This document shows positions 1 to 51,635 of a stretch of DNA of 51,635 nucleotides, one piece after another. The notes below the pieces were generated by a model, which worked only from the letters and a program-made list of their open reading frames with translations, ran no database searches and had not been told where the DNA came from. Origin of the DNA: Elusimicrobiaceae bacterium. Lineage in GTDB: Bacteria; Elusimicrobiota; Elusimicrobia; Elusimicrobiales; Elusimicrobiaceae. The stretch is taken from positions 1 to 51,635 of the forward strand of contig JAQVSV010000009.1 in NCBI GenBank assembly GCA_028700325.1, in the 5' to 3' direction. Every line of letters begins with the position of its first letter. The stretch's first letter is position 1. Both the position numbers and the translations under genes were made by a program.

Positions 1-215
1 GCTCTACATAAATCCCGGCTCTTTCCACTGGGGCCCGCCGATGCGGCTGTTCGTACCGGAGGAAATAACGGTTTTCACGCTCATAAAAAGACCCTGAAAG
101 CAACGGCCCGCCAGAAACCTCTATCCGCATACCGCAGGACGAACGGCATAAAAAACCCGAACTCCCCGACACTTTGCTCCGACGGGTTCGCCGCCCCGGC
201 GCATAAAGAATTCCT

Positions 216-247
216 GAAAAAACGAAGCCCCCGGAACGGGGGCTTCG
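216..247 (-). terminator. Rho-independent terminator after the small secreted protein gene
   Basis: A 10-bp perfect stem (223-232 with 238-247) has a 5-nt loop and is followed on the minus strand by a run of six T residues. It lies 28 bases beyond the stop of the 276-824 gene and so ends the minus-strand peptidase operon. I see no convincing gene or site in 1-215. Confidence 0.85.
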
Positions 248-275
248 CCTGCTATGAGCCCTATCCGCCGGCGAG

Positions 276-824
276 CTACTTCAACCGCACAAAGCCGGCG
301 ACCACTTCATTAAAAACCTTGAGGTTCTTTTCATACACGCTCCCGCCGGCGAACAAACGCAGCACATAAAACCCTTTTTTCTTCGAATCCGCCACCAGAA
401 CGTGCTTTTCGCGGATCCGGACTTCCTTTGCGTCCGGGCTGTCAGGCGGAATGAATTTTACCTGAGTGGATTCAAACGCCTTGGCGGAATATTTGCCGGC
501 TTTTGACCTGACCGCCGGTTTTACACTATTGCCTTTTACCGTCACCGCGCCGCCGCCCATGCCTTTTATAAAACCGGGAATATCCGCGTACAGCGCGTTG
601 CCGGGCGCGTAATAACTCACATAAATCATGGCGGGCGCAAGCCGGGTTGAATCGGGAGAAACCAATTCGGTAGAATAAACACCGAATTCCTCGTCCTCCG
701 TAACTGCGGACAGAGTCCAGCCGGGCACGCTGGTTGAAAAATATCCGTTTTTATAGGTTTTGAATCCGGCGGTTCCGGCCAGAACAACCGCCGAGCATAA
801 AACCGCGCCGAGAAGTTTAATCAT
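276..824 (-). CDS. Small secreted protein of unknown function
   Basis: I do not recognise this 182-residue protein. Residues 1-20 (MIKLLGAVLCSAVVLAGTAG) form a signal peptide, so it is probably exported. The mature part has no membrane segment, is rich in Lys, Val and Ser, and has alternating hydrophobic residues that suggest beta strands. Its N-terminal portion (FKTYKNGYFSTSVPGW) resembles the start of small lipid- or surface-associated beta domains, but no family can be named. The gene follows the HEXXH protein gene by 11 bases and precedes a terminator, making it the last gene of a three-gene operon with a C11 peptidase. A role alongside the secreted peptidases is inferred only from position. 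Confidence 0.75.
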   Translation of the reverse strand: MIKLLGAVLCSAVVLAGTAGFKTYKNGYFSTSVPGWTLSAVTEDEEFGVYSTELVSPDSTRLAPAMIYVSYYAPGNALYADIPGFIKGMGGGAVTVKGNSVKPAVRSKAGKYSAKAFESTQVKFIPPDSPDAKEVRIREKHVLVADSKKKGFYVLRLFAGGSVYEKNLKVFNEVVAGFVRLK

Positions 825-835
825 AATAGCCGCGC

Positions 836-2776
836 CTATTCCGCCACCAAATTTTTAACGGCCCGCACCTGCTGCCGCGCAACGGCGCTTGCGCCGGTGT
901 CATACATGTTCCGCCCTTTCAAAAACTCCGCGCGGATCCGCTCCAGCTCCGAGGTCCTGATCTGGCCGGCGACCTCCTCAAATTCCTCAAGCGAAATCCT
1001 GCTGACCACGCTCATGTCCAGTCCGGTCCGCTCAAGCTCGGCCAAATCGCCGCAGCAGAGCGCATCGCGCCGGCGCAGCTCATCATCGGCGACCGCTATA
1101 ATTCTGGCAGACGCGGCGCGCATGTCCGGCAGGTTGGCGTACTCCTGCTGCGCCACCGCGCGGCGGAACTCCAGAGGGTTTTTGCTCATCGCGTCCGCCC
1201 TGGCAAGAGTCTGGCGCGCGTAAGGAGAGGTTTCCTGCGCGGCGGTCATAAGCCGCGCGAATTCCCTGTCCGTTTTCATTTTTTCAAGGGTAAACAGCGC
1301 TTCCGCGCCGGCGCTTTCGGCTTCGTCGCTCTGCACATAGGGATCAAGCATCCTGCCGTCCGACACGGAATGCTGCATCTGGTGAGTCGCTTCATGCACC
1401 AGCACCGGCGCAACGTATTTGGAAAGGGAATCAAGCTCGGCCTGATCCGCCAGCAGCTGCGCCGTGGTTATCCCGCGCTGGTCCATATACTGCTGAACCA
1501 GCCCGGTGTTAAGCACTATCTCGCCAGTCGCGGCGGCTTCCGGCGCCACCTCATACTTGCCGTAATAGCCGTTGCCCTGCTCCATGCGCACATTTAGCGG
1601 ATTGTCCCTGTAAAACGCCAGCACCTTGCCGCCCGCGGCGGTACCGCCCAATTCCCCGGCCATACGGGCATTGAGAGCCGACACGATCGCGTCATTCTGT
1701 TCCGGCGAAACGCTGCGCTCGACGTTCTGGCTGATGGCGGCATTAGTCAGCGCGGCATCGGAAAAGTCAGTAGTGGTCACACCCCTGCTGTCCGCGGAAC
1801 GTCCGGCTGCGCTTTCAGCGGCACGAACTAAATCATCGAAATCCTTATTGTCGCCGCTTTTGCCGTCAAACAGCCTGTCGAGATACTGTTCACGTCTGGC
1901 TGCGGGCATTTTCGCTATTTTCGCAAGCATTCTGCTGACTTGGCTGTCTTCGTAAGTCATCGCTATTTTATCACGCAGCGCGGCCGACCGCTTGAAATTA
2001 CGCAGATAATTCTGCATAAGCGGCAGATCCTCACGCCGCAAAAACCCCCAGCCCCAATGTGCCCGGAAACGATCGTAATCATAGGAACTGCCGTATTCGG
2101 CCAGTTTGACCATCTGCTCGCGCGCTATCCCCGCCAGCAAAGCGCTCCGCGCCTTCAGATCCAGCGACCGCCACCACCGCACGGAATCCGAATCATACCC
2201 CGGCGTATTGGCAAGCGATTTCCTGGCATAATCGTCCACATAAGATGAAACCGTTACCGCGCCAGCCAGATCCCGTGCGCCGGTTTCAATGCGCGAAAGC
2301 GCGTCATAGTTGCGCAACGCCACGGCAACCTTTTCACGCCGCCAGGCGGGCAGATCCGCCCGGTATCTGTCCAGCCACCGAAGCGTCTGCTCCGGCTCGG
2401 GGCCGAACCCGATCCCTTCGTGGCCAGGCGCGCCCATGTCAATGTACGGTTTGCTCGTCAACCTCGCTTCAAGCGCTTCGCTCAGCGCGGGCGTGGAAAC
2501 TTTGAGCACCAGCCCGTCAACCACGGCCGTCATATCCTTTATGGCGCGCGACCGGGACACCAGCCACGCTTCCAGACCCGGCCGGCGGCTTTTCACGAAA
2601 TCCAGAAACGCGCGATCCCGTGAACATTCCACGGCATAGTCGGGATCCAGCGCCTCCAGCCCTTTTATGCAGTCTGCCGCGCGCACGGCGTAATCCCGCC
2701 CGACGGACACTTCCCCCTGCGCAAAAACCGCGCCGGAAAAAAGAAACACCAGCGGAATCAGCGCAAACCGTTTCAT
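836..2776 (-). CDS. Secreted protein with HEXXH zinc-metallopeptidase motif
   Basis: This is a 646-residue exported protein with signal peptide residues 1-19. The only recognisable feature is HEATH at residues 461-465, a gluzincin-type HEXXH zinc site. Acidic residues in SDEAESAGAEA (about residues 483-493) are spaced correctly for a third zinc ligand. The N-terminal 400 residues are mostly predicted helical and charged, with no family I can name. The start ATG overlaps the stop of the upstream C11 peptidase gene (ATGA), so the two are translationally coupled. Together they look like a two-protease export module. A HEXXH site alone can be fortuitous, but the hydrophobic lead-in (YVAPVLVHEATHQMQH) is typical of true metallopeptidases. 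Substrate is unknown. Confidence 0.75.
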   Translation of the reverse strand: MKRFALIPLVFLFSGAVFAQGEVSVGRDYAVRAADCIKGLEALDPDYAVECSRDRAFLDFVKSRRPGLEAWLVSRSRAIKDMTAVVDGLVLKVSTPALSEALEARLTSKPYIDMGAPGHEGIGFGPEPEQTLRWLDRYRADLPAWRREKVAVALRNYDALSRIETGARDLAGAVTVSSYVDDYARKSLANTPGYDSDSVRWWRSLDLKARSALLAGIAREQMVKLAEYGSSYDYDRFRAHWGWGFLRREDLPLMQNYLRNFKRSAALRDKIAMTYEDSQVSRMLAKIAKMPAARREQYLDRLFDGKSGDNKDFDDLVRAAESAAGRSADSRGVTTTDFSDAALTNAAISQNVERSVSPEQNDAIVSALNARMAGELGGTAAGGKVLAFYRDNPLNVRMEQGNGYYGKYEVAPEAAATGEIVLNTGLVQQYMDQRGITTAQLLADQAELDSLSKYVAPVLVHEATHQMQHSVSDGRMLDPYVQSDEAESAGAEALFTLEKMKTDREFARLMTAAQETSPYARQTLARADAMSKNPLEFRRAVAQQEYANLPDMRAASARIIAVADDELRRRDALCCGDLAELERTGLDMSVVSRISLEEFEEVAGQIRTSELERIRAEFLKGRNMYDTGASAVARQQVRAVKNLVAE

Positions 2777-4083
2777 GGCCGCCTCGCAAAATCTTTAAAC
2801 ATGCGCGGATTGATTGTCCACTTTATAAAATCGTCCCAGCGGCTCAGCCGCGCGAATTTAGTATCGTCGTATGACGGCCGGTATGCGGAGCGCGCCATGT
2901 ATTCGCTGATCCCGGCGCCCGGGCCGGTATACGCCAGCACCGCCGAATCAAGCGCGCCAAGCGCTTTTTCCGTAGCGGCGGACACTTCCGTATTTTCTGA
3001 AAGCCGCCTGTCTTCGCTGACCAGCGTTATGTAGCTGGCAATATCCACCGACATCGGATGAGAAGCGTCGTCCGGCGCCTGATGATAGCCGTAACTCGCG
3101 ACTGCCTGAAACTTGGCTTCCACGGCGGCGGAATCCGCTCCGCTTTTCATAACGGCATCGCTCCAGCTGTTCAGGGCCGAATAAAGGGCCGGCAGTTCCG
3201 AGCTCTTTATGGCCGTATGGGTTTTATTGGAGTATGCCGCGCCAAACGCGCCCACTATCACCCGGCCTAACGCTTCGGCATCCATAGCCGGGTCTGTTTT
3301 GAGCGCGGCAAGAATCCTGTCGTACGGATAGCCGCCAACAGGCTGAAGATCCTGGGAAGCGGTCACAACCTGCGCATAATCCTTCACTTCCGCCAGCACC
3401 GACAGCATCGCCATATAGCAGGCGTCAAAACCCAGCAGATCCGGGGTTTTGCCGCTGCGGGCTTTTATCTGGCGCAGGGCCCGGCCCAGTTCCCCGATCC
3501 TGATTTCGTTCATGCTCAAATCGTTTTTGCCTACGGACAGTTCCGCGCCCCTGTTGCTCCCGCCCCACAGGTCGGACCAGCCGAGCCCGTGGTTCCACAA
3601 AACAAGCGCATAGCGCCGCGCCGGATATTTAGCCATTGCCCAGGTGGCAAAATTGGCGAACGCGCTCCACGACCCCATATCCGCCTTTACGCTTTCAACC
3701 GGCCGGGACTGCAGTTCTGCGCTCCCTTTTTCTCCGCTTTTGCCTACAAGGTAGCGGTCAACCCTGTCGTTGCGCAGCAGCGTGCCGAACTGTGTCACGA
3801 TGGCAACCCGGTCATCTGACCCGACCGCCTCCATCTCGCGCATGTCGTCGTATGCGGCCGGGGTCAGATCGTTCTTGCCGCTCATGAACACGATCACTGT
3901 CCAGTCCCGTACGGATTTTTGCGCCAGCGGCGGCGCAAGCAGCGCGTTCTTCACTTCCAGCTCGCAGGCTTTGCGCCCGCTTTTCCCGGCCGGCTCCGGT
4001 TTTTCCGCAAAAGCAAAGCCGCCCGCCGCGCAAACCAGCGCGGCCAGCGACAGCGATAAAAGCGGAACCCTCAACAGTTTCAT
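2773..4083 (-). CDS. Secreted clostripain-like (C11) cysteine peptidase
   Basis: A 436-residue exported peptidase of the C11 (clostripain) family, clan CD, which usually cleaves after basic residues. Residues 1-26 are a signal peptide. The core starts with WTVIVFMSGKNDL, then the catalytic His165 in LWNHGLGW and the catalytic Cys222 in GFDACYM, followed by the VTASQDLQPVGGYPYD segment that typically shapes the substrate pocket. An AGGAG ribosome-binding site precedes the ATG. It is the first gene of an operon with the HEXXH protein and the small secreted protein. It is a paralogue of the plus-strand peptidase at 5525-6796. Family assignment is secure; substrate and activation by self-cleavage cannot be judged from sequence. 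Confidence 0.92.
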   Translation of the reverse strand: MKLLRVPLLSLSLAALVCAAGGFAFAEKPEPAGKSGRKACELEVKNALLAPPLAQKSVRDWTVIVFMSGKNDLTPAAYDDMREMEAVGSDDRVAIVTQFGTLLRNDRVDRYLVGKSGEKGSAELQSRPVESVKADMGSWSAFANFATWAMAKYPARRYALVLWNHGLGWSDLWGGSNRGAELSVGKNDLSMNEIRIGELGRALRQIKARSGKTPDLLGFDACYMAMLSVLAEVKDYAQVVTASQDLQPVGGYPYDRILAALKTDPAMDAEALGRVIVGAFGAAYSNKTHTAIKSSELPALYSALNSWSDAVMKSGADSAAVEAKFQAVASYGYHQAPDDASHPMSVDIASYITLVSEDRRLSENTEVSAATEKALGALDSAVLAYTGPGAGISEYMARSAYRPSYDDTKFARLSRWDDFIKWTINPRMFKDFARRP

Positions 4084-4175
4084 AAACTCCTGCTCCGACC
4101 GGCGGTATCGTCCCTGATATATGATATTATCCCATTGTCACCGTTTTGACCAGCGCCAACAGGCCCAGACCTGTC

Positions 4176-4188
4176 GGGACTTTAGACC
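4176..4188 (+). repeat. Short motif GGGACTTTAGACC, copy 1
   Basis: This 13-base stretch at the 3' edge of apbE matches GGGCCTTTAGTCC at 5337-5349 at 11 of 13 positions in the same orientation. Both copies are preceded by a related AACAGGCC-containing segment. They may be members of a dispersed repeat family; two copies are weak evidence. Confidence 0.3.
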
Positions 4189-5231
4189 TATTTTACAGAA
4201 TTGCCGGATTTCGGTTCCTGCGGAAAAATCGTCCATTCCGCACCGGACGCAGCCGGCCGGTAAAGGTACGGCCTGACCCCGGCTGACTGATAAACGAACG
4301 ACGCGCCCGGCAACAGCCTCAACGCCTTTTCAGCGGCCGCCGCACCCAGCAGGAATACTACGGAAGACGGGTACGATCTGCCTATATCAGGGAAATGAGC
4401 CGTAACGCTGGATACGCCTTCAACCGGCCTGCCGGTTCGGGCATCTATGATATGGCAGTAACGGCGCCCGTTTATCTCCACAAACCGCTCAAACGCGCCG
4501 GTAGTCACCACAAAACCGCCTGTAAACGACACGGTGCCGGCCAGCCGCCCCTCGTTTTCCGGGTTCTGGATGCCGAATTTCCAGGGCTTGGAACGTTCGC
4601 CAAGAACCGCGATATCGCCGCCGAGACTGCACATCACCGCCGCGCCATTCCGCTCCGGCTCGGCAACCGCCGCCGCGCGACGCAAAGCGTATTCGCGCAT
4701 GATACCGCCGAGATTTACGCTCACCCCGGCAGTAAAACGCACGGTATGGGAGGAACTGTCTAAAACAACAGCGTTAAAATCAACAAGTTCAAGCGCGTCC
4801 GCTATTTCAGAATCTGAAGGCAGCCGGTTGTGGCGGGCGCACTGCCTCCATAACTCCCACACCGGCGTAAAAGTTATATCGAACCGGCCGCCGGTCATAC
4901 TGCTCAATTCAAGGCCCTTTGCAAGCAGCCCGAAAGTTTCCGGATCCACGGCAACCGGCTGAACCCCAGCCAACCCGTTTAACCGGGAGATTTCGCTTGC
5001 CGCATCGTAATAGCCGAATTTTTTCTCCAGCCGCCGCCATTCGGAAAAAACAGCCGACGAAAGGCGGACTGCGCTGCCCTCATCAGCCGCACCCGACACG
5101 CGCACCTCCGCGCGCACACCCAGAATATTATCCTCCGCAAATATCTTATCAGCGGCAGATGCGGCAGTTCCGCAAAAACCAGCCGGCCCGGAAAAACACG
5201 CTAAAAACATAAAAAGGATTTTCTTCATCAT
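4188..5231 (-). CDS. apbE: FAD:protein FMN transferase (ApbE family)
   Basis: About 347 residues with an export signal (MMKKILFMFLACFSG). ApbE enzymes move FMN from FAD onto a Thr or Ser of target proteins outside the cytoplasm, for example Rnf/Nqr subunits and secreted flavoproteins. Visible family motifs are the SLGGDIAVLG glycine segment, FVVTTGAFERFVEINGR, and the hallmark HIIDARTGRP followed by VTAHFPDI. In this last segment the usual metal-site Asp/Thr region is somewhat altered (GRSYPSSVVFLLG instead of the common A-x-A-D-A-x-S-T). No Nqr or Rnf subunit is in the window, so the acceptor protein is unknown. I chose the ATG at 5231; a second ATG lies 3 bases downstream and a GTG 9 bases upstream. 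No clear Shine-Dalgarno is seen. The gene lies 104 bases upstream of the C11 operon and may be co-transcribed with it. Confidence 0.88.
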   Translation of the reverse strand: MMKKILFMFLACFSGPAGFCGTAASAADKIFAEDNILGVRAEVRVSGAADEGSAVRLSSAVFSEWRRLEKKFGYYDAASEISRLNGLAGVQPVAVDPETFGLLAKGLELSSMTGGRFDITFTPVWELWRQCARHNRLPSDSEIADALELVDFNAVVLDSSSHTVRFTAGVSVNLGGIMREYALRRAAAVAEPERNGAAVMCSLGGDIAVLGERSKPWKFGIQNPENEGRLAGTVSFTGGFVVTTGAFERFVEINGRRYCHIIDARTGRPVEGVSSVTAHFPDIGRSYPSSVVFLLGAAAAEKALRLLPGASFVYQSAGVRPYLYRPAASGAEWTIFPQEPKSGNSVK

Positions 5232-5303
5232 AGCCAGCACCCGTTTGCAGAGATGGTTTTATGATAGCATATTTATAAATGAACACATTTAAAAGAGCGG
5301 AAA

Positions 5304-5350
5304 CAGGCCTGACCCCATCAGGCCTGGCGGAGGCATGGGCCTTTAGTCCC
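5304..5350 (+). repeat. Inverted repeat plus GGGCCTTTAGTCC motif upstream of apbE
   Basis: A perfect 9-bp inverted repeat (CAGGCCTGA, loop of 5, TCAGGCCTG; 5304-5326) is followed at 5337-5349 by GGGCCTTTAGTCC, which resembles the motif at the other end of apbE. It has no T-run, so it is not an intrinsic terminator. It sits in the divergent interval between apbE and the plus-strand peptidase, so it could be an operator or a repeat remnant. Confidence 0.35.
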
Positions 5351-5429
5351 TTGCCGCATATATATCCGCCAACTAGAGTATGTAGCGATACCGCGAAAAA
5401 TTATCAGCATGCAGAACGATAAAAAACAG

Positions 5430-5459
5430 TTGCAAAATTCAAAATAAAAATGCTACGGT
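5430..5459 (+). promoter_or_regulatory. Candidate promoter of the plus-strand C11 peptidase
   Basis: TTGCAA and TACGGT are separated by 18 bp, with a TGC extended -10 just before TACGGT. This is a moderate sigma-70 match in an A/T-rich stretch about 65 bases before the start codon. It is a guess rather than a strong call. Confidence 0.3.
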
Positions 5460-5524
5460 GAGGTATGCTGAAAGGTTAATCCGTTTCAGCGACCTTAACA
5501 AAGGCAAAAATACGGAGGCTGGAA

Positions 5525-6796
5525 ATGTTTAGAAAAAGCTTCGCAGTTGTAGCATCCGCGATGTTCCTGGCGACAGGCGTGTCGTTCGCCCGGGTCCCCG
5601 CGATCAGCACACTCGGTACACCTGATCAGTTTAAAGACGTCGTCGTCCCCCAGGCGAAGACGAAAGCTGCCACCTGGACCATCATGGTCTATGTCAATGC
5701 AAAAAACAACCTGGAAGAGTACGGCCTGAAGGATGTCAACGAAATGGAAATGGTCGGCTCCAATGACAAAGTCAATGTCGTAGCCGAGCTCGGCCGCATC
5801 AGAGGATACAGTTCAGTTGAAGGCAACTGGACCGGCTCGCGCAGATATCTTGTCCAGAAAGACAACGATGCTTCCAATATCACCTCCCCGGTTCTGGTGG
5901 ACATGCCTAAAACCGATATGGGCGACTGGAAACACCTGGTAGATTTTGCGCAGTGGGCGAAAGCCGCTTATCCGGCGAAGAACTATATGCTCATCGTCTG
6001 GAATCACGGCGCTGGCTGGATCAAAAACAGCAAAGGAAAAGGCATTTCCTATGATGACGAAAGCGGCAACCACATGACCACGCCGCAGCTCGCGCAGGCT
6101 CTTAAGGAAATCGGCGGCCTGCAGGTTTACGGCTCCGACGCCTGCCTGATGCAGATGGCCAGCGTTGACTACGAAATCAAGGACTATGTGGATTATATCG
6201 TCGGCTCCGAAGAAACCGAACCCGGTGACGGCTATACTTATGACACGTTCCTGGCTCAGGTAAACGCATCCGACCTGTCGTCGCTGGCCGTAGGCAAAGC
6301 TGCCGTCGACGCTTACACGGATCATTACGTTTCCATCCAGCAGGGCGCCACGCAGTCGCTCGTCAAAACCGCCGCCATGCCCGGTTTCATCGCCGCGCTT
6401 GACGCGTTTGTTGACGCCACGATGGCTACAAACGATAAAACCTCCGTCAAAACCGCCCGGTCTAAAACAGTTTCTTACGCTTATTCCGACAACAAGAGCC
6501 TGAGCCATTTCGTCAACAACCTGCTCGGCATCACCACCGACGAAAAGGTAAAAACGACTGGTGCCGCCCTCGTCAAATACACCGATAATGAACTTGTTGT
6601 GCATAACCGCACCAACACCGGCACCAGCAGCTGGGACAACAAGAATTACGGTAATTCGAAAGGGCTGGCAATCTACCTGCCCAGCTACAACTTCAACGCA
6701 ACTTACAAAGAACTGCAATTTGCGAAGAACTCCAAATGGGCTGACTTCATACAGTGGATTAACGCCAAAGACACCACCCCTGTTCCCGCCCAGTAA
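5525..6796 (+). CDS. Secreted clostripain-like (C11) cysteine peptidase, second copy
   Basis: A 423-residue exported peptidase with a signal peptide at residues 1-22 (ends VSFA). The C11 core begins ATWTIMVYVNAKNNLEEYGL. His161 in WNHGAGW and Cys207 in GSDACLMQ are the catalytic pair, and VGSEETEPGDGYTYD matches the pocket-forming segment. It ends with a Pro-rich tail (TTPVPAQ). A strong GGAGG-type ribosome-binding site precedes the ATG, and a perfect hairpin terminator follows the stop, so it is monocistronic. It uses fewer rare G/C-rich codons than the paralogue at 2773-4083, and its long A/T-rich leader suggests it may be well expressed. The paralogues share only the catalytic core, so the duplication is old. 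Confidence 0.93.
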   Translation: MFRKSFAVVASAMFLATGVSFARVPAISTLGTPDQFKDVVVPQAKTKAATWTIMVYVNAKNNLEEYGLKDVNEMEMVGSNDKVNVVAELGRIRGYSSVEGNWTGSRRYLVQKDNDASNITSPVLVDMPKTDMGDWKHLVDFAQWAKAAYPAKNYMLIVWNHGAGWIKNSKGKGISYDDESGNHMTTPQLAQALKEIGGLQVYGSDACLMQMASVDYEIKDYVDYIVGSEETEPGDGYTYDTFLAQVNASDLSSLAVGKAAVDAYTDHYVSIQQGATQSLVKTAAMPGFIAALDAFVDATMATNDKTSVKTARSKTVSYAYSDNKSLSHFVNNLLGITTDEKVKTTGAALVKYTDNELVVHNRTNTGTSSWDNKNYGNSKGLAIYLPSYNFNATYKELQFAKNSKWADFIQWINAKDTTPVPAQ

Positions 6797-6822
6797 TCAG
6801 GAATTGAATGTCGTCTTTCTCC

Positions 6823-6856
6823 CCCCCCGCCGGATAATCCGGCGGGGGGTTTTTTT
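6823..6856 (+). terminator. Strong Rho-independent terminator
   Basis: A perfect 12-bp stem (6823-6834 with 6838-6849) has a 3-base TAA loop and is followed by seven T residues. It ends the C11 peptidase transcript. The remaining interval to 7100 shows no gene; I see no clear promoter or ribosome-binding site for the next gene in it. Confidence 0.95.
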
Positions 6857-7100
6857 CAGTTTTGCTTTCAGCCTGTACGCAACAGCAACGCCTTGTCAAT
6901 TCCAAAGCATGGCGAACAAAACCAGCCCCTCCCGCAATGCGCTGTGATCCGTGGGGGTTAAAAAAAAGCTTGAAGCACTCCGCGGTTAACATCAAAACAT
7001 ATGACAGCCGCAAACGCAGCCGTCAATTAGCGCCGGGCATTCCGGTCCGTTGAGCTTGACGCGGCTTTTATCGGCGCCGTGTTTTTATTATGATATTGAC

Positions 7101-8849
7101 ATGCCCCGTACAAATTTTCGCATTGCAGCAGCCATTCTGCTTTGTCTGGCTGCGGGCGCGTCCGCACAATGCCGGGCGGAAGAGCGTTCCGTGCGCGATA
7201 TTATTGAACAGCTGGCAATTGCGGCGGACAGGCATCAGGCAGCCGAAGTGATCGCCAGTTCCTCACAATCCGTAACAAACGCCATGTCGGTGCAGGATTT
7301 CACGACACTGTCCGAAACGGAAAAAATCGCGCAGGTTCTGCTTGTTTCCATGGATTATGACGAAGCTGAAAAGTACCGCCCGCTCATTGAAAAAGGGCTG
7401 GTGGGGCACGTTCTGCTGCAATGGGGCAATTATTCCCTGGAAGAAACCCGCGCGCTGACGGAACGGCTCGCGGCCTGGGCGGGCAAAAGCCCGCACGCCG
7501 TGCCGTTGCTCATCTACGCCGATTACGAAGGCGGCACGGTATTTACTCCGGTAACGCTGGGCCTGACGGATCTGCCTACCAACATGATGCTGGGCGCGGC
7601 AAACGATCCACGCGCCACAGAAACGCTTTTTCACCTTGCCGGGCTTGAAATGCGCCGCGCCGGCATACACATGAGTTTCGCGCCGGTGCTCGACGTAAAC
7701 ACCAACCCGAAAAACCCGATCATTGGAGTGCGCTCGTTCGGCTGTGATCCCGTGAGAGCGGCGGAACTGGGCGAAGCGGTGATAACGGGCCTTAAGTCGG
7801 CCGGAGTGGGCGCGGTGGCGAAACATTTCCCGGGCCATGGCGACACTGCGGTTGACTCCCATTTCGGGCTGCCGGTTATTGTGCAGCCGCAAGCCACTTT
7901 TTTTCAAACGCATCTGTTTCCTTTTCAGATAGCGGCGAATGCGGGCGTGACCGGCATCATGTCGGCCCATATCCTGTTCAAAGACATGGATGACGCAAAT
8001 CCCGCCACATTCTCCCGGAAGATTCTGACCGGACTGCTGCGCGAACGGATGGAATTTAAAGGGCTTATTTATTCCGACAGCCTTGATATGCGAGGCGCGC
8101 TGAAACTGCACGGCATCGCTGAAGGCGCCGTCGCCACCATAAACGCCGGGACCGATGTGGCCATTCTGGGCAAAGGCGACGCGGAAAAAGCGCAGGCCGC
8201 GCTCGCGGAGGCCATGAACAGCCCCGAATTCAAAACGCGGCTTGAAACCGCCGCGCGCCGGGTATGGGAGCAGAAACAGCGCATGGGCCTTTTCGAAAAG
8301 GGGTTCAACGTGGATTTCAGCATAGACAAGGCCTATTCAGTTTACGCGGGCAAACTCTCGCAGCAGGCCGTTACGCTGGTGCGCGGAAAACCGGAATTCG
8401 CCGCCGACGGCTCCGGCAAAAAACTCTGCGCCCTGTTTTTCACGCCGCCCAGGTTCGGCGACAAACTGGCCTACTTCGACATGCCGTTCCTAAACGCCGG
8501 CTGGCTTGTGACGCATTACAACGCCTCCGTCACACCCACCCGCGACGATCTGGCATTCGCCGCCGACTGCGTCGCTTCGGCTGACGCCGTGGCGTTCGGC
8601 TCGTTTCAATGGGCGGCGACACCCAACACCGGTCAGATAAACGCCATTGAAAACCTCATGCCGGACAACAAACCCTGCGCGCTTGTCTCGCTCATGAGCC
8701 CGTACGACATTCCGTTTTTCAATAAAGCGAAAAATGTGCTCGCGCTTTACGGCATAAGCAGATTTTCAGCCGCCGGCGCGGCCAACATCCTGCTGGGCAC
8801 GGCAAAACCCGCAGGCACAATGCCCATATCGTTTAAGCCGTTGAACTAA
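7101..8849 (+). CDS. nagZ: Glycoside hydrolase family 3, NagZ-like beta-N-acetylhexosaminidase
   Basis: A 582-residue GH3 enzyme with a signal peptide (FRIAAAILLCLAAGASA), so it acts outside the cytoplasm, most likely on GlcNAc-MurNAc muropeptides or other GlcNAc glycans. NagZ hallmarks are the SFAPVLDVNTNP strand, KHFPGHGDTAVDSH with the Asp252/His254 acid-base dyad, and IYSDSLDM with Asp326 as the probable nucleophile. The length fits the two-domain Gram-positive type of NagZ, with a C-terminal alpha/beta domain (about 400-582), rather than the short one-domain proteobacterial form. The Cys right after the signal (AQC) could make it a lipoprotein, but the lipobox is poor. The ATG at 7101 is chosen because the signal peptide starts there; a TTG at 7050 would place 17 odd residues before it. 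No Shine-Dalgarno is visible. Confidence 0.9.
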   Translation: MPRTNFRIAAAILLCLAAGASAQCRAEERSVRDIIEQLAIAADRHQAAEVIASSSQSVTNAMSVQDFTTLSETEKIAQVLLVSMDYDEAEKYRPLIEKGLVGHVLLQWGNYSLEETRALTERLAAWAGKSPHAVPLLIYADYEGGTVFTPVTLGLTDLPTNMMLGAANDPRATETLFHLAGLEMRRAGIHMSFAPVLDVNTNPKNPIIGVRSFGCDPVRAAELGEAVITGLKSAGVGAVAKHFPGHGDTAVDSHFGLPVIVQPQATFFQTHLFPFQIAANAGVTGIMSAHILFKDMDDANPATFSRKILTGLLRERMEFKGLIYSDSLDMRGALKLHGIAEGAVATINAGTDVAILGKGDAEKAQAALAEAMNSPEFKTRLETAARRVWEQKQRMGLFEKGFNVDFSIDKAYSVYAGKLSQQAVTLVRGKPEFAADGSGKKLCALFFTPPRFGDKLAYFDMPFLNAGWLVTHYNASVTPTRDDLAFAADCVASADAVAFGSFQWAATPNTGQINAIENLMPDNKPCALVSLMSPYDIPFFNKAKNVLALYGISRFSAAGAANILLGTAKPAGTMPISFKPLN

Positions 8850-8859
8850 GGTTATGAAA

Positions 8860-9528
8860 TCAAGATGAAATTTTCCGCCTGCGATGTTCACGGCGCGCTT
8901 TCCAGACTTCCACGGCCGCCGGAACCGCCGAGATCAGCACAATGGCGAGAATCACATAATGAAAATTCTTTTTGACCATTTCCGTACCGGCGAATTTATA
9001 ACCCAGCAGCAGAAAAGAACTGGTCCACAGCAAACCGCCAATCACGTTATAAGAAGCGAACTTCAGATACGTCATTGAGCCGATCCCGGCCACAAAAGGC
9101 GCGAAAGTCCTGAAAAACGGAAGAAACCGCGCGAGTATTATGGTCTTGCCGCCGTACTTCTCGTAAAATTCATGAGCCTTGAGCAGATGCCGCTTGTCAA
9201 GCCAGCGCGACGACTCCCGCGAAAACACCTTCGGCCCGACCCATTTGCCTATCGAATAATTAACCGCGTCGCCCAGAACGGCCGCTACGCCCAGCACCAC
9301 GCACAGATAGACGATATTGAGCGGGCTTCCTTCCGTAGCGGCAAGCGCGCCTACGGCGAACAGCATGGAATCACCGGGCAGAACCGGAGTGACCACCAGG
9401 CCCGTTTCGCAGAAAATTATCACGAACAGCAGCACATACAGCCATACGCCGAAAACTCCCGCCCATTCGTTAAGATAGCGGTCCAGATGCAGAAACATGT
9501 CAATGAAGTTCAGAAGAAAAGCCATCAA
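8860..9528 (-). CDS. DedA family membrane protein
   Basis: A 222-residue polytopic inner-membrane protein of the DedA (VTT/SNARE-associated) family. Some members move undecaprenyl phosphate or phospholipid across the membrane and support envelope and proton-motive homeostasis. The family signature ILARFLPFFRTFAPFVAGIG lies around residues 130-150, and an ETGLVVTPVLPGDS re-entrant segment around 41-54 carries the conserved acidic residue and Pro-Gly. The C-terminus is very basic (KARREHRRRKISS). The start ATG overlaps the stop of the upstream transporter gene (ATGA), so the two are translationally coupled. It converges on nagZ with only 10 bases between stops and no terminator seen. Confidence 0.93.
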   Translation of the reverse strand: MMAFLLNFIDMFLHLDRYLNEWAGVFGVWLYVLLFVIIFCETGLVVTPVLPGDSMLFAVGALAATEGSPLNIVYLCVVLGVAAVLGDAVNYSIGKWVGPKVFSRESSRWLDKRHLLKAHEFYEKYGGKTIILARFLPFFRTFAPFVAGIGSMTYLKFASYNVIGGLLWTSSFLLLGYKFAGTEMVKKNFHYVILAIVLISAVPAAVEVWKARREHRRRKISS

Positions 9529-10784
9529 TTGAGTATCCCCGCTATCGCGCCATTAAGAAATCCGCACAGCGAGGCCGCGATAAGGCACCGTATGCCGAGC
9601 CGGGCCACATCCTGCTTGCGGCCGGGCGCCATGCCGCTGAGCCCGCCGATCAGTATGCCGATAGAACTGACGTTGGCGAACCCGCACAACGCGTAAACCG
9701 CAACGATAGTCGAGCGCGGCGACAGCAGGTCCGGCGTGGCTTTGAGGATATTCGACAGATGCGAATAGGCCACAAATTCGTTGGCGATGAATTTCTCGCC
9801 CATGAGCTGGCCGAGTGTCACGCAGTCTTTCCATTCCACTCCCATCAGCCACGCGACCGGTGAAAAGCACCAGCCGATTATATCCTGCAGATTAAACCCG
9901 GCCGTCTGCATTCCGAAGATATGGCTGCCCAGCCACGCCGTCGCGCCGCCCAGAATGCCGTTAAACAAAGCTATAAGGCCAAGAAATGCGATCAGCATCG
10001 CGCCTACGTTGAGCGCGAGCTGAAGGCCGGTTATGGTGCCGTTGGCGGCGGCGTCCACGACATTATTGCTGGGATCTTTGTATTCTATTTTAAGCGCGCT
10101 TCTGGTTTCCGGCTCCGCCACTTCGGGTGCCATCATCTTGCTCATCACCAGAGCCGCCGGCGCGGCCATGACGCTTGCGGTCAGAATATGGCCCGCCACG
10201 TTGGGCACCACGTCCTGCAGCATGCCCACATACGCGGCAACAACACCGCCCGACATCGTGGCCATGCCCGCGACCATGACGGTAAACAGCTCGCTCTCGG
10301 TCATCCGCTCTATGAACGGGCGCACCAGAAGCGGAGCCTCGGTCTGCCCGACAAAAATATTGGCGGCCACTGTCAGCGATTCCGCGCCGGACGATTTGCA
10401 GGTGTACGTCATCACCCGCGCGATCGAAGAAACCACCATCTGCATGATCCCCAGATAATACAGCACGGCCATCAGCGCGGAAAAGAATATGATCGTTGGC
10501 AGAACCTGAAACGCGAAATAAAAACCCGACGATGAAGCGCCCAGCGAGCCGAACACGAATTCCGCTCCGGCTTTCTGGAAAGAAAGAATGAAAACAAACA
10601 GGTCGTTTATCGTTTCGAAACACCACTGGCCGGGCCGCGTTTTAAGCACCAGCAGCGCGAACACGAGCTGCAGCGCGATGCCCCAGCCGATTGTCTTCCA
10701 GTTTATATCGCGCCGGTTTTTGCACAAAGCCCACGCACCGGCCCACATTGCCACCACACCGACAACAGCGATAAAATTGAGCAT
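9525..10784 (-). CDS. nupC: Concentrative nucleoside transporter (NupC/CNT family)
   Basis: A 419-residue inner-membrane symporter of the CNT family, which takes up nucleosides with H+ or Na+. Diagnostic segments are an N-terminal MLNFIAVVGVVAMWAGAWAL helix, the FFSALMAVLYYLGIMQMVV gate region, the NIFVGQTEAPLLVRPF re-entrant hairpin, and the EFVAYSHL and GFANVSSIGILIGGLSGMAP stretches of the second repeat. I start it at the ATG at 10784, preceded by AGGAG at 7 bases. An upstream extension to 10892 would add 36 hydrophilic residues before the first helix and is not supported. Uptake of nucleosides fits the salvage-type deoxynucleoside kinase at 26378-27103. Confidence 0.93.
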   Translation of the reverse strand: MLNFIAVVGVVAMWAGAWALCKNRRDINWKTIGWGIALQLVFALLVLKTRPGQWCFETINDLFVFILSFQKAGAEFVFGSLGASSSGFYFAFQVLPTIIFFSALMAVLYYLGIMQMVVSSIARVMTYTCKSSGAESLTVAANIFVGQTEAPLLVRPFIERMTESELFTVMVAGMATMSGGVVAAYVGMLQDVVPNVAGHILTASVMAAPAALVMSKMMAPEVAEPETRSALKIEYKDPSNNVVDAAANGTITGLQLALNVGAMLIAFLGLIALFNGILGGATAWLGSHIFGMQTAGFNLQDIIGWCFSPVAWLMGVEWKDCVTLGQLMGEKFIANEFVAYSHLSNILKATPDLLSPRSTIVAVYALCGFANVSSIGILIGGLSGMAPGRKQDVARLGIRCLIAASLCGFLNGAIAGILN

Positions 10785-10916
10785 AATACTCCTGAAAATT
10801 TCAGAATTGTCCGGTTTTCGCAGGAAAACCGACGCAAAAACTGATTGTATTATACCCTTTTCAGCGGCTCCGCGCGAGCATTCGAAAACCATTCCGCCGC
10901 TGTCTGACTGAACAGA

Positions 10917-10943
10917 AAACGCCCGCGGTTGCCGCGGGCGTTT
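10917..10943 (-). terminator. Hairpin terminator between DUF362 gene and nupC
   Basis: A 12-bp perfect stem (10917-10928 with 10932-10943) has a 3-base loop. The outer A/T pairs supply T residues on both strands, so it could act in both directions. Its main role is to end the minus-strand DUF362 transcript, 17 bases after that gene's stop. Confidence 0.8.
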
Positions 10944-10959
10944 CTATTGCGGAAAAGAG

Positions 10960-12072
10960 CTAGAGCCTTATCAGTTCGTAAGCCCGGCTGCCCAATCCTA
11001 TTTTCTCGCCATAAGCAAGCGGCGCTTCAGGCATTGTGTTGCCGGCAAGCGCCTTGAACTTGTCCTGCCCGCAGGCGTGGCCGGCATGCAGGGCGGTATT
11101 TTGCAGGCCCGCGCTGTCACGCACAAGATCAAATGAAGCCTGATCAAGCGCCACGGGATCTTTGGATGCCAAAACGCCTATATCCGGCACGATCGGAGCG
11201 TCGCTCCAGGGCACGCAGTCGCATTCGGGAGTAATGTTTAGCAGAAAATTAAAATACGCCGCCCGGCCTTTTTGAGCAAAGGGTTTGGCCGCAGCATAGG
11301 CGTATTCAGTCAACCGTTCGGAAAATTCCCCGATATCGGTCGCCCAGTCCAGGTCTATCGCGCCTTGCGGGCAAACAGTCATGCATTCTCCGCAGCCGAT
11401 GCAGAGTTCTCTGGCGATAAACGCCTTGCGCCCGCTTACCGAGATCGCTTTCTCCGGGCAGGCCTCCGCGCACAACCCGCACCCCGCGCATTTTTCAGGC
11501 ACCACCTGCTGCCGCGTGGAATGCTGTTCGCGTTTGCCGGCCACGGAGGCGCATCCCATGGCCAGATTTTTAATGGAGCCGCCGAACCCCGCCATAATGT
11601 GCCCTTTAAAATGAGAAAGCACCACCAGCGCGTCGGCTTCGACGAAAGCGGACGCCACTCTGGCCTGTTTGAAATGTTTAAGGCCTATCTCGACCAGCCG
11701 CTCATCCCTGCCGAGCAGCCCGTCGGCAATAACGACAGGCGCATCCGTAACGGCGGGCCCGAACCCGTGCAGCGATGCCGTGCGGGCGTGCACAACCGCG
11801 TTTTTCCGGCTGCCGGAATACAGGGTGTTCGTGTCGGACAGAAAAGGCTGTCCGCCGCAATGTTTTACCTTGTCCACAACGGCGCGCGCGAAAACCGGAT
11901 TGACGAAAAGATGTCCGCCCAGTTCGCCGAAATGCATTTTGACCGCGACCAGCCCGGCGGCGGGAATGCAGGCGGAGAAATCCGCCGCATCGAAAAGTTT
12001 CTCCAGTTTGGCCGGCATGGAATTACGCCAGCCCTGCGACCTGGCATCCGCGAAATATACTTTGCTTTTCAT
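10960..12072 (-). CDS. DUF362 protein with two 4Fe-4S clusters
   Basis: A 370-residue cytoplasmic protein combining a DUF362 domain (residues 1-190 and 240-370) with a ferredoxin-type insert. Two 4Fe-4S motifs are visible: C195-x2-C-x2-C-x3-C-P and C224-x2-C-x2-C-x3-C-P. DUF362 proteins are widespread in anaerobes, and their reaction is not established; they are usually annotated as iron-sulfur or polyferredoxin-like proteins. The conserved core FKGHIMAGFGGSIKNLAMGC is present, as is the C-terminal DPVALDQASFDL motif. GAGG precedes the ATG at a good distance. It stands alone between terminators, so no partner is suggested. Presence of such a protein supports an anaerobic or facultatively anaerobic lifestyle. 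Confidence 0.88.
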   Translation of the reverse strand: MKSKVYFADARSQGWRNSMPAKLEKLFDAADFSACIPAAGLVAVKMHFGELGGHLFVNPVFARAVVDKVKHCGGQPFLSDTNTLYSGSRKNAVVHARTASLHGFGPAVTDAPVVIADGLLGRDERLVEIGLKHFKQARVASAFVEADALVVLSHFKGHIMAGFGGSIKNLAMGCASVAGKREQHSTRQQVVPEKCAGCGLCAEACPEKAISVSGRKAFIARELCIGCGECMTVCPQGAIDLDWATDIGEFSERLTEYAYAAAKPFAQKGRAAYFNFLLNITPECDCVPWSDAPIVPDIGVLASKDPVALDQASFDLVRDSAGLQNTALHAGHACGQDKFKALAGNTMPEAPLAYGEKIGLGSRAYELIRL

Positions 12073-12225
12073 AATGCCTCGCTTTCAATACGACTTAATC
12101 CGGCTGCTGTTTATGACTATATTTTAGCAATTTGGCGCAGCCCGATTATCGGCCTGGCAAACCGCATGCATTGAAATCTGGAAGCCGCACCTGCGATGGG
12201 AATATGGGCAATTACGGTTCTTTCA

Positions 12226-12278
12226 GGATAAACAAAAAACCGCCTTCCGGCGGTTTTTAAATCGTTCGCCCCCTAGGA
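12226..12278 (-). repeat. 53-bp direct repeat, copy distal to tRNA-Glu
   Basis: Identical over 53 bases to 12412-12464, 186 bases away. It contains the last 11 bases of the tRNA-Glu acceptor/T-arm strand plus the whole terminator hairpin (12235-12258) and flanking bases, but no tRNA body. The segment between the copies (12279-12411) is very GC-rich. It holds a perfect inverted repeat, GCGCACCAA with a 4-base loop (12379-12400), and a further GCGGCC/GGCCGC pair. It has no open frame of note. Confidence 0.9.
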
Positions 12279-12411
12279 TTTCGGCCACACCTCCGCTCCT
12301 CATCTTCACTCGTCGCGGGTCGCGGCCCCGGCTCGCGGCCGCGCTCTGCTCGGCATCGCTCCGCCTTTCGATTCTCCCGCGCACCAAGCAGTTGGTGCGC
12401 TTTACGGGGCC

Positions 12412-12464
12412 GGATAAACAAAAAACCGCCTTCCGGCGGTTTTTAAATCGTTCGCCCCCTAGGA
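12412..12464 (-). repeat. 53-bp direct repeat, copy joined to tRNA-Glu
   Basis: This copy spans the authentic 3' end of tRNA-Glu and its terminator. The exact boundary of identity is at 12464, inside the T-arm side of the acceptor strand. After this base the two copies diverge completely. Confidence 0.9.
12420..12444 (-). terminator. Terminator of tRNA-Glu
   Basis: AAAAACCGCC and GGCGGTTTTT pair around a TTCC loop. The T-run exists on both strands, so termination may be bidirectional. An exact second copy lies at 12235-12258 within the duplicated block. Confidence 0.9.
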
Positions 12465-12524
12465 GAATCGAACTCCTCTTTTCGGCTTGAAAAGCCGACG
12501 TCCTAACCGATAGACGAAGGGGGC
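12453..12524 (-). tRNA. tRNA-Glu (anticodon TTC)
   Basis: A 72-nt cloverleaf. The acceptor stem GCCCCCT pairs with AGGGGGC and carries a G discriminator. The anticodon stem TCGGC/GCCGA holds loop TTTTCAA with anticodon TTC, and the T-arm is AGGAG-TTCGATT-CTCCT. The CCA end is not encoded. It has its own promoter (12568-12597) and terminator. The 3' end is duplicated downstream, as described under the repeats. Confidence 0.97.
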
Positions 12525-12529
12525 TTCTC

Positions 12530-12558
12530 GAAAATGGACGCGTTCCGCTTCCATTTTC
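12530..12558 (-). promoter_or_regulatory. Inverted repeat in the tRNA-Glu leader
   Basis: GAAAATGGA and TCCATTTTC form a perfect 9-bp inverted repeat with an 11-base spacer, lying between the promoter and the tRNA 5' end at 12524. It could be a leader hairpin that assists RNase processing, or an operator. I cannot tell which. Confidence 0.5.
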
Positions 12559-12567
12559 AGCTTATTC

Positions 12568-12597
12568 ATTATATCAAAACCCTTCCCGCATTGTCCA
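12568..12597 (-). promoter_or_regulatory. Sigma-70 promoter of tRNA-Glu
   Basis: TGGACA and a perfect TATAAT are separated by 18 bp on the minus strand. The expected start site lies about 35-40 bases upstream of the mature tRNA, so the transcript includes the leader hairpin. Confidence 0.75.
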
Positions 12598-12637
12598 GAT
12601 TTTTAAGGTTTGCCCGCCAAACCCGACGCAATCACCA

Positions 12638-13492
12638 TCAATATTTCTTTATCCTGGCGCCCGCGCGCAGTTTGCCGATCACCCCACCCGCGGCTTTATC
12701 AATCTCGGCCTGCTCAAGAGTCCGGCGAACTTCCTCTTTTATCACGCTGAAATCAGCCGGCTGACCGGCCCGCTTCTCTTCAACCAGAATGATATAGAAA
12801 CCTCCCGGCGTTTCAATAACACCGGTATGCGCGCCGGCGGCGGTGTTTTTCACCGCGTCCGCCGCGCCGGGCGCCAGCTGCGTTACGGCGACAAATCCGA
12901 GCTCGCCGCCCGTGTCTTTTGCCGCGGGATCGGCCGACCTGTCCCGCGCCAGTTTCTCAAAATCAGCCCCGGCGTTCAGCGCGGCAAGCATATCATCAGC
13001 CTGCCGCCGGTCCGTGAAAAACATCTGCCGCAGTTTCACCGATTCCGGCGTATCAAAAGCGGCTTTATTCTCATTGAAGAATTTTTCCGCGTCAGAACCG
13101 GTAATATCAATGCCGGCAATTTTCCGGATCACCCGAACCGACAGCAACTGCCGCCCGATACCCGCGCGGATTTCGCGCTGCGTCAGATTGCGCCACTTTA
13201 ACGCATTAATAAATTCCGCCTCGCCGCCGTATTGCTTTTTCATATCGGACAGGGCACCGTCAATTTCAGAATCCGCGATCTTAAGACCCAGCTTGCGCGC
13301 CTCCTGCACAAGCACGGTTTCCGTTATCATCTCATCGGTAATACCGGCGCCATAAAGCGTCCAAAGCCGTTTTTCGGCTTCCGCACGCGCGAGCTTCTCT
13401 CCGTTCACCTCGGCGATATATTTACCCGGCCCGGCGTAAACCGCCGTAGCCGATAAAAACGCCGTCATAATCAAAATTGCCCCTTTTATCAT
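12638..13492 (-). CDS. Periplasmic parvulin-type peptidyl-prolyl isomerase
   Basis: A 284-residue exported PpiC/SurA-type foldase. A signal peptide at residues 1-20 (ends VYA) is followed by a SurA-like helical N-domain (about 25-130). A parvulin PPIase domain (about 140-240) contains VKLRQMFFTD, GADFEKLARDRSADPAAKDTGGELGFV and the terminal GGFYIILVEEKR strand. A closing helix ends the protein. The gene begins 1 base after the response-regulator stop and is the last of a three-gene operon with the histidine kinase and regulator, suggesting envelope-folding control. Whether it is SurA-like (outer-membrane proteins) or PrsA-like (lipoprotein foldase) is unclear; there is no lipobox. Confidence 0.9.
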   Translation of the reverse strand: MIKGAILIMTAFLSATAVYAGPGKYIAEVNGEKLARAEAEKRLWTLYGAGITDEMITETVLVQEARKLGLKIADSEIDGALSDMKKQYGGEAEFINALKWRNLTQREIRAGIGRQLLSVRVIRKIAGIDITGSDAEKFFNENKAAFDTPESVKLRQMFFTDRRQADDMLAALNAGADFEKLARDRSADPAAKDTGGELGFVAVTQLAPGAADAVKNTAAGAHTGVIETPGGFYIILVEEKRAGQPADFSVIKEEVRRTLEQAEIDKAAGGVIGKLRAGARIKKY

Positions 13493-13493
13493 G

Positions 13494-14189
13494 TCAGTCC
13501 TCCTCCCACTTGTAACCCAGGCTTTCTATGGTTTTTATCTTCGAACCGTCTTCACCCAGCTTTTTCCGGAGATTTTTTATATGCGAATCTATGGTGCGGC
13601 TTGACGAATCATAATCGCGCCGCCAGACCGTTTCCATCAGATACGGCCGCGTAAGCACCCGGTCTTTCTTTTTCAAAAGCAAATGCAATAATGAAAACTC
13701 TTTAGGGGACAGCTCAACCTGCTCACCCCTGATTTTTACGGTATAGGCGGCGGTGTCGAGTTCGACTGACCCGGATTCCAGAATTTCCCCGTCAGTTCCG
13801 TCCGCCGCGGTTCTTGCGTTTCTGCGGATAAGCGCGCGCAGCCGCGCCACCAGTTCCGCCGGACTGAACGGCTTGGTAAGGTAGTCGTCGCCGCCCAGCT
13901 CAAGGCCAAGCACTTTATAGGACTCGTCGCCAACCGTAGTCAGAAATAGAATAGGCGCGGACGCCAGGTCAGTCTGCAATGCGCGGATTTTTTTGCACAG
14001 ATCAAACCCGCTCATGCCCGGCAGCCGCACATCCAGCACCAGCGCGGCGGGCGCAACCTTGCCCAGCATCTGCAACGCCTGCTCCGCGGTTGTGCAGGTG
14101 ACAACAGTGAACTGCTCCAGCTCCAGCCGCTCGCGCAGCCCGCGCAGCAGCGAAACCTCATCGTCAACGACCATTATTGTATGTTTCAT
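13494..14189 (-). CDS. OmpR/PhoB-family response regulator
   Basis: A 231-residue two-component regulator. The receiver domain (1-120) has acidic pair D9/D10, phospho-acceptor Asp53 in LVLDVRLPGM, the switch Thr in FLTTVG and Lys106 in YLTKPFSP. The C-terminal winged-helix DNA-binding domain (about 135-231) shows the typical VELSPKEFSLLHLLL, RDYDSSSRTIDSHIKNLRKKL and IKTIESLGYKW. The start ATG overlaps the kinase stop by one base (TAATG), so it is made with its cognate sensor. Target genes are not evident; the co-transcribed parvulin suggests an envelope stimulus. Confidence 0.95.
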   Translation of the reverse strand: MKHTIMVVDDEVSLLRGLRERLELEQFTVVTCTTAEQALQMLGKVAPAALVLDVRLPGMSGFDLCKKIRALQTDLASAPILFLTTVGDESYKVLGLELGGDDYLTKPFSPAELVARLRALIRRNARTAADGTDGEILESGSVELDTAAYTVKIRGEQVELSPKEFSLLHLLLKKKDRVLTRPYLMETVWRRDYDSSSRTIDSHIKNLRKKLGEDGSKIKTIESLGYKWEED

Positions 14190-15604
14190 TAATCTGACCC
14201 GCCCGCCTGCGCCACGGGAAGCGTTACCGTGAATTCCGTTCCTTTGCCCGGTTCGCTCACAAAATCAACCTTGCCGCCATGCAATTCTATGATTTTTTTC
14301 GCGATATACAAGCCCAGACCTGACCCTTTGCCCTGATGCGCCCCTTTCTGGAATTTTTCAAACAGGTATTTCCGCAATTCCGGTTCAATACCCCGGCCGG
14401 TATCCTTGACCCGGATCTGCAGCCCGGAATCAGCCTGACAGATATACACAAACACCGTTCCTGCGTCCGTATACTTAAGCGAGTTGGTTATTATATTGGA
14501 CAACGCCTGTTCAAGTTTTTCACGGTCTGCAACAATATCGGAAGTGCCGGTTTCTATTATCAGGTCCAGCACAAGATTCTTCTCCTTCGCGTAAGGCCGG
14601 TTGGCCTGCACAATGCCGTCGAGCAGTTCTTCCGCGTTCACAGAGCTTAGCGAAAGCGATTCATTGCCGGACTCTATTTTGGAAACCTGCAAAATCATGT
14701 CAATCAGCCGATTCAGCCGTTCGGTATTTTCCTCTATTATAAACACCTGCTCGGGAATGCGGTTGACTTTGCCGGTCCGGTATTCTTTTATAATATTGCC
14801 GGCCGCCAGTTTGATCCCGGTTACCGGCGAACGCAAATCATGCGTAATGCCGGAAGTAAAATCGTCCTTCAGTTTTTCCAGCTCCGACAGTTTTTCAGCC
14901 ATCTCGTTAAGCTCGCGGGCAATCTGGCCGAGTTCGTCGTTGCGGTTCAGGCCGATCCGGTATTTGAGATTGCCGCGCGCGATTTCTCGGGCGCCGCGCG
15001 TTATATCGTCTATCGGCCTGACGAAAAGCGATGAAATAAGCAGTATCGCTATATAAGCCGCAATCAGCACAATCGCCGAAATGCCGTATATTTTCATGCC
15101 CACCCGGCGGCGCTGCCGGTTCTGCTCCTCCAGTTCCCGGGTTTTTGAAAAGTATATGCGGGAAAGCACCTTCCCGTCGGGAAACACATTGACCGGCGTG
15201 TTGATAACAATCATCTCCGCACCTTGCGTATAAGTGTCTGACGGAGTATAGCGGCCGGAAAAAAGCCGGCGCATAAGCTCTTTTTCCGGCGGCAGAAGCG
15301 ACTGCTCAAGTTTCTCGGGGCTGAGGGCGCGAAATGCTTTGCCGTCTTTAGTATAACAGGCGGCGGTAACCAGCATGCGGGAGTTATGCGTCCCGGAAAA
15401 AGACTGGTCCACGCCATACTGATGGTTCCCGTAACTGCGTTCGCAGTTGATCGCCCAGTCCTGCGCCGCCTTGGAACGGAATACTTCGGCCTGGCGAATA
15501 AACAACTCCGTTTCGCCCATATAAAACCGCACCGCTTGCGCTGAAATAACCAGCGTAATCAGCAAAAACAGCGTCATCACTATTTTCGAGCGGATTGTTT
15601 TCAT
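14189..15604 (-). CDS. Membrane sensor histidine kinase with HAMP domain
   Basis: A 471-residue sensor kinase. TM1 is at about 8-25, a periplasmic sensor region at about 26-170, TM2 at about 171-194, HAMP at about 194-245, HisKA with phospho-acceptor His255 in THDLRSP, and HATPase at about 350-468 with N-box, DTGRGI and GSGLGLYIAKKI. The periplasmic region contains two Cys (54 and 83) that could form a disulphide, and no recognised sensor fold. It is the first gene of the kinase, regulator and parvulin operon, lying just after the pilin terminator; no promoter could be picked out in the 147-bp gap. The stimulus is unknown. Confidence 0.94.
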   Translation of the reverse strand: MKTIRSKIVMTLFLLITLVISAQAVRFYMGETELFIRQAEVFRSKAAQDWAINCERSYGNHQYGVDQSFSGTHNSRMLVTAACYTKDGKAFRALSPEKLEQSLLPPEKELMRRLFSGRYTPSDTYTQGAEMIVINTPVNVFPDGKVLSRIYFSKTRELEEQNRQRRRVGMKIYGISAIVLIAAYIAILLISSLFVRPIDDITRGAREIARGNLKYRIGLNRNDELGQIARELNEMAEKLSELEKLKDDFTSGITHDLRSPVTGIKLAAGNIIKEYRTGKVNRIPEQVFIIEENTERLNRLIDMILQVSKIESGNESLSLSSVNAEELLDGIVQANRPYAKEKNLVLDLIIETGTSDIVADREKLEQALSNIITNSLKYTDAGTVFVYICQADSGLQIRVKDTGRGIEPELRKYLFEKFQKGAHQGKGSGLGLYIAKKIIELHGGKVDFVSEPGKGTEFTVTLPVAQAGGSD

Positions 15605-15634
15605 GCGCTTGCAGCATCAAACCGCAAAAACAAC

Positions 15635-15668
15635 GGGAAGGGGTGTGCTGTTTTGCACACCCCTTCCC
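15635..15668 (-). terminator. Terminator of the type IV pilin gene
   Basis: A perfect 14-bp stem (15635-15648 with 15655-15668) has a 6-base loop and is followed on the minus strand by a T-rich tail (GTTGTTTTTG). It separates the pilin gene from the histidine kinase gene. Confidence 0.9.
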
Positions 15669-15750
15669 GAACAATTAATACGCTCTCTGCAAAACAGCCG
15701 CACTGACTGTTACCGGACGCGCCTTGCATCATGACACACAAACACAACTG

Positions 15751-16191
15751 CTATTTGTCTATCAAAGAATCGTAATCCGTGTTGGCAACAGTGCCACCCG
15801 TGATCGTAAGCAGGCCGGTGGAATAGTTGATTGTGATTGTGTAGTTGCTATACCCGGGCGCGCCTTTTCTCATGGCGCGAGCAAATCCGTTGGCCATTTG
15901 AATGGAAAAATATTTCAGTGTGGCAAGGTTGCCGCTTAGAATATTCGAACCCGCCGTATTTTTAAACACGATATCCAGTTTGCCGAACGAAGTCGGATAT
16001 GTTGCGGCGTTCGAGTAATACCGGTCTGCCGCGGCTCTTACGCTGGCAAGCGCAGAAGTCGCTTCGCCCACGCGCGCCTTTTCAACCGTCTTGAAATACT
16101 GCGGCACGGCGATAGACGCCAAAATACCGATAATCAAGATAACCACAAGCAGTTCAATCAGCGTAAAACCTTTCCTGTTTTGCGTTCTCAT
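15751..16191 (-). CDS. Type IV pilin / pseudopilin, candidate major pilin
   Basis: A 146-residue classical type IVa-like prepilin. The basic leader MRTQNRKG is cut before Phe (G-F-T-L-I-E), with the obligatory Glu at +5. The hydrophobic helix LLVVILIIGILASIAVP and the QYFKTVEKARVGEATSAL spine follow. The globular part is short. It has one strong GGAGG ribosome-binding site, its own terminator and a TATAAT box at 16244-16249 upstream, so it may be highly expressed and monocistronic. This makes it the best candidate for the major pilin. A type II secretion pseudopilin is the alternative, but pilT and the minor-pilin operon in the same window favour a pilus. The proximity of three TMTC-like enzymes raises the possibility of O-glycosylation. 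Confidence 0.9.
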   Translation of the reverse strand: MRTQNRKGFTLIELLVVILIIGILASIAVPQYFKTVEKARVGEATSALASVRAAADRYYSNAATYPTSFGKLDIVFKNTAGSNILSGNLATLKYFSIQMANGFARAMRKGAPGYSNYTITINYSTGLLTITGGTVANTDYDSLIDK

Positions 16192-16311
16192 AAACCCTCC
16201 AGAAATTCTGCTGCGCCTTCCTGATGCTTCATACCTTATTCAAATTATACAGGCCGGATGTATTATCAGTCTGTGCTTATTGTAAAAAATATGTGAACGG
16301 TTGTAAATACT

Positions 16312-18105
16312 TCAGCCGCCGATTCGATGGTTTGCCGCCGTGGATGAACCCGGCATGTCATGCCCCGCCGCCCGTTCTTCTGCGCCGGAAACCGTTTTTT
16401 TCAACAACACGGCAAGGCGGATCCGCGCGTCCTCCAGCGACGGGTCCAGTTCAAGCGCCCTGGCATAAAACTTCCCGGCGGAACGATATTTGCCCTGCGT
16501 TTCGAATATCGCGCCCATTTTAGCAAACGACTCCGCTTTCATCACCGGTTCCCTGCTGGCATGCGCCAGCAGCTGCAGGGCCAGCGCCATGTTGCCTTTA
16601 TCCGCTTCAATGCACGCGATTTCCGTAAGCGCCGGCGGATAACCCGGCGCGTAAAAGTAAACCTGCCGGAAAATTTTTTCGGCGGTCGCGGCATCTTTGC
16701 GGAAATAGAGTTCCCGGCCGATGCCGATGTAAACATCCAGAACTTCAAAGTATCTGGGTGTGCCGGGCCGGACCGGGCCGGCAAGTTTTAACGCCATATT
16801 AAACACGGCAAGCGCGTCCGCCGACTGTTTATGATGCAGTTCCAGCGCAAAACGCCTCAAGGTGGCAAACGAAGGATATTTCTCCACGGCGTCAGAAAAC
16901 AGGGTCATGTTGTTTTTCCATGCCGCGCAACGCGCCCGCGCGGCAAAAAACAGCGTTATCACGCATAACGCCATGCAAACAGTAACGCCCGCGGCGAGCC
17001 GGATGTTTTTTTCACGCAGTTTGGCCAGCAGCCGCACCGCATAAACCGACAGCGGCAGGAACAGCCCCAGTGCGGGAATATAGGAATAGCGGTCGGCGGT
17101 TATCACCGGCCCCACCGGCACGAACTGAAGCACCGGCGCGACGGTGATCATATAAAACGCAAGCCCCGCCATGACCGCGCGGCTGCGGCGGAAAAACAGA
17201 AAAAGAAGCGCGATACAGCCCAGCACCGTAACCGGGCTGAGCCAGTATTCAAGCGGCAAAATTCCGCCGGGTTTGTCCGGAAACGGATACATTGCCGACA
17301 AGGTCACCGGACAAATCAATTTCCAGACATAAAATTTCAGGCCGTAAAACACAAACAGCACCCTGTCCGGCAGACTAAACCCTTTGGCCAGCTGATTCGC
17401 CGAATGTAAAAGGGCATAAGTCCACAGGCCGAACAGGCCCGCCAGCAGGATATAAAAAACCTTTTCCAGCGCAAGCCGCCAGGCAAAACGCCTGCCCAGC
17501 AGATAGTCATATACGAAAAGCACCGCCGGCAGCGTAAGGCCCATCGGTTTTGCCATCAGCGAAAGCCCGAAGCAAACGAGCGACAGTATATGTCCAGCCG
17601 CGCTGCCCTCCGTGACGTATTTTATATAAAAAAGCGAACTGAGCAGAAAAAACAGCGAATACAGCATATCCTTGCGTTCACTGATCCACGCGACCGACTC
17701 CACATGCAGCGGATGCACACCGAACAGCAAAGCGCATAAAAACGCCACCCGGCTATCGCCCGTCAGCAGCAGAACAAGCAGCAATACCAGCGCGGCGTTG
17801 GCCGAATGCAGAACGATATTCGTTATGTGATAGACGCGAGGCCTGAGCCCGGCATTTCTGTAATCCAGCGCGAAGCTGAGCATGGTGACCGGTTTGTAAA
17901 GCCCGTAATGCGTGCTGGCAAAAATCTTTCGCACGCCTTTGGGCGACAGATCCCGAATAAGCGGATTGCTCGCGATATACGCGGGATCGTCCAGCACAAA
18001 CGCGCCTCCCGCCGACGGCCACATCGCCATCGCCGACAGAAAAACGACCGCCGCGATCAAAACTCCCTTCACCACCGCCGGGCGCATTGCAAAACCTGAT
18101 GTCAT
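16312..18105 (-). CDS. TMTC-like membrane O-glycosyltransferase with TPR tail (copy A)
   Basis: A 597-residue polytopic protein of the GT-C fold, resembling the bacterial relatives of eukaryotic TMTC O-mannosyltransferases. After TM1 comes GGAFVLDDPAYI with the paired acidic residues expected in the first external loop. HPLHVESVAWISERKDMLYSL matches the TMTC family core, and VITADRYSYIPALG matches the conserved C-terminal TM signature. Roughly ten TM helices are followed by TPR-like repeats (about 430-590; GKYRSAGKFYARALELDPSLEDARI is typical). Ends with an Ala/Gly-rich tail. It lies 50 bases after copy B and 120 bases before the pilin gene. Bases 16951-17258 are almost identical to copy B. 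Donor and acceptor are unknown. Confidence 0.8.
   Translation of the reverse strand: MTSGFAMRPAVVKGVLIAAVVFLSAMAMWPSAGGAFVLDDPAYIASNPLIRDLSPKGVRKIFASTHYGLYKPVTMLSFALDYRNAGLRPRVYHITNIVLHSANAALVLLLVLLLTGDSRVAFLCALLFGVHPLHVESVAWISERKDMLYSLFFLLSSLFYIKYVTEGSAAGHILSLVCFGLSLMAKPMGLTLPAVLFVYDYLLGRRFAWRLALEKVFYILLAGLFGLWTYALLHSANQLAKGFSLPDRVLFVFYGLKFYVWKLICPVTLSAMYPFPDKPGGILPLEYWLSPVTVLGCIALLFLFFRRSRAVMAGLAFYMITVAPVLQFVPVGPVITADRYSYIPALGLFLPLSVYAVRLLAKLREKNIRLAAGVTVCMALCVITLFFAARARCAAWKNNMTLFSDAVEKYPSFATLRRFALELHHKQSADALAVFNMALKLAGPVRPGTPRYFEVLDVYIGIGRELYFRKDAATAEKIFRQVYFYAPGYPPALTEIACIEADKGNMALALQLLAHASREPVMKAESFAKMGAIFETQGKYRSAGKFYARALELDPSLEDARIRLAVLLKKTVSGAEERAAGHDMPGSSTAANHRIGG
16951..17258 (-). 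repeat. 308-bp near-identical tract, copy in glycosyltransferase A
   Basis: This tract differs from 18708-19015 at one base only, while sequence on both sides is clearly diverged. It encodes the last TM helices, including VITADRYSYIPALG. It is a candidate gene-conversion tract. Confidence 0.95.
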
Positions 18106-18155
18106 GATAGCTGTCCCATTTATTGAAATTCAATATAGCTGCGAGGGCGAAACGC

Positions 18156-19859
18156 TCACCGTTGTTCAATCACGGCAGATCTTGGTATCGGATGAGAAGG
18201 ATTTAACACATTTCCCCGCCCGTAAGCCTGCGCCGCCAGTGAAACGTTCCCGGTTTTCATATATATATCGCCCAGCTGGAAATAGGCGCCCGCGCGAAAC
18301 GCGGGGTCAAGAGTCGCCTGTGCCGCCAGCGCCAGCGCCGCGCCGAAATTGCCTTTTTTCAATTCAACATCGGAAAGCGCCAGAAGCAGCGGCGCGGTTT
18401 CGGTAAATTGCAGGACGCTGCGCAAAAGTTTTTCAGCCAGCTCGGTCTTGCCCTTCAGGTACAGCACCCGGCCGAGCTGAACGTAAGTGATCGCGATGTC
18501 GGAAATATTGCAGGTGTCAAGCCGGAACGGGCCGATCAGATCAGCCGAGGTTTGCAATACTTTCTGCGCGTCGTCCATGCGCCCCACTTCCATCAGCGCC
18601 GTGCCGAACCGGTTGAGCGAAGCCGGCGCGGGGTATTTGGCGGACGCATCCGAAAAAAGCATTACGTCATTTCTCCATACCGCGCACCGCGCCCGCGCCG
18701 CAAAAATCAGCGTTATCACGCATACCGCCATGCAAACAGTAACGCCCGCGGCGAGCCGGATGTTTTTTTCACGCAGTTTGGCCAGCAGCCGCACCGCATA
18801 AACCGACAGCGGCAGGAACAGCCCCAGTGCGGGAATATAGGAATAGCGGTCGGCGGTTATCACCGGCCCCACCGGCACGAACTGAAGCACCGGCGCGACG
18901 GTGATCATATAAAACGCAAGCCCCGCCATGACCGCGCGGCTGCGGCGGAAAAACAGAAAAAGAAGCGCGATACAGCCCAGCACCGTAACCGGGCTGAGCC
19001 AGTATTCAAGCGGCAGGGAAACGCCGTTCTTTGCGGGGAACGGATACATGGCCGACAGATTCAAAGGGCACAGCAGCTTCCCGATATAGAATTCAAGCCC
19101 GTAAAAAACAAACAGTATCCGGTCGGACAGGCTGAACACCGTATTCATCTGCTTGGCCGAATCGAGCAGAAACAGGGTGAGCAGGGCGAACAGTCCGGCG
19201 ATTAAAAAATAGGTGAATTTCTCCGTCACCAGCCGTCCGTCAAACCTTCTGCCCAGCAGATAATCGTAAACAAAAAGCAGGAGCGGCAGGGTAATGCCCA
19301 TCGGTTTCGCCATCAGCGAAAGCCCGAAACAGACGAGTGAAACAACATACGCCGCAACGCTCCCGCCCTGAACGCGCCGGATATACAGCACCGAGCAAAG
19401 CAGGAAAAACAGCGCATAAAGCATATCCTTGCGCTCGCTTATCCACGCCACCGACTCCACATGCATCGGATGAGCGCCGAACAAAAGCGCGCACAGAAAC
19501 GCCACCCAGTGATCGCCCACCAGCAACAGCACAAGCAGGAATACCAGACCGGCGTTAATCGTGTGCAGCGCGACATTCGTGGCGTGATACGGCAGCGGAT
19601 TCAGCCCGGAAAAATGGTAATTAACGGCGAAACTGAGGAATGTGACCGGCTTGTACAAACCGAAATGCGATTCGGTGAATACCCGTTTTACGCCATCAGC
19701 CGACAACTCGCGCACCAGCGGATTGGTAATCACATAAGTCGAATCATCCCATACAAAGCCATTGCGGGCCGACGGCCACATGGCCGCCGCCGCCACCGCC
19801 ATCGCGATTGCCGCCAAAACCAATTTAAGAACCGTATTGCGTGACATTTTTACTTTCAT
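18156..19859 (-). CDS. TMTC-like membrane O-glycosyltransferase with TPR tail (copy B)
   Basis: A 567-residue paralogue of the neighbours with the same order: TM1, external FVWDDSTYVITNPL loop, HPMHVESVAWISERKDMLYAL core, about ten TM helices and a TPR-like C-terminus (about 440-560, TGNVSLAAQAYGRGNVLNPSHP). The start ATG overlaps the stop of copy C (ATGA), so the two are coupled. A second ATG four codons in is an equally good start. The C-terminal TPR region differs strongly from copy A even though the preceding 308 bases are nearly identical, suggesting domain-level exchange and separate partner recognition. Confidence 0.8.
   Translation of the reverse strand: MKVKMSRNTVLKLVLAAIAMAVAAAAMWPSARNGFVWDDSTYVITNPLVRELSADGVKRVFTESHFGLYKPVTFLSFAVNYHFSGLNPLPYHATNVALHTINAGLVFLLVLLLVGDHWVAFLCALLFGAHPMHVESVAWISERKDMLYALFFLLCSVLYIRRVQGGSVAAYVVSLVCFGLSLMAKPMGITLPLLLFVYDYLLGRRFDGRLVTEKFTYFLIAGLFALLTLFLLDSAKQMNTVFSLSDRILFVFYGLEFYIGKLLCPLNLSAMYPFPAKNGVSLPLEYWLSPVTVLGCIALLFLFFRRSRAVMAGLAFYMITVAPVLQFVPVGPVITADRYSYIPALGLFLPLSVYAVRLLAKLREKNIRLAAGVTVCMAVCVITLIFAARARCAVWRNDVMLFSDASAKYPAPASLNRFGTALMEVGRMDDAQKVLQTSADLIGPFRLDTCNISDIAITYVQLGRVLYLKGKTELAEKLLRSVLQFTETAPLLLALSDVELKKGNFGAALALAAQATLDPAFRAGAYFQLGDIYMKTGNVSLAAQAYGRGNVLNPSHPIPRSAVIEQR
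18708..19015 (-). repeat. 308-bp near-identical tract, copy in glycosyltransferase B
   Basis: This is the partner of 16951-17258 at a distance of 1757 bases. The single mismatch is near the 5' plus-strand end (AACG against ACCG). The third paralogue at 19856-21583 is clearly diverged over the same protein segment. Confidence 0.95.
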
Positions 19860-21583
19860 GGGATTACGCCGGCGCCATCGGTTTTCCCTTCCGTATCCGC
19901 CAGGCCGGACAGCGCGCCCTGCGCCAGCGGGTTTACCGCAAGAGCCGCGCGATATGCTTCAGCCGCCTTGCGATATTCGCCGGCGCGCCTGTATATATCG
20001 CCGGTCTTTGAGCAGGCTTCTGCCCTTATAGCCGGATCAGCCTGCGCCTTTCCCAGCAATTCGACGGCATATTGGTAATTGCCCTTTCCCGCCTCGATAT
20101 CCGCCAGAACCAGAAAGATCATCCTCGGCGCCTGTGCCTGAGAAAGATTATAGATATTTTGCAGCATTTTTTCAGCGATGACGGCCTTGCCCTGCGCCTG
20201 AAGCACATCCGCCATATTGATATAACTTGCGATAAAATCCCGCATGGCCGGCGTTCCCGGCCGGACCGGCCCGACAGATTCCGCCGCCAGCTCAAAAGCC
20301 TTAAGCGCATCATCCAGCCTGCCTGCTGATTTCAGCACCGCGCCCAGCGCATTAAGAGTGCCGGGAGAGGGATGCTTTCTGGCGGCATCAAGAAAAAGCG
20401 TCGAATCATTTTTCCAGACCGCGCAGCGGCCTCTCGCCAAACCCGCCAGCCCCGCCACGCATAATGCCGCGCAGACAGCCGCAACCGCGGCGAGTCTGGC
20501 GTTACGCGCCCGCAGCTTTTCAAAATATTTCGCCGCATAAACAGACAACGGCAAAAACAGGCCAAGGCTCGATATATACGCATACCGGTCGGCAGTTATC
20601 GCAACGCCCGACGGGATCAGCTGAAGCGCCGGCAGCAATGCTATCACATAAAACGCCAGCCCCGCCATAACGGCCCGGTTGCGCCGGCAATATACAAAAA
20701 GCAGCGCCGCGCAGCCCAGCACCGTGACCGGGTTTAACCAGTACTCCAGCGGCAGGACATTGCCCGTTTTGAGCGGGAAAGGATACAAGGCGGACAGCCG
20801 CGCAGGATAAAGCAGCTTCCATACATAAAATTTCAGCCCGTAAAACGCAAACAGAACCCGGTCAAGCGGATCAAACCCCTGCGCAAACTGGTTCGCGGAG
20901 CGCAGCAGCGTGTAAGTCCACACCCCGAACAGAACCGCAATCGCCGCATAGGGCGTTTTTTCCAGCGCCAGCCGGCGGTTAAATGTTCTGCCAAGCAGAT
21001 AATCATATATGAAAAGAATGGCGGGCAAAACGATGCCCATGGGCTTTGCGGTGAGCGAAACCCCGAAACAGACAATCGAAAAAACGGACACGGCCGCGCC
21101 TGCCCCTGCCGCCCGCTTAATATAAAGGATTGACGAGAGCAGGAAAAACAACGAATAAAGCATATCCTTGCGTTCGCTTATCCACGCGACCGATTCCACA
21201 TGCATCGGATGAACCGCGAAAAGCAGCGCGCACAGAAAAGCCGCGCCGTTATCTCCCGTCAGCAGCAGGACGAGCAGAAACACCAGCGCGGAGTTAACAG
21301 CATGCAGAAAAATATTTGTAAGGTGATAGGGCGCCGGATCAAGGCCGGAGAATTTGTGATTGACCGCAAAGCTCAGTATCGTGGCGGGTTTGTACAGGCC
21401 GTAGTGCGGCTCGGTGAAAATGCGTTTAAGGCCCCCGACCGACAGATCGCGCGCAAGCGGGTTGTTGAGGATATAATGCGCGTCGTCCCACACAAAACCG
21501 TTCCGGGCCGACGGCCACATGGCTGTCGCCGCCGCCAGCATGGCTATACCCATAAACAGCAGTTTCAGGCCTGGTCCGCGCAT
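19856..21583 (-). CDS. TMTC-like membrane O-glycosyltransferase with TPR tail (copy C)
   Basis: A 575-residue paralogue. FVWDDAHYILNNPL carries the acidic pair. HPMHVESVAWISERKDMLYSL and AITADRYAYISSLG are the family signatures. TPR-like repeats occupy about 430-565 (AGEYRKAAEAYRAALAVNPLAQ). I start it at the ATG at 21583. A GTG at 21595 is also in frame but lies inside the tRNA-Lys terminator. The ribosome-binding site AAAGGTGG lies in the 3' arm of that terminator stem, 8 bases before the ATG, so folding of the hairpin would hide it. It is first of the three glycosyltransferase genes, which are probably co-transcribed from upstream. Confidence 0.8.
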   Translation of the reverse strand: MRGPGLKLLFMGIAMLAAATAMWPSARNGFVWDDAHYILNNPLARDLSVGGLKRIFTEPHYGLYKPATILSFAVNHKFSGLDPAPYHLTNIFLHAVNSALVFLLVLLLTGDNGAAFLCALLFAVHPMHVESVAWISERKDMLYSLFFLLSSILYIKRAAGAGAAVSVFSIVCFGVSLTAKPMGIVLPAILFIYDYLLGRTFNRRLALEKTPYAAIAVLFGVWTYTLLRSANQFAQGFDPLDRVLFAFYGLKFYVWKLLYPARLSALYPFPLKTGNVLPLEYWLNPVTVLGCAALLFVYCRRNRAVMAGLAFYVIALLPALQLIPSGVAITADRYAYISSLGLFLPLSVYAAKYFEKLRARNARLAAVAAVCAALCVAGLAGLARGRCAVWKNDSTLFLDAARKHPSPGTLNALGAVLKSAGRLDDALKAFELAAESVGPVRPGTPAMRDFIASYINMADVLQAQGKAVIAEKMLQNIYNLSQAQAPRMIFLVLADIEAGKGNYQYAVELLGKAQADPAIRAEACSKTGDIYRRAGEYRKAAEAYRAALAVNPLAQGALSGLADTEGKTDGAGVIP

Positions 21584-21585
21584 AT

Positions 21586-21620
21586 AAAAAACCACCTTTC
21601 AGCCCGCGCTGAAAGGTGGT
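21586..21620 (-). terminator. tRNA-Lys terminator that contains the next gene's ribosome-binding site
   Basis: A perfect 12-bp stem (21591-21602 with 21609-21620) with a 6-base loop is followed by six T residues on the minus strand. The descending arm includes AAAGGTGG, placed as the Shine-Dalgarno of the gene starting at 21583. Confidence 0.92.
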
Positions 21621-21633
21621 GATAAAACGAAAA

Positions 21634-21705
21634 TACGCCCGGTGCGGTTCGAACGCACGACCCCCCGCTTAAAAGGCGGATGCTCTACCACTGAGCTACG
21701 GGCGC
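21634..21705 (-). tRNA. tRNA-Lys (anticodon TTT)
   Basis: A 72-nt cloverleaf. Acceptor GCGCCCG pairs with CGGGCGT, with a G-U first pair and an A discriminator. The D-arm is GCTC-AGTGGTA-GAGC, the anticodon loop CTTTTAA gives anticodon TTT, and the T-arm is GTGCG-TTCGAAC-CGCAC. The CCA end is not encoded. Promoter and terminator flank it. Confidence 0.96.
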
Positions 21706-21725
21706 ATACAACCTGTTACCGAAAA

Positions 21726-21754
21726 ATTATAGCAAAATTATCAGAAGTTTTCAA
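21726..21754 (-). promoter_or_regulatory. Sigma-70 promoter of tRNA-Lys
   Basis: TTGAAA and a perfect TATAAT are separated by 17 bp on the minus strand, about 20 bases before the mature tRNA 5' end. Read-through from here would also transcribe the glycosyltransferase genes. Confidence 0.88.
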
Positions 21755-21900
21755 AATATTCGCCAAGGCCGCTCTGAAACAGCTCCGTCAGAAATCACGG
21801 GGAACATTGTTTTTCCGCGCTGCCGGCCTCCGCCCGGCACTGGCCGGCCGCTGGCCGCGCGGCGGTTTGAGCGCCTGCCGGAAAAACCGGAAAATCGGGT

Positions 21901-21929
21901 TTGAAACATTCCCTTAAACTTATTATAAT
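21901..21929 (+). promoter_or_regulatory. Sigma-70 promoter of the ftsQ to rpsA operon
   Basis: TTGAAA and TATAAT are separated by 17 bp, identical in both boxes to the tRNA-Lys promoter, which faces the other way. The expected start near 21936 leaves only about 5 bases before the ATG at 21941, which is why I prefer the ATG at 21971 as the ftsQ start. Confidence 0.85.
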
Positions 21930-21970
21930 TATCTGGCGGGATGTTGCGCCGAAAAGAGCTGTTTTCCACA

Positions 21971-22792
21971 ATGAAAAGACGACGAACCCGGGTAACTCTC
22001 AGAGCAAAAGTGCGTACGCAGCGGAACAGACGCGTGGTTTCGTTGTTTGTTCTGTGTCTGCTTTTGGCCGGCCTGGCCTGCAAAGCGCCAAAAGCCTGGG
22101 CCACTCTGGCGCGGCTGGACGCACCGCAATGGACCAAATGGCGGTATCAGGGGCTGGACGTGCATTGCGCCGATAAAGCGACAGCGGCCGCCATACCCGC
22201 CGAAGTGCGGTTTCCGGCGGGCGTGGAGGTTTCCCTGAGGGATTGCGCGGTGCTGGAAAAATCGGTCCGGACGGCGCTGCCCGCCGTAAGCGTCGTGCGG
22301 GTATCGCGAAACTGGTTTACCAGGCGGCTGGAGATTGAAGCGGAAATGCGCGCGCCGCTGGCGCAGATACCCGATGGACGGTTTATTGATGCGGACGGCT
22401 ACGTCTACACTCCGGATGCCGCCTCCGCGCCGGCGAATTTATTTCTGATAAACTCGGCCGCTCCGTCAAACGGCAGGATGGACGGCAGAACGGTAACGCT
22501 GGCTAAAGCCGTGCTGGAGAGCGCCAGCCTGTTTCCCAGCAGTCCGGTAAAGCTGGAGTGCGGGCCGGGGGAAACCGATTCCGTCGTTCTCAGGGACGGG
22601 ACCCGCATAAAATGGGGCGAAGCCGGGTTTGTGCGCGAGAAAGCCATGCGGATCGCGCAGGTCTATAATAAAACCGCCGCGAAATTTCCCGCGCCGTACA
22701 ATATAGACCTGTCATATTTCGAAGACGGGAAAATTCTGCTTTCGCAGGCTCCGGCCGCGCCGTCCCAGCTAGCGCAGGCCGATGGCATTTAA
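21971..22792 (+). CDS. ftsQ: Cell division protein FtsQ (DivIB-like)
   Basis: A 273-residue bitopic protein placed directly before ftsA and ftsZ. A highly basic cytoplasmic tail (MKRRRTRVTLRAKVRTQRNRR) leads into one TM segment (VVSLFVLCLLLAGLA). A periplasmic part follows in which a weak POTRA-like region (about 60-130, ending VVRVSRNWFTRRLEIEAEMR) and a FtsQ-like beta domain containing GRFIDADGYVY can be seen. FtsQ links early and late divisome proteins. The sequence is weakly conserved, so the call rests on topology plus gene order. An in-frame ATG at 21941 would add 10 residues, but it lies almost on the predicted transcription start. Confidence 0.82.
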   Translation: MKRRRTRVTLRAKVRTQRNRRVVSLFVLCLLLAGLACKAPKAWATLARLDAPQWTKWRYQGLDVHCADKATAAAIPAEVRFPAGVEVSLRDCAVLEKSVRTALPAVSVVRVSRNWFTRRLEIEAEMRAPLAQIPDGRFIDADGYVYTPDAASAPANLFLINSAAPSNGRMDGRTVTLAKAVLESASLFPSSPVKLECGPGETDSVVLRDGTRIKWGEAGFVREKAMRIAQVYNKTAAKFPAPYNIDLSYFEDGKILLSQAPAAPSQLAQADGI

Positions 22793-22801
22793 GGAGAACG
22801 C

Positions 22802-24052
22802 ATGTCAAAGGAACGAGTGGTAGCCTCAATAGATCTGGGCGGCGGCCGTGTTACCTGCGTATTGGCTGCGCGCGATCCGGAAACCAACAGCCTTAACGTT
22901 CTTTCGGGCGCTTCGGCGCCCTGCAAAGGCGTCAAGGGAGGCGTGGTGGTTGACATACAGGAAACCGCAGCGGCGATCGAGCAGGTGGTGGATCAGGCGG
23001 AGCAGGCCGCCGGGGCCGAAGTAACCGCGCTGATCCACGGAGTGCGGGGCAACCATCTGGAATCGCGCAACAGCCACGGCGCGTACAACATTTCCAGATC
23101 GGACAAGGAAATAACCGCCGAAGACGTGCATTACGCGCTGGAAAACGCGAAAGCCATCTCGCTGCAGACCAACCGGGAAATTCTTCAGGTGATACCCCAG
23201 AGCTTTACGATAGACGGGCAGAAAGGCATACCCAACCCCGAAGGCATGGAAGGCTCGCTTCTTGAGGTGGATGTGCACATCATATCGGGATCAAATTCTC
23301 ATCTCAACAATCTGCTGAAAGCCGTTTCCAAAGCCGGTTTCGAAGCGGAGGACACTTTTGCCAGCATCGTGCCGCTGTGCGAAGCGGTGCTTACGGACGA
23401 GGAGAAAGAGCTTGGCGCCGTGCTGGTGGATTTCGGTTCGGAAAGCACTTCCGTGGCAGTCTATATAAACGGCTCCGTGCGCTACACCAGGGAACTGCCC
23501 TACGGCAGCGATCTGATAACATCGGACATTGCGTGGGGCCTGCACACTTCGCGCGAAATAGCGCGCACGGTGAAAGAGAAATACGCCGTGGCCTGCGAGG
23601 GCCATCTGGTGGAGGACGAGGTGATCCCGGTGTCGCTGCCTGACCGGGCCGACACCAAGGAAATCAAAGCCACCGACCTGCTTGACATAGTCAAGCCGCG
23701 GGTGGAGGAACTGCTGGAACTGGTGCGGGCGGAAGTGGTTGCCTCCAATCAGGGCGATTTCATCAGAATGGCCGTGCTGACCGGCGGAGGCTCGCTGCTG
23801 CGCGGCATTGACGACCTGACCGCGCAGATTCTGGGCGTGAGCGAAGTGCGGGTGGCGGGCGTAAAACGCAATCTCGTCGTCTGCGACGACGAGGAGTTTT
23901 TCGGCCCGGCCTACAGCACCGCCGTCGCGCTGGTGCTGTACCCGGAACTGCGCCCTGCCTGCGGGATTGCTTCGGGCGAACCGAAAAAAACGGGATCCAT
24001 AAGCAGGCTCCTGGACGTTTTCAAAAATCTGGATGTATTCGGCGGAAACTAG
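22802..24052 (+). CDS. ftsA: Cell division protein FtsA
   Basis: A 416-residue actin-fold protein that anchors FtsZ to the membrane. ATP-binding segments are SIDLGGGRVTCVLA (phosphate 1), VLVDFGSESTSVAVY (phosphate 2) and AVLTGGGSLLRGI (adenosine). The C-terminal SRLLDVFKNLDVF is the usual amphipathic membrane helix. A clear AAGGAG precedes the ATG by 6 bases. It is 9 bases after ftsQ and 12 before ftsZ. Confidence 0.97.
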   Translation: MSKERVVASIDLGGGRVTCVLAARDPETNSLNVLSGASAPCKGVKGGVVVDIQETAAAIEQVVDQAEQAAGAEVTALIHGVRGNHLESRNSHGAYNISRSDKEITAEDVHYALENAKAISLQTNREILQVIPQSFTIDGQKGIPNPEGMEGSLLEVDVHIISGSNSHLNNLLKAVSKAGFEAEDTFASIVPLCEAVLTDEEKELGAVLVDFGSESTSVAVYINGSVRYTRELPYGSDLITSDIAWGLHTSREIARTVKEKYAVACEGHLVEDEVIPVSLPDRADTKEIKATDLLDIVKPRVEELLELVRAEVVASNQGDFIRMAVLTGGGSLLRGIDDLTAQILGVSEVRVAGVKRNLVVCDDEEFFGPAYSTAVALVLYPELRPACGIASGEPKKTGSISRLLDVFKNLDVFGGN

Positions 24053-24064
24053 TAACGGAGCGGT

Positions 24065-25210
24065 ATGACAGAAACCGGCAATATATTTGAATTCCAGCGC
24101 AAAACCGCGAAAATCAAGGTGGTGGGGGTGGGCGGGGGCGGCGGCAACGCGGTCAACCGCATGGTGGAGGCAAAAATCAGCGCCGTGGATTTCGTGGCGT
24201 TAAACACCGACTCGCAGGATCTGCGCAGAAATCTTGCGCCTTACCGGGTGCAGATGGGCGAAAACCTGACAAAAGGGCTGGGGGTCGGCGGGGATCCGGA
24301 AAAGGGCCGCAAAGCGGCCGAGGAATCAGCCGAGCAGATCCGGCAGGTGGTCCGCGGGGTTGACCTGCTGTTCGTTACCGCCGGGATGGGCGGCGGCACA
24401 GGCACAGGCGCCGCGCCGGTCGTGGCGAAAGTGGCGCGCGAGGAATGCGGGGAAGACATTCTCATCATCGGGGTGGTGACCCGCCCCTTCCAGTTTGAAG
24501 GCAACACCCGTGCCCAGCAGGCCGAAAGCGGGATCCGCGAGATCCGCAAATATGTGGATTCGCTGCTGGTCATTCCGAACGAACGGCTGTTTTCCATAAT
24601 AGACAAGCACACGTCCGACTCGGACGCCTACCGTATGGCCGACGAGGTGCTGCGGCAGGCCATACAGGGCATCACCGATATCATCACCCGGGCGGGGCAG
24701 GTGAACGTTGATTTCAACGATGTGAAACGGGTGATGGCTAATTCCGGGCCGGCGCTTATAGGGATAGGCGAAAAAAGCGGCGAGGGCAAACATCTGGCGG
24801 CTGCCCGGGAAGCCGTGAAATCGCCGCTGCTGGAAAACGCGGAGCTGGACGGCGCGCGCGGGCTGATAGTGCATTTTCTGTCGCGCAAAGGCGATCTGAC
24901 CCTTATGGAACAGCGCGAAGCGGTTGATTTCATCCGCGAAACCGCAAGCAAGGACGTGGTGCTTATTTACGGCACCGCGTACGATGAGTCTGTGCAGGAA
25001 GATTCTCTGAGGATAACCGTGATCGCGACGGGTTTTTCAAACGATCTCACGACCCGCAAGGTAAGCGCGCGCAAGGTGTTGCGCCAGGCCTCGCCGGAGC
25101 GGGGCGGCGCGCTGCCGGGCGGGCCGGGCGCACAGAAAGAGGAGCCGGTGCGCGATGAAATGCTGGTGCCGGCTTTTTTGCGCAGAGGCAAGAAGAAAGG
25201 TTTTTTCTGA
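24065..25210 (+). CDS. ftsZ: Cell division GTPase FtsZ
   Basis: A 381-residue tubulin homologue that forms the division ring. The GTP-binding GVGGGGGNAVNRM (about 21-33), the tubulin signature GGGTGTGAAP (about 109-118) and the T7 loop VDFNDVKRVM are all intact. A short linker (about 335-360) leads to a canonical C-terminal peptide (EMLVPAFLRRG) that binds FtsA. Length and motifs are entirely ordinary. Confidence 0.99.
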   Translation: MTETGNIFEFQRKTAKIKVVGVGGGGGNAVNRMVEAKISAVDFVALNTDSQDLRRNLAPYRVQMGENLTKGLGVGGDPEKGRKAAEESAEQIRQVVRGVDLLFVTAGMGGGTGTGAAPVVAKVAREECGEDILIIGVVTRPFQFEGNTRAQQAESGIREIRKYVDSLLVIPNERLFSIIDKHTSDSDAYRMADEVLRQAIQGITDIITRAGQVNVDFNDVKRVMANSGPALIGIGEKSGEGKHLAAAREAVKSPLLENAELDGARGLIVHFLSRKGDLTLMEQREAVDFIRETASKDVVLIYGTAYDESVQEDSLRITVIATGFSNDLTTRKVSARKVLRQASPERGGALPGGPGAQKEEPVRDEMLVPAFLRRGKKKGFF

Positions 25211-25261
25211 TGCGGGGCTGAAAACGCCGGACAAACAACCAGACTCAGGGGAGAGCATCAT

Positions 25262-26350
25262 ATGGCCGTTGACTTGAGCGTACTTTTGAAAACGATGGTG
25301 GAACACAAGGCGAGCGATCTGCACATAAGGAGCGACAATCCCGCCTATATCCGCATCAACGGCGACGTAAAGCCGCTGGAAGGCAGCCGCATGACGGCGG
25401 CGGAAGTGGAAGCGGTGGCGGAGGCCTGCATGGACTCCCGCACCCGCCGGATTTTCGCGGAACAGCTGCAGGTTGACTTTTCCATAGACGGCAAAACTTA
25501 CGGGCGGTTCCGCTTCAACGTATTCCGGCAGCGCTCGAAAATCAACATTTCCGTGCGGCACATACCCAACAAGATCCCCACGATGGAATCGCTGAACCTG
25601 CCGGCGGAAGTGTTTAAAAAAATCGCCGAAAAGGAACGCGGGCTGGTGCTCGTGACCGGCATAACGGGCTCGGGAAAATCCTCGACGCTGGCCTCCATGA
25701 TAGACCATATCAACGGCTCGATGGAGAAACACATCATCACGATAGAAGACCCGATCGAATATGTGCACGTTGACAAAAAAAGCATCCTCAGCCAGCGGGA
25801 AATAGGGGCCGACGCGACCGATTTCGTAACCGCGCTGACCGCCTCCATGCGGCAGGATCCGGATGTTATTCTGCTGGGCGAAATGCGCGACCTGGAAACC
25901 ATGCACGCCGCGATAACGGCGGCGGAAACGGGTCATCTGGTTTTCGCCACGGTGCATACGCTGAACGCGACGCAGACGCTGTCACGAATCGTTGATATGT
26001 TTCCGCCCCATCAGCAGACCCAGATTCGGCTGCAGCTGGCGGACACGCTGGTGGCGATCATCTCCCAGCGGCTGCTGGCGGCCAGACAGGGCGGCCGGAT
26101 TCCTGCGATAGAGGTGCTGGTGAAAACTCCGCACATCCAGAAGCTTGTGGAGGAAAACAAGCTGAGCGATATCACGATGGCTATCCAGAAAGGCGCTTAT
26201 TACGGCATGAAAACTTTCAACCAGTCCATGGTGGAGCTGCATCAGCAGGGGCTGGTTGACCTGAACGAAATTCTGGCGGCCGCTTCCAATCCCGATGATG
26301 TCATGCTGTCGGTGCGGGGCATTGAAGCCGACGTCAACTCGACCAAGTAG
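25262..26350 (+). CDS. pilT: Type IV pilus retraction ATPase PilT
   Basis: A 362-residue hexameric secretion ATPase that depolymerises pili. Walker A GITGSGKSST lies at about 133-142. The Asp box TIEDPIEYVH, Walker B VILLGEMRDLET and His box TVHTLNATQTLSRIVDMFP follow in order. The C-terminus ends with an Asn/Asp-rich stretch and lacks PilU-type extensions. A GGGGAGA site precedes the ATG. Its position inside the division operon, 51 bases after ftsZ, is unusual; it links pilus retraction with growth. The pilin and minor-pilin genes of this window are its likely partners. Confidence 0.96.
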   Translation: MAVDLSVLLKTMVEHKASDLHIRSDNPAYIRINGDVKPLEGSRMTAAEVEAVAEACMDSRTRRIFAEQLQVDFSIDGKTYGRFRFNVFRQRSKINISVRHIPNKIPTMESLNLPAEVFKKIAEKERGLVLVTGITGSGKSSTLASMIDHINGSMEKHIITIEDPIEYVHVDKKSILSQREIGADATDFVTALTASMRQDPDVILLGEMRDLETMHAAITAAETGHLVFATVHTLNATQTLSRIVDMFPPHQQTQIRLQLADTLVAIISQRLLAARQGGRIPAIEVLVKTPHIQKLVEENKLSDITMAIQKGAYYGMKTFNQSMVELHQQGLVDLNEILAAASNPDDVMLSVRGIEADVNSTK

Positions 26351-26377
26351 CGCAACTTATTAAGTCCGGGAGCGGGT

Positions 26378-27103
26378 ATGTTCGCAGAAGGCTATATCGG
26401 AGTGGCAGGCACGATCGGGGTAGGCAAATCAACGCTGACGAAACAGCTGGCCGAAGCGCTGAATTTCGAACCGGTAATGGAGGAGGTTAGCGGAAACCCG
26501 TACCTTTCCCATTTTTATAACGACATGGCCGCCTACGGCACCATGATGCAGGTATGGCTGCTAAACCACCGGTTCCGCCAGCACCGCGAATTCGTGACCC
26601 GGATAAGCCTCGGCAAAATCCGCGGAGTGGTGCAGGACCGGACCATCTGGGAAGACACCATTTTCGCCCGCATGCTCAACCAGCGGCCGGACAAGATCAT
26701 AAGCGATCTCGACTACAACACCTATCTTGATCTGTTCGACAACATGGTACTGCGCGAACTGGTTTTTCCGCAGCTCATGATATATCTCGACTGCCGGCCG
26801 GAAACGGCGTTTGAGCGCATCAAAATGCGCGCGCGCAACATAGAAACCGGCATTTCGCTTGAATACCTGCGCGCGCTGGACTCCAATTACCGCCAGTTCA
26901 TTGACGAGATGGAAGGCGCGGGCGTGCGGATCCTGCGGGTCAACTGGGAGGAATTTCTGCCGATTGGCGAAGTGGCGCGGCTGGTGCATGAATATTCGCT
27001 GAAGCCTTCAAATTTCACGAAATGGGTCCGGCCGCTGCGGCGGCTTAAAACCGGGTGCGCGGCGGACGACGCGCCTCAGGCGGATCCGGTAAAGGCAAAG
27101 TAA
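26378..27103 (+). CDS. Deoxynucleoside kinase family protein
   Basis: A 241-residue cytoplasmic kinase of the deoxyadenosine/deoxyguanosine kinase family, phosphorylating salvaged deoxynucleosides. P-loop GTIGVGKST is near the N-terminus. The catalytic EEV and the DRTIWED motif (family D-R-S) follow. The lid region RPETAFERIKMRARNIE and YLRALDSNYRQFIDE are typical. Substrate preference cannot be read from sequence. It precedes cmk by 3 bases, giving a small nucleotide module, and complements the nucleoside transporter at 9525-10784. Confidence 0.88.
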   Translation: MFAEGYIGVAGTIGVGKSTLTKQLAEALNFEPVMEEVSGNPYLSHFYNDMAAYGTMMQVWLLNHRFRQHREFVTRISLGKIRGVVQDRTIWEDTIFARMLNQRPDKIISDLDYNTYLDLFDNMVLRELVFPQLMIYLDCRPETAFERIKMRARNIETGISLEYLRALDSNYRQFIDEMEGAGVRILRVNWEEFLPIGEVARLVHEYSLKPSNFTKWVRPLRRLKTGCAADDAPQADPVKAK

Positions 27104-27106
27104 CCC

Positions 27107-27784
27107 GTGGCGCGGAAAAACGGACTGGTGATAGCGGTGGACGGACCGGCCGGCGTGGGCAAATCCACGGTCTGCCGGATTGTCGCCGAACGGCTGGGGT
27201 ACGGGTTCATCAACACCGGGGAGATGTACCGCGCGCTGGCATGGAAAGCCCTGTCGCTCGGCATGGATCCGGAGGACGAAGCCGCCGTAAGCGCGCTGCC
27301 CGGCCGGCTCCAATGGGAATTCCGGCGTATTGACGGCAGCACAATAAAAACTTTTCTGGACGGCGAACTGATGGACAGCCGGATCCTCACCGAAACGGTC
27401 AGCAGGACCTCAAGCGGCATAGCCAGATATCCGGGCGTGCGGGAGTTCATGAAAAAACTTCAGCGCGAACTGGGCCGGGAAGGCGCGATCCTTATGGAAG
27501 GGCGAGACATCGGCACCGCGGTTTTTCCCGACGCGGAGCTGAAAATTTATCTGGATGCGGCGCCGCAGGCGCGCGCGCGCCGCCGCTGCGAACAGCTTGT
27601 CCGCGCCGGGATAAGCGCCAGCTACGCTGACATTCTCGCCGGCATCATCGCGCGCGACAGTAACGACAAGGGCCGGAAATTCGCGCCCCTGAAACAGGCG
27701 GAGGACGGCGTCGTTGTTGACACCACCGACAGAAATATCGGGCAGGTTGTTGACGAGATATTGACGCTGGTTAAGCAACGGTGA
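27107..27784 (+). CDS. cmk: Cytidylate kinase
   Basis: A 225-residue enzyme that phosphorylates CMP and dCMP. VDGPAGVGKSTVC is the P-loop. FINTGEMYRALAWKAL, RTSSGIARYPGVREFM and LMEGRDIGTAVFPDAELKIYLDA are the family signatures. It uses a GTG start at 27107. The gene order cmk, plsC, rpsA is common in several phyla and supports the three assignments. Its last codons overlap the plsC start by 4 bases. Confidence 0.97.
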   Translation: MARKNGLVIAVDGPAGVGKSTVCRIVAERLGYGFINTGEMYRALAWKALSLGMDPEDEAAVSALPGRLQWEFRRIDGSTIKTFLDGELMDSRILTETVSRTSSGIARYPGVREFMKKLQRELGREGAILMEGRDIGTAVFPDAELKIYLDAAPQARARRRCEQLVRAGISASYADILAGIIARDSNDKGRKFAPLKQAEDGVVVDTTDRNIGQVVDEILTLVKQR

Positions 27785-28380
27785 TCGCAGATTTGATAAG
27801 ATTGGGAGGACGGCTCGTTTTAGGCGGGCTGTACCGGCTCAAAACCGACGGGCTTGAAAACATTCCGCAAACGGGTTCCGTGATAATCGCGTGCAACCAT
27901 TTTTCGGACGCGGATCCCGTAGCGCTTGACATTACGGTTCTGCGCGTAAGGCCGCCGCGGTTTGTGGCGAAAAAAGAGCTGTTTTCCGTGCCGTTGCTGG
28001 GCCGCGCGCTCCGGCAGGTTCGGGCCATACCGGTTGACCGCTATAATCCTGACGGCGATCTGAACGCGCTGCGCAGCACTATTAACGGGCTGGCCAAAGG
28101 CGATTGCATGATAATCTTCCCGCAGGGAACGCGCTCGAAAAACGGCAGAATCGCCGAGCCGAAAAGCGGGGTGGGCTTTATCGCCTGCCGCAGCGGCGCG
28201 CAGGTAGTGCCGGCCCGGATAAGAGGCACGGAGCGGTTTCCGCATCCGGCACGGCTGAGCCTGATGTTCGGCGAACCGTACAGCTGGAACCGGTTCACGC
28301 AGGAAACCCGTATCACCGACAAGAAGGAAAGCTATAAGGAATTTTCCCGAAAACTAATGGAAAAGATAGAAAAATTATAA
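27781..28380 (+). CDS. plsC: 1-acyl-sn-glycerol-3-phosphate acyltransferase
   Basis: A 199-residue membrane-associated enzyme that adds the second acyl chain to lysophosphatidate. The catalytic HX4D motif is NHFSDADP. The glycerol-phosphate binding motif is FPQGTRS, where the common Glu of FPEGTRS is replaced by Gln, a variant known in some family members. VPARIRGTERFP is the fourth motif. It starts at a GTG inside the end of cmk. Substrate acyl-carrier preference is not evident. Confidence 0.93.
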   Translation: MIADLIRLGGRLVLGGLYRLKTDGLENIPQTGSVIIACNHFSDADPVALDITVLRVRPPRFVAKKELFSVPLLGRALRQVRAIPVDRYNPDGDLNALRSTINGLAKGDCMIIFPQGTRSKNGRIAEPKSGVGFIACRSGAQVVPARIRGTERFPHPARLSLMFGEPYSWNRFTQETRITDKKESYKEFSRKLMEKIEKL

Positions 28381-28435
28381 CGGAGGCAACGCGTCGCGCC
28401 CACGGCGGAACCGTGCGGCACGGCGCAAGAGAGCT

Positions 28436-29629
28436 ATGACGACAACAACCAGTAATCAGGAAGAAAGCCATACAAACCCTGTAGAGGCGCTTACCGCTCA
28501 GGAAAACATGACGATGGAGGATCTTTTCGCGGAACAGGACGAATTCCGCAAGCATCTGTCGGGCAGGGAAATTGTAAAGGTGAAAGTGGTGCAGGTGGAT
28601 AAGGACTTTGTGCTGGTGGACATCGGCGAGAAAAAAGAGGGCATAATTCCGGTGTCGGATTTTCAGGGTCCTAAAAATCTGCCGGCGGTCGGCTCTGAAG
28701 TGTCGGCGATTCTGGACAAGCGCGGCGGCGAAGACCGCCATGCGGTGCTTTCGCACCGGCGCGCGGCGGAAGCGCAGGGCTGGGTGCAGTGCGAAGAGGC
28801 GTTTAACGCAAAAGCCCGCGTGAAAGGAACAATCGCGCAGGCGGTAAAAGGCGGCTACATCGTCGAGGTTTTCGGGATACGGGGCTTCATGCCGCTGTCG
28901 CTTTCCGAGATGCATCCCGCCTACAAGCATCACCTGCCGGAGAGCGCGAAAATCCGGTGCCAGATTATCGAATTTGCGAAGGAAAAAAACCGGCTCATCG
29001 TATCGCGCAAGAGCGTGCTGGAAGAAGACGAAAAATCGCGCAGGGGCGACGTGCTTTCCGAAATCAAGGAAGGCGACGTGCTGCGCGTTGTCGTGTCGAA
29101 AACCTCCAAGGACACCGTGTTCCTCCGTTTCCACGGGATTGAAGGGTTTGTAGCCTACGACAATGTGGCGTGGAAAGACGCGGAAGCCGCCATCGAAAAA
29201 TACCGGCGCGGCCAGCGCCTGCGCGCAAAACTGCTGAAGCTGGACGCGGCAACGCCCCGCCTCGAATTCGGGCTGAAACAGCTGTATCCCAACCCCGCCG
29301 ACATCCTGCGCCGGAAATACGCGCCCAGAACGACGGTGAAATGCAAAGTGCTGGAAATTAATGACGAGGGGATCCGGGTTTCCATCGCGCCGGACGTGGA
29401 AGGTTTTGTTTCGATCGAGGATTACACGGCGGACAGCGAACCCGCGGTCGGCGACAATATCTCGGCGGTCGTAGTGGGCGTGAACTACAAGACTTACCGG
29501 GTCACGCTGTCGGTCAAACGCTACGAAACCATGCAGAACCGCAAAATTGTGCAGCAGTACCTTAAGGAAGCTCCGCCGTTAACGCTGGGCGACCTGCTGA
29601 AAAGCAACGAGAACAATAAAAAGAAATAA
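28436..29629 (+). CDS. rpsA: 30S ribosomal protein S1 (four S1 repeats)
   Basis: A 397-residue RNA-binding ribosomal protein. Four S1 (OB-fold) repeats are visible at about 43-107, 125-195, 207-275 and 293-362, fewer than the six of E. coli but usual for Gram-positive-like S1 proteins. The N-terminus is acidic and the C-terminus ends in Lys residues. The upstream 55 bases start with an orphan GGAGG just after plsC and contain a small CACGG/CCGTG hairpin, so leader-level autoregulation is possible. It is the last gene of the operon. Confidence 0.95.
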   Translation: MTTTTSNQEESHTNPVEALTAQENMTMEDLFAEQDEFRKHLSGREIVKVKVVQVDKDFVLVDIGEKKEGIIPVSDFQGPKNLPAVGSEVSAILDKRGGEDRHAVLSHRRAAEAQGWVQCEEAFNAKARVKGTIAQAVKGGYIVEVFGIRGFMPLSLSEMHPAYKHHLPESAKIRCQIIEFAKEKNRLIVSRKSVLEEDEKSRRGDVLSEIKEGDVLRVVVSKTSKDTVFLRFHGIEGFVAYDNVAWKDAEAAIEKYRRGQRLRAKLLKLDAATPRLEFGLKQLYPNPADILRRKYAPRTTVKCKVLEINDEGIRVSIAPDVEGFVSIEDYTADSEPAVGDNISAVVVGVNYKTYRVTLSVKRYETMQNRKIVQQYLKEAPPLTLGDLLKSNENNKKK

Positions 29630-29649
29630 GCGCCGTTCATTTCCGGTCA

Positions 29650-29679
29650 AAAGCCCCGTCCGCAAGGACGGGGCTTTTT
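29650..29679 (+). terminator. Terminator of the ftsQ to rpsA operon
   Basis: A 12-bp stem (29650-29661 with 29666-29677) with a GCAA loop ends in a T-run. It closes the eight-gene transcript that starts at 21901. Confidence 0.93.
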
Positions 29680-30041
29680 CATGTGCTTCCCCGGCTGCGC
29701 CGCATGGGGCCTGCCGGCAAATATGTGAATTAATGGCTTAATGGACAAAATTGTGCATAATACCGCCCGAGAAATGATTTAATGCATTTCGTGTTGGTTT
29801 TTCAAGAGGGATCTCTACGAAGCCCCCCCCCCTTAGTATTTTGCCTTGCCTGCAAACACCGGGGATCTAAAAGCGGAATTCAAACTCCCCGGCCACGCCT
29901 CTGGATATCTGCCGCTGCCTGCCGGTAACCCGGCGCGCAGTGGAAAAAACAAAACGCGCGCTTGCGCGCGCATTTGAAAATCAGCGGTTTGCCCCACGGT
30001 ACGGGTTCAAAAACGCGGACGGGGCGAGCAGGTAAGCAGAA
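29680..30041. other. Intergenic region without a gene
   Basis: This convergent interval lies between the rpsA terminator and the stop of the 30042-31979 gene. I see no coding frame with a ribosome-binding site. It contains a 10-base poly-C run (29823-29832), a GAAATG/CATTTC inverted repeat at 29771-29790, and the minus-strand terminator at 29955-29970. Confidence 0.7.
29955..29970 (-). terminator. Terminator of the membrane-arm operon
   Basis: CGCGCG pairs with CGCGCG around a 4-base loop, followed on the minus strand by TTTTGTTTTTT. It lies about 70 bases beyond the stop of the LTA-synthase-like gene. Confidence 0.75.
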
Positions 30042-31979
30042 TCAGCGGATTATATAATCCGGTTTTTTCCAGGAACCGGCGGCCTGTCCTTTAAAAAACA
30101 GTTCACGGCTTATCTGCAACATTGCCCGTGCATACCGGGCCAGGCGAGCCTGCTCGCCGGGGTCCGTGGCGGGCGCGCCGTTTAAATAAAACAGGTAACC
30201 CTGCCCGCCGGAAATGGTTTCGCGATAAAAATACCTGTCCGTAATAACCCCGAAATACGGATCCTCCAGCACATAAGCCATGCCGTTGCCCGCGAAAAAC
30301 GGCGTGCCGAAAAACGGCGTGCCGGCGCTGGTCGTGCTGGCCCCGCACAACCCCAGCACGCTCATTGGCAGGTTAAGCTGCGAAAACACACGTTCCTCGC
30401 GGCCCGGCTTTTGAAGCAGCGGCGACCATACAAGCAGCGGAATATGGAACCTGTCCCGCACAAACCGTTCTTCATAAGTGGCGTGATCGGCGGTGATAAT
30501 AAAAACGGTGTTGTTGAAATACGGCTCGCTTCGGGCCTGTTCGATGAATTTGCCCAGCGCATAGTCCGAATAATACATCGTGCGCAATTCTTTGGGCAGA
30601 TCGGGCCGCGCCGTGTAGGCGGGCGGCAGCGTGAAAGGGCCGTGATTGGTAAGCGTCATCACTTCGGCGAAAAACGGAGTTTTTGCGCCGGACAATATGC
30701 GGTTTACGTTAAAAAACAGATCCTCGTCATACACGCCTATGGGGTTATGCGCGGCGACATCCGTAAAATCGGAAAAATCGTAGAATTTTTCAAATCCGGC
30801 CTTGAGAAAGAACCCGCTCATATCCTCGAAATGCCGGTCCCCTCCGTAAAAAAACAGCGTGGCATAGCCTTCCTTCAGCAAATACTGCGCGACGGACGGC
30901 ATCGCCTGCTGCGCCTGAATCTTCTTTGTAAGGTTCACGCCCGGCAGCGGCGGATACGAGTTCAGCGCGCTTAACAGCGCGCGCGAAGTGCGTGTGGCAT
31001 TGCCGTAGAAATTGGTGAACAGCAACCCGGTTCCGGCCAAGCGGTCGAAATTGGGGGTAAGGCTTTGCTTTGCGCCCACCGCGCCGCAGTATTTGCCGGC
31101 GAAACTTTCCATCGTCACAAGCACCACGTTAGGGCGGCCGGAGGACCCGGGAAGAAGCCGCGCGGGCGGGGCGTTCCAGTCCGACCCGGAACGCAGAATT
31201 TCCAGCGCCTCGCCGTCGGCATAATACCTGGCGGAAGAAACGGTCCTGCCTTTTTCCTCCTCGTAAATCTGCCAGCATTGAAACAGGTTGTACGGCCCGT
31301 TTAGCGCCAGCTGGTTTATGATGTTATGACTGCTGAAAAAAGCCGCCCCCCAGTTAATCGGCCGGCGCTGGAACCCGCCCCGGATAAATAACACCGTCAG
31401 GCCGGCCGCCAGCGCAAGCGAGGCCGCTTTCGCGCCGGCTCCCTGCGCCCTGAACGCGAATATTTTCCCATCAAGCCGCAAGGTGGCGTAAACCGCCGCG
31501 CCCATCGCCAGCAGAATAAGCGGCAGCACCACCCACAGGTTCACTATGCCCGACATCGTGACCGCAAGCTCTTTCGGGTTGGCGAAATACTCGAAGAACA
31601 GATGGTTGAGCCTGGAGGAATAGTTTGAATAGAACGGAAACTCCACAATCCATAACCCCAGCAGCACGGCATTAAACAGGCCGAACCAGAGGTCCGCGCA
31701 GGCGCGCACCGCTTTGCCGGGCGCGTTAAAAGCCGAAAGCAAAGCCAGCAGAACATAAACCGGCAGAGCAAACGTGGCCGCGAGCGACAGATCGAGCCGC
31801 CCGCCCTGAAAAAACGCATACAGCACTTCCCGCGCCGCCAGTCCAGAATTACCGAACACGAACAGAAACACCAGCCGGGTCAGCCCGAAATAAAACAGAT
31901 AGACCGCGCATAAAACTGCGAAATTAAAAAGGATCGTCCCTTTTGAAAACAGTTTTGCGCGGGCATTATCAGTCGTCAT
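30042..31979 (-). CDS. LTA-synthase/sulfatase-like membrane phosphotransferase
   Basis: A 645-residue inner-membrane enzyme of the alkaline-phosphatase superfamily. About five N-terminal TM helices (20-195) precede a large external catalytic domain. VVLVTMESFAGKY supplies the metal-site Glu, RTSRALLSAL carries the probable nucleophile Thr, and FIITADHATYEER gives the metal-binding Asp-His. The family contains LtaS and MdoB-type glycerol-phosphate transferases and sulfatases. With a Gram-negative-type host, transfer of a phospho-alcohol to a glycan or lipid is more likely than true lipoteichoic acid synthesis. It overlaps the NuoK-like gene by 11 bases, so it is translated as part of the membrane-arm operon, which is an odd partnership. 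Confidence 0.88.
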   Translation of the reverse strand: MTTDNARAKLFSKGTILFNFAVLCAVYLFYFGLTRLVFLFVFGNSGLAAREVLYAFFQGGRLDLSLAATFALPVYVLLALLSAFNAPGKAVRACADLWFGLFNAVLLGLWIVEFPFYSNYSSRLNHLFFEYFANPKELAVTMSGIVNLWVVLPLILLAMGAAVYATLRLDGKIFAFRAQGAGAKAASLALAAGLTVLFIRGGFQRRPINWGAAFFSSHNIINQLALNGPYNLFQCWQIYEEEKGRTVSSARYYADGEALEILRSGSDWNAPPARLLPGSSGRPNVVLVTMESFAGKYCGAVGAKQSLTPNFDRLAGTGLLFTNFYGNATRTSRALLSALNSYPPLPGVNLTKKIQAQQAMPSVAQYLLKEGYATLFFYGGDRHFEDMSGFFLKAGFEKFYDFSDFTDVAAHNPIGVYDEDLFFNVNRILSGAKTPFFAEVMTLTNHGPFTLPPAYTARPDLPKELRTMYYSDYALGKFIEQARSEPYFNNTVFIITADHATYEERFVRDRFHIPLLVWSPLLQKPGREERVFSQLNLPMSVLGLCGASTTSAGTPFFGTPFFAGNGMAYVLEDPYFGVITDRYFYRETISGGQGYLFYLNGAPATDPGEQARLARYARAMLQISRELFFKGQAAGSWKKPDYIIR

Positions 31980-32265
31980 AAGTATCCGTTTTTCCGATAT
32001 CGTTCGAACCGCTCAGCCGCACAAACCGCACGGCGAGAGCGAGCCCGGCGACAATTACCAGCCCTTCAATCCCGGAGATTACCATCACGATCCGGCCCGC
32101 GCCGGCGCCATCCAGCCCGCAGAACCCCGCGCCGAACAGAACCAGCGCCTTGAAAACCAGATCGGCGCCCAGGATCAGTTTAAAAACATTGCGCGAAACC
32201 GCCAGACAGTATACTCCCGCGCAGCCCGTGAGCGCGGCGGCCATCCAGACAATATGCGCCGTCAT
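31969..32265 (-). CDS. NuoK/MrpC-like membrane subunit
   Basis: A 98-residue protein with three TM helices, matching the size and layout of NuoK and MrpC. The first conserved acidic position is Asp in ILGADLVFKA (usually Glu), and the second is Glu in VISGIEGLVIVAGLALAV, as in NuoK. These residues form part of the proton path along the membrane arm. The ATG at 32265 overlaps the upstream stop (ATGA). A longer open frame upstream lies inside the previous gene and is not real. Confidence 0.8.
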   Translation of the reverse strand: MTAHIVWMAAALTGCAGVYCLAVSRNVFKLILGADLVFKALVLFGAGFCGLDGAGAGRIVMVISGIEGLVIVAGLALAVRFVRLSGSNDIGKTDTYDD

Positions 32266-32747
32266 TTTCCGTCCCCCTGCTGACCCGGTCTTGAACCGAC
32301 CAGCAAAGCCAGCGCGACCGAAACCGCCGCCGCACCGCACAAAATAACCAGCCCGCTTAAAACCGGCAGAGCGGCGCTTTCGCCGGCCGAGGAAGACGCC
32401 GGCGCGCTCCGGGTGAAAATTTCGAAAACCGACCGCTTCATGATAAACACGATAACCAGACAAACCAGCGCCGGCATCAGCGCGGAAAATCTGCGCGCCG
32501 GCTCGCGGAACAAAGTTTTGACCCCAAACCCTTTCTGCACATAATGGAATGCCGCGGCTGGCAAAACGCAGGAAAACACCAGCACACACAGCCCGGCCAG
32601 CGGCCCTCCCAGCGCAAAAGCCACGCCCGCCACAAGAAGCCCGGCTCCGCCGAGCAGGAAAGCTGGCCGCTCGCCGCGCGCGTCGCCGGCGACCACCGCC
32701 GCCGCCAGCGCTTCAAACGCGCAGAAAAAAACAAGCAGCGCCATCAT
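32262..32747 (-). CDS. NuoJ/MrpB-like membrane subunit (tentative)
   Basis: A 161-residue protein with about five hydrophobic segments, next to the NuoK-like gene as NuoJ usually is. The segment AGLLVAGVAFALGGPLAGLCVL could be the NuoJ TM2-3 region. Conservation is weak and the identification rests mostly on position and topology. The start ATG overlaps the stop of the 32744-34174 gene; an alternative ATG follows directly (MM). Confidence 0.6.
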   Translation of the reverse strand: MMALLVFFCAFEALAAAVVAGDARGERPAFLLGGAGLLVAGVAFALGGPLAGLCVLVFSCVLPAAAFHYVQKGFGVKTLFREPARRFSALMPALVCLVIVFIMKRSVFEIFTRSAPASSSAGESAALPVLSGLVILCGAAAVSVALALLVGSRPGQQGDGK

Positions 32748-34174
32748 ATAAACACCTTCGCGCCGGGTTCCAGCAGCTGTGTGAAAATATAAGGGAAACA
32801 AAGCCCCGCCAGCACCAGCAGCAGCGATAACAGCACGGTGGGCACCAGAAACCCGCCGGCAGGCTCGGTTACATTGTCCAGCGGGATCGGCACGCGGCCG
32901 TGGAAAATTTTCCGGTATGAGGAAAGCGTGTAGACAAAAGTAAGCAGAACTCCGAACGCCGCGCCCGCGGCGAACAGGGGATGATCAGTCTTCCACAGCG
33001 AAAAAATTATCACGAACTGGCCCCAGAACCCGGCCAGCGGCGGCAGGCCCGCCATGGAAAGCGCGGACACCAGCGTAGTGCCCGCCGTCCAGGGCATGCG
33101 GCGGCGCAGGCCGCCCATATCGGCGATATCATGAACGCCGGTCTGCCTTTCAAGTATCGAGGAATTGAGATAAAGCACCGTTTCCGCCGCGGTTTCCGAT
33201 ACCAGCTGAAACACGGCGCCCGCAATCGCGAGCGGAGTGCCGAGCCCCGCGGCGATAAGCACATAACCCGCCTGACTGATCCCGGCGTAAGTCAGCAGAT
33301 GCTTCAGGTCCTGTTTGGTAAAAGCCAGAAACGCCGCCGCGATAAGCGAAAACACGCCAAACAGCATCAGCGCGCGGGCGGCGGGCGCATAGACGAAAGC
33401 GGGCAGCACAAGCATGATTTTAAGCACCGCGTAAATCCCGGCCGTGCGGATGCCCGCGCAGGCCAAAACGGCGCTGCGCGCGCCGCGCGCCGTTGAATAC
33501 AGTTCCGGCAGATCACCATGAAACGGCATTATTCCGGCCTTTACGGCATACCCGCATAACACAAGCGCTGCCGCGATGCGCATACCCAGACTTCCGCCGC
33601 CGACCGCGGCCAGCTGTGAAAACGACGTGCCGCCGGCGCAGTACGCGGCCAGCGCGCTGCCCGCCCCCGCCGCGGCCGCGCCGACAATGGAAAACGAATA
33701 GGTTTTAAGGGCGGCCCCGGCGCTGCGGGGCGTATCGTCAAGCGAAGCCAGCAGGCAGGTCAGAAGCGAAACCGTTTCGGTGAAAACAAACAGCGCAAGC
33801 AAATCCTCCGACGCCGCCGCACCCGACATGGCCGCCACAACCCCCAGCACCAGCGCGAAATAAAACCGCCGGCGCGTGGTGGGCGGCTCGTCATAACAGG
33901 CGAAAAACACGGCGGCAAACCCGGTGAGGTAAACGCTCAGGATCATCAGGAACGACAGGGTTTCGCTCGCGGTAACGCTTACCGGCGAAACGTTGAGCCT
34001 ACCGGCAAACAGCACAATCGCCCGATAGACAGGGAGCTGAAACAACGCCGACAGCAACCCCGCGCCCAGCACGGCGCAGGTAATCGGGCCGGCCAGCCTG
34101 GGCCGGTACCTGCCGAGAAACAGCACCGTAAGCGCGCAAACCGCCGGAACCAGCAGATACATGTAAAGACTCAT
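32744..34174 (-). CDS. Antiporter-like membrane subunit (NuoN/MrpD type)
   Basis: A 476-residue, about 14-helix protein of the proton-translocating antiporter family (NuoL/M/N, MrpA/D). The TM5 Glu is kept in LLALFVFTETVSLLTCLL. The TM7 Lys is in GYAVKAGIMPFHGDLPELY, and the TM8 region KQDLKHLLTYAGISQAGY is canonical. A second helix-12 region (GLPPLAGFWGQFVIIF) is also intact. It therefore looks able to pump ions. Coupled by ATGA overlap to genes on both sides. Confidence 0.9.
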   Translation of the reverse strand: MSLYMYLLVPAVCALTVLFLGRYRPRLAGPITCAVLGAGLLSALFQLPVYRAIVLFAGRLNVSPVSVTASETLSFLMILSVYLTGFAAVFFACYDEPPTTRRRFYFALVLGVVAAMSGAAASEDLLALFVFTETVSLLTCLLASLDDTPRSAGAALKTYSFSIVGAAAAGAGSALAAYCAGGTSFSQLAAVGGGSLGMRIAAALVLCGYAVKAGIMPFHGDLPELYSTARGARSAVLACAGIRTAGIYAVLKIMLVLPAFVYAPAARALMLFGVFSLIAAAFLAFTKQDLKHLLTYAGISQAGYVLIAAGLGTPLAIAGAVFQLVSETAAETVLYLNSSILERQTGVHDIADMGGLRRRMPWTAGTTLVSALSMAGLPPLAGFWGQFVIIFSLWKTDHPLFAAGAAFGVLLTFVYTLSSYRKIFHGRVPIPLDNVTEPAGGFLVPTVLLSLLLVLAGLCFPYIFTQLLEPGAKVFI

Positions 34175-35985
34175 TTGGCGCCTTCCATGATCGCAATGAT
34201 CAGAAACACCGCCATGCCGGCAAGCAGATACGAAAAGCGCCGCTCATATTGCCCGCGATTAAGCCGCGACATGACAACAGCAACCAGCTCCGTGCAATAG
34301 GCAGGCACGGCGCCTGTTAAAAAACCCGCAAGCCGGTCCGCAGAAGACAGCAGTCTGCCGACCGAAAACAGCACATGCATCACGCCCGGATACAGATAAA
34401 AACTCTCATTGCCCGCCATATTGATCACCCGGTTCCAGCGCGGATTGGAAGAAATGCTCCCGTACAGCCCCAGATAGGGTTTTTCTCCGGCTGACCGGCC
34501 CGCCTTGTAACCGCACCAGCACGCCAGCAGCGAACAGCCCGTAACGATGGCAACGCGCCAGATTACCGCCTCGTTCCCGCCGCCAAAAACGCTAAGCTCC
34601 GGCAGAAGAAACCTGACCGCGACAGGCACCCCCAGCCAGAGTCCCGCAAGCGCGGCGCAAGCCAGCGCGAACACCCCTTTCACCGCTGCGGCGGTGTGCG
34701 GAAGCTGCGCCCCACCGCCTTCAGCTGCGGGCTTTGACATGCTGAAAAACACTTTGACAACGGAGGCAAACCCCAACGCCTGTCCCGCCATGACAGCCAG
34801 CGCGACTGGCGCGAAATACACCGGCATTCCCGCAATGATCAAAGAGGCCGGATAAAACAGGGCGAAAGGCACAAGCCCCGAAACGGAAATTCCGCCCGCC
34901 GCGAAAATGACCGCAGCAAACGGCTGCGCCTTGAACGCGCCCGCTGCGCTGGCGCAATCGGTGACCGATCCGCTTTTTTCGAGCTCTGCGGCCGCCAGCA
35001 GCATGGCAGCCGAACCCGCCGCCACAACCATCGCGGCGGCCGCGCATGAAAAACGGAACCCGGCCGCGTCCCCTGCGCAAGAAAGCGCGATCAGGGCCGC
35101 GCCGCAAGCCGACACATGAAAAGCGATCTTTTTCACGCGCGTTTCGAAAAACGCCGCGCCGCCGCACAGCAAAACAGCGCCGGCGCAAACAATGCCCACA
35201 ACTCCGCCCTGAACCGCCGAAAGAGGCACTTCGTCGCTGAACGCCTTGAGCATGAGCACGGCGGCGGCTATTTTATCCCACACGCCGAAACATAACGCCG
35301 GCCCGGCCGGCGGCAGATACTGAGCCGCTTCATGCGCCCAGCCGTTAAACGGAAAAATTCCGGCTTTAATCAAAACCGCCGTCAGCATCAGGCCCGGCGC
35401 TACAAGCTGGGCGCGCGCGGCATAAACTTCGGTCCAGCCGTAAATCAGCATGTCGGCGGTGGCGTTGCTCGACATCAGCAGGCCCGCGCCGGCGAGCAGC
35501 CCGGCGAACGAATGAACCAGAATCAGGCGCAGGCCGGCGGCCTGGGCCGGCACGCTTGCGTCGCGCACGGTCAGCAGAAAATAATTCACCCCGGACAACA
35601 GCCACGCAAGAGTAAATGTGGCCGGATTGCCGGCCATTATCAATATGGCCGACAACGACAGCCCGGCCAGCAGCCCGGAAGTGGCAATCCCGTCCCGCCG
35701 GCCGCCGCAGGTTGCCGCATGGTACAGCAGCGGCGGCAGCGACAGCGCATACAAAAGGAACAGGAACAGCCATCGCGAAAGCGTCAGCCGCAGCTTGAAC
35801 TCGAAGGCGCCGGTCCACGGCACGCTCAGCACCACGCCTTCCCCCACAAACATCGCCATAAGAAACAGGCAGGCGGCGGCCGCCATGGCAGGCAGCGCGT
35901 TTTTCAGGCGCGGCATCTGCCGCACCGGCGCGAACGCCAGCACAAGCGGCAGCAGCACAGGCAGCAGCAGATTAAACGCATTCAT
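34171..35985 (-). CDS. Degenerate antiporter-like subunit (NuoL-like)
   Basis: A 604-residue, about 15-helix protein. Membrane topology, the IKAGIFPFNGWAHEAAQYLP segment (TM7 Lys retained) and the long C-terminal tail with ADRLAGFLTG before a final helix match NuoL-like subunits of complex I and group 4 hydrogenase complexes. The TM5 Glu is missing: the corresponding stretch FTLAWLLSGVNYFLL has no acidic residue. The usual K-R-L-L-A-Y-S-T TM8 motif is also eroded (VKKIAFHVSACG). It may be a structural or altered-coupling subunit. Coupled to both neighbours by ATGA overlaps. Confidence 0.8.
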   Translation of the reverse strand: MNAFNLLLPVLLPLVLAFAPVRQMPRLKNALPAMAAAACLFLMAMFVGEGVVLSVPWTGAFEFKLRLTLSRWLFLFLLYALSLPPLLYHAATCGGRRDGIATSGLLAGLSLSAILIMAGNPATFTLAWLLSGVNYFLLTVRDASVPAQAAGLRLILVHSFAGLLAGAGLLMSSNATADMLIYGWTEVYAARAQLVAPGLMLTAVLIKAGIFPFNGWAHEAAQYLPPAGPALCFGVWDKIAAAVLMLKAFSDEVPLSAVQGGVVGIVCAGAVLLCGGAAFFETRVKKIAFHVSACGAALIALSCAGDAAGFRFSCAAAAMVVAAGSAAMLLAAAELEKSGSVTDCASAAGAFKAQPFAAVIFAAGGISVSGLVPFALFYPASLIIAGMPVYFAPVALAVMAGQALGFASVVKVFFSMSKPAAEGGGAQLPHTAAAVKGVFALACAALAGLWLGVPVAVRFLLPELSVFGGGNEAVIWRVAIVTGCSLLACWCGYKAGRSAGEKPYLGLYGSISSNPRWNRVINMAGNESFYLYPGVMHVLFSVGRLLSSADRLAGFLTGAVPAYCTELVAVVMSRLNRGQYERRFSYLLAGMAVFLIIAIMEGAK

Positions 35986-37403
35986 CCTGTCACCACGCTC
36001 ACCATCACCCTGATAAATTCGGCCGGATAATATGCCAGCACTCCGAAAACCAGCGCTGTCGCGCCGGCGATCACGGCGCCGGAAAAAACACAGGGCTGCG
36101 CCTCCACAGCGGGCAGCCGCACCGGCCCGGTAAAAAACACCGAATAAAACAGGCGCGCCATAGCCAACCCGTTCAACACCAGCGCCAGCATAAAGAGAAC
36201 CGCCGCCCAGGGCGAGAACAGTATAACCGATTTAAGCAGCGCGAATTTCGCGGTAAAACCAGCCGCGGGCGGAACCCCGGCAACGCCAAGAGCGCACAAC
36301 CCGCACGCGAGCGCGGTATAGGGCATCGCATGGAAAGCGGACGGAGTTTCCCTGATGTCATATCCGCCCGTACGGGCCGCCGCCGCGCCGACCGCAAGGA
36401 AAAGGCCCGTATGCGCCGCCGCGGCCATAAAAACCAGCTCCATCGCGGCGGAAGCGGACCCCTCGGAACCGAGGCACAGTCCGAAAACCGCCAGCCCGGC
36501 GTTGGCCGACATGGACAGCGCGATTATTTTGCGTGAATCGAACTCGCTCAACGCCGCGCCCGCGCTCATAACCGCGCCGGAGATAAGCAGCAATGCCGCA
36601 TACACGTTCCACTCGGGGTTCCAGCAGTCAAGCCCCACCAGCGCCCTCAGAAGAAACAATCCGCCAAAATTCACCAGCAGCGCCCCGTGAGTAAGCGCGG
36701 CGGCGCAGTACCCCGTTTTGACGGAATCCGAGAACTGGCCCGCAAACGGGGCGATACCCGTTTTTATGATCGCGCCGGCCACCATAAGCAGCACCGGCAG
36801 GCGCGGCAATTCGGCGTATTTCAGCAGCGCCAGATCCGGCGTGCCCTTGGCGGCATATACGCCGATTATGCCCAGCAGCACCAAAAGCGAACCGGCCTCG
36901 CCGGAAATGAATTCGCGGTCGGCGGCGATGGGAGTGGAGGTGCGGTCAGCGAAAATTTTCAGCAGCCATGCGCAGACCGACGCGATTTCCCAGAACACGA
37001 ACATCCACATCAGGTTCGTGCTCATGGCAAACCCGGCGGCTGACCCCAGCAGCACAAGCGCCGGCACAAAAAACCCGGTGGAATACCGCAGGAATTCAAC
37101 CGGTATCGAAAAAGAATGGAAAACAGGCAGAACGAGCAGACCCGTAAGGAAAATGAAATACATGGCCGGATAATCCGCCTGCAGCAGCAGCGTCATGCCC
37201 ATCGGCATTTCAATAACCGCCTTGGGAACCAGCCCGTTGCCGGTTTCAAGCAGCAGCAAAAAACCCAGCGCGAAAAATGCCGCCGCGCAGACCAGCGCGC
37301 AAGGTTTTATAGCCCGCGGACAGAAACGCCGCACGCAGGCTATCACGGCCAGCCCGGCCAGAAGCGGCAGGAAAAGCGCGAAAACGGAATCGAACCTCGG
37401 CAT
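35982..37403 (-). CDS. Antiporter-like membrane subunit (NuoM/NuoN type)
   Basis: A 473-residue, about 14-helix protein and first gene of the operon. TM5 Glu is kept in MWMFVFWEIASVCAWLL and TM7 Lys in AIIKTGIAPFAGQFSDSVKTG. The helix-12 region GVAGVPPAAGFTAKFALLKS also follows the family. I start it at the ATG at 37403; the longer TTG start would add 16 poor residues and sits within the promoter. No Shine-Dalgarno is apparent and the leader is only about a dozen bases, so initiation may be weak or unusual. Confidence 0.88.
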   Translation of the reverse strand: MPRFDSVFALFLPLLAGLAVIACVRRFCPRAIKPCALVCAAAFFALGFLLLLETGNGLVPKAVIEMPMGMTLLLQADYPAMYFIFLTGLLVLPVFHSFSIPVEFLRYSTGFFVPALVLLGSAAGFAMSTNLMWMFVFWEIASVCAWLLKIFADRTSTPIAADREFISGEAGSLLVLLGIIGVYAAKGTPDLALLKYAELPRLPVLLMVAGAIIKTGIAPFAGQFSDSVKTGYCAAALTHGALLVNFGGLFLLRALVGLDCWNPEWNVYAALLLISGAVMSAGAALSEFDSRKIIALSMSANAGLAVFGLCLGSEGSASAAMELVFMAAAAHTGLFLAVGAAAARTGGYDIRETPSAFHAMPYTALACGLCALGVAGVPPAAGFTAKFALLKSVILFSPWAAVLFMLALVLNGLAMARLFYSVFFTGPVRLPAVEAQPCVFSGAVIAGATALVFGVLAYYPAEFIRVMVSVVTG

Positions 37404-37421
37404 AATATTTTCATTATAGTA

Positions 37422-37451
37422 TTTATACAGCGGATATGCGCCTTGTGACAA
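37422..37451 (-). promoter_or_regulatory. Promoter of the membrane-arm operon
   Basis: On the minus strand TTGTCA and TATAAA are 18 bp apart. The -35 box shares bases with that of the divergent hyp promoter, so the two promoters would compete or be controlled together. Confidence 0.55.
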
Positions 37452-37471
37452 CGTCCGAATATGGCTAAAAT
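37443..37471 (+). promoter_or_regulatory. Promoter of the MBL-hypCDEF operon
   Basis: TTGTGA and TAAAAT are 17 bp apart, about 30 bases before the ATG at 37502. The stretch TTGTGACAA (37443-37451) is a 4+1+4 palindrome covering both divergent -35 boxes. It contains a TTGTGA half-site like those of redox regulators such as Rex, but the second half-site is not evident. Confidence 0.55.
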
Positions 37472-37501
37472 TATATATTGGCTGTTTTCCAAAGGATTGC
37501 T

Positions 37502-38239
37502 ATGAAACTGACATTTCTGGGCACCAGCGGCTGGTACGATTCGCCGGCCGGCTATACCTTATGCACCGTGCTTGAAACCGCTGACTTCTATCTGGTGCTG
37601 GATGCTGGCGGCGGGTTCGCCTTTCTGGACCGGTGCGTAAAACCCGGCAAGCCGGTCTATGTTTTCATCAGCCATCTGCACCTTGACCATGTGGCGGGTC
37701 TGCATACGCTGGTCAAGCATAACCTTCACTCGGTGTTGTTCCTGCTGCCGGACGGATACCGCGAACCCTTTGCCGCCCTTATAAATTCGCCGTTTACCGT
37801 GCCGCTTTCAAAAATGAGCTATCCGGCCTCAATAATGGAAAGCCGGGATTTCGGAAAACTGCCGTTTAAGCTGACCGGTTACGAGCTTGATCATTCGGAC
37901 AGCTGCTGGGGTTTCCGGCTCGAGCATGAAGGCCGCGTCTTCAGCTACGGCCCGGATACCGGCCCCTGTCCGAACCTTGACAGGCTGGCCCGCAACGCCG
38001 ATCTGCTGCTAACCGAATGCGCCTATCTGCCCGGCGAAGAACGGCCCGAATGGCCGCACATGAACCCCGAACTTGCGGCGGCCTGCGCGCGCGACAGCGG
38101 CGCGAAACGGCTGATTCTGACGCATTTCGACCCGGTACGCTATCCGGATGCTGCGACCCGCACAGTCGCGGACTCCGCGGCAAAAGCCATTTTCGCCAAT
38201 TCATCGGTCGCCGAAGACGGGCTGGCGATAACCATTTAA
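37502..38239 (+). CDS. MBL-fold metallo-hydrolase (RNase Z-like)
   Basis: A 245-residue cytoplasmic metallo-beta-lactamase-fold enzyme. ISHLHLDHVAG (His58-x-His60-x-Asp62-His63) is the metal-binding motif. TDTGPCPN supplies the bridging Asp, LLTECAY and the ILTHFDPVRYPD motif the later ligand positions. It is closest in layout to the RNase Z/ElaC group, lacking the long exosite arm. It is co-transcribed with hypCDEF (14 bases before hypC). A role in hydrogenase maturation is inferred only from this. AAAGGA precedes the ATG; an upstream TTG-type start is not needed. Confidence 0.88.
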   Translation: MKLTFLGTSGWYDSPAGYTLCTVLETADFYLVLDAGGGFAFLDRCVKPGKPVYVFISHLHLDHVAGLHTLVKHNLHSVLFLLPDGYREPFAALINSPFTVPLSKMSYPASIMESRDFGKLPFKLTGYELDHSDSCWGFRLEHEGRVFSYGPDTGPCPNLDRLARNADLLLTECAYLPGEERPEWPHMNPELAAACARDSGAKRLILTHFDPVRYPDAATRTVADSAAKAIFANSSVAEDGLAITI

Positions 38240-38252
38240 CGGAGATAACATC

Positions 38253-38501
38253 ATGTGCCTTGCCGTGCCGGGAAAAATCATAAGCGTAGAGAATAAAACC
38301 GCGCAGGCCGATTTTGGCGGAGTAACGCGCGCCGTGTCGGTCGCCATGCTGCCGGGCGCGAAGCCCGGCGATTACATTCTGGTGCACGCCGGTTTCGCCA
38401 TCCAGTTTTTAAGCGAAACGGAAGCGGAGGAAACAATGCGGCATTTCCGCGAGATTTACGAAATTTCGCTGGAGCAGGCGCAATCGCCCGAAAAACCATG
38501 A
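38253..38501 (+). CDS. hypC: [NiFe] hydrogenase maturation chaperone HypC
   Basis: An 82-residue chaperone that carries the Fe(CN)2CO precursor between HypD and the hydrogenase large subunit. It begins with the essential M-C-L-A-V-P-G-K (Cys2 binds iron). The gene overlaps hypD by 4 bases. A GGAG site precedes the ATG. Confidence 0.96.
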   Translation: MCLAVPGKIISVENKTAQADFGGVTRAVSVAMLPGAKPGDYILVHAGFAIQFLSETEAEETMRHFREIYEISLEQAQSPEKP

Positions 38502-39595
38502 CCGGCAGCGGCCATATATTCGAGGACTCCGCGCTCGCCCTGAAAATGGCCGAGCGCGCGCATCTGCTTGCCGGACGCATAGGCAGGCCCGTGTCGTTAA
38601 TGGAAGTATGCGGCACCCACACCATGTCAATCGCCAGAGCGGGCCTGCGCAGGCTGCTGCCGCGGAACATGAAACTGCTGTCGGGGCCGGGCTGTCCGGT
38701 CTGCGTGACGCCGCCGGGCGTGATTGACGGGATTCTGTCAGTCGCCAGAACACCCGGCGTGATAATCACCGCGTTCGGCGACATGCTTAAGGTGCGCGGA
38801 GCCTGCGCCAGCCTTGAAGACTGCCGCCGCAGCGGCGCGCAGGTGCAAATAATCTATTCCGCTCAGGACGCGCTTGAAACAGCCCGGCAAAACCCGCGAA
38901 ACCGCGTCGTGTTCGCCGGAGCGGGGTTTGAGACCACCACCCCGTCCGCCGCGCTGGCGGTTATGCAGGCGCGTGACGAAAAACTTGAAAATTTCAGCGT
39001 TTACCCGGCTTTCAAACTGGTGCCGCCCGCTCTGCGGGCTTTACTGGAAAACAAAACCGAACTGGACGGGTTTCTGCTGCCCGGCCATGTAAGCTCGGTC
39101 ATCGGACTGGCCCCTTACAGCTTTGTGGCCGGGGAATTTAAAAAACCCTGCGTGGTGGCGGGTTTCGAGGCGCTGGACATCCTGCACGCGGTCAACCTGC
39201 TGCTTGAACAGATTCTAGCCGGCGAGCCGAAAGTGGAAAACGCTTACCCGCGCGCGGTGCGCGCGCAGGGCAACCCGGAAGCGACGCGCGTGACAAACGC
39301 GGTTTTCACGGCGGCAACCGCGCGCTGGCGCGCGATAGGCGATATTCCGCTGTCGGGCCTGGCGTTCCGCCCGGACTGGTCGGCATTTGACGCCAGAACC
39401 GTTTTTGAAATATCCGAGCCTGACACGCCGGAGCCGCCCGGCTGCCTCTGCGGCGCGGTTATCACCGGGCGAGCCGCTCCGTCCGACTGTCCGCTTTTCA
39501 GAACCGCCTGCACACCCGCCGACGCCAAAGGCCCCTGCATGGTTTCTTCGGAAGGCGCATGCGCGGCGTGGTACCGTTATGGAGATCCGCTATGA
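38498..39595 (+). CDS. hypD: [NiFe] hydrogenase maturation protein HypD
   Basis: A 365-residue Fe-S protein that with HypC assembles the Fe(CN)2CO group. CGTHTMSIARAGL holds the catalytic Cys, and GPGCPVCVTP the iron-binding Cys pair. GAGFETTTPS and LPGHVSSVIG follow. The C-terminal CLCGAVITG, CPLF and CMVSSEGACAAWYRYG supply the 4Fe-4S cluster ligands. Full length and intact. Confidence 0.97.
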   Translation: MTGSGHIFEDSALALKMAERAHLLAGRIGRPVSLMEVCGTHTMSIARAGLRRLLPRNMKLLSGPGCPVCVTPPGVIDGILSVARTPGVIITAFGDMLKVRGACASLEDCRRSGAQVQIIYSAQDALETARQNPRNRVVFAGAGFETTTPSAALAVMQARDEKLENFSVYPAFKLVPPALRALLENKTELDGFLLPGHVSSVIGLAPYSFVAGEFKKPCVVAGFEALDILHAVNLLLEQILAGEPKVENAYPRAVRAQGNPEATRVTNAVFTAATARWRAIGDIPLSGLAFRPDWSAFDARTVFEISEPDTPEPPGCLCGAVITGRAAPSDCPLFRTACTPADAKGPCMVSSEGACAAWYRYGDPL

Positions 39596-40599
39596 AAAAA
39601 ATCACCATGTCGCACGGGTCCGGCGGAGCGGGAACCGACCGGCTGATAGCCGAAACCATTCTAAAGCATTTCACCGGCCCGGTGCTCGCGCGGCTGGAAG
39701 ATTCCGCCGAACTGCCCCCGCCCGGCGGGCGGCTGGCTTTCACGACGGACTCTTATGTGGTCAGCCCGCGCGTTTTTCCCGGCGGCGACATCGGGCACAT
39801 AGCCGTTTGCGGCACGGTGAACGATCTGGCGGTGAAGGGCGCGGTCCCGAAATGGATTTCGGTCGCGCTTATTCTGGAGGAGGGGCTTGAAATAGAGGAA
39901 CTGGAAAACACGCTCGCCTCCATGCAGAAAACCGCCTTGAAAGCGGGCGTCGAGATAGTTACGGGCGATACCAAGGTGGTTGAAAAAGGCAAAGCGGACG
40001 GCATGTTCATAACCGCATCCGGCATTGGCGTGATACCGGACGGGGTGCGCCTGTCCGCCGCCGGCATCCGGCCCGGCGACAGGATAATAATAAGCGGCCC
40101 GCTCGCCGAACACGGTGTCGCCGTTCTGAACGCGCGCCACAGGCTGGGCCTGAAAAGCGGAATAAAAAGCGACGGCGCGCCGCTGAACGGCCTGACCGCC
40201 GCGATACTGAAGGAACACGCGCCTTTCATCCGCGTCATGCGCGATCTGACCCGCGGCGGCCTGGCAGGCGCACTAAACGAGCTGGCCGCGGCCTGCGGCA
40301 GGGATTTCAGCATGGAGGAACGGCTCATTCCCGTGTCGGACGCGGTGCGCGCCGCGTGCGCGATACTCGGCACGGACCCGCTGGCGATGGCGAACGAAGG
40401 CAGACTCTGCCTGTTCTGCTCGGCCGACCGGGCGGAGCGGGTTTTAGCCGTCATGCGCGATACGGAATTCGGCGGCGGAGCGGCCATCGCGGGCACGGTC
40501 ACCGAAGGCAAAACCGGACGGGTGCTGCTTGCCACCGCCATCGGCGCGGAGCGTATCTTAAGCTCGCCCGAAGGCGAAGTACTGCCGCGCATCTGCTGA
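39592..40599 (+). CDS. hypE: [NiFe] hydrogenase maturation protein HypE
   Basis: A 335-residue PurM-like ATPase that dehydrates a thiocarboxamide on its own C-terminal Cys to make the cyanide ligand. MSHGSGGAGTDRLI, FTTDSYVVSPRVFPGGDIG and TGDTKVVEKGKADGMFI are family signatures, and the protein ends in PRIC with the essential terminal Cys. The ATG at 39592 overlaps the hypD stop (ATGA). Confidence 0.97.
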   Translation: MKKITMSHGSGGAGTDRLIAETILKHFTGPVLARLEDSAELPPPGGRLAFTTDSYVVSPRVFPGGDIGHIAVCGTVNDLAVKGAVPKWISVALILEEGLEIEELENTLASMQKTALKAGVEIVTGDTKVVEKGKADGMFITASGIGVIPDGVRLSAAGIRPGDRIIISGPLAEHGVAVLNARHRLGLKSGIKSDGAPLNGLTAAILKEHAPFIRVMRDLTRGGLAGALNELAAACGRDFSMEERLIPVSDAVRAACAILGTDPLAMANEGRLCLFCSADRAERVLAVMRDTEFGGGAAIAGTVTEGKTGRVLLATAIGAERILSSPEGEVLPRIC

Positions 40600-40641
40600 C
40601 GCCCGCGGCCGTTGCGCCGGTCATGCAACAAGGACAGACCG

Positions 40642-42918
40642 TTGAAGACAATACGCAAAAAAGTGCATATAACCGGGGTGGTGCAGGGTATCGGATTCCG
40701 CCCGTTCGTGTACCGCATGGCAATGGCGCGCGGAGTGCGCGGCTTTGTGTTTAACTGCGCGCAGGGCGTATTTATAGAAGCGGAAAGCGATGAGGCGGCC
40801 GTCGCCGGATTCATCAGCGATTTAAAAACAAAGGCGCCGCCCGGCGCGGTTATCAGGTCGCTGCGCGCGGAACTGATTCCGCTGGCCGGGGAGCGCGAAT
40901 TCAAAATAACCGCCAGCAGAACCGGCGGCGAAAATTCAGCCGCCATTCCCGCCGACATGGCCATGTGCGACGCCTGCCGCCGCGATATCAAAGACCCCGC
41001 CAACCGCCGCTACCGCTACCCGTTCACCAACTGCACCAACTGCGGACCGCGCTTTACAATAGTACGCCGGCTGCCGTATGACCGCCCGCATACGGTGATG
41101 GACAAATTCGCCCTGTGCCCCGCCTGCGCCGCCGAGTACCAAAACCCGGCCGACCGGCGGTTCCACGCCCAGCCCAACGCCTGCCCCGACTGCGGCCCGC
41201 GCGCGCAATACATCAGCGGCGGAAACCGGGTTTGCGCAATAGCCGCGCTCAGGCAGGCCGCGCAGGCGCTGGCGGACGGCAAAATAATCGCCGTGAAAAG
41301 CCTCGGCGGGTTCCATCTGGCGTGCCAGGCATCGAACGATGCGGCCGTCGCTTTGCTGCGCGCGCGCAAAAACCGGCCGGACAAGCCGTTCGCGCTGATG
41401 TTCCCGTCGCTCAAAGCCGTCAAGAAACACTGCCGCGTGAGCGAAAACGAGCAGGCGGCGCTGCTTTCGTCCGCCGCGCCGGCGGTTACGCTCAAGCGCA
41501 TCACCGCCGCCTATCCGGCGGCCGCGCCGGGACTGGACACGTTCGCCGTAATGCTGCCGTTTACTCCGCTGCACGAACTGCTGTTCGACTGCCGGGCCGG
41601 ACTGGGACTGACCGGCCCGCTGGTAATGACCTCGGCCAACCGCGGCGGCGAACCCGTATTGTATGAGGACGAAACGCTGTGCGCCCGGCTGCCGGGGGTG
41701 TTTGACGCACTGCTGACCCACAACCGCGACATCCATAACCCCTGCGACGACTCGGTGGTTTATGAAACCGGCGGCCGGATCGTGCCGCTGCGGCGCGCGC
41801 GCGGCTACGTGCCGGCGGGCGTAAAACTGCCCGGCGCCGGCTCGGTTATGGCGTGCGGCGCGCAGCAGAAAAACACTTTCTGCATTACCAGGGGCGACGA
41901 AGCGGTTTTGTCCCAGCATATCGGCGACATGGACGGGCTGGAAGCGGAAAGGTTTTTCCTCTCCTCATACGAAAAACTGAAAGCGCTGCTCAGCGCCGAG
42001 CCTGAACTTTTCGCGCGGGATCTGCATCCCGGCTATGCCGCTTACGCGCTGTGCCGGCGCCTCGCCGCGGGCCGCGAAATAATTGACGTGCAGCACCACC
42101 ACGCGCATATCGCCTCCGTCATGGCGGAACACGGGCTGAAAGAACCGGTTATCGGCGCGGCATTCGACGGGACCGGGCTGGGAACGGACGGCGCCGTCTG
42201 GGGCGGGGAATTCCTCGTCTGCCGCGGCGGCTCGTTTGAACGGGCCGGCGCGCTTGAACGGACCCGGCTTCCGGGCGGCGACGCCGCCGTCCGCGCGCCC
42301 TGGCGCGCGGCGCTCGCCTGGACCGGGGTTGAACACGGTATTTTTTCCGCGGTGCCGGTCGAGGAATTTGAAGCCGTGTCGGCTATGCTCGAAAGCGGAT
42401 TTAACAGCCCGCTTTCCTCCTCCATGGGCAGGCTGTTTGACGCGGCCGCTTTTCTCGCGGGCGGGCCGGCGGAAGTTTCATACGAGGGTCAGGCGGCCAT
42501 GGAATTCGAGGCGCTGGCCTCGGCAGGCAACGGACGCTGCGCCGTAATGCCCGCGTTCGGAATTGAAGAAACAGAAAATTTCGTGACGGTTTCGCCCGGC
42601 GCCGCGCTCGCGGAAATAGCCGCCATTCGGCAGGAAACACGCGGCGCGCTGCCTGTGCAGCTGCGGCGCGAAATAGCCTGCGCGTTCCACCACCGCGTGG
42701 CGCAGGCCGCCACGGAAGCGGTTGAGCTGATAGCGCGGCGCACCGGCATAAGAACAGTCGCTTTATCGGGCGGGGTTTTCCAGAACCGGCTGCTGCTCGG
42801 GCATACGGCAAGACTGCTTAAGGAACGCGGCCTGCACGTTTACTGCAACCACGCGGTGCCCGCCAACGACGGCGGACTCTCGCTCGGCCAGGCCGCGGTA
42901 GCGGCCTGGAAAACCTAA
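40642..42918 (+). CDS. hypF: [NiFe] hydrogenase maturation carbamoyltransferase HypF
   Basis: A 758-residue enzyme that transfers the carbamoyl group to HypE. Domain order: acylphosphatase-like (VVQGIGFRPFVYRMA), two zinc fingers (CDACRRDI, CTNCGPRF, CPACAAEY, CPDCGP), YrdC-like ATP domain (KSLGGFHLACQASND) and Kae1-like domain (HHHAHIASVMAEHG). It most probably starts at TTG 40642, with AAGGA 7 bases upstream; a TTG at 40612 is also in frame but has no site. Its stop overlaps the stop of the convergent PilX-like gene by 4 bases, with no terminator between them. HypA and HypB are not in the window. Confidence 0.96.
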   Translation: MKTIRKKVHITGVVQGIGFRPFVYRMAMARGVRGFVFNCAQGVFIEAESDEAAVAGFISDLKTKAPPGAVIRSLRAELIPLAGEREFKITASRTGGENSAAIPADMAMCDACRRDIKDPANRRYRYPFTNCTNCGPRFTIVRRLPYDRPHTVMDKFALCPACAAEYQNPADRRFHAQPNACPDCGPRAQYISGGNRVCAIAALRQAAQALADGKIIAVKSLGGFHLACQASNDAAVALLRARKNRPDKPFALMFPSLKAVKKHCRVSENEQAALLSSAAPAVTLKRITAAYPAAAPGLDTFAVMLPFTPLHELLFDCRAGLGLTGPLVMTSANRGGEPVLYEDETLCARLPGVFDALLTHNRDIHNPCDDSVVYETGGRIVPLRRARGYVPAGVKLPGAGSVMACGAQQKNTFCITRGDEAVLSQHIGDMDGLEAERFFLSSYEKLKALLSAEPELFARDLHPGYAAYALCRRLAAGREIIDVQHHHAHIASVMAEHGLKEPVIGAAFDGTGLGTDGAVWGGEFLVCRGGSFERAGALERTRLPGGDAAVRAPWRAALAWTGVEHGIFSAVPVEEFEAVSAMLESGFNSPLSSSMGRLFDAAAFLAGGPAEVSYEGQAAMEFEALASAGNGRCAVMPAFGIEETENFVTVSPGAALAEIAAIRQETRGALPVQLRREIACAFHHRVAQAATEAVELIARRTGIRTVALSGGVFQNRLLLGHTARLLKERGLHVYCNHAVPANDGGLSLGQAAVAAWKT

Positions 42919-44264
42919 AATCTCACCGGCTGCAATTCCCGCCACGACGTTTGCGACATGGAAGCCGTGGAAGAACAGCCGGAATGGAAAATATCCGCGG
43001 ACGGGTCGAGATAAAAATTCACCCGCCCGCTCGCCACCAGCCCGCCCAGCGCGTAGAGCATTCCGTAAATCCCGGTCTGGCCGGTCATGGTCAGCTGCCC
43101 GGTCACATACAGCGCGCCCTTGAACACAGGACAGCTGTCGTCGCCGCCGCCCAGATGGTGATGCGCCACGCAGCCGTACCCGAACTTGAACGGCTCGACG
43201 GCGTGGTATCCGGCGTCGCCGGGATACTGGTGCCAGCATTCATTATCACCGCCGCCGGAACAGGTCAGGGTGGAAATATTGAGCTGGTTGGTGCCGCAGA
43301 AAGGCGCGCCTTTCATATATTCCTGATATGCCCGTGCCGGCGGCGTGACTGTGAAACCGCCGTAGCCGTCGGCGCAGGAACCCTGGCCCGAGATATGCAC
43401 CGGCCCCAGCGCGATAAGCACGCCCCGCAGATGCGACACGCCGGCGAGGCTGAATCCCTTTTCAAAAAACCAGACCGCGGAATCGTCGTTGGAAAGCAGA
43501 TTCGACAGCGTGACGTAATTCTGGTAATAATGCCCCTGATGCCGGGCGGAAGCCCGGTAGCTTTCAAAATCAATCGCGGGCATGTGCGGCACGAAATGCG
43601 GATTATAGGACCACCACTCCATTCTGTCGGTTCTGGGATGATGAGGATTGCTGCCGCGCCCGAAAATCGCGCCGCCGGCCACCTTGCGCGGGAAATACTT
43701 GTCCGCATTGCCCGACAGCCTGATATCCTGCTGGGCGGCTATCTTGCCCCATACTCCGATCGCGTTGCCGGAAAATTTTATCCAGTAGGAATTCACGACA
43801 GTATCAGTCCGTTCGGCCTGATTGGTGTAAAGCACTTCAATCGTGCGGTACTCCCTGCCGGAAGCGTCTCTGCCGGTTGAAACGACGCGCACTTCGCCGT
43901 AAGCCGCGGTGCTCGACAGGCCGACCCGGTAAGTTCCGGAATCCGCCATATCCGAGTAGCTGTAGTCGAATTTATAGCCGGCCGGCGCCACGCCGCTTTT
44001 CACTATAAGATCGTAGACGGTGGTGCTGTCGCGCAGCAACAGCAGCGCGCGGTTCGCGCCGGCTTCCGCCAGCGCATACGCCGTCTGGTTGCGCTGTTCT
44101 TTCTGGGAAGCGTTGCTGTCCTGCCGCGCCAGATAGACCAACGAAGGCACCAGCACCGAAAGCACCGCTATTATCAGTATCGCTATCAGCAGCGACACTC
44201 CCGCGTTATCCGCCGCCCGCCGTGAAACCCGCCCTGAACAGCCTGCCGTTTTTTTGTTATTCAT
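42915..44264 (-). CDS. PilX-like minor pilin with large C-terminal domain
   Basis: A 449-residue membrane-tethered protein. After a long basic leader comes AGVSLLIAILIIAVLSVLVPSLVYLA, a prepilin-like helix without the +5 Glu, as in PilX and GspK. DSNASQKEQRNQTAYALAEAGANRALLLLRD is the PilX-type spine. The large C-terminal part has cysteines (for example CGTNQLNISTLTCSGGGDNECWHQYPGD) and repeated His/Gly stretches (VAHHHLGGGDDSCP), so disulphides or metal binding are possible. It is the last gene of the minor-pilin operon. Function: probably pilus priming or tip assembly. Confidence 0.8.
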   Translation of the reverse strand: MNNKKTAGCSGRVSRRAADNAGVSLLIAILIIAVLSVLVPSLVYLARQDSNASQKEQRNQTAYALAEAGANRALLLLRDSTTVYDLIVKSGVAPAGYKFDYSYSDMADSGTYRVGLSSTAAYGEVRVVSTGRDASGREYRTIEVLYTNQAERTDTVVNSYWIKFSGNAIGVWGKIAAQQDIRLSGNADKYFPRKVAGGAIFGRGSNPHHPRTDRMEWWSYNPHFVPHMPAIDFESYRASARHQGHYYQNYVTLSNLLSNDDSAVWFFEKGFSLAGVSHLRGVLIALGPVHISGQGSCADGYGGFTVTPPARAYQEYMKGAPFCGTNQLNISTLTCSGGGDNECWHQYPGDAGYHAVEPFKFGYGCVAHHHLGGGDDSCPVFKGALYVTGQLTMTGQTGIYGMLYALGGLVASGRVNFYLDPSADIFHSGCSSTASMSQTSWRELQPVRF

Positions 44265-44748
44265 TCTGCACCCGTACCTTTTCAGCCCACATGTAAAGTT
44301 TTCTTTTGTGATTTGCCGATTCTTTCCTCACAGCGAACGAAACCGACAGATACCTGTCGTCATCCGTGCGCGGAAACGCGAACGCCGTAAACACCACGTC
44401 GCGCGTCATCACTCTGACCGGATCGGAAGTGGACGTGGAATACAGCACTCCGTCATCCAGATAATATGCGAGCGCGGAGCCGGACTGCTTCGTAAAAGTT
44501 ATCCGCGAATAGGGCGGTTCGCCGGCGGCGCTGTCAATTGTGACCGTCGCGGCTTTCGCCTGCCGCAGATTGCGGGTCATCAGATCCATCGCCACGCGCG
44601 ACTCGATCTGCAGCGACAGCTGGCTGCTGTTCTGGAGATAAAACTTCCGTATCTGAAGCAGAACGGCCGCCCCCATCAGCGCGATAAGCCCCATGATTAC
44701 GCTGGTTATTATAACTTCGGTTAAAGTGAACCCTTTTCTGTTTAACAT
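44257..44748 (-). CDS. Short prepilin (minor pilin, GspH/FimT-like size)
   Basis: A 163-residue prepilin with leader MLNRKG and mature FTLTEVIITSVIMGLIALMGAAVLL, with Glu at +5. The globular domain is small and ends basic. It overlaps the PilX-like gene by 8 bases. It probably forms part of the initiation complex. Confidence 0.88.
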   Translation of the reverse strand: MLNRKGFTLTEVIITSVIMGLIALMGAAVLLQIRKFYLQNSSQLSLQIESRVAMDLMTRNLRQAKAATVTIDSAAGEPPYSRITFTKQSGSALAYYLDDGVLYSTSTSDPVRVMTRDVVFTAFAFPRTDDDRYLSVSFAVRKESANHKRKLYMWAEKVRVQNE

Positions 44749-44751
44749 ACG

Positions 44752-47223
44752 CTAAAAATCAAAATCCGCCGTCACGGCCGCCGCTTCCGTCATCGTTACC
44801 GCCTGCGCGCGGCGCGCGCCGTTGCGGAAAGCGTAGACGTAATAGGTGATTTCGCTGTCGCTGCCGCGCACGGTAACGGAATAAGTCCCGTCCGGGCGGG
44901 TGGAATCTGCGTAATACACCGTGCCGCCGCCGCGCAGCGCGGCGTCATTGACCGGCGGGCCGGCCGCCAGGCTGACGGTGGAAATTACTATAAGCGCGCC
45001 GTCGGGAACGGCGGCTCCGCCTTCCCGCACGGTGCCTTTAATCGCGCACATGGTGTTGGATACGGTGAAAGTTGCCGTCCACACCGTGGCGCCCGCCGTG
45101 TAAACGTTAGCCGCCACGCTTTCGGGCGAAGCGGTTTCGCTGCTGTCAAGCTGCGGCTCAACGGCATAAGTGCCGGAAGACAGGTTCTGCATCGTGAAAT
45201 ACCCCGCCTGGTTGGTAAGCGCGTAACCGGATTCCAGCCCGTTGCTGACGGCGGTCACCGCCACGCCGGAAATAGGATCAACCCCGTTTGACGTAACCCG
45301 TCCGGCAATATGGCCCACTATGGAAATCGAGAAATCCACGTCCCCTGTGATCTGCCCTGTTGAAACCGTCACGCCCTGTGAAGACACCGTGGCATAATAG
45401 TCCTTATAACCGGCTACATCGGCGGCGTTGGCGATCACGGTGGCCAGACCCGCGGGCGCGGCAAGCAGATACCGGCCGGCTGAATCGGTTCTGGCGGCGT
45501 TCTCGCCGGCCGTTACGGTAATATCCTGCAACGGCGCCTCGTAAACATTGCACACCCGCCCGCTTATAAAACCGTTTTCGGTGGTGGAAACCAGCCGCAC
45601 CGAATACACCCCGCCATACGGCCACGCGGGGGCAGTAACGGCGTTGGGAATATATACCGTGGCATTGGCGGAAACCGTCACAGAAGAAACCGTGGCGAAA
45701 TACAAATCGCTCGAAATGGAAACCGTCCAGGTTCCTGTTGATACCGGCGTCAGCGAAAACGACGCCTTGGGATAGGCGCCGCTGACATAAGACACCTCCG
45801 CCTGCACCGCGGAAGACAGGCCGTCGTTGGCGGAAACCGCCGCTCCGTAGGCCGGCACGCCCGCGAGCGCGGCCTGGATATCCGCGGAATTTTTCACAGC
45901 GTAATTCATGGAATGCGAGGCATAAAAATTCAGGCTGTTATTATCCGTGTCGTATGCGCGGCCGCTTGTCGTGTTGAGCGAGCCGGGATAGGTCAGCCGG
46001 ACCAGCTGTTCCCTATCGCCCAGCCCGCCTGAAACGGTAACCGCGGTTCCCTCGGTAAGCGCCGACGGAGCCGAACTGTTGTGCGAACTGGTGCGCCACG
46101 CGACACGGTCGTAATAACCCGACGAAGCCGGATTCCTTATGCCGATTCCGCCGGTCGTGTTTTTAGCGATCAGGTCGGAATTGCTGTACACGGCGTCGGC
46201 GCTTACGCCGTAATAACCATACTGCACGGTGCTGGCGTTTGAAATAAGATAATAGCCCTGCGCGGGCAGAATGTTTGTCCGGTAGGTCAGGGAAACTTCG
46301 GCCAGCGAAGTGGAATTGGATTTCTGATACAGCAGCCGGAGCGTATCCGCGTTTATTGTCATCGGCGCCGTGGTGGGGTTATACAGTTCCACCACTTCCG
46401 TATTGTTTGACGTGCCGGCCATCACCATGCTGATTACGGGGCCGGACGCGAGCCACACATCGCCCTTGACAGTGCCGAACGACATGGCGGCCAGGTTAAA
46501 GTTCTGCGTGGTTGTCTGGTCCTGCGAAAGCGTGATAACCGGAGAGTACTGGCTGTAATAGCCGTCCCGGCCGGCTTTCAATGTATAAAATCCTTCCGTG
46601 GCCTTGAGCTGGTAAAACCCCAGCGCATTGCTGAAAGCGTATAAATCCGGATTCTGCGCCACTTCCACCCGCACGCCCGATAACGGCCAGATATTGCCGG
46701 TGGTTACAAAACCGCTGACGGTGGAATCCGCCGCGGCCACATCCGAATTCGCATAAAGGCCGGAAAGCGAATACTTATGCCATTTATTGTTCTCCTGCCA
46801 CACTATATAAACGGTAATGCGCTTGGCGCCGGTATCAGCTTCGGCATAGGAAACCGAACTGAGCGCAACTCCGGTGTCCCGCACTTTTTCCACATAAACG
46901 CGTCGGGAATAACCGACTCCGCCGGATGCGATCGTTTCCGGCGGATAAACCGCAATATCATAACTGAACCCGCCCAAGCCGCTTTCCTGCGCCTGCGCGG
47001 CCGCCGTTGTAACCGCCAGCCGCGAATAGGGAAGCTGTTTGAGAGCTTCCATCTTCTGCACCGCCAGCGGCACCACCGAAAGCGACTGCATTTTGGAATG
47101 CCGTATGGCGCGCGCGATCGTGCTGAAGGACGACAGAAACACCAGTCCCGCCACCACCAGCAGCGAGCCGGCTATCATAAGCTCTACAAGAGTAACGCCT
47201 TTTCTGTTCAACCCGGTCTTCAT
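44752..47223 (-). CDS. Giant prepilin with lamin-tail-like and carboxypeptidase-regulatory-like domains
   Basis: An 823-residue prepilin. Leader MKTGLNRKG, then VTLVELMIAGSLLVVAGLVFL with Glu at +5. Residues 168-243 form a carboxypeptidase-regulatory-like (Ig-type) domain (GFVTTGNIWPLSGVRVEV, GFYTLKAGRDGYY). Residues about 262-435 resemble a lamin-tail domain: VVELYNPTTAPMTI, ILPAQGYYLISNAS and the closing GRAYDTDNNSLNF are characteristic. The C-terminal 270 residues contain three more regulatory-like repeats (ISGRVCNVYEAPLQDITV, IAGRVTSNGVDPISGVAV, IKGTVREGGAAVPDGAL). It is far larger than a usual minor pilin and looks like a stalk- or tip-type adhesin. Start is the ATG at 47223, just before the leader; only a weak ribosome-binding site is seen. 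Confidence 0.85.
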   Translation of the reverse strand: MKTGLNRKGVTLVELMIAGSLLVVAGLVFLSSFSTIARAIRHSKMQSLSVVPLAVQKMEALKQLPYSRLAVTTAAAQAQESGLGGFSYDIAVYPPETIASGGVGYSRRVYVEKVRDTGVALSSVSYAEADTGAKRITVYIVWQENNKWHKYSLSGLYANSDVAAADSTVSGFVTTGNIWPLSGVRVEVAQNPDLYAFSNALGFYQLKATEGFYTLKAGRDGYYSQYSPVITLSQDQTTTQNFNLAAMSFGTVKGDVWLASGPVISMVMAGTSNNTEVVELYNPTTAPMTINADTLRLLYQKSNSTSLAEVSLTYRTNILPAQGYYLISNASTVQYGYYGVSADAVYSNSDLIAKNTTGGIGIRNPASSGYYDRVAWRTSSHNSSAPSALTEGTAVTVSGGLGDREQLVRLTYPGSLNTTSGRAYDTDNNSLNFYASHSMNYAVKNSADIQAALAGVPAYGAAVSANDGLSSAVQAEVSYVSGAYPKASFSLTPVSTGTWTVSISSDLYFATVSSVTVSANATVYIPNAVTAPAWPYGGVYSVRLVSTTENGFISGRVCNVYEAPLQDITVTAGENAARTDSAGRYLLAAPAGLATVIANAADVAGYKDYYATVSSQGVTVSTGQITGDVDFSISIVGHIAGRVTSNGVDPISGVAVTAVSNGLESGYALTNQAGYFTMQNLSSGTYAVEPQLDSSETASPESVAANVYTAGATVWTATFTVSNTMCAIKGTVREGGAAVPDGALIVISTVSLAAGPPVNDAALRGGGTVYYADSTRPDGTYSVTVRGSDSEITYYVYAFRNGARRAQAVTMTEAAAVTADFDF

Positions 47224-47242
47224 TATATTCAAACGCCGCCCG

Positions 47243-48307
47243 TCACCAGATGTCACGGGAACTGGAGATGACTGACATATCGTTAAACACAAGATTGTTA
47301 CGTTCGCCCTGCGCCACCGCCACGCTCCGCACCAGCACCTGCCGCCCGTTCGCGCCGCCGATTATGCCCACCTCCAGCCCGCCCGGGAAACTGCCGCCGG
47401 CCGTGGCGTAAGCGGGCACGGTGGTTTTCGGGGCGGTCCAGACGCCTGTGTTTGGCGCCACTCCGTAACTGTAGCTCCGGCCCATTATGCCCGTAAGCGC
47501 CTGCGTAAGATTTTTGCTTTTGGCTATGGCGATCTTGTGGCTTGGCACACTGGTCAGCGTGCCGGCGGCGTTTATGGAGGAGAACGCAAGCGTGTAGTCC
47601 TGCGTGTCGCTCAGCAGACAGGTGTTTATGCCGGCCGCCAGCAGATTGGCATTCAGCTTTTTGCGGTTTGTGGAGCTCGTAAGAGCGGTCAGCTGCTTGC
47701 AATCGGCATACAGGCCGCTTTCCAGCTCGACCAGATTATAAGCCTGCACTCCGTTTACCGTTTGCGCGCCGTCCGCCGTAAGGTAATACTGGACAAGTTT
47801 GTAGGTATCCACCCGCCAGGTGCTGCTGCCGGACAGCGCGATATCCTGCGAACCGTAAAGATACGCGAAAAACAGCCGGTTGCCGAAAGAAGCCGCCTTG
47901 AACGAGGCGGCGGCGCTGGAGAAAGAACCTTGTTCCTCTATTGAAGCGAGCTTGCTGCCCGTCAGCACGGCCGGCGCGCCGGCCATGTTAAAGCGCGCGA
48001 GCAGTCCTGTGCCCAAAACGTCATTTTCGAACAGGCGTTTGGAACGGCCCAGCCGCAAATAAATCCTGTTAAGCGAGTTCTGGTTCATCTGCTTCATCGT
48101 GCTGGCGGCTTCAAAGTTGGTAAAACCTTTGCTGGTGGACAGGATCAGAACCGCAAGCACCGGCACAACGATAAGGGCGATGGTGGAGGTGACTATCACC
48201 TCCAGCAGCGTATGGCCTGCCGCCCGGCGGCGCGGGCCGCCTGCGCCTGCCGCGGAACCGCAATGGTTTTTAATCGCGCAGGTAAACATTGACTTGGTCA
48301 TAGGCAT
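47243..48307 (-). CDS. PilW-like prepilin
   Basis: A prepilin of up to 354 residues. The leader is long and ends RRRAAG, followed by HTLLEVIVTSTIALIVVPVLAVLIL with Glu at +5. The first mature residue is His rather than the usual Phe or Leu. The globular domain is about 270 residues with few cysteines. Three ATGs (48307, 48301, 48289) lie within the end of the upstream gene, overlapping it by 20 to 38 bases; which is used is unclear. It is part of the minor-pilin operon. Confidence 0.82.
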   Translation of the reverse strand: MPMTKSMFTCAIKNHCGSAAGAGGPRRRAAGHTLLEVIVTSTIALIVVPVLAVLILSTSKGFTNFEAASTMKQMNQNSLNRIYLRLGRSKRLFENDVLGTGLLARFNMAGAPAVLTGSKLASIEEQGSFSSAAASFKAASFGNRLFFAYLYGSQDIALSGSSTWRVDTYKLVQYYLTADGAQTVNGVQAYNLVELESGLYADCKQLTALTSSTNRKKLNANLLAAGINTCLLSDTQDYTLAFSSINAAGTLTSVPSHKIAIAKSKNLTQALTGIMGRSYSYGVAPNTGVWTAPKTTVPAYATAGGSFPGGLEVGIIGGANGRQVLVRSVAVAQGERNNLVFNDMSVISSSRDIW

Positions 48308-51300
48308 AGTGCAACGGAATCGCGGAACGGAACGCCTCCACTCTCAGAACATAGGACCCTTTGGGCAGCCCGCCCACGTCCCAGTCAAAGGAAGTGCCGC
48401 TCTGGGCGTAAGCGCCGCTGTAAACTCCGGCGAGAGCGGAAGCCCCGTCCAGGCAGTATTTCCAGGTGTTGCCGTTGTCGGCGGAATATTTGGCAATATA
48501 GACAAGAGCGGTGCTTTCCGAATATCCCGAACTGTAGTCGGAGGTGTACGGCTCGCCGTTCCAGCGCAGCCACGACGCGCTCCATTGCATGGGCACGGCG
48601 GTCACGCCGTTAAACTCGTCGGTTACCGCCGGAGAACTGATCACGACCCTGGGCAGCTGGGCGATATGCGCGCTGCCGGTGTAGAGGCCCGCGTCAAGGA
48701 AAGTGTAAAGCAGAGAAAGCAGCGCGTAACTGCTCAGTTGCGTGCTGCCAAAACTCGCCTGCGTGGTCAAACCCGACACGGTCACAAACGCCGCGCTCGA
48801 AGCGTAAGCCATCTGCACGATGCCGCTCGCCGTGTACGATGTGCTGTAATCGGAGGTGTAATAGATGCGGCTCGCGCTGGCCGCCGCGGGCACAGACAGG
48901 GTGGACCGGATCATCGAATACGTCGTATCCAACCAGGCCGGCGGATAACTGCTCCCGTAGTTTATTGTATAGGGACGCAGCGAAGCCACCACCGTGGCCA
49001 GCGGAAAGTTGAAAACCGCCGCGGCATCCAGTCCCACATCCGAAATCGTGCCTGACGAAGTTACCGAAATATGCATGAATGGCCCGTTTTTGCTGGACGG
49101 CTTGCCGTTGAAAAAAGCGGCGCAGCCATATCCGCCCGTCCGGTTGGTGCTGCCGTGCGGCAGAAAAACGCTCTTTGAAGCGCGGTAATAGTTGCCGATC
49201 CCGGTGGACAGGTTGCCGCTCGACACCCAGGCCGCATAAGCCGCATCAGGATACAGCTCGCCCAGCCACGGCTTGGAATACCAACTGCCCGAAGTGTTGG
49301 CCACCAGCCGGTTCGAAGTCAGCCCGGAAGCGGCGTTATAATTGAGTATTTCATCCACATAGACTGAACTGGTCTCGCCGCTGGCGCTCCACGGGGTTTT
49401 CTTGAATTTCAGCGCGTTGGCCAGCGGCGCCATATCGCTGCCGAATTCGCCGCCCAGCCCGTAATAGTAATAACTGAACCCGGTGATGGCCGACCACACG
49501 GCCTGCGAATTAATCAGCCCTTCCCGGTAGAGCTGAAACGCGCGGTCAACGTCAATATCGTTATCGTCGTCACCCCAGCCGGAGCGGGTTTTGGTGAAAC
49601 CGGGCCAATAGCTGGAAGAAACCGACGCGAAATTCCAGTTATAGCGGTGATCCGCCACAACATCCTTGTAAGGGCAGTGACGCGGATCGCCCAGCAGCTG
49701 GTACTTTTCCGTGACAGGCAATGCGACTCCGTGCCAGACGTAGGTTTTTGAAATGTTGTCCGGCTTGTTCGAGCCGATCCCCACCGTCAGGTCGTCGCCT
49801 ATGCGCGTTTCCACGGTCAGCGCGCGGGCCGGCAGAGCCGCGCCGTTAAGCGTAATCACCCAGCGCGCGGTGTTTTTCGGCATGGAATTGGAGGTGTTGG
49901 TCAGATTGCGCGAAAAATCCACCGTCGAGGCGGTGGACACCGGACAGGGCACATATTCCATGCCGTACAGCCTCATGCTGTCAGGCAGGCCCTGCACGTT
50001 CGCGCCGGAAACCGTATGCGATGAATGGCGCACCGGAGTGCTGTAAAGCGTTATCAGGGTGCAATCGGAAGTCGGATGTGTAAGCAGGTAACGCCCGTCC
50101 CCGGAAACGCGCGTCGCGGAAGTATAGGCGGAAGTGGCGTTGCCGTCTATGGAAACCGCCGTGACATCCGACTCGCTTAAAGCGACGTCGGGCAGGCGTA
50201 TCGTTATGGACGGCAGCACCGCCGAAGATGAAACCCGGGCCGGTTCCGTCACATACGGATAAACCCGCAAAACCACATCCTCCGCGGCGTTGTAGCGGAT
50301 CTGCTCCGGGTGAGTCACCACCCGGTAATAGGGATAATCCGCCGGATCTTTCGCGGCGTCGGAATAATTGCGCATCGGCGGAACCGGCAGCAGTTCGCCA
50401 TGCAGATTGATCAGCACCGCATTTTTATACGGCGCGGAAGCGCTGTTCAGTTTTTCCAGCAGCATGCGCAGGCTTGGCTCCGGCGCGGAGCTGCCAGCCG
50501 ACCCGGCGGCCGCGACAAGCCCGTTATAAATAGCCTCCTCCTCCGGGTAACGCATGGCGTGATTGTACTGGTCACACACCGAATAGGTGGAGGAATTGGC
50601 GAGCGCGCCGTCGGCGTTAAGCCGCTCGTTTATGAAATCGGAGGAATAATAGGTGTAATCGCTGTCATACTGGTCGGGGATAAGGCCGGGATAGAAATAC
50701 ACATACGGCATGGCGGCCGCGTCGGACCGGGTTTCCTCGTTAATGTAAGGCGTATAATACGGATCGCGCCCGTATGAAAGCCTTGTAACCCAGTGCGTGC
50801 GCACTTCAAACCCGGGATTGCGCGACTGTATATCCTGCAGCACGCTTTCATACGCGCTGCGGATCGAGCTCATGGACGACCACCAGCCGGGCACATTGCC
50901 TATCGCCACAAGAAACACGTCAATCACCTGTGTGGGCACAAAATCGCCCTTTATGGTTTTGAGAACCGTCATCGTTTCCGCGAGTTTCACTTCCGGCGAG
51001 CCGGGATTGGAAACCGAATTCTTGTACACCCGCACAAACACCTTGCGGGAGTAGGCCTCCTCAGGCATTTTAAGCACGTTTATCCTGCGGATATATTTCC
51101 AGGCGTTGTTTTTTCTTACGTTGCCGCTGAGCGGATTGGCCGGATCGGACACGCTGCGGTCAGTGGTCAGTATGGAAGAATAGGAGGTGCCGTTATCGTA
51201 ATCGTCCAGCACGGCCACGTCGTTATCCTCCGACCCGGCCACCAGCGAACGCAGCTCCTCCAGCATCTGCATGGCTTTCTGGTTGGCGAACGCGTACTCG

Positions 51301-51422
51301 TTCTGCTCGCCGCTTTTATGGCTGAGCAGATACTGCACATTGAGCAGACCAACCACCACCAGCCCCATAATAAGGGTGGCCAGCATTATCTCGATGAGCG
51401 TCAGCCCGCGTTTCCCGGTCAT
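48270..51422 (-). CDS. Giant (1050-residue) prepilin
   Basis: A 1050-residue prepilin. Leader MTGKRG, then LTLIEIMLATLIMGLVVVGLLNV with Glu at +5. The large external part has no family I can name. It is rich in Ser, Thr and Tyr and contains many paired aromatic stretches. The C-terminus (VISSPAVTDEFNGVTAVPMQW to GSYVLRVEAF) resembles a fibronectin-type III or Ig strand order. Cysteines are few. It is probably exposed at the pilus tip. GAGG precedes the ATG at 51422 at the right distance; a longer frame upstream is not supported. It follows the truncated gene at the window edge by 7 bases. Confidence 0.82.
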   Translation of the reverse strand: MTGKRGLTLIEIMLATLIMGLVVVGLLNVQYLLSHKSGEQNEYAFANQKAMQMLEELRSLVAGSEDNDVAVLDDYDNGTSYSSILTTDRSVSDPANPLSGNVRKNNAWKYIRRINVLKMPEEAYSRKVFVRVYKNSVSNPGSPEVKLAETMTVLKTIKGDFVPTQVIDVFLVAIGNVPGWWSSMSSIRSAYESVLQDIQSRNPGFEVRTHWVTRLSYGRDPYYTPYINEETRSDAAAMPYVYFYPGLIPDQYDSDYTYYSSDFINERLNADGALANSSTYSVCDQYNHAMRYPEEEAIYNGLVAAAGSAGSSAPEPSLRMLLEKLNSASAPYKNAVLINLHGELLPVPPMRNYSDAAKDPADYPYYRVVTHPEQIRYNAAEDVVLRVYPYVTEPARVSSSAVLPSITIRLPDVALSESDVTAVSIDGNATSAYTSATRVSGDGRYLLTHPTSDCTLITLYSTPVRHSSHTVSGANVQGLPDSMRLYGMEYVPCPVSTASTVDFSRNLTNTSNSMPKNTARWVITLNGAALPARALTVETRIGDDLTVGIGSNKPDNISKTYVWHGVALPVTEKYQLLGDPRHCPYKDVVADHRYNWNFASVSSSYWPGFTKTRSGWGDDDNDIDVDRAFQLYREGLINSQAVWSAITGFSYYYYGLGGEFGSDMAPLANALKFKKTPWSASGETSSVYVDEILNYNAASGLTSNRLVANTSGSWYSKPWLGELYPDAAYAAWVSSGNLSTGIGNYYRASKSVFLPHGSTNRTGGYGCAAFFNGKPSSKNGPFMHISVTSSGTISDVGLDAAAVFNFPLATVVASLRPYTINYGSSYPPAWLDTTYSMIRSTLSVPAAASASRIYYTSDYSTSYTASGIVQMAYASSAAFVTVSGLTTQASFGSTQLSSYALLSLLYTFLDAGLYTGSAHIAQLPRVVISSPAVTDEFNGVTAVPMQWSASWLRWNGEPYTSDYSSGYSESTALVYIAKYSADNGNTWKYCLDGASALAGVYSGAYAQSGTSFDWDVGGLPKGSYVLRVEAFRSAIPLHYAYDQVNVYLRD

Positions 51423-51429
51423 AATCGCC

Positions 51430-51635
51430 TCAGTTCTCCAAAGCCGGCACGCCGATAAACACATGCAGGGTGGACTTGTTTTCCCGGTACTGGCAGATCT
51501 GCTGTTTCACGGAATTAAGCACCGAAGGATCATACCGCAGCTCGGCCACGTCAGTCGCTCCGGAGCGCGACAGCGAAAGCCCGCCGTACCCGACAAAACT
51601 GCCGGTTATCAGCGCCGGATCCTGAATTGTTGACA
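51430..51635 (-). CDS. 3' end of an upstream pilus-operon gene (partial)
   Basis: An open frame runs to the right edge of the window with no start inside it, encoding about 68 residues. The end reads YRENKSTLHVFIGVPALEN. I do not recognise it. Its stop lies 7 bases before the giant prepilin start, so it is in the same operon and is probably another pilus or envelope protein. The gene begins outside the window. Confidence 0.65.
   Translation of the reverse strand, partial: STIQDPALITGSFVGYGGLSLSRSGATDVAELRYDPSVLNSVKQQICQYRENKSTLHVFIGVPALEN

Follow-up and report, generated by a model that had tools for sequence, protein, structure and literature searches.

Two putative minor-pilin tip cassettes with giant modular I-like subunits in Elusimicrobiota

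The grip of a type IV pilus is determined by its tip subunits. Modular pilins carrying CarboxypepD_reg (PF13620) or PA14 modules form a widespread described class (Raynaud et al. 2021, PMC8179133), and those of Streptococcus sanguinis include PilB with a vWA module and PilC with a lectin module (PMC8179133; PMC9934059). Absence of the glutamate at +5 (Glu5) has been reported as a signature of K subunits (PMC9934059), and the K-like pilin ComZ bears a large beta-solenoid and pairs with an I-like pilin encoded adjacent to it (PMC6561018).

Here we analysed a stretch of 51,635 nucleotides from an Elusimicrobiaceae bacterium (contig JAQVSV010000009.1), referred to in its entirety as the window. 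On the minus strand, in the interval 51422-42915, the products of four consecutive genes (P0001-P0004) bear prepilin leaders and have Glu at +5; their mature lengths are ~1045, ~324, ~815 and ~158 residues, respectively. The six genes of the locus are as follows (a slash marks the predicted cleavage site):

51430..51633, minus strand: P0006, 3' end of a K-like (PilX/GspK-type, no Glu5) minor pilin gene, cassette A, truncated by the contig end
48270..51422, minus strand: P0001, giant I-like modular prepilin, cassette A, 1050 aa, ...KRG/LTLIE
47243..48307, minus strand: P0002, J-like minor prepilin, cassette A, 354 aa, ...AAG/HTLLE, Glu5
44752..47223, minus strand: P0003, giant I-like modular prepilin, cassette B, 823 aa, ...RKG/VTLVE
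44257..44748, minus strand: P0004, small J-like minor prepilin, cassette B, 163 aa, ...RKG/FTLTE, Glu5
42915..44264, minus strand: P0005, K-like minor prepilin, cassette B, 449 aa, ...NAG/VSLLI, no Glu5

A preliminary description had recorded the four consecutive Glu+5 prepilins, the two oversized members and a PilX-like fifth protein. All of these are present, the four prepilins are preserved as families in relatives, and P0005 is indeed PilX/GspK-like and devoid of Glu5. The operon is longer than it proposed, a sixth, K-like gene (51633-51430) having been missed, and the genes form two cassettes rather than one set. The product of this sixth gene, P0006, corresponds to the C terminus of a 422-aa K-like protein that precedes the giant in another genome (G003; 68% identity over 66 aa), and the gene lies upstream of P0001, ending 7 nt from the ATG of the giant. 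The cassettes have hypC, hypD, hypE and hypF-like genes as neighbours in the window, the upstream side ends at the contig end, and no pilus machinery adjoins the locus.

Class III prepilin leader motifs were found in all five window proteins and are conserved in each family. The run of leaders is more than chance, because the whole 2.2 Mb genome holds only 13 prepilin motifs matching PF07963 and three of them fall in these consecutive genes. P0003 scores below the PF07963 model; its relatives match ComGE, PilV and TIGR02532. Cleavage sites were chosen by a simple score that rewards Gly at -1 and Glu at +5. On this basis Glu5 is present throughout the pilin-type giants of cassette A (16/16), their J-like partners (16/16), the giants of cassette B (18/18) and their J-like partners (15/15), and is missing from every member of the two K-like families (14/14 and 16/16, the latter being the P0005 family).

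As the preliminary description had proposed, 341 Elusimicrobiota genomes were searched for this gene order, with a positive result: both cassettes recur in fixed order. Intact cassette-A loci read X/K, giant (~1,050 aa), W/J, and cassette-B loci read giant (~820 aa), small J-like, K-like; departures from this order come from locus edges, from antisense ORFs rich in GC and from a single copy without W (genome G334). Full-length relatives of P0001 occur in 18 of the 341 genomes, spread over 10 families, and the same 18 were recovered by single sequence and by profile. Given this conservation over 18 genomes, a chance or pseudogene origin was rejected. The K protein of cassette B has relatives in 143 genomes, with the giant gene alongside in 20 of 20 loci inspected. 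A single-sequence scan of genome contigs gave matches only in UBA9627, the viral-contig scan gave none, and tblastn of plasmids with P0001 and with P0003 was likewise without matches. Cassettes A and B are separable, independent units, since A without B adjoins hypF in G003, B precedes A in G237 and B stands by itself in many genomes.

By profile matches, the I position is clear for both giants: members of the P0001 family match PilV (14/17), GspI (13/17) and ComGE (14/17), and those of the P0003 family match ComGE (16/18), PilV (14/18) and GspI (9/18). The J position is clear for P0004, whose family matches GspJ (12/15), Verru_Chthon C (14/15) and the prepilin motif (14/15). The P0002 family (n=16, 30-40% identity to P0002), encoded directly downstream of the giant, matches the prepilin motif in 14 of 16 members, ComGE in 12, ComGF in 8, Verru_Chthon C in 4 and GspJ in 2; its J assignment is weak, ComGE being matched more often than GspJ or ComGF. 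K assignments in both cassettes rest on near-noise N-terminal similarity, in P0005 to GspK, ComGG and Verru_Chthon A, together with the loss of Glu5.

We consider it probable that the genes specify two alternative tip complexes made of minor pilins, of the GspIJK or PilV-PilW-PilX type, arranged head to tail and each with a modular I subunit. The preliminary description had envisaged one long-armed tip complex. Its minor-pilin tip and long arms are supported by the family assignments and by the strictness of the gene order, and the single complex gives way to two separable I-J-K cassettes. In the arrangement we propose, the three hydrophobic N-terminal helices of each cassette would be cut by the one prepilin peptidase detected in the genome, and an I-J-K trimer, formed in the inner membrane, would serve to prime a type IV filament. 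With the K-like subunit, devoid of Glu5, at its extreme end, the trimer would travel outward at the front of the fibre. The pilin at the I position is a modular pilin carrying the arm: in cassette B, a string of CarboxypepD_reg (carbohydrate-binding-like) domains and a lamin-tail-like domain; in cassette A, an 890-residue module of undescribed type, into which a PA14 sugar-binding domain is inserted in some members. Together with the K-like beta-solenoid, the arms may project from the tip, attach to a ligand on a surface, a cell or a polymer, and fill the place held by PilY1 in other diderms. The PilY1 family (PF05567) was found above cut-off in none of the 341 Elusimicrobiota genomes, a count to be read beside a control panel whose genomes were also without any, and which thus offers no positive control.

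The I, J and K subunits are common to type II secretion and type IV pilus systems, and models for GspI, GspJ and GspK match here beside PilV. Besides its prepilin peptidase, the genome encodes four secretins and 11 T2SSE-family ATPases; this inventory also counts for the tip reading above, and it means that the cell has more than one filament machine. The cassettes might accordingly belong to a type II secretion-like system and cap its pseudopilus, with the arms recruiting or gating exoproteins in the periplasm instead of being displayed outside. We regard this as unlikely: arms this long (660-890 residues), bearing PA14 and CarboxypepD_reg modules, fit extracellular binding better than a periplasmic pseudopilus, and no type II secretion genes (gspC-M) were recognised beside the cassettes in the window, where hyp genes stand instead.

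P0003 consists of a pilin module, CarboxypepD_reg repeats (PF13620, E=1.5e-21, three stretches) and a lamin-tail-like domain (LTD, E=1.1e-5, under the LTD cut-off). P0001 has a prepilin helix and pilin module over residues ~1-155, then a passenger of ~890 aa that ends in an Asp-box-containing C-terminal domain. Searches of Pfam, NCBIfam and PDB sequences assigned this passenger to no family, save for PA14 inserts in three members of the P0001 family (E=3e-24) and weak BNR/Asp-box matches; the PDB profile search with the giant family hit nothing beyond the N termini of pilins and short Asp-box segments in sialidases. As judged from these searches, the arm of cassette A represents a domain family without earlier description. 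The statement in the preliminary description that the combination has no described counterpart thus holds for the arm of P0001 and fails for P0003, whose architecture has been described among modular pilins with PF13620. An AlphaFold2 model of P0001, built on a shallow alignment of three sequences, reached a mean pLDDT of 29.9 (40.8 for residues 155-400), values too low for a usable structure. A degenerate vWA domain, considered on the basis of a beta-alpha-beta order at ~165-215 and the stretch NAVLINLHGELLP, was dropped as unsupported; set against 27 vWA domains from Elusimicrobiota in a profile-profile comparison, it scored E=0.36, no better than other regions of P0001.

Conservation of at least 93% was seen at 108 polar, aromatic or Cys positions in a set of 17 cassette-A proteins, most of which share 34-50% identity with P0001. 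Such strong conservation is unusual for a freely diversifying adhesin and counts against the adhesive-tip reading, as do the missing H subunit and a location away from pilus machinery. Two genomes also encode the passenger on a protein that has a Sec-type leader and no prepilin leader; these versions are nested within the pilin tree, and from them the passenger appears to be an autonomous unit. The conserved positions, this apparent autonomy and the sharp boundary of the giant family, confined to an identical set of genomes by either search, could indicate that the arm acts as an enzyme, or as the receptor of a single conserved ligand, with the pilus as its carrier only. This reading seems quite unlikely to us, as no enzyme family matches the arm by sequence, the vWA comparison yielded nothing and the conservation may reflect the fold alone. 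A more far-reaching version of the two-tip reading, in which a distinct Elusimicrobiota tip replaces PilY1 with a giant I pilin and the arm of cassette A is a new fold with a conserved site for binding or catalysis, also freed as a secreted form, is tentatively put forward as a possibility.

Beta-solenoid or ice-binding-like signals were detected in some relatives in both K-like families. Relatives of P0005 match beta-solenoid, ice-binding-like adhesive and DUF7305 domains, and P0005 itself probably carries a beta-solenoid module. By their family membership, the PF13620, LTD, PA14 and beta-solenoid/ice-binding-like modules are predicted extracellular binders, and from PF13620 and PA14 in particular we infer adhesion by the arms. 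That the tips are instead nucleic-acid receptors for DNA uptake, a beta-solenoid K protein binding DNA as in the ComZ-PilA2 pair while the giant arm stabilises it, is very unlikely despite these solenoid-type matches and the place of ComGE among the commonest matches of both giants, as ComGE reflects the common I position rather than competence, ComZ/PilA2 has nothing equivalent to giant arms that carry sugar-binding-type modules, and the neighbourhood of the locus showed no competence genes.

Elusimicrobiota are a poorly studied phylum with almost no cultured members, and a literature search found no published study of their pilus tips; apparently nothing has been published. Two phylum-wide cassettes offer a concrete, testable answer to how PilY1 may be replaced in a diderm lineage in which it was not detected. 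With them, modular pilins, so far scattered single proteins, would also gain a conserved design of three genes in which the I subunit is the carrier. As an 890-residue family that lacks any assigned domain, has many invariant positions and exists in a secreted form of its own, the arm of cassette A lends itself well to structure determination.

Compared with known systems, both giants have the layout of modular pilins, an N-terminal pilin module with a bulky grafted extracellular module: P0003 joins a pilin N terminus to PF13620/LTD and P0001 joins one to ~890 aa, with PF13620 and PA14 among the architectures listed for that class. However, the modular subunit here occupies the I position, whereas the I-like PilA of S. 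sanguinis is small, and the giants differ from described modular pilins in their mature lengths of 800-1230 residues, their fixed three-gene I-J-K cassette and the undescribed module of cassette A. As in GspI-GspJ-GspK and FimU-PilV-PilW-PilX, subunits of putative I, J and K type are encoded together, the K-like one lacks Glu5 and a single prepilin peptidase is present; unlike in those systems, I is far larger, K probably has a solenoid-like module, both cassettes lack an H subunit, two different sets share one gene run and PilY1 was not found.

The Verru_Chthon cassette A-D (TIGR02600, TIGR02599, TIGR02596) also comprises oversized prepilin-type proteins (model A, 1296 aa), and its model C is matched by the J-like proteins of cassette B. 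Its giant model A resembles a K-like protein, whereas the giant here is I-like, and membership, raised by size, was rejected: the window proteins score at best 21.4 bits against a curated cut-off of 256.5 for model C and 13.7 against 332.3 for model A, in the N-terminal part only. Thermus thermophilus ComZ/PilA2 pairs a K-like beta-solenoid pilin with an I-like pilin at a proposed tip position, a pairing that the cassettes here would probably share, but ComZ is the only bulky subunit there, no giant I arm exists, and DNA binding has been shown for that system. Finally, PilY1/PilC provides the precedent for a large effector on a minor-pilin complex at the tip, an arrangement that we propose here by inference; PilY1 is a separate non-pilin protein with a C-terminal beta-propeller (PF05567), whereas the arm in both Elusimicrobiota cassettes is fused to the pilin itself.

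Five consecutive minus-strand genes lie at the right end of the window, spaced or overlapping by a few to 38 bases. The preliminary description, an operon of oversized minor-pilin-like proteins, is borne out: P0001–P0004 have prepilin leaders with Glu at +5 (Glu5), and P0005 has the helix only.

51422-48270, minus strand: P0001, 1050 aa; prepilin leader, G at -1, E at +5
48307-47243, minus strand: P0002, 354 aa; prepilin leader, G at -1, E at +5
47223-44752, minus strand: P0003, 823 aa; prepilin leader, G at -1, E at +5
44748-44257, minus strand: P0004, 163 aa; prepilin leader, G at -1, E at +5
44264-42915, minus strand: P0005, 449 aa; hydrophobic helix present, without Glu5

This run contains three of the 13 PF07963 prepilin motifs found genome-wide. 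The contig ends at 51635, inside the gene upstream of P0001; the run comprises at least six genes, because the final 68 codons before P0001 are the 3' end of this truncated gene. Genome G003 has a complete relative of it, which encodes a 422-aa K-like pilin without Glu5.

For subunit assignment, each member of every family was scanned against NCBIfam; among the window proteins, the generic prepilin motif was the sole model over its curated cut-off. The P0001 family (giant A) matched PilV (14/17), ComGE (14/17) and GspI (13/17), and the P0003 family (giant B) matched ComGE (16/18), PilV (14/18) and GspI (9/18), the I position. P0004 relatives matched Verru_Chthon C (14/15) and GspJ (12/15). The J assignment is less certain for P0002, since its relatives matched ComGE (12/16) and ComGF (8/16). 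In the two remaining families, matches to GspK, ComGG or Verru_Chthon A were at noise level or absent, and Glu5 is missing in all 30 members, a trait of K subunits (PMC9934059).

Full-length P0001 relatives occur in 18 of 341 Elusimicrobiota genomes (16 genera, 10 families), with equal results from single-sequence and profile searches; in G003 the contig covers only the first 229 residues. Intact cassette A loci comprise a K-like gene, giant A and a P0002-like (W) gene, in that order; one of two copies in G334 lacks the W gene, and a few other loci are broken by locus edges or split ORFs. P0005 relatives are present in 143/341 genomes, and all 20 loci read contain a P0003-like giant of 812-924 aa. 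The cassette B order is P0003-like, P0004-like, P0005-like, excepting loci among the 20 where antisense frames misled the ORF picker. G127 and G162 each have two divergent cassette B copies, both complete and back to back (L084 and L088).

The cassettes are independent of each other. In G003, cassette A, whose continuity over two contigs we infer because the assembly breaks inside it, adjoins hypF, and cassette B is absent; in the window, cassette B lies exactly between cassette A and hypF. Judged by these hypF junctions, cassette B was inserted or deleted exactly between cassette A and hypF. The two HypF proteins are 49% identical. In G237, cassette B comes first and cassette A second. hypC, hypD, hypE and hypF-like hydrogenase maturation genes (38253-42918, plus strand; also L007:556-2835) converge on the pilin operon; hypF and the P0005 gene overlap by 4 bases, and 3 bases separate the hypF end from the W gene in G003.

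The giant A tree groups sequences mostly by family (f29, f23, f5 and f1; f6 and f7 for the most part form one group). The window and G003 sequences cluster with members from other classes, and the position of the root is uncertain. The tree is compatible both with old presence followed by many losses and with a small number of transfers. In G339 and G340, the gene immediately after cassette A also encodes the passenger, the arm following the pilin module, behind a Sec-type leader in place of a prepilin leader.

L042:8455-9903, plus strand: Sec-leader gene with P0001-family passenger
L036:13355-16249 (= L045:2222-5116), plus strand in L036: Sec-leader gene with P0001-family passenger

Both proteins branch from within the pilin family, a fully supported placement that suggests pilin-to-secreted conversion.

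The arms differ in content. The arm of giant B contains CarboxypepD_reg repeats (E=1.5e-21), whose PDB relatives are carboxypeptidase D and NOMO domains, and a sub-threshold lamin-tail-like match. Giant A has no assigned domain past its leader. Across relatives whose identity to P0001 is mostly 34-50%, many polar and aromatic positions are at least 93% conserved, and an S-x-D-x-G-x-x-W Asp-box is conserved in the C-terminal domain. Three of 17 relatives contain a PA14 domain inserted around residue 395 (E values as low as 3e-24), and the site is the same in two lineages, f20 and f23 (L046, L048, L049). K-like proteins give weak but consistent beta-solenoid-type matches.

Most likely, each cassette would supply an I-J-K trimer that both primes a type IV filament and forms its cap, displaying the I arm and the K solenoid at its tip; adhesion by the arms is a reasoned guess. 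PilY1 is the usual tip effector of diderms; 0/341 genomes scored over the cut-off, with a control panel containing no PilY1-positive genome. The genome encodes a single prepilin peptidase, together with four secretins and eleven T2SSE-family ATPases. Elsewhere in the window, a 362-aa T2SSE-family (PilT-like) ATPase gene directly follows ftsA and ftsZ (22802-26350, plus strand), and a 146-aa PilA/PilE-like pilin gene adjoins a tandem array of three genes for TPR-tailed membrane proteins of 570-600 aa (15751-21595, minus strand). The latter three resemble TMTC/PMT-type glycosyltransferases and are possible pilin glycosylation genes; two similar genes adjoin cassette A in G003 (L006:593-4481).

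Modular pilins, as defined by Raynaud et al. 2021, number >1,200 in 264 architectures, with PF13620 and PA14 among the commonest modules and an extreme of 860 residues; further members with modules absent from databases were predicted (PMC8179133). Giant B belongs to this class, and giant A is of the predicted kind. The literature search found no paper on pilus tips of Elusimicrobiota. In Streptococcus sanguinis, it is the I-like subunit that is small (PMC9934059), and in ComZ/PilA2 the bulky subunit is K-like (PMC6561018), whereas in both Elusimicrobiota cassettes the I subunit is the giant. As far as the literature searched shows, the new element is a giant I subunit in a fixed, phylum-wide cassette.
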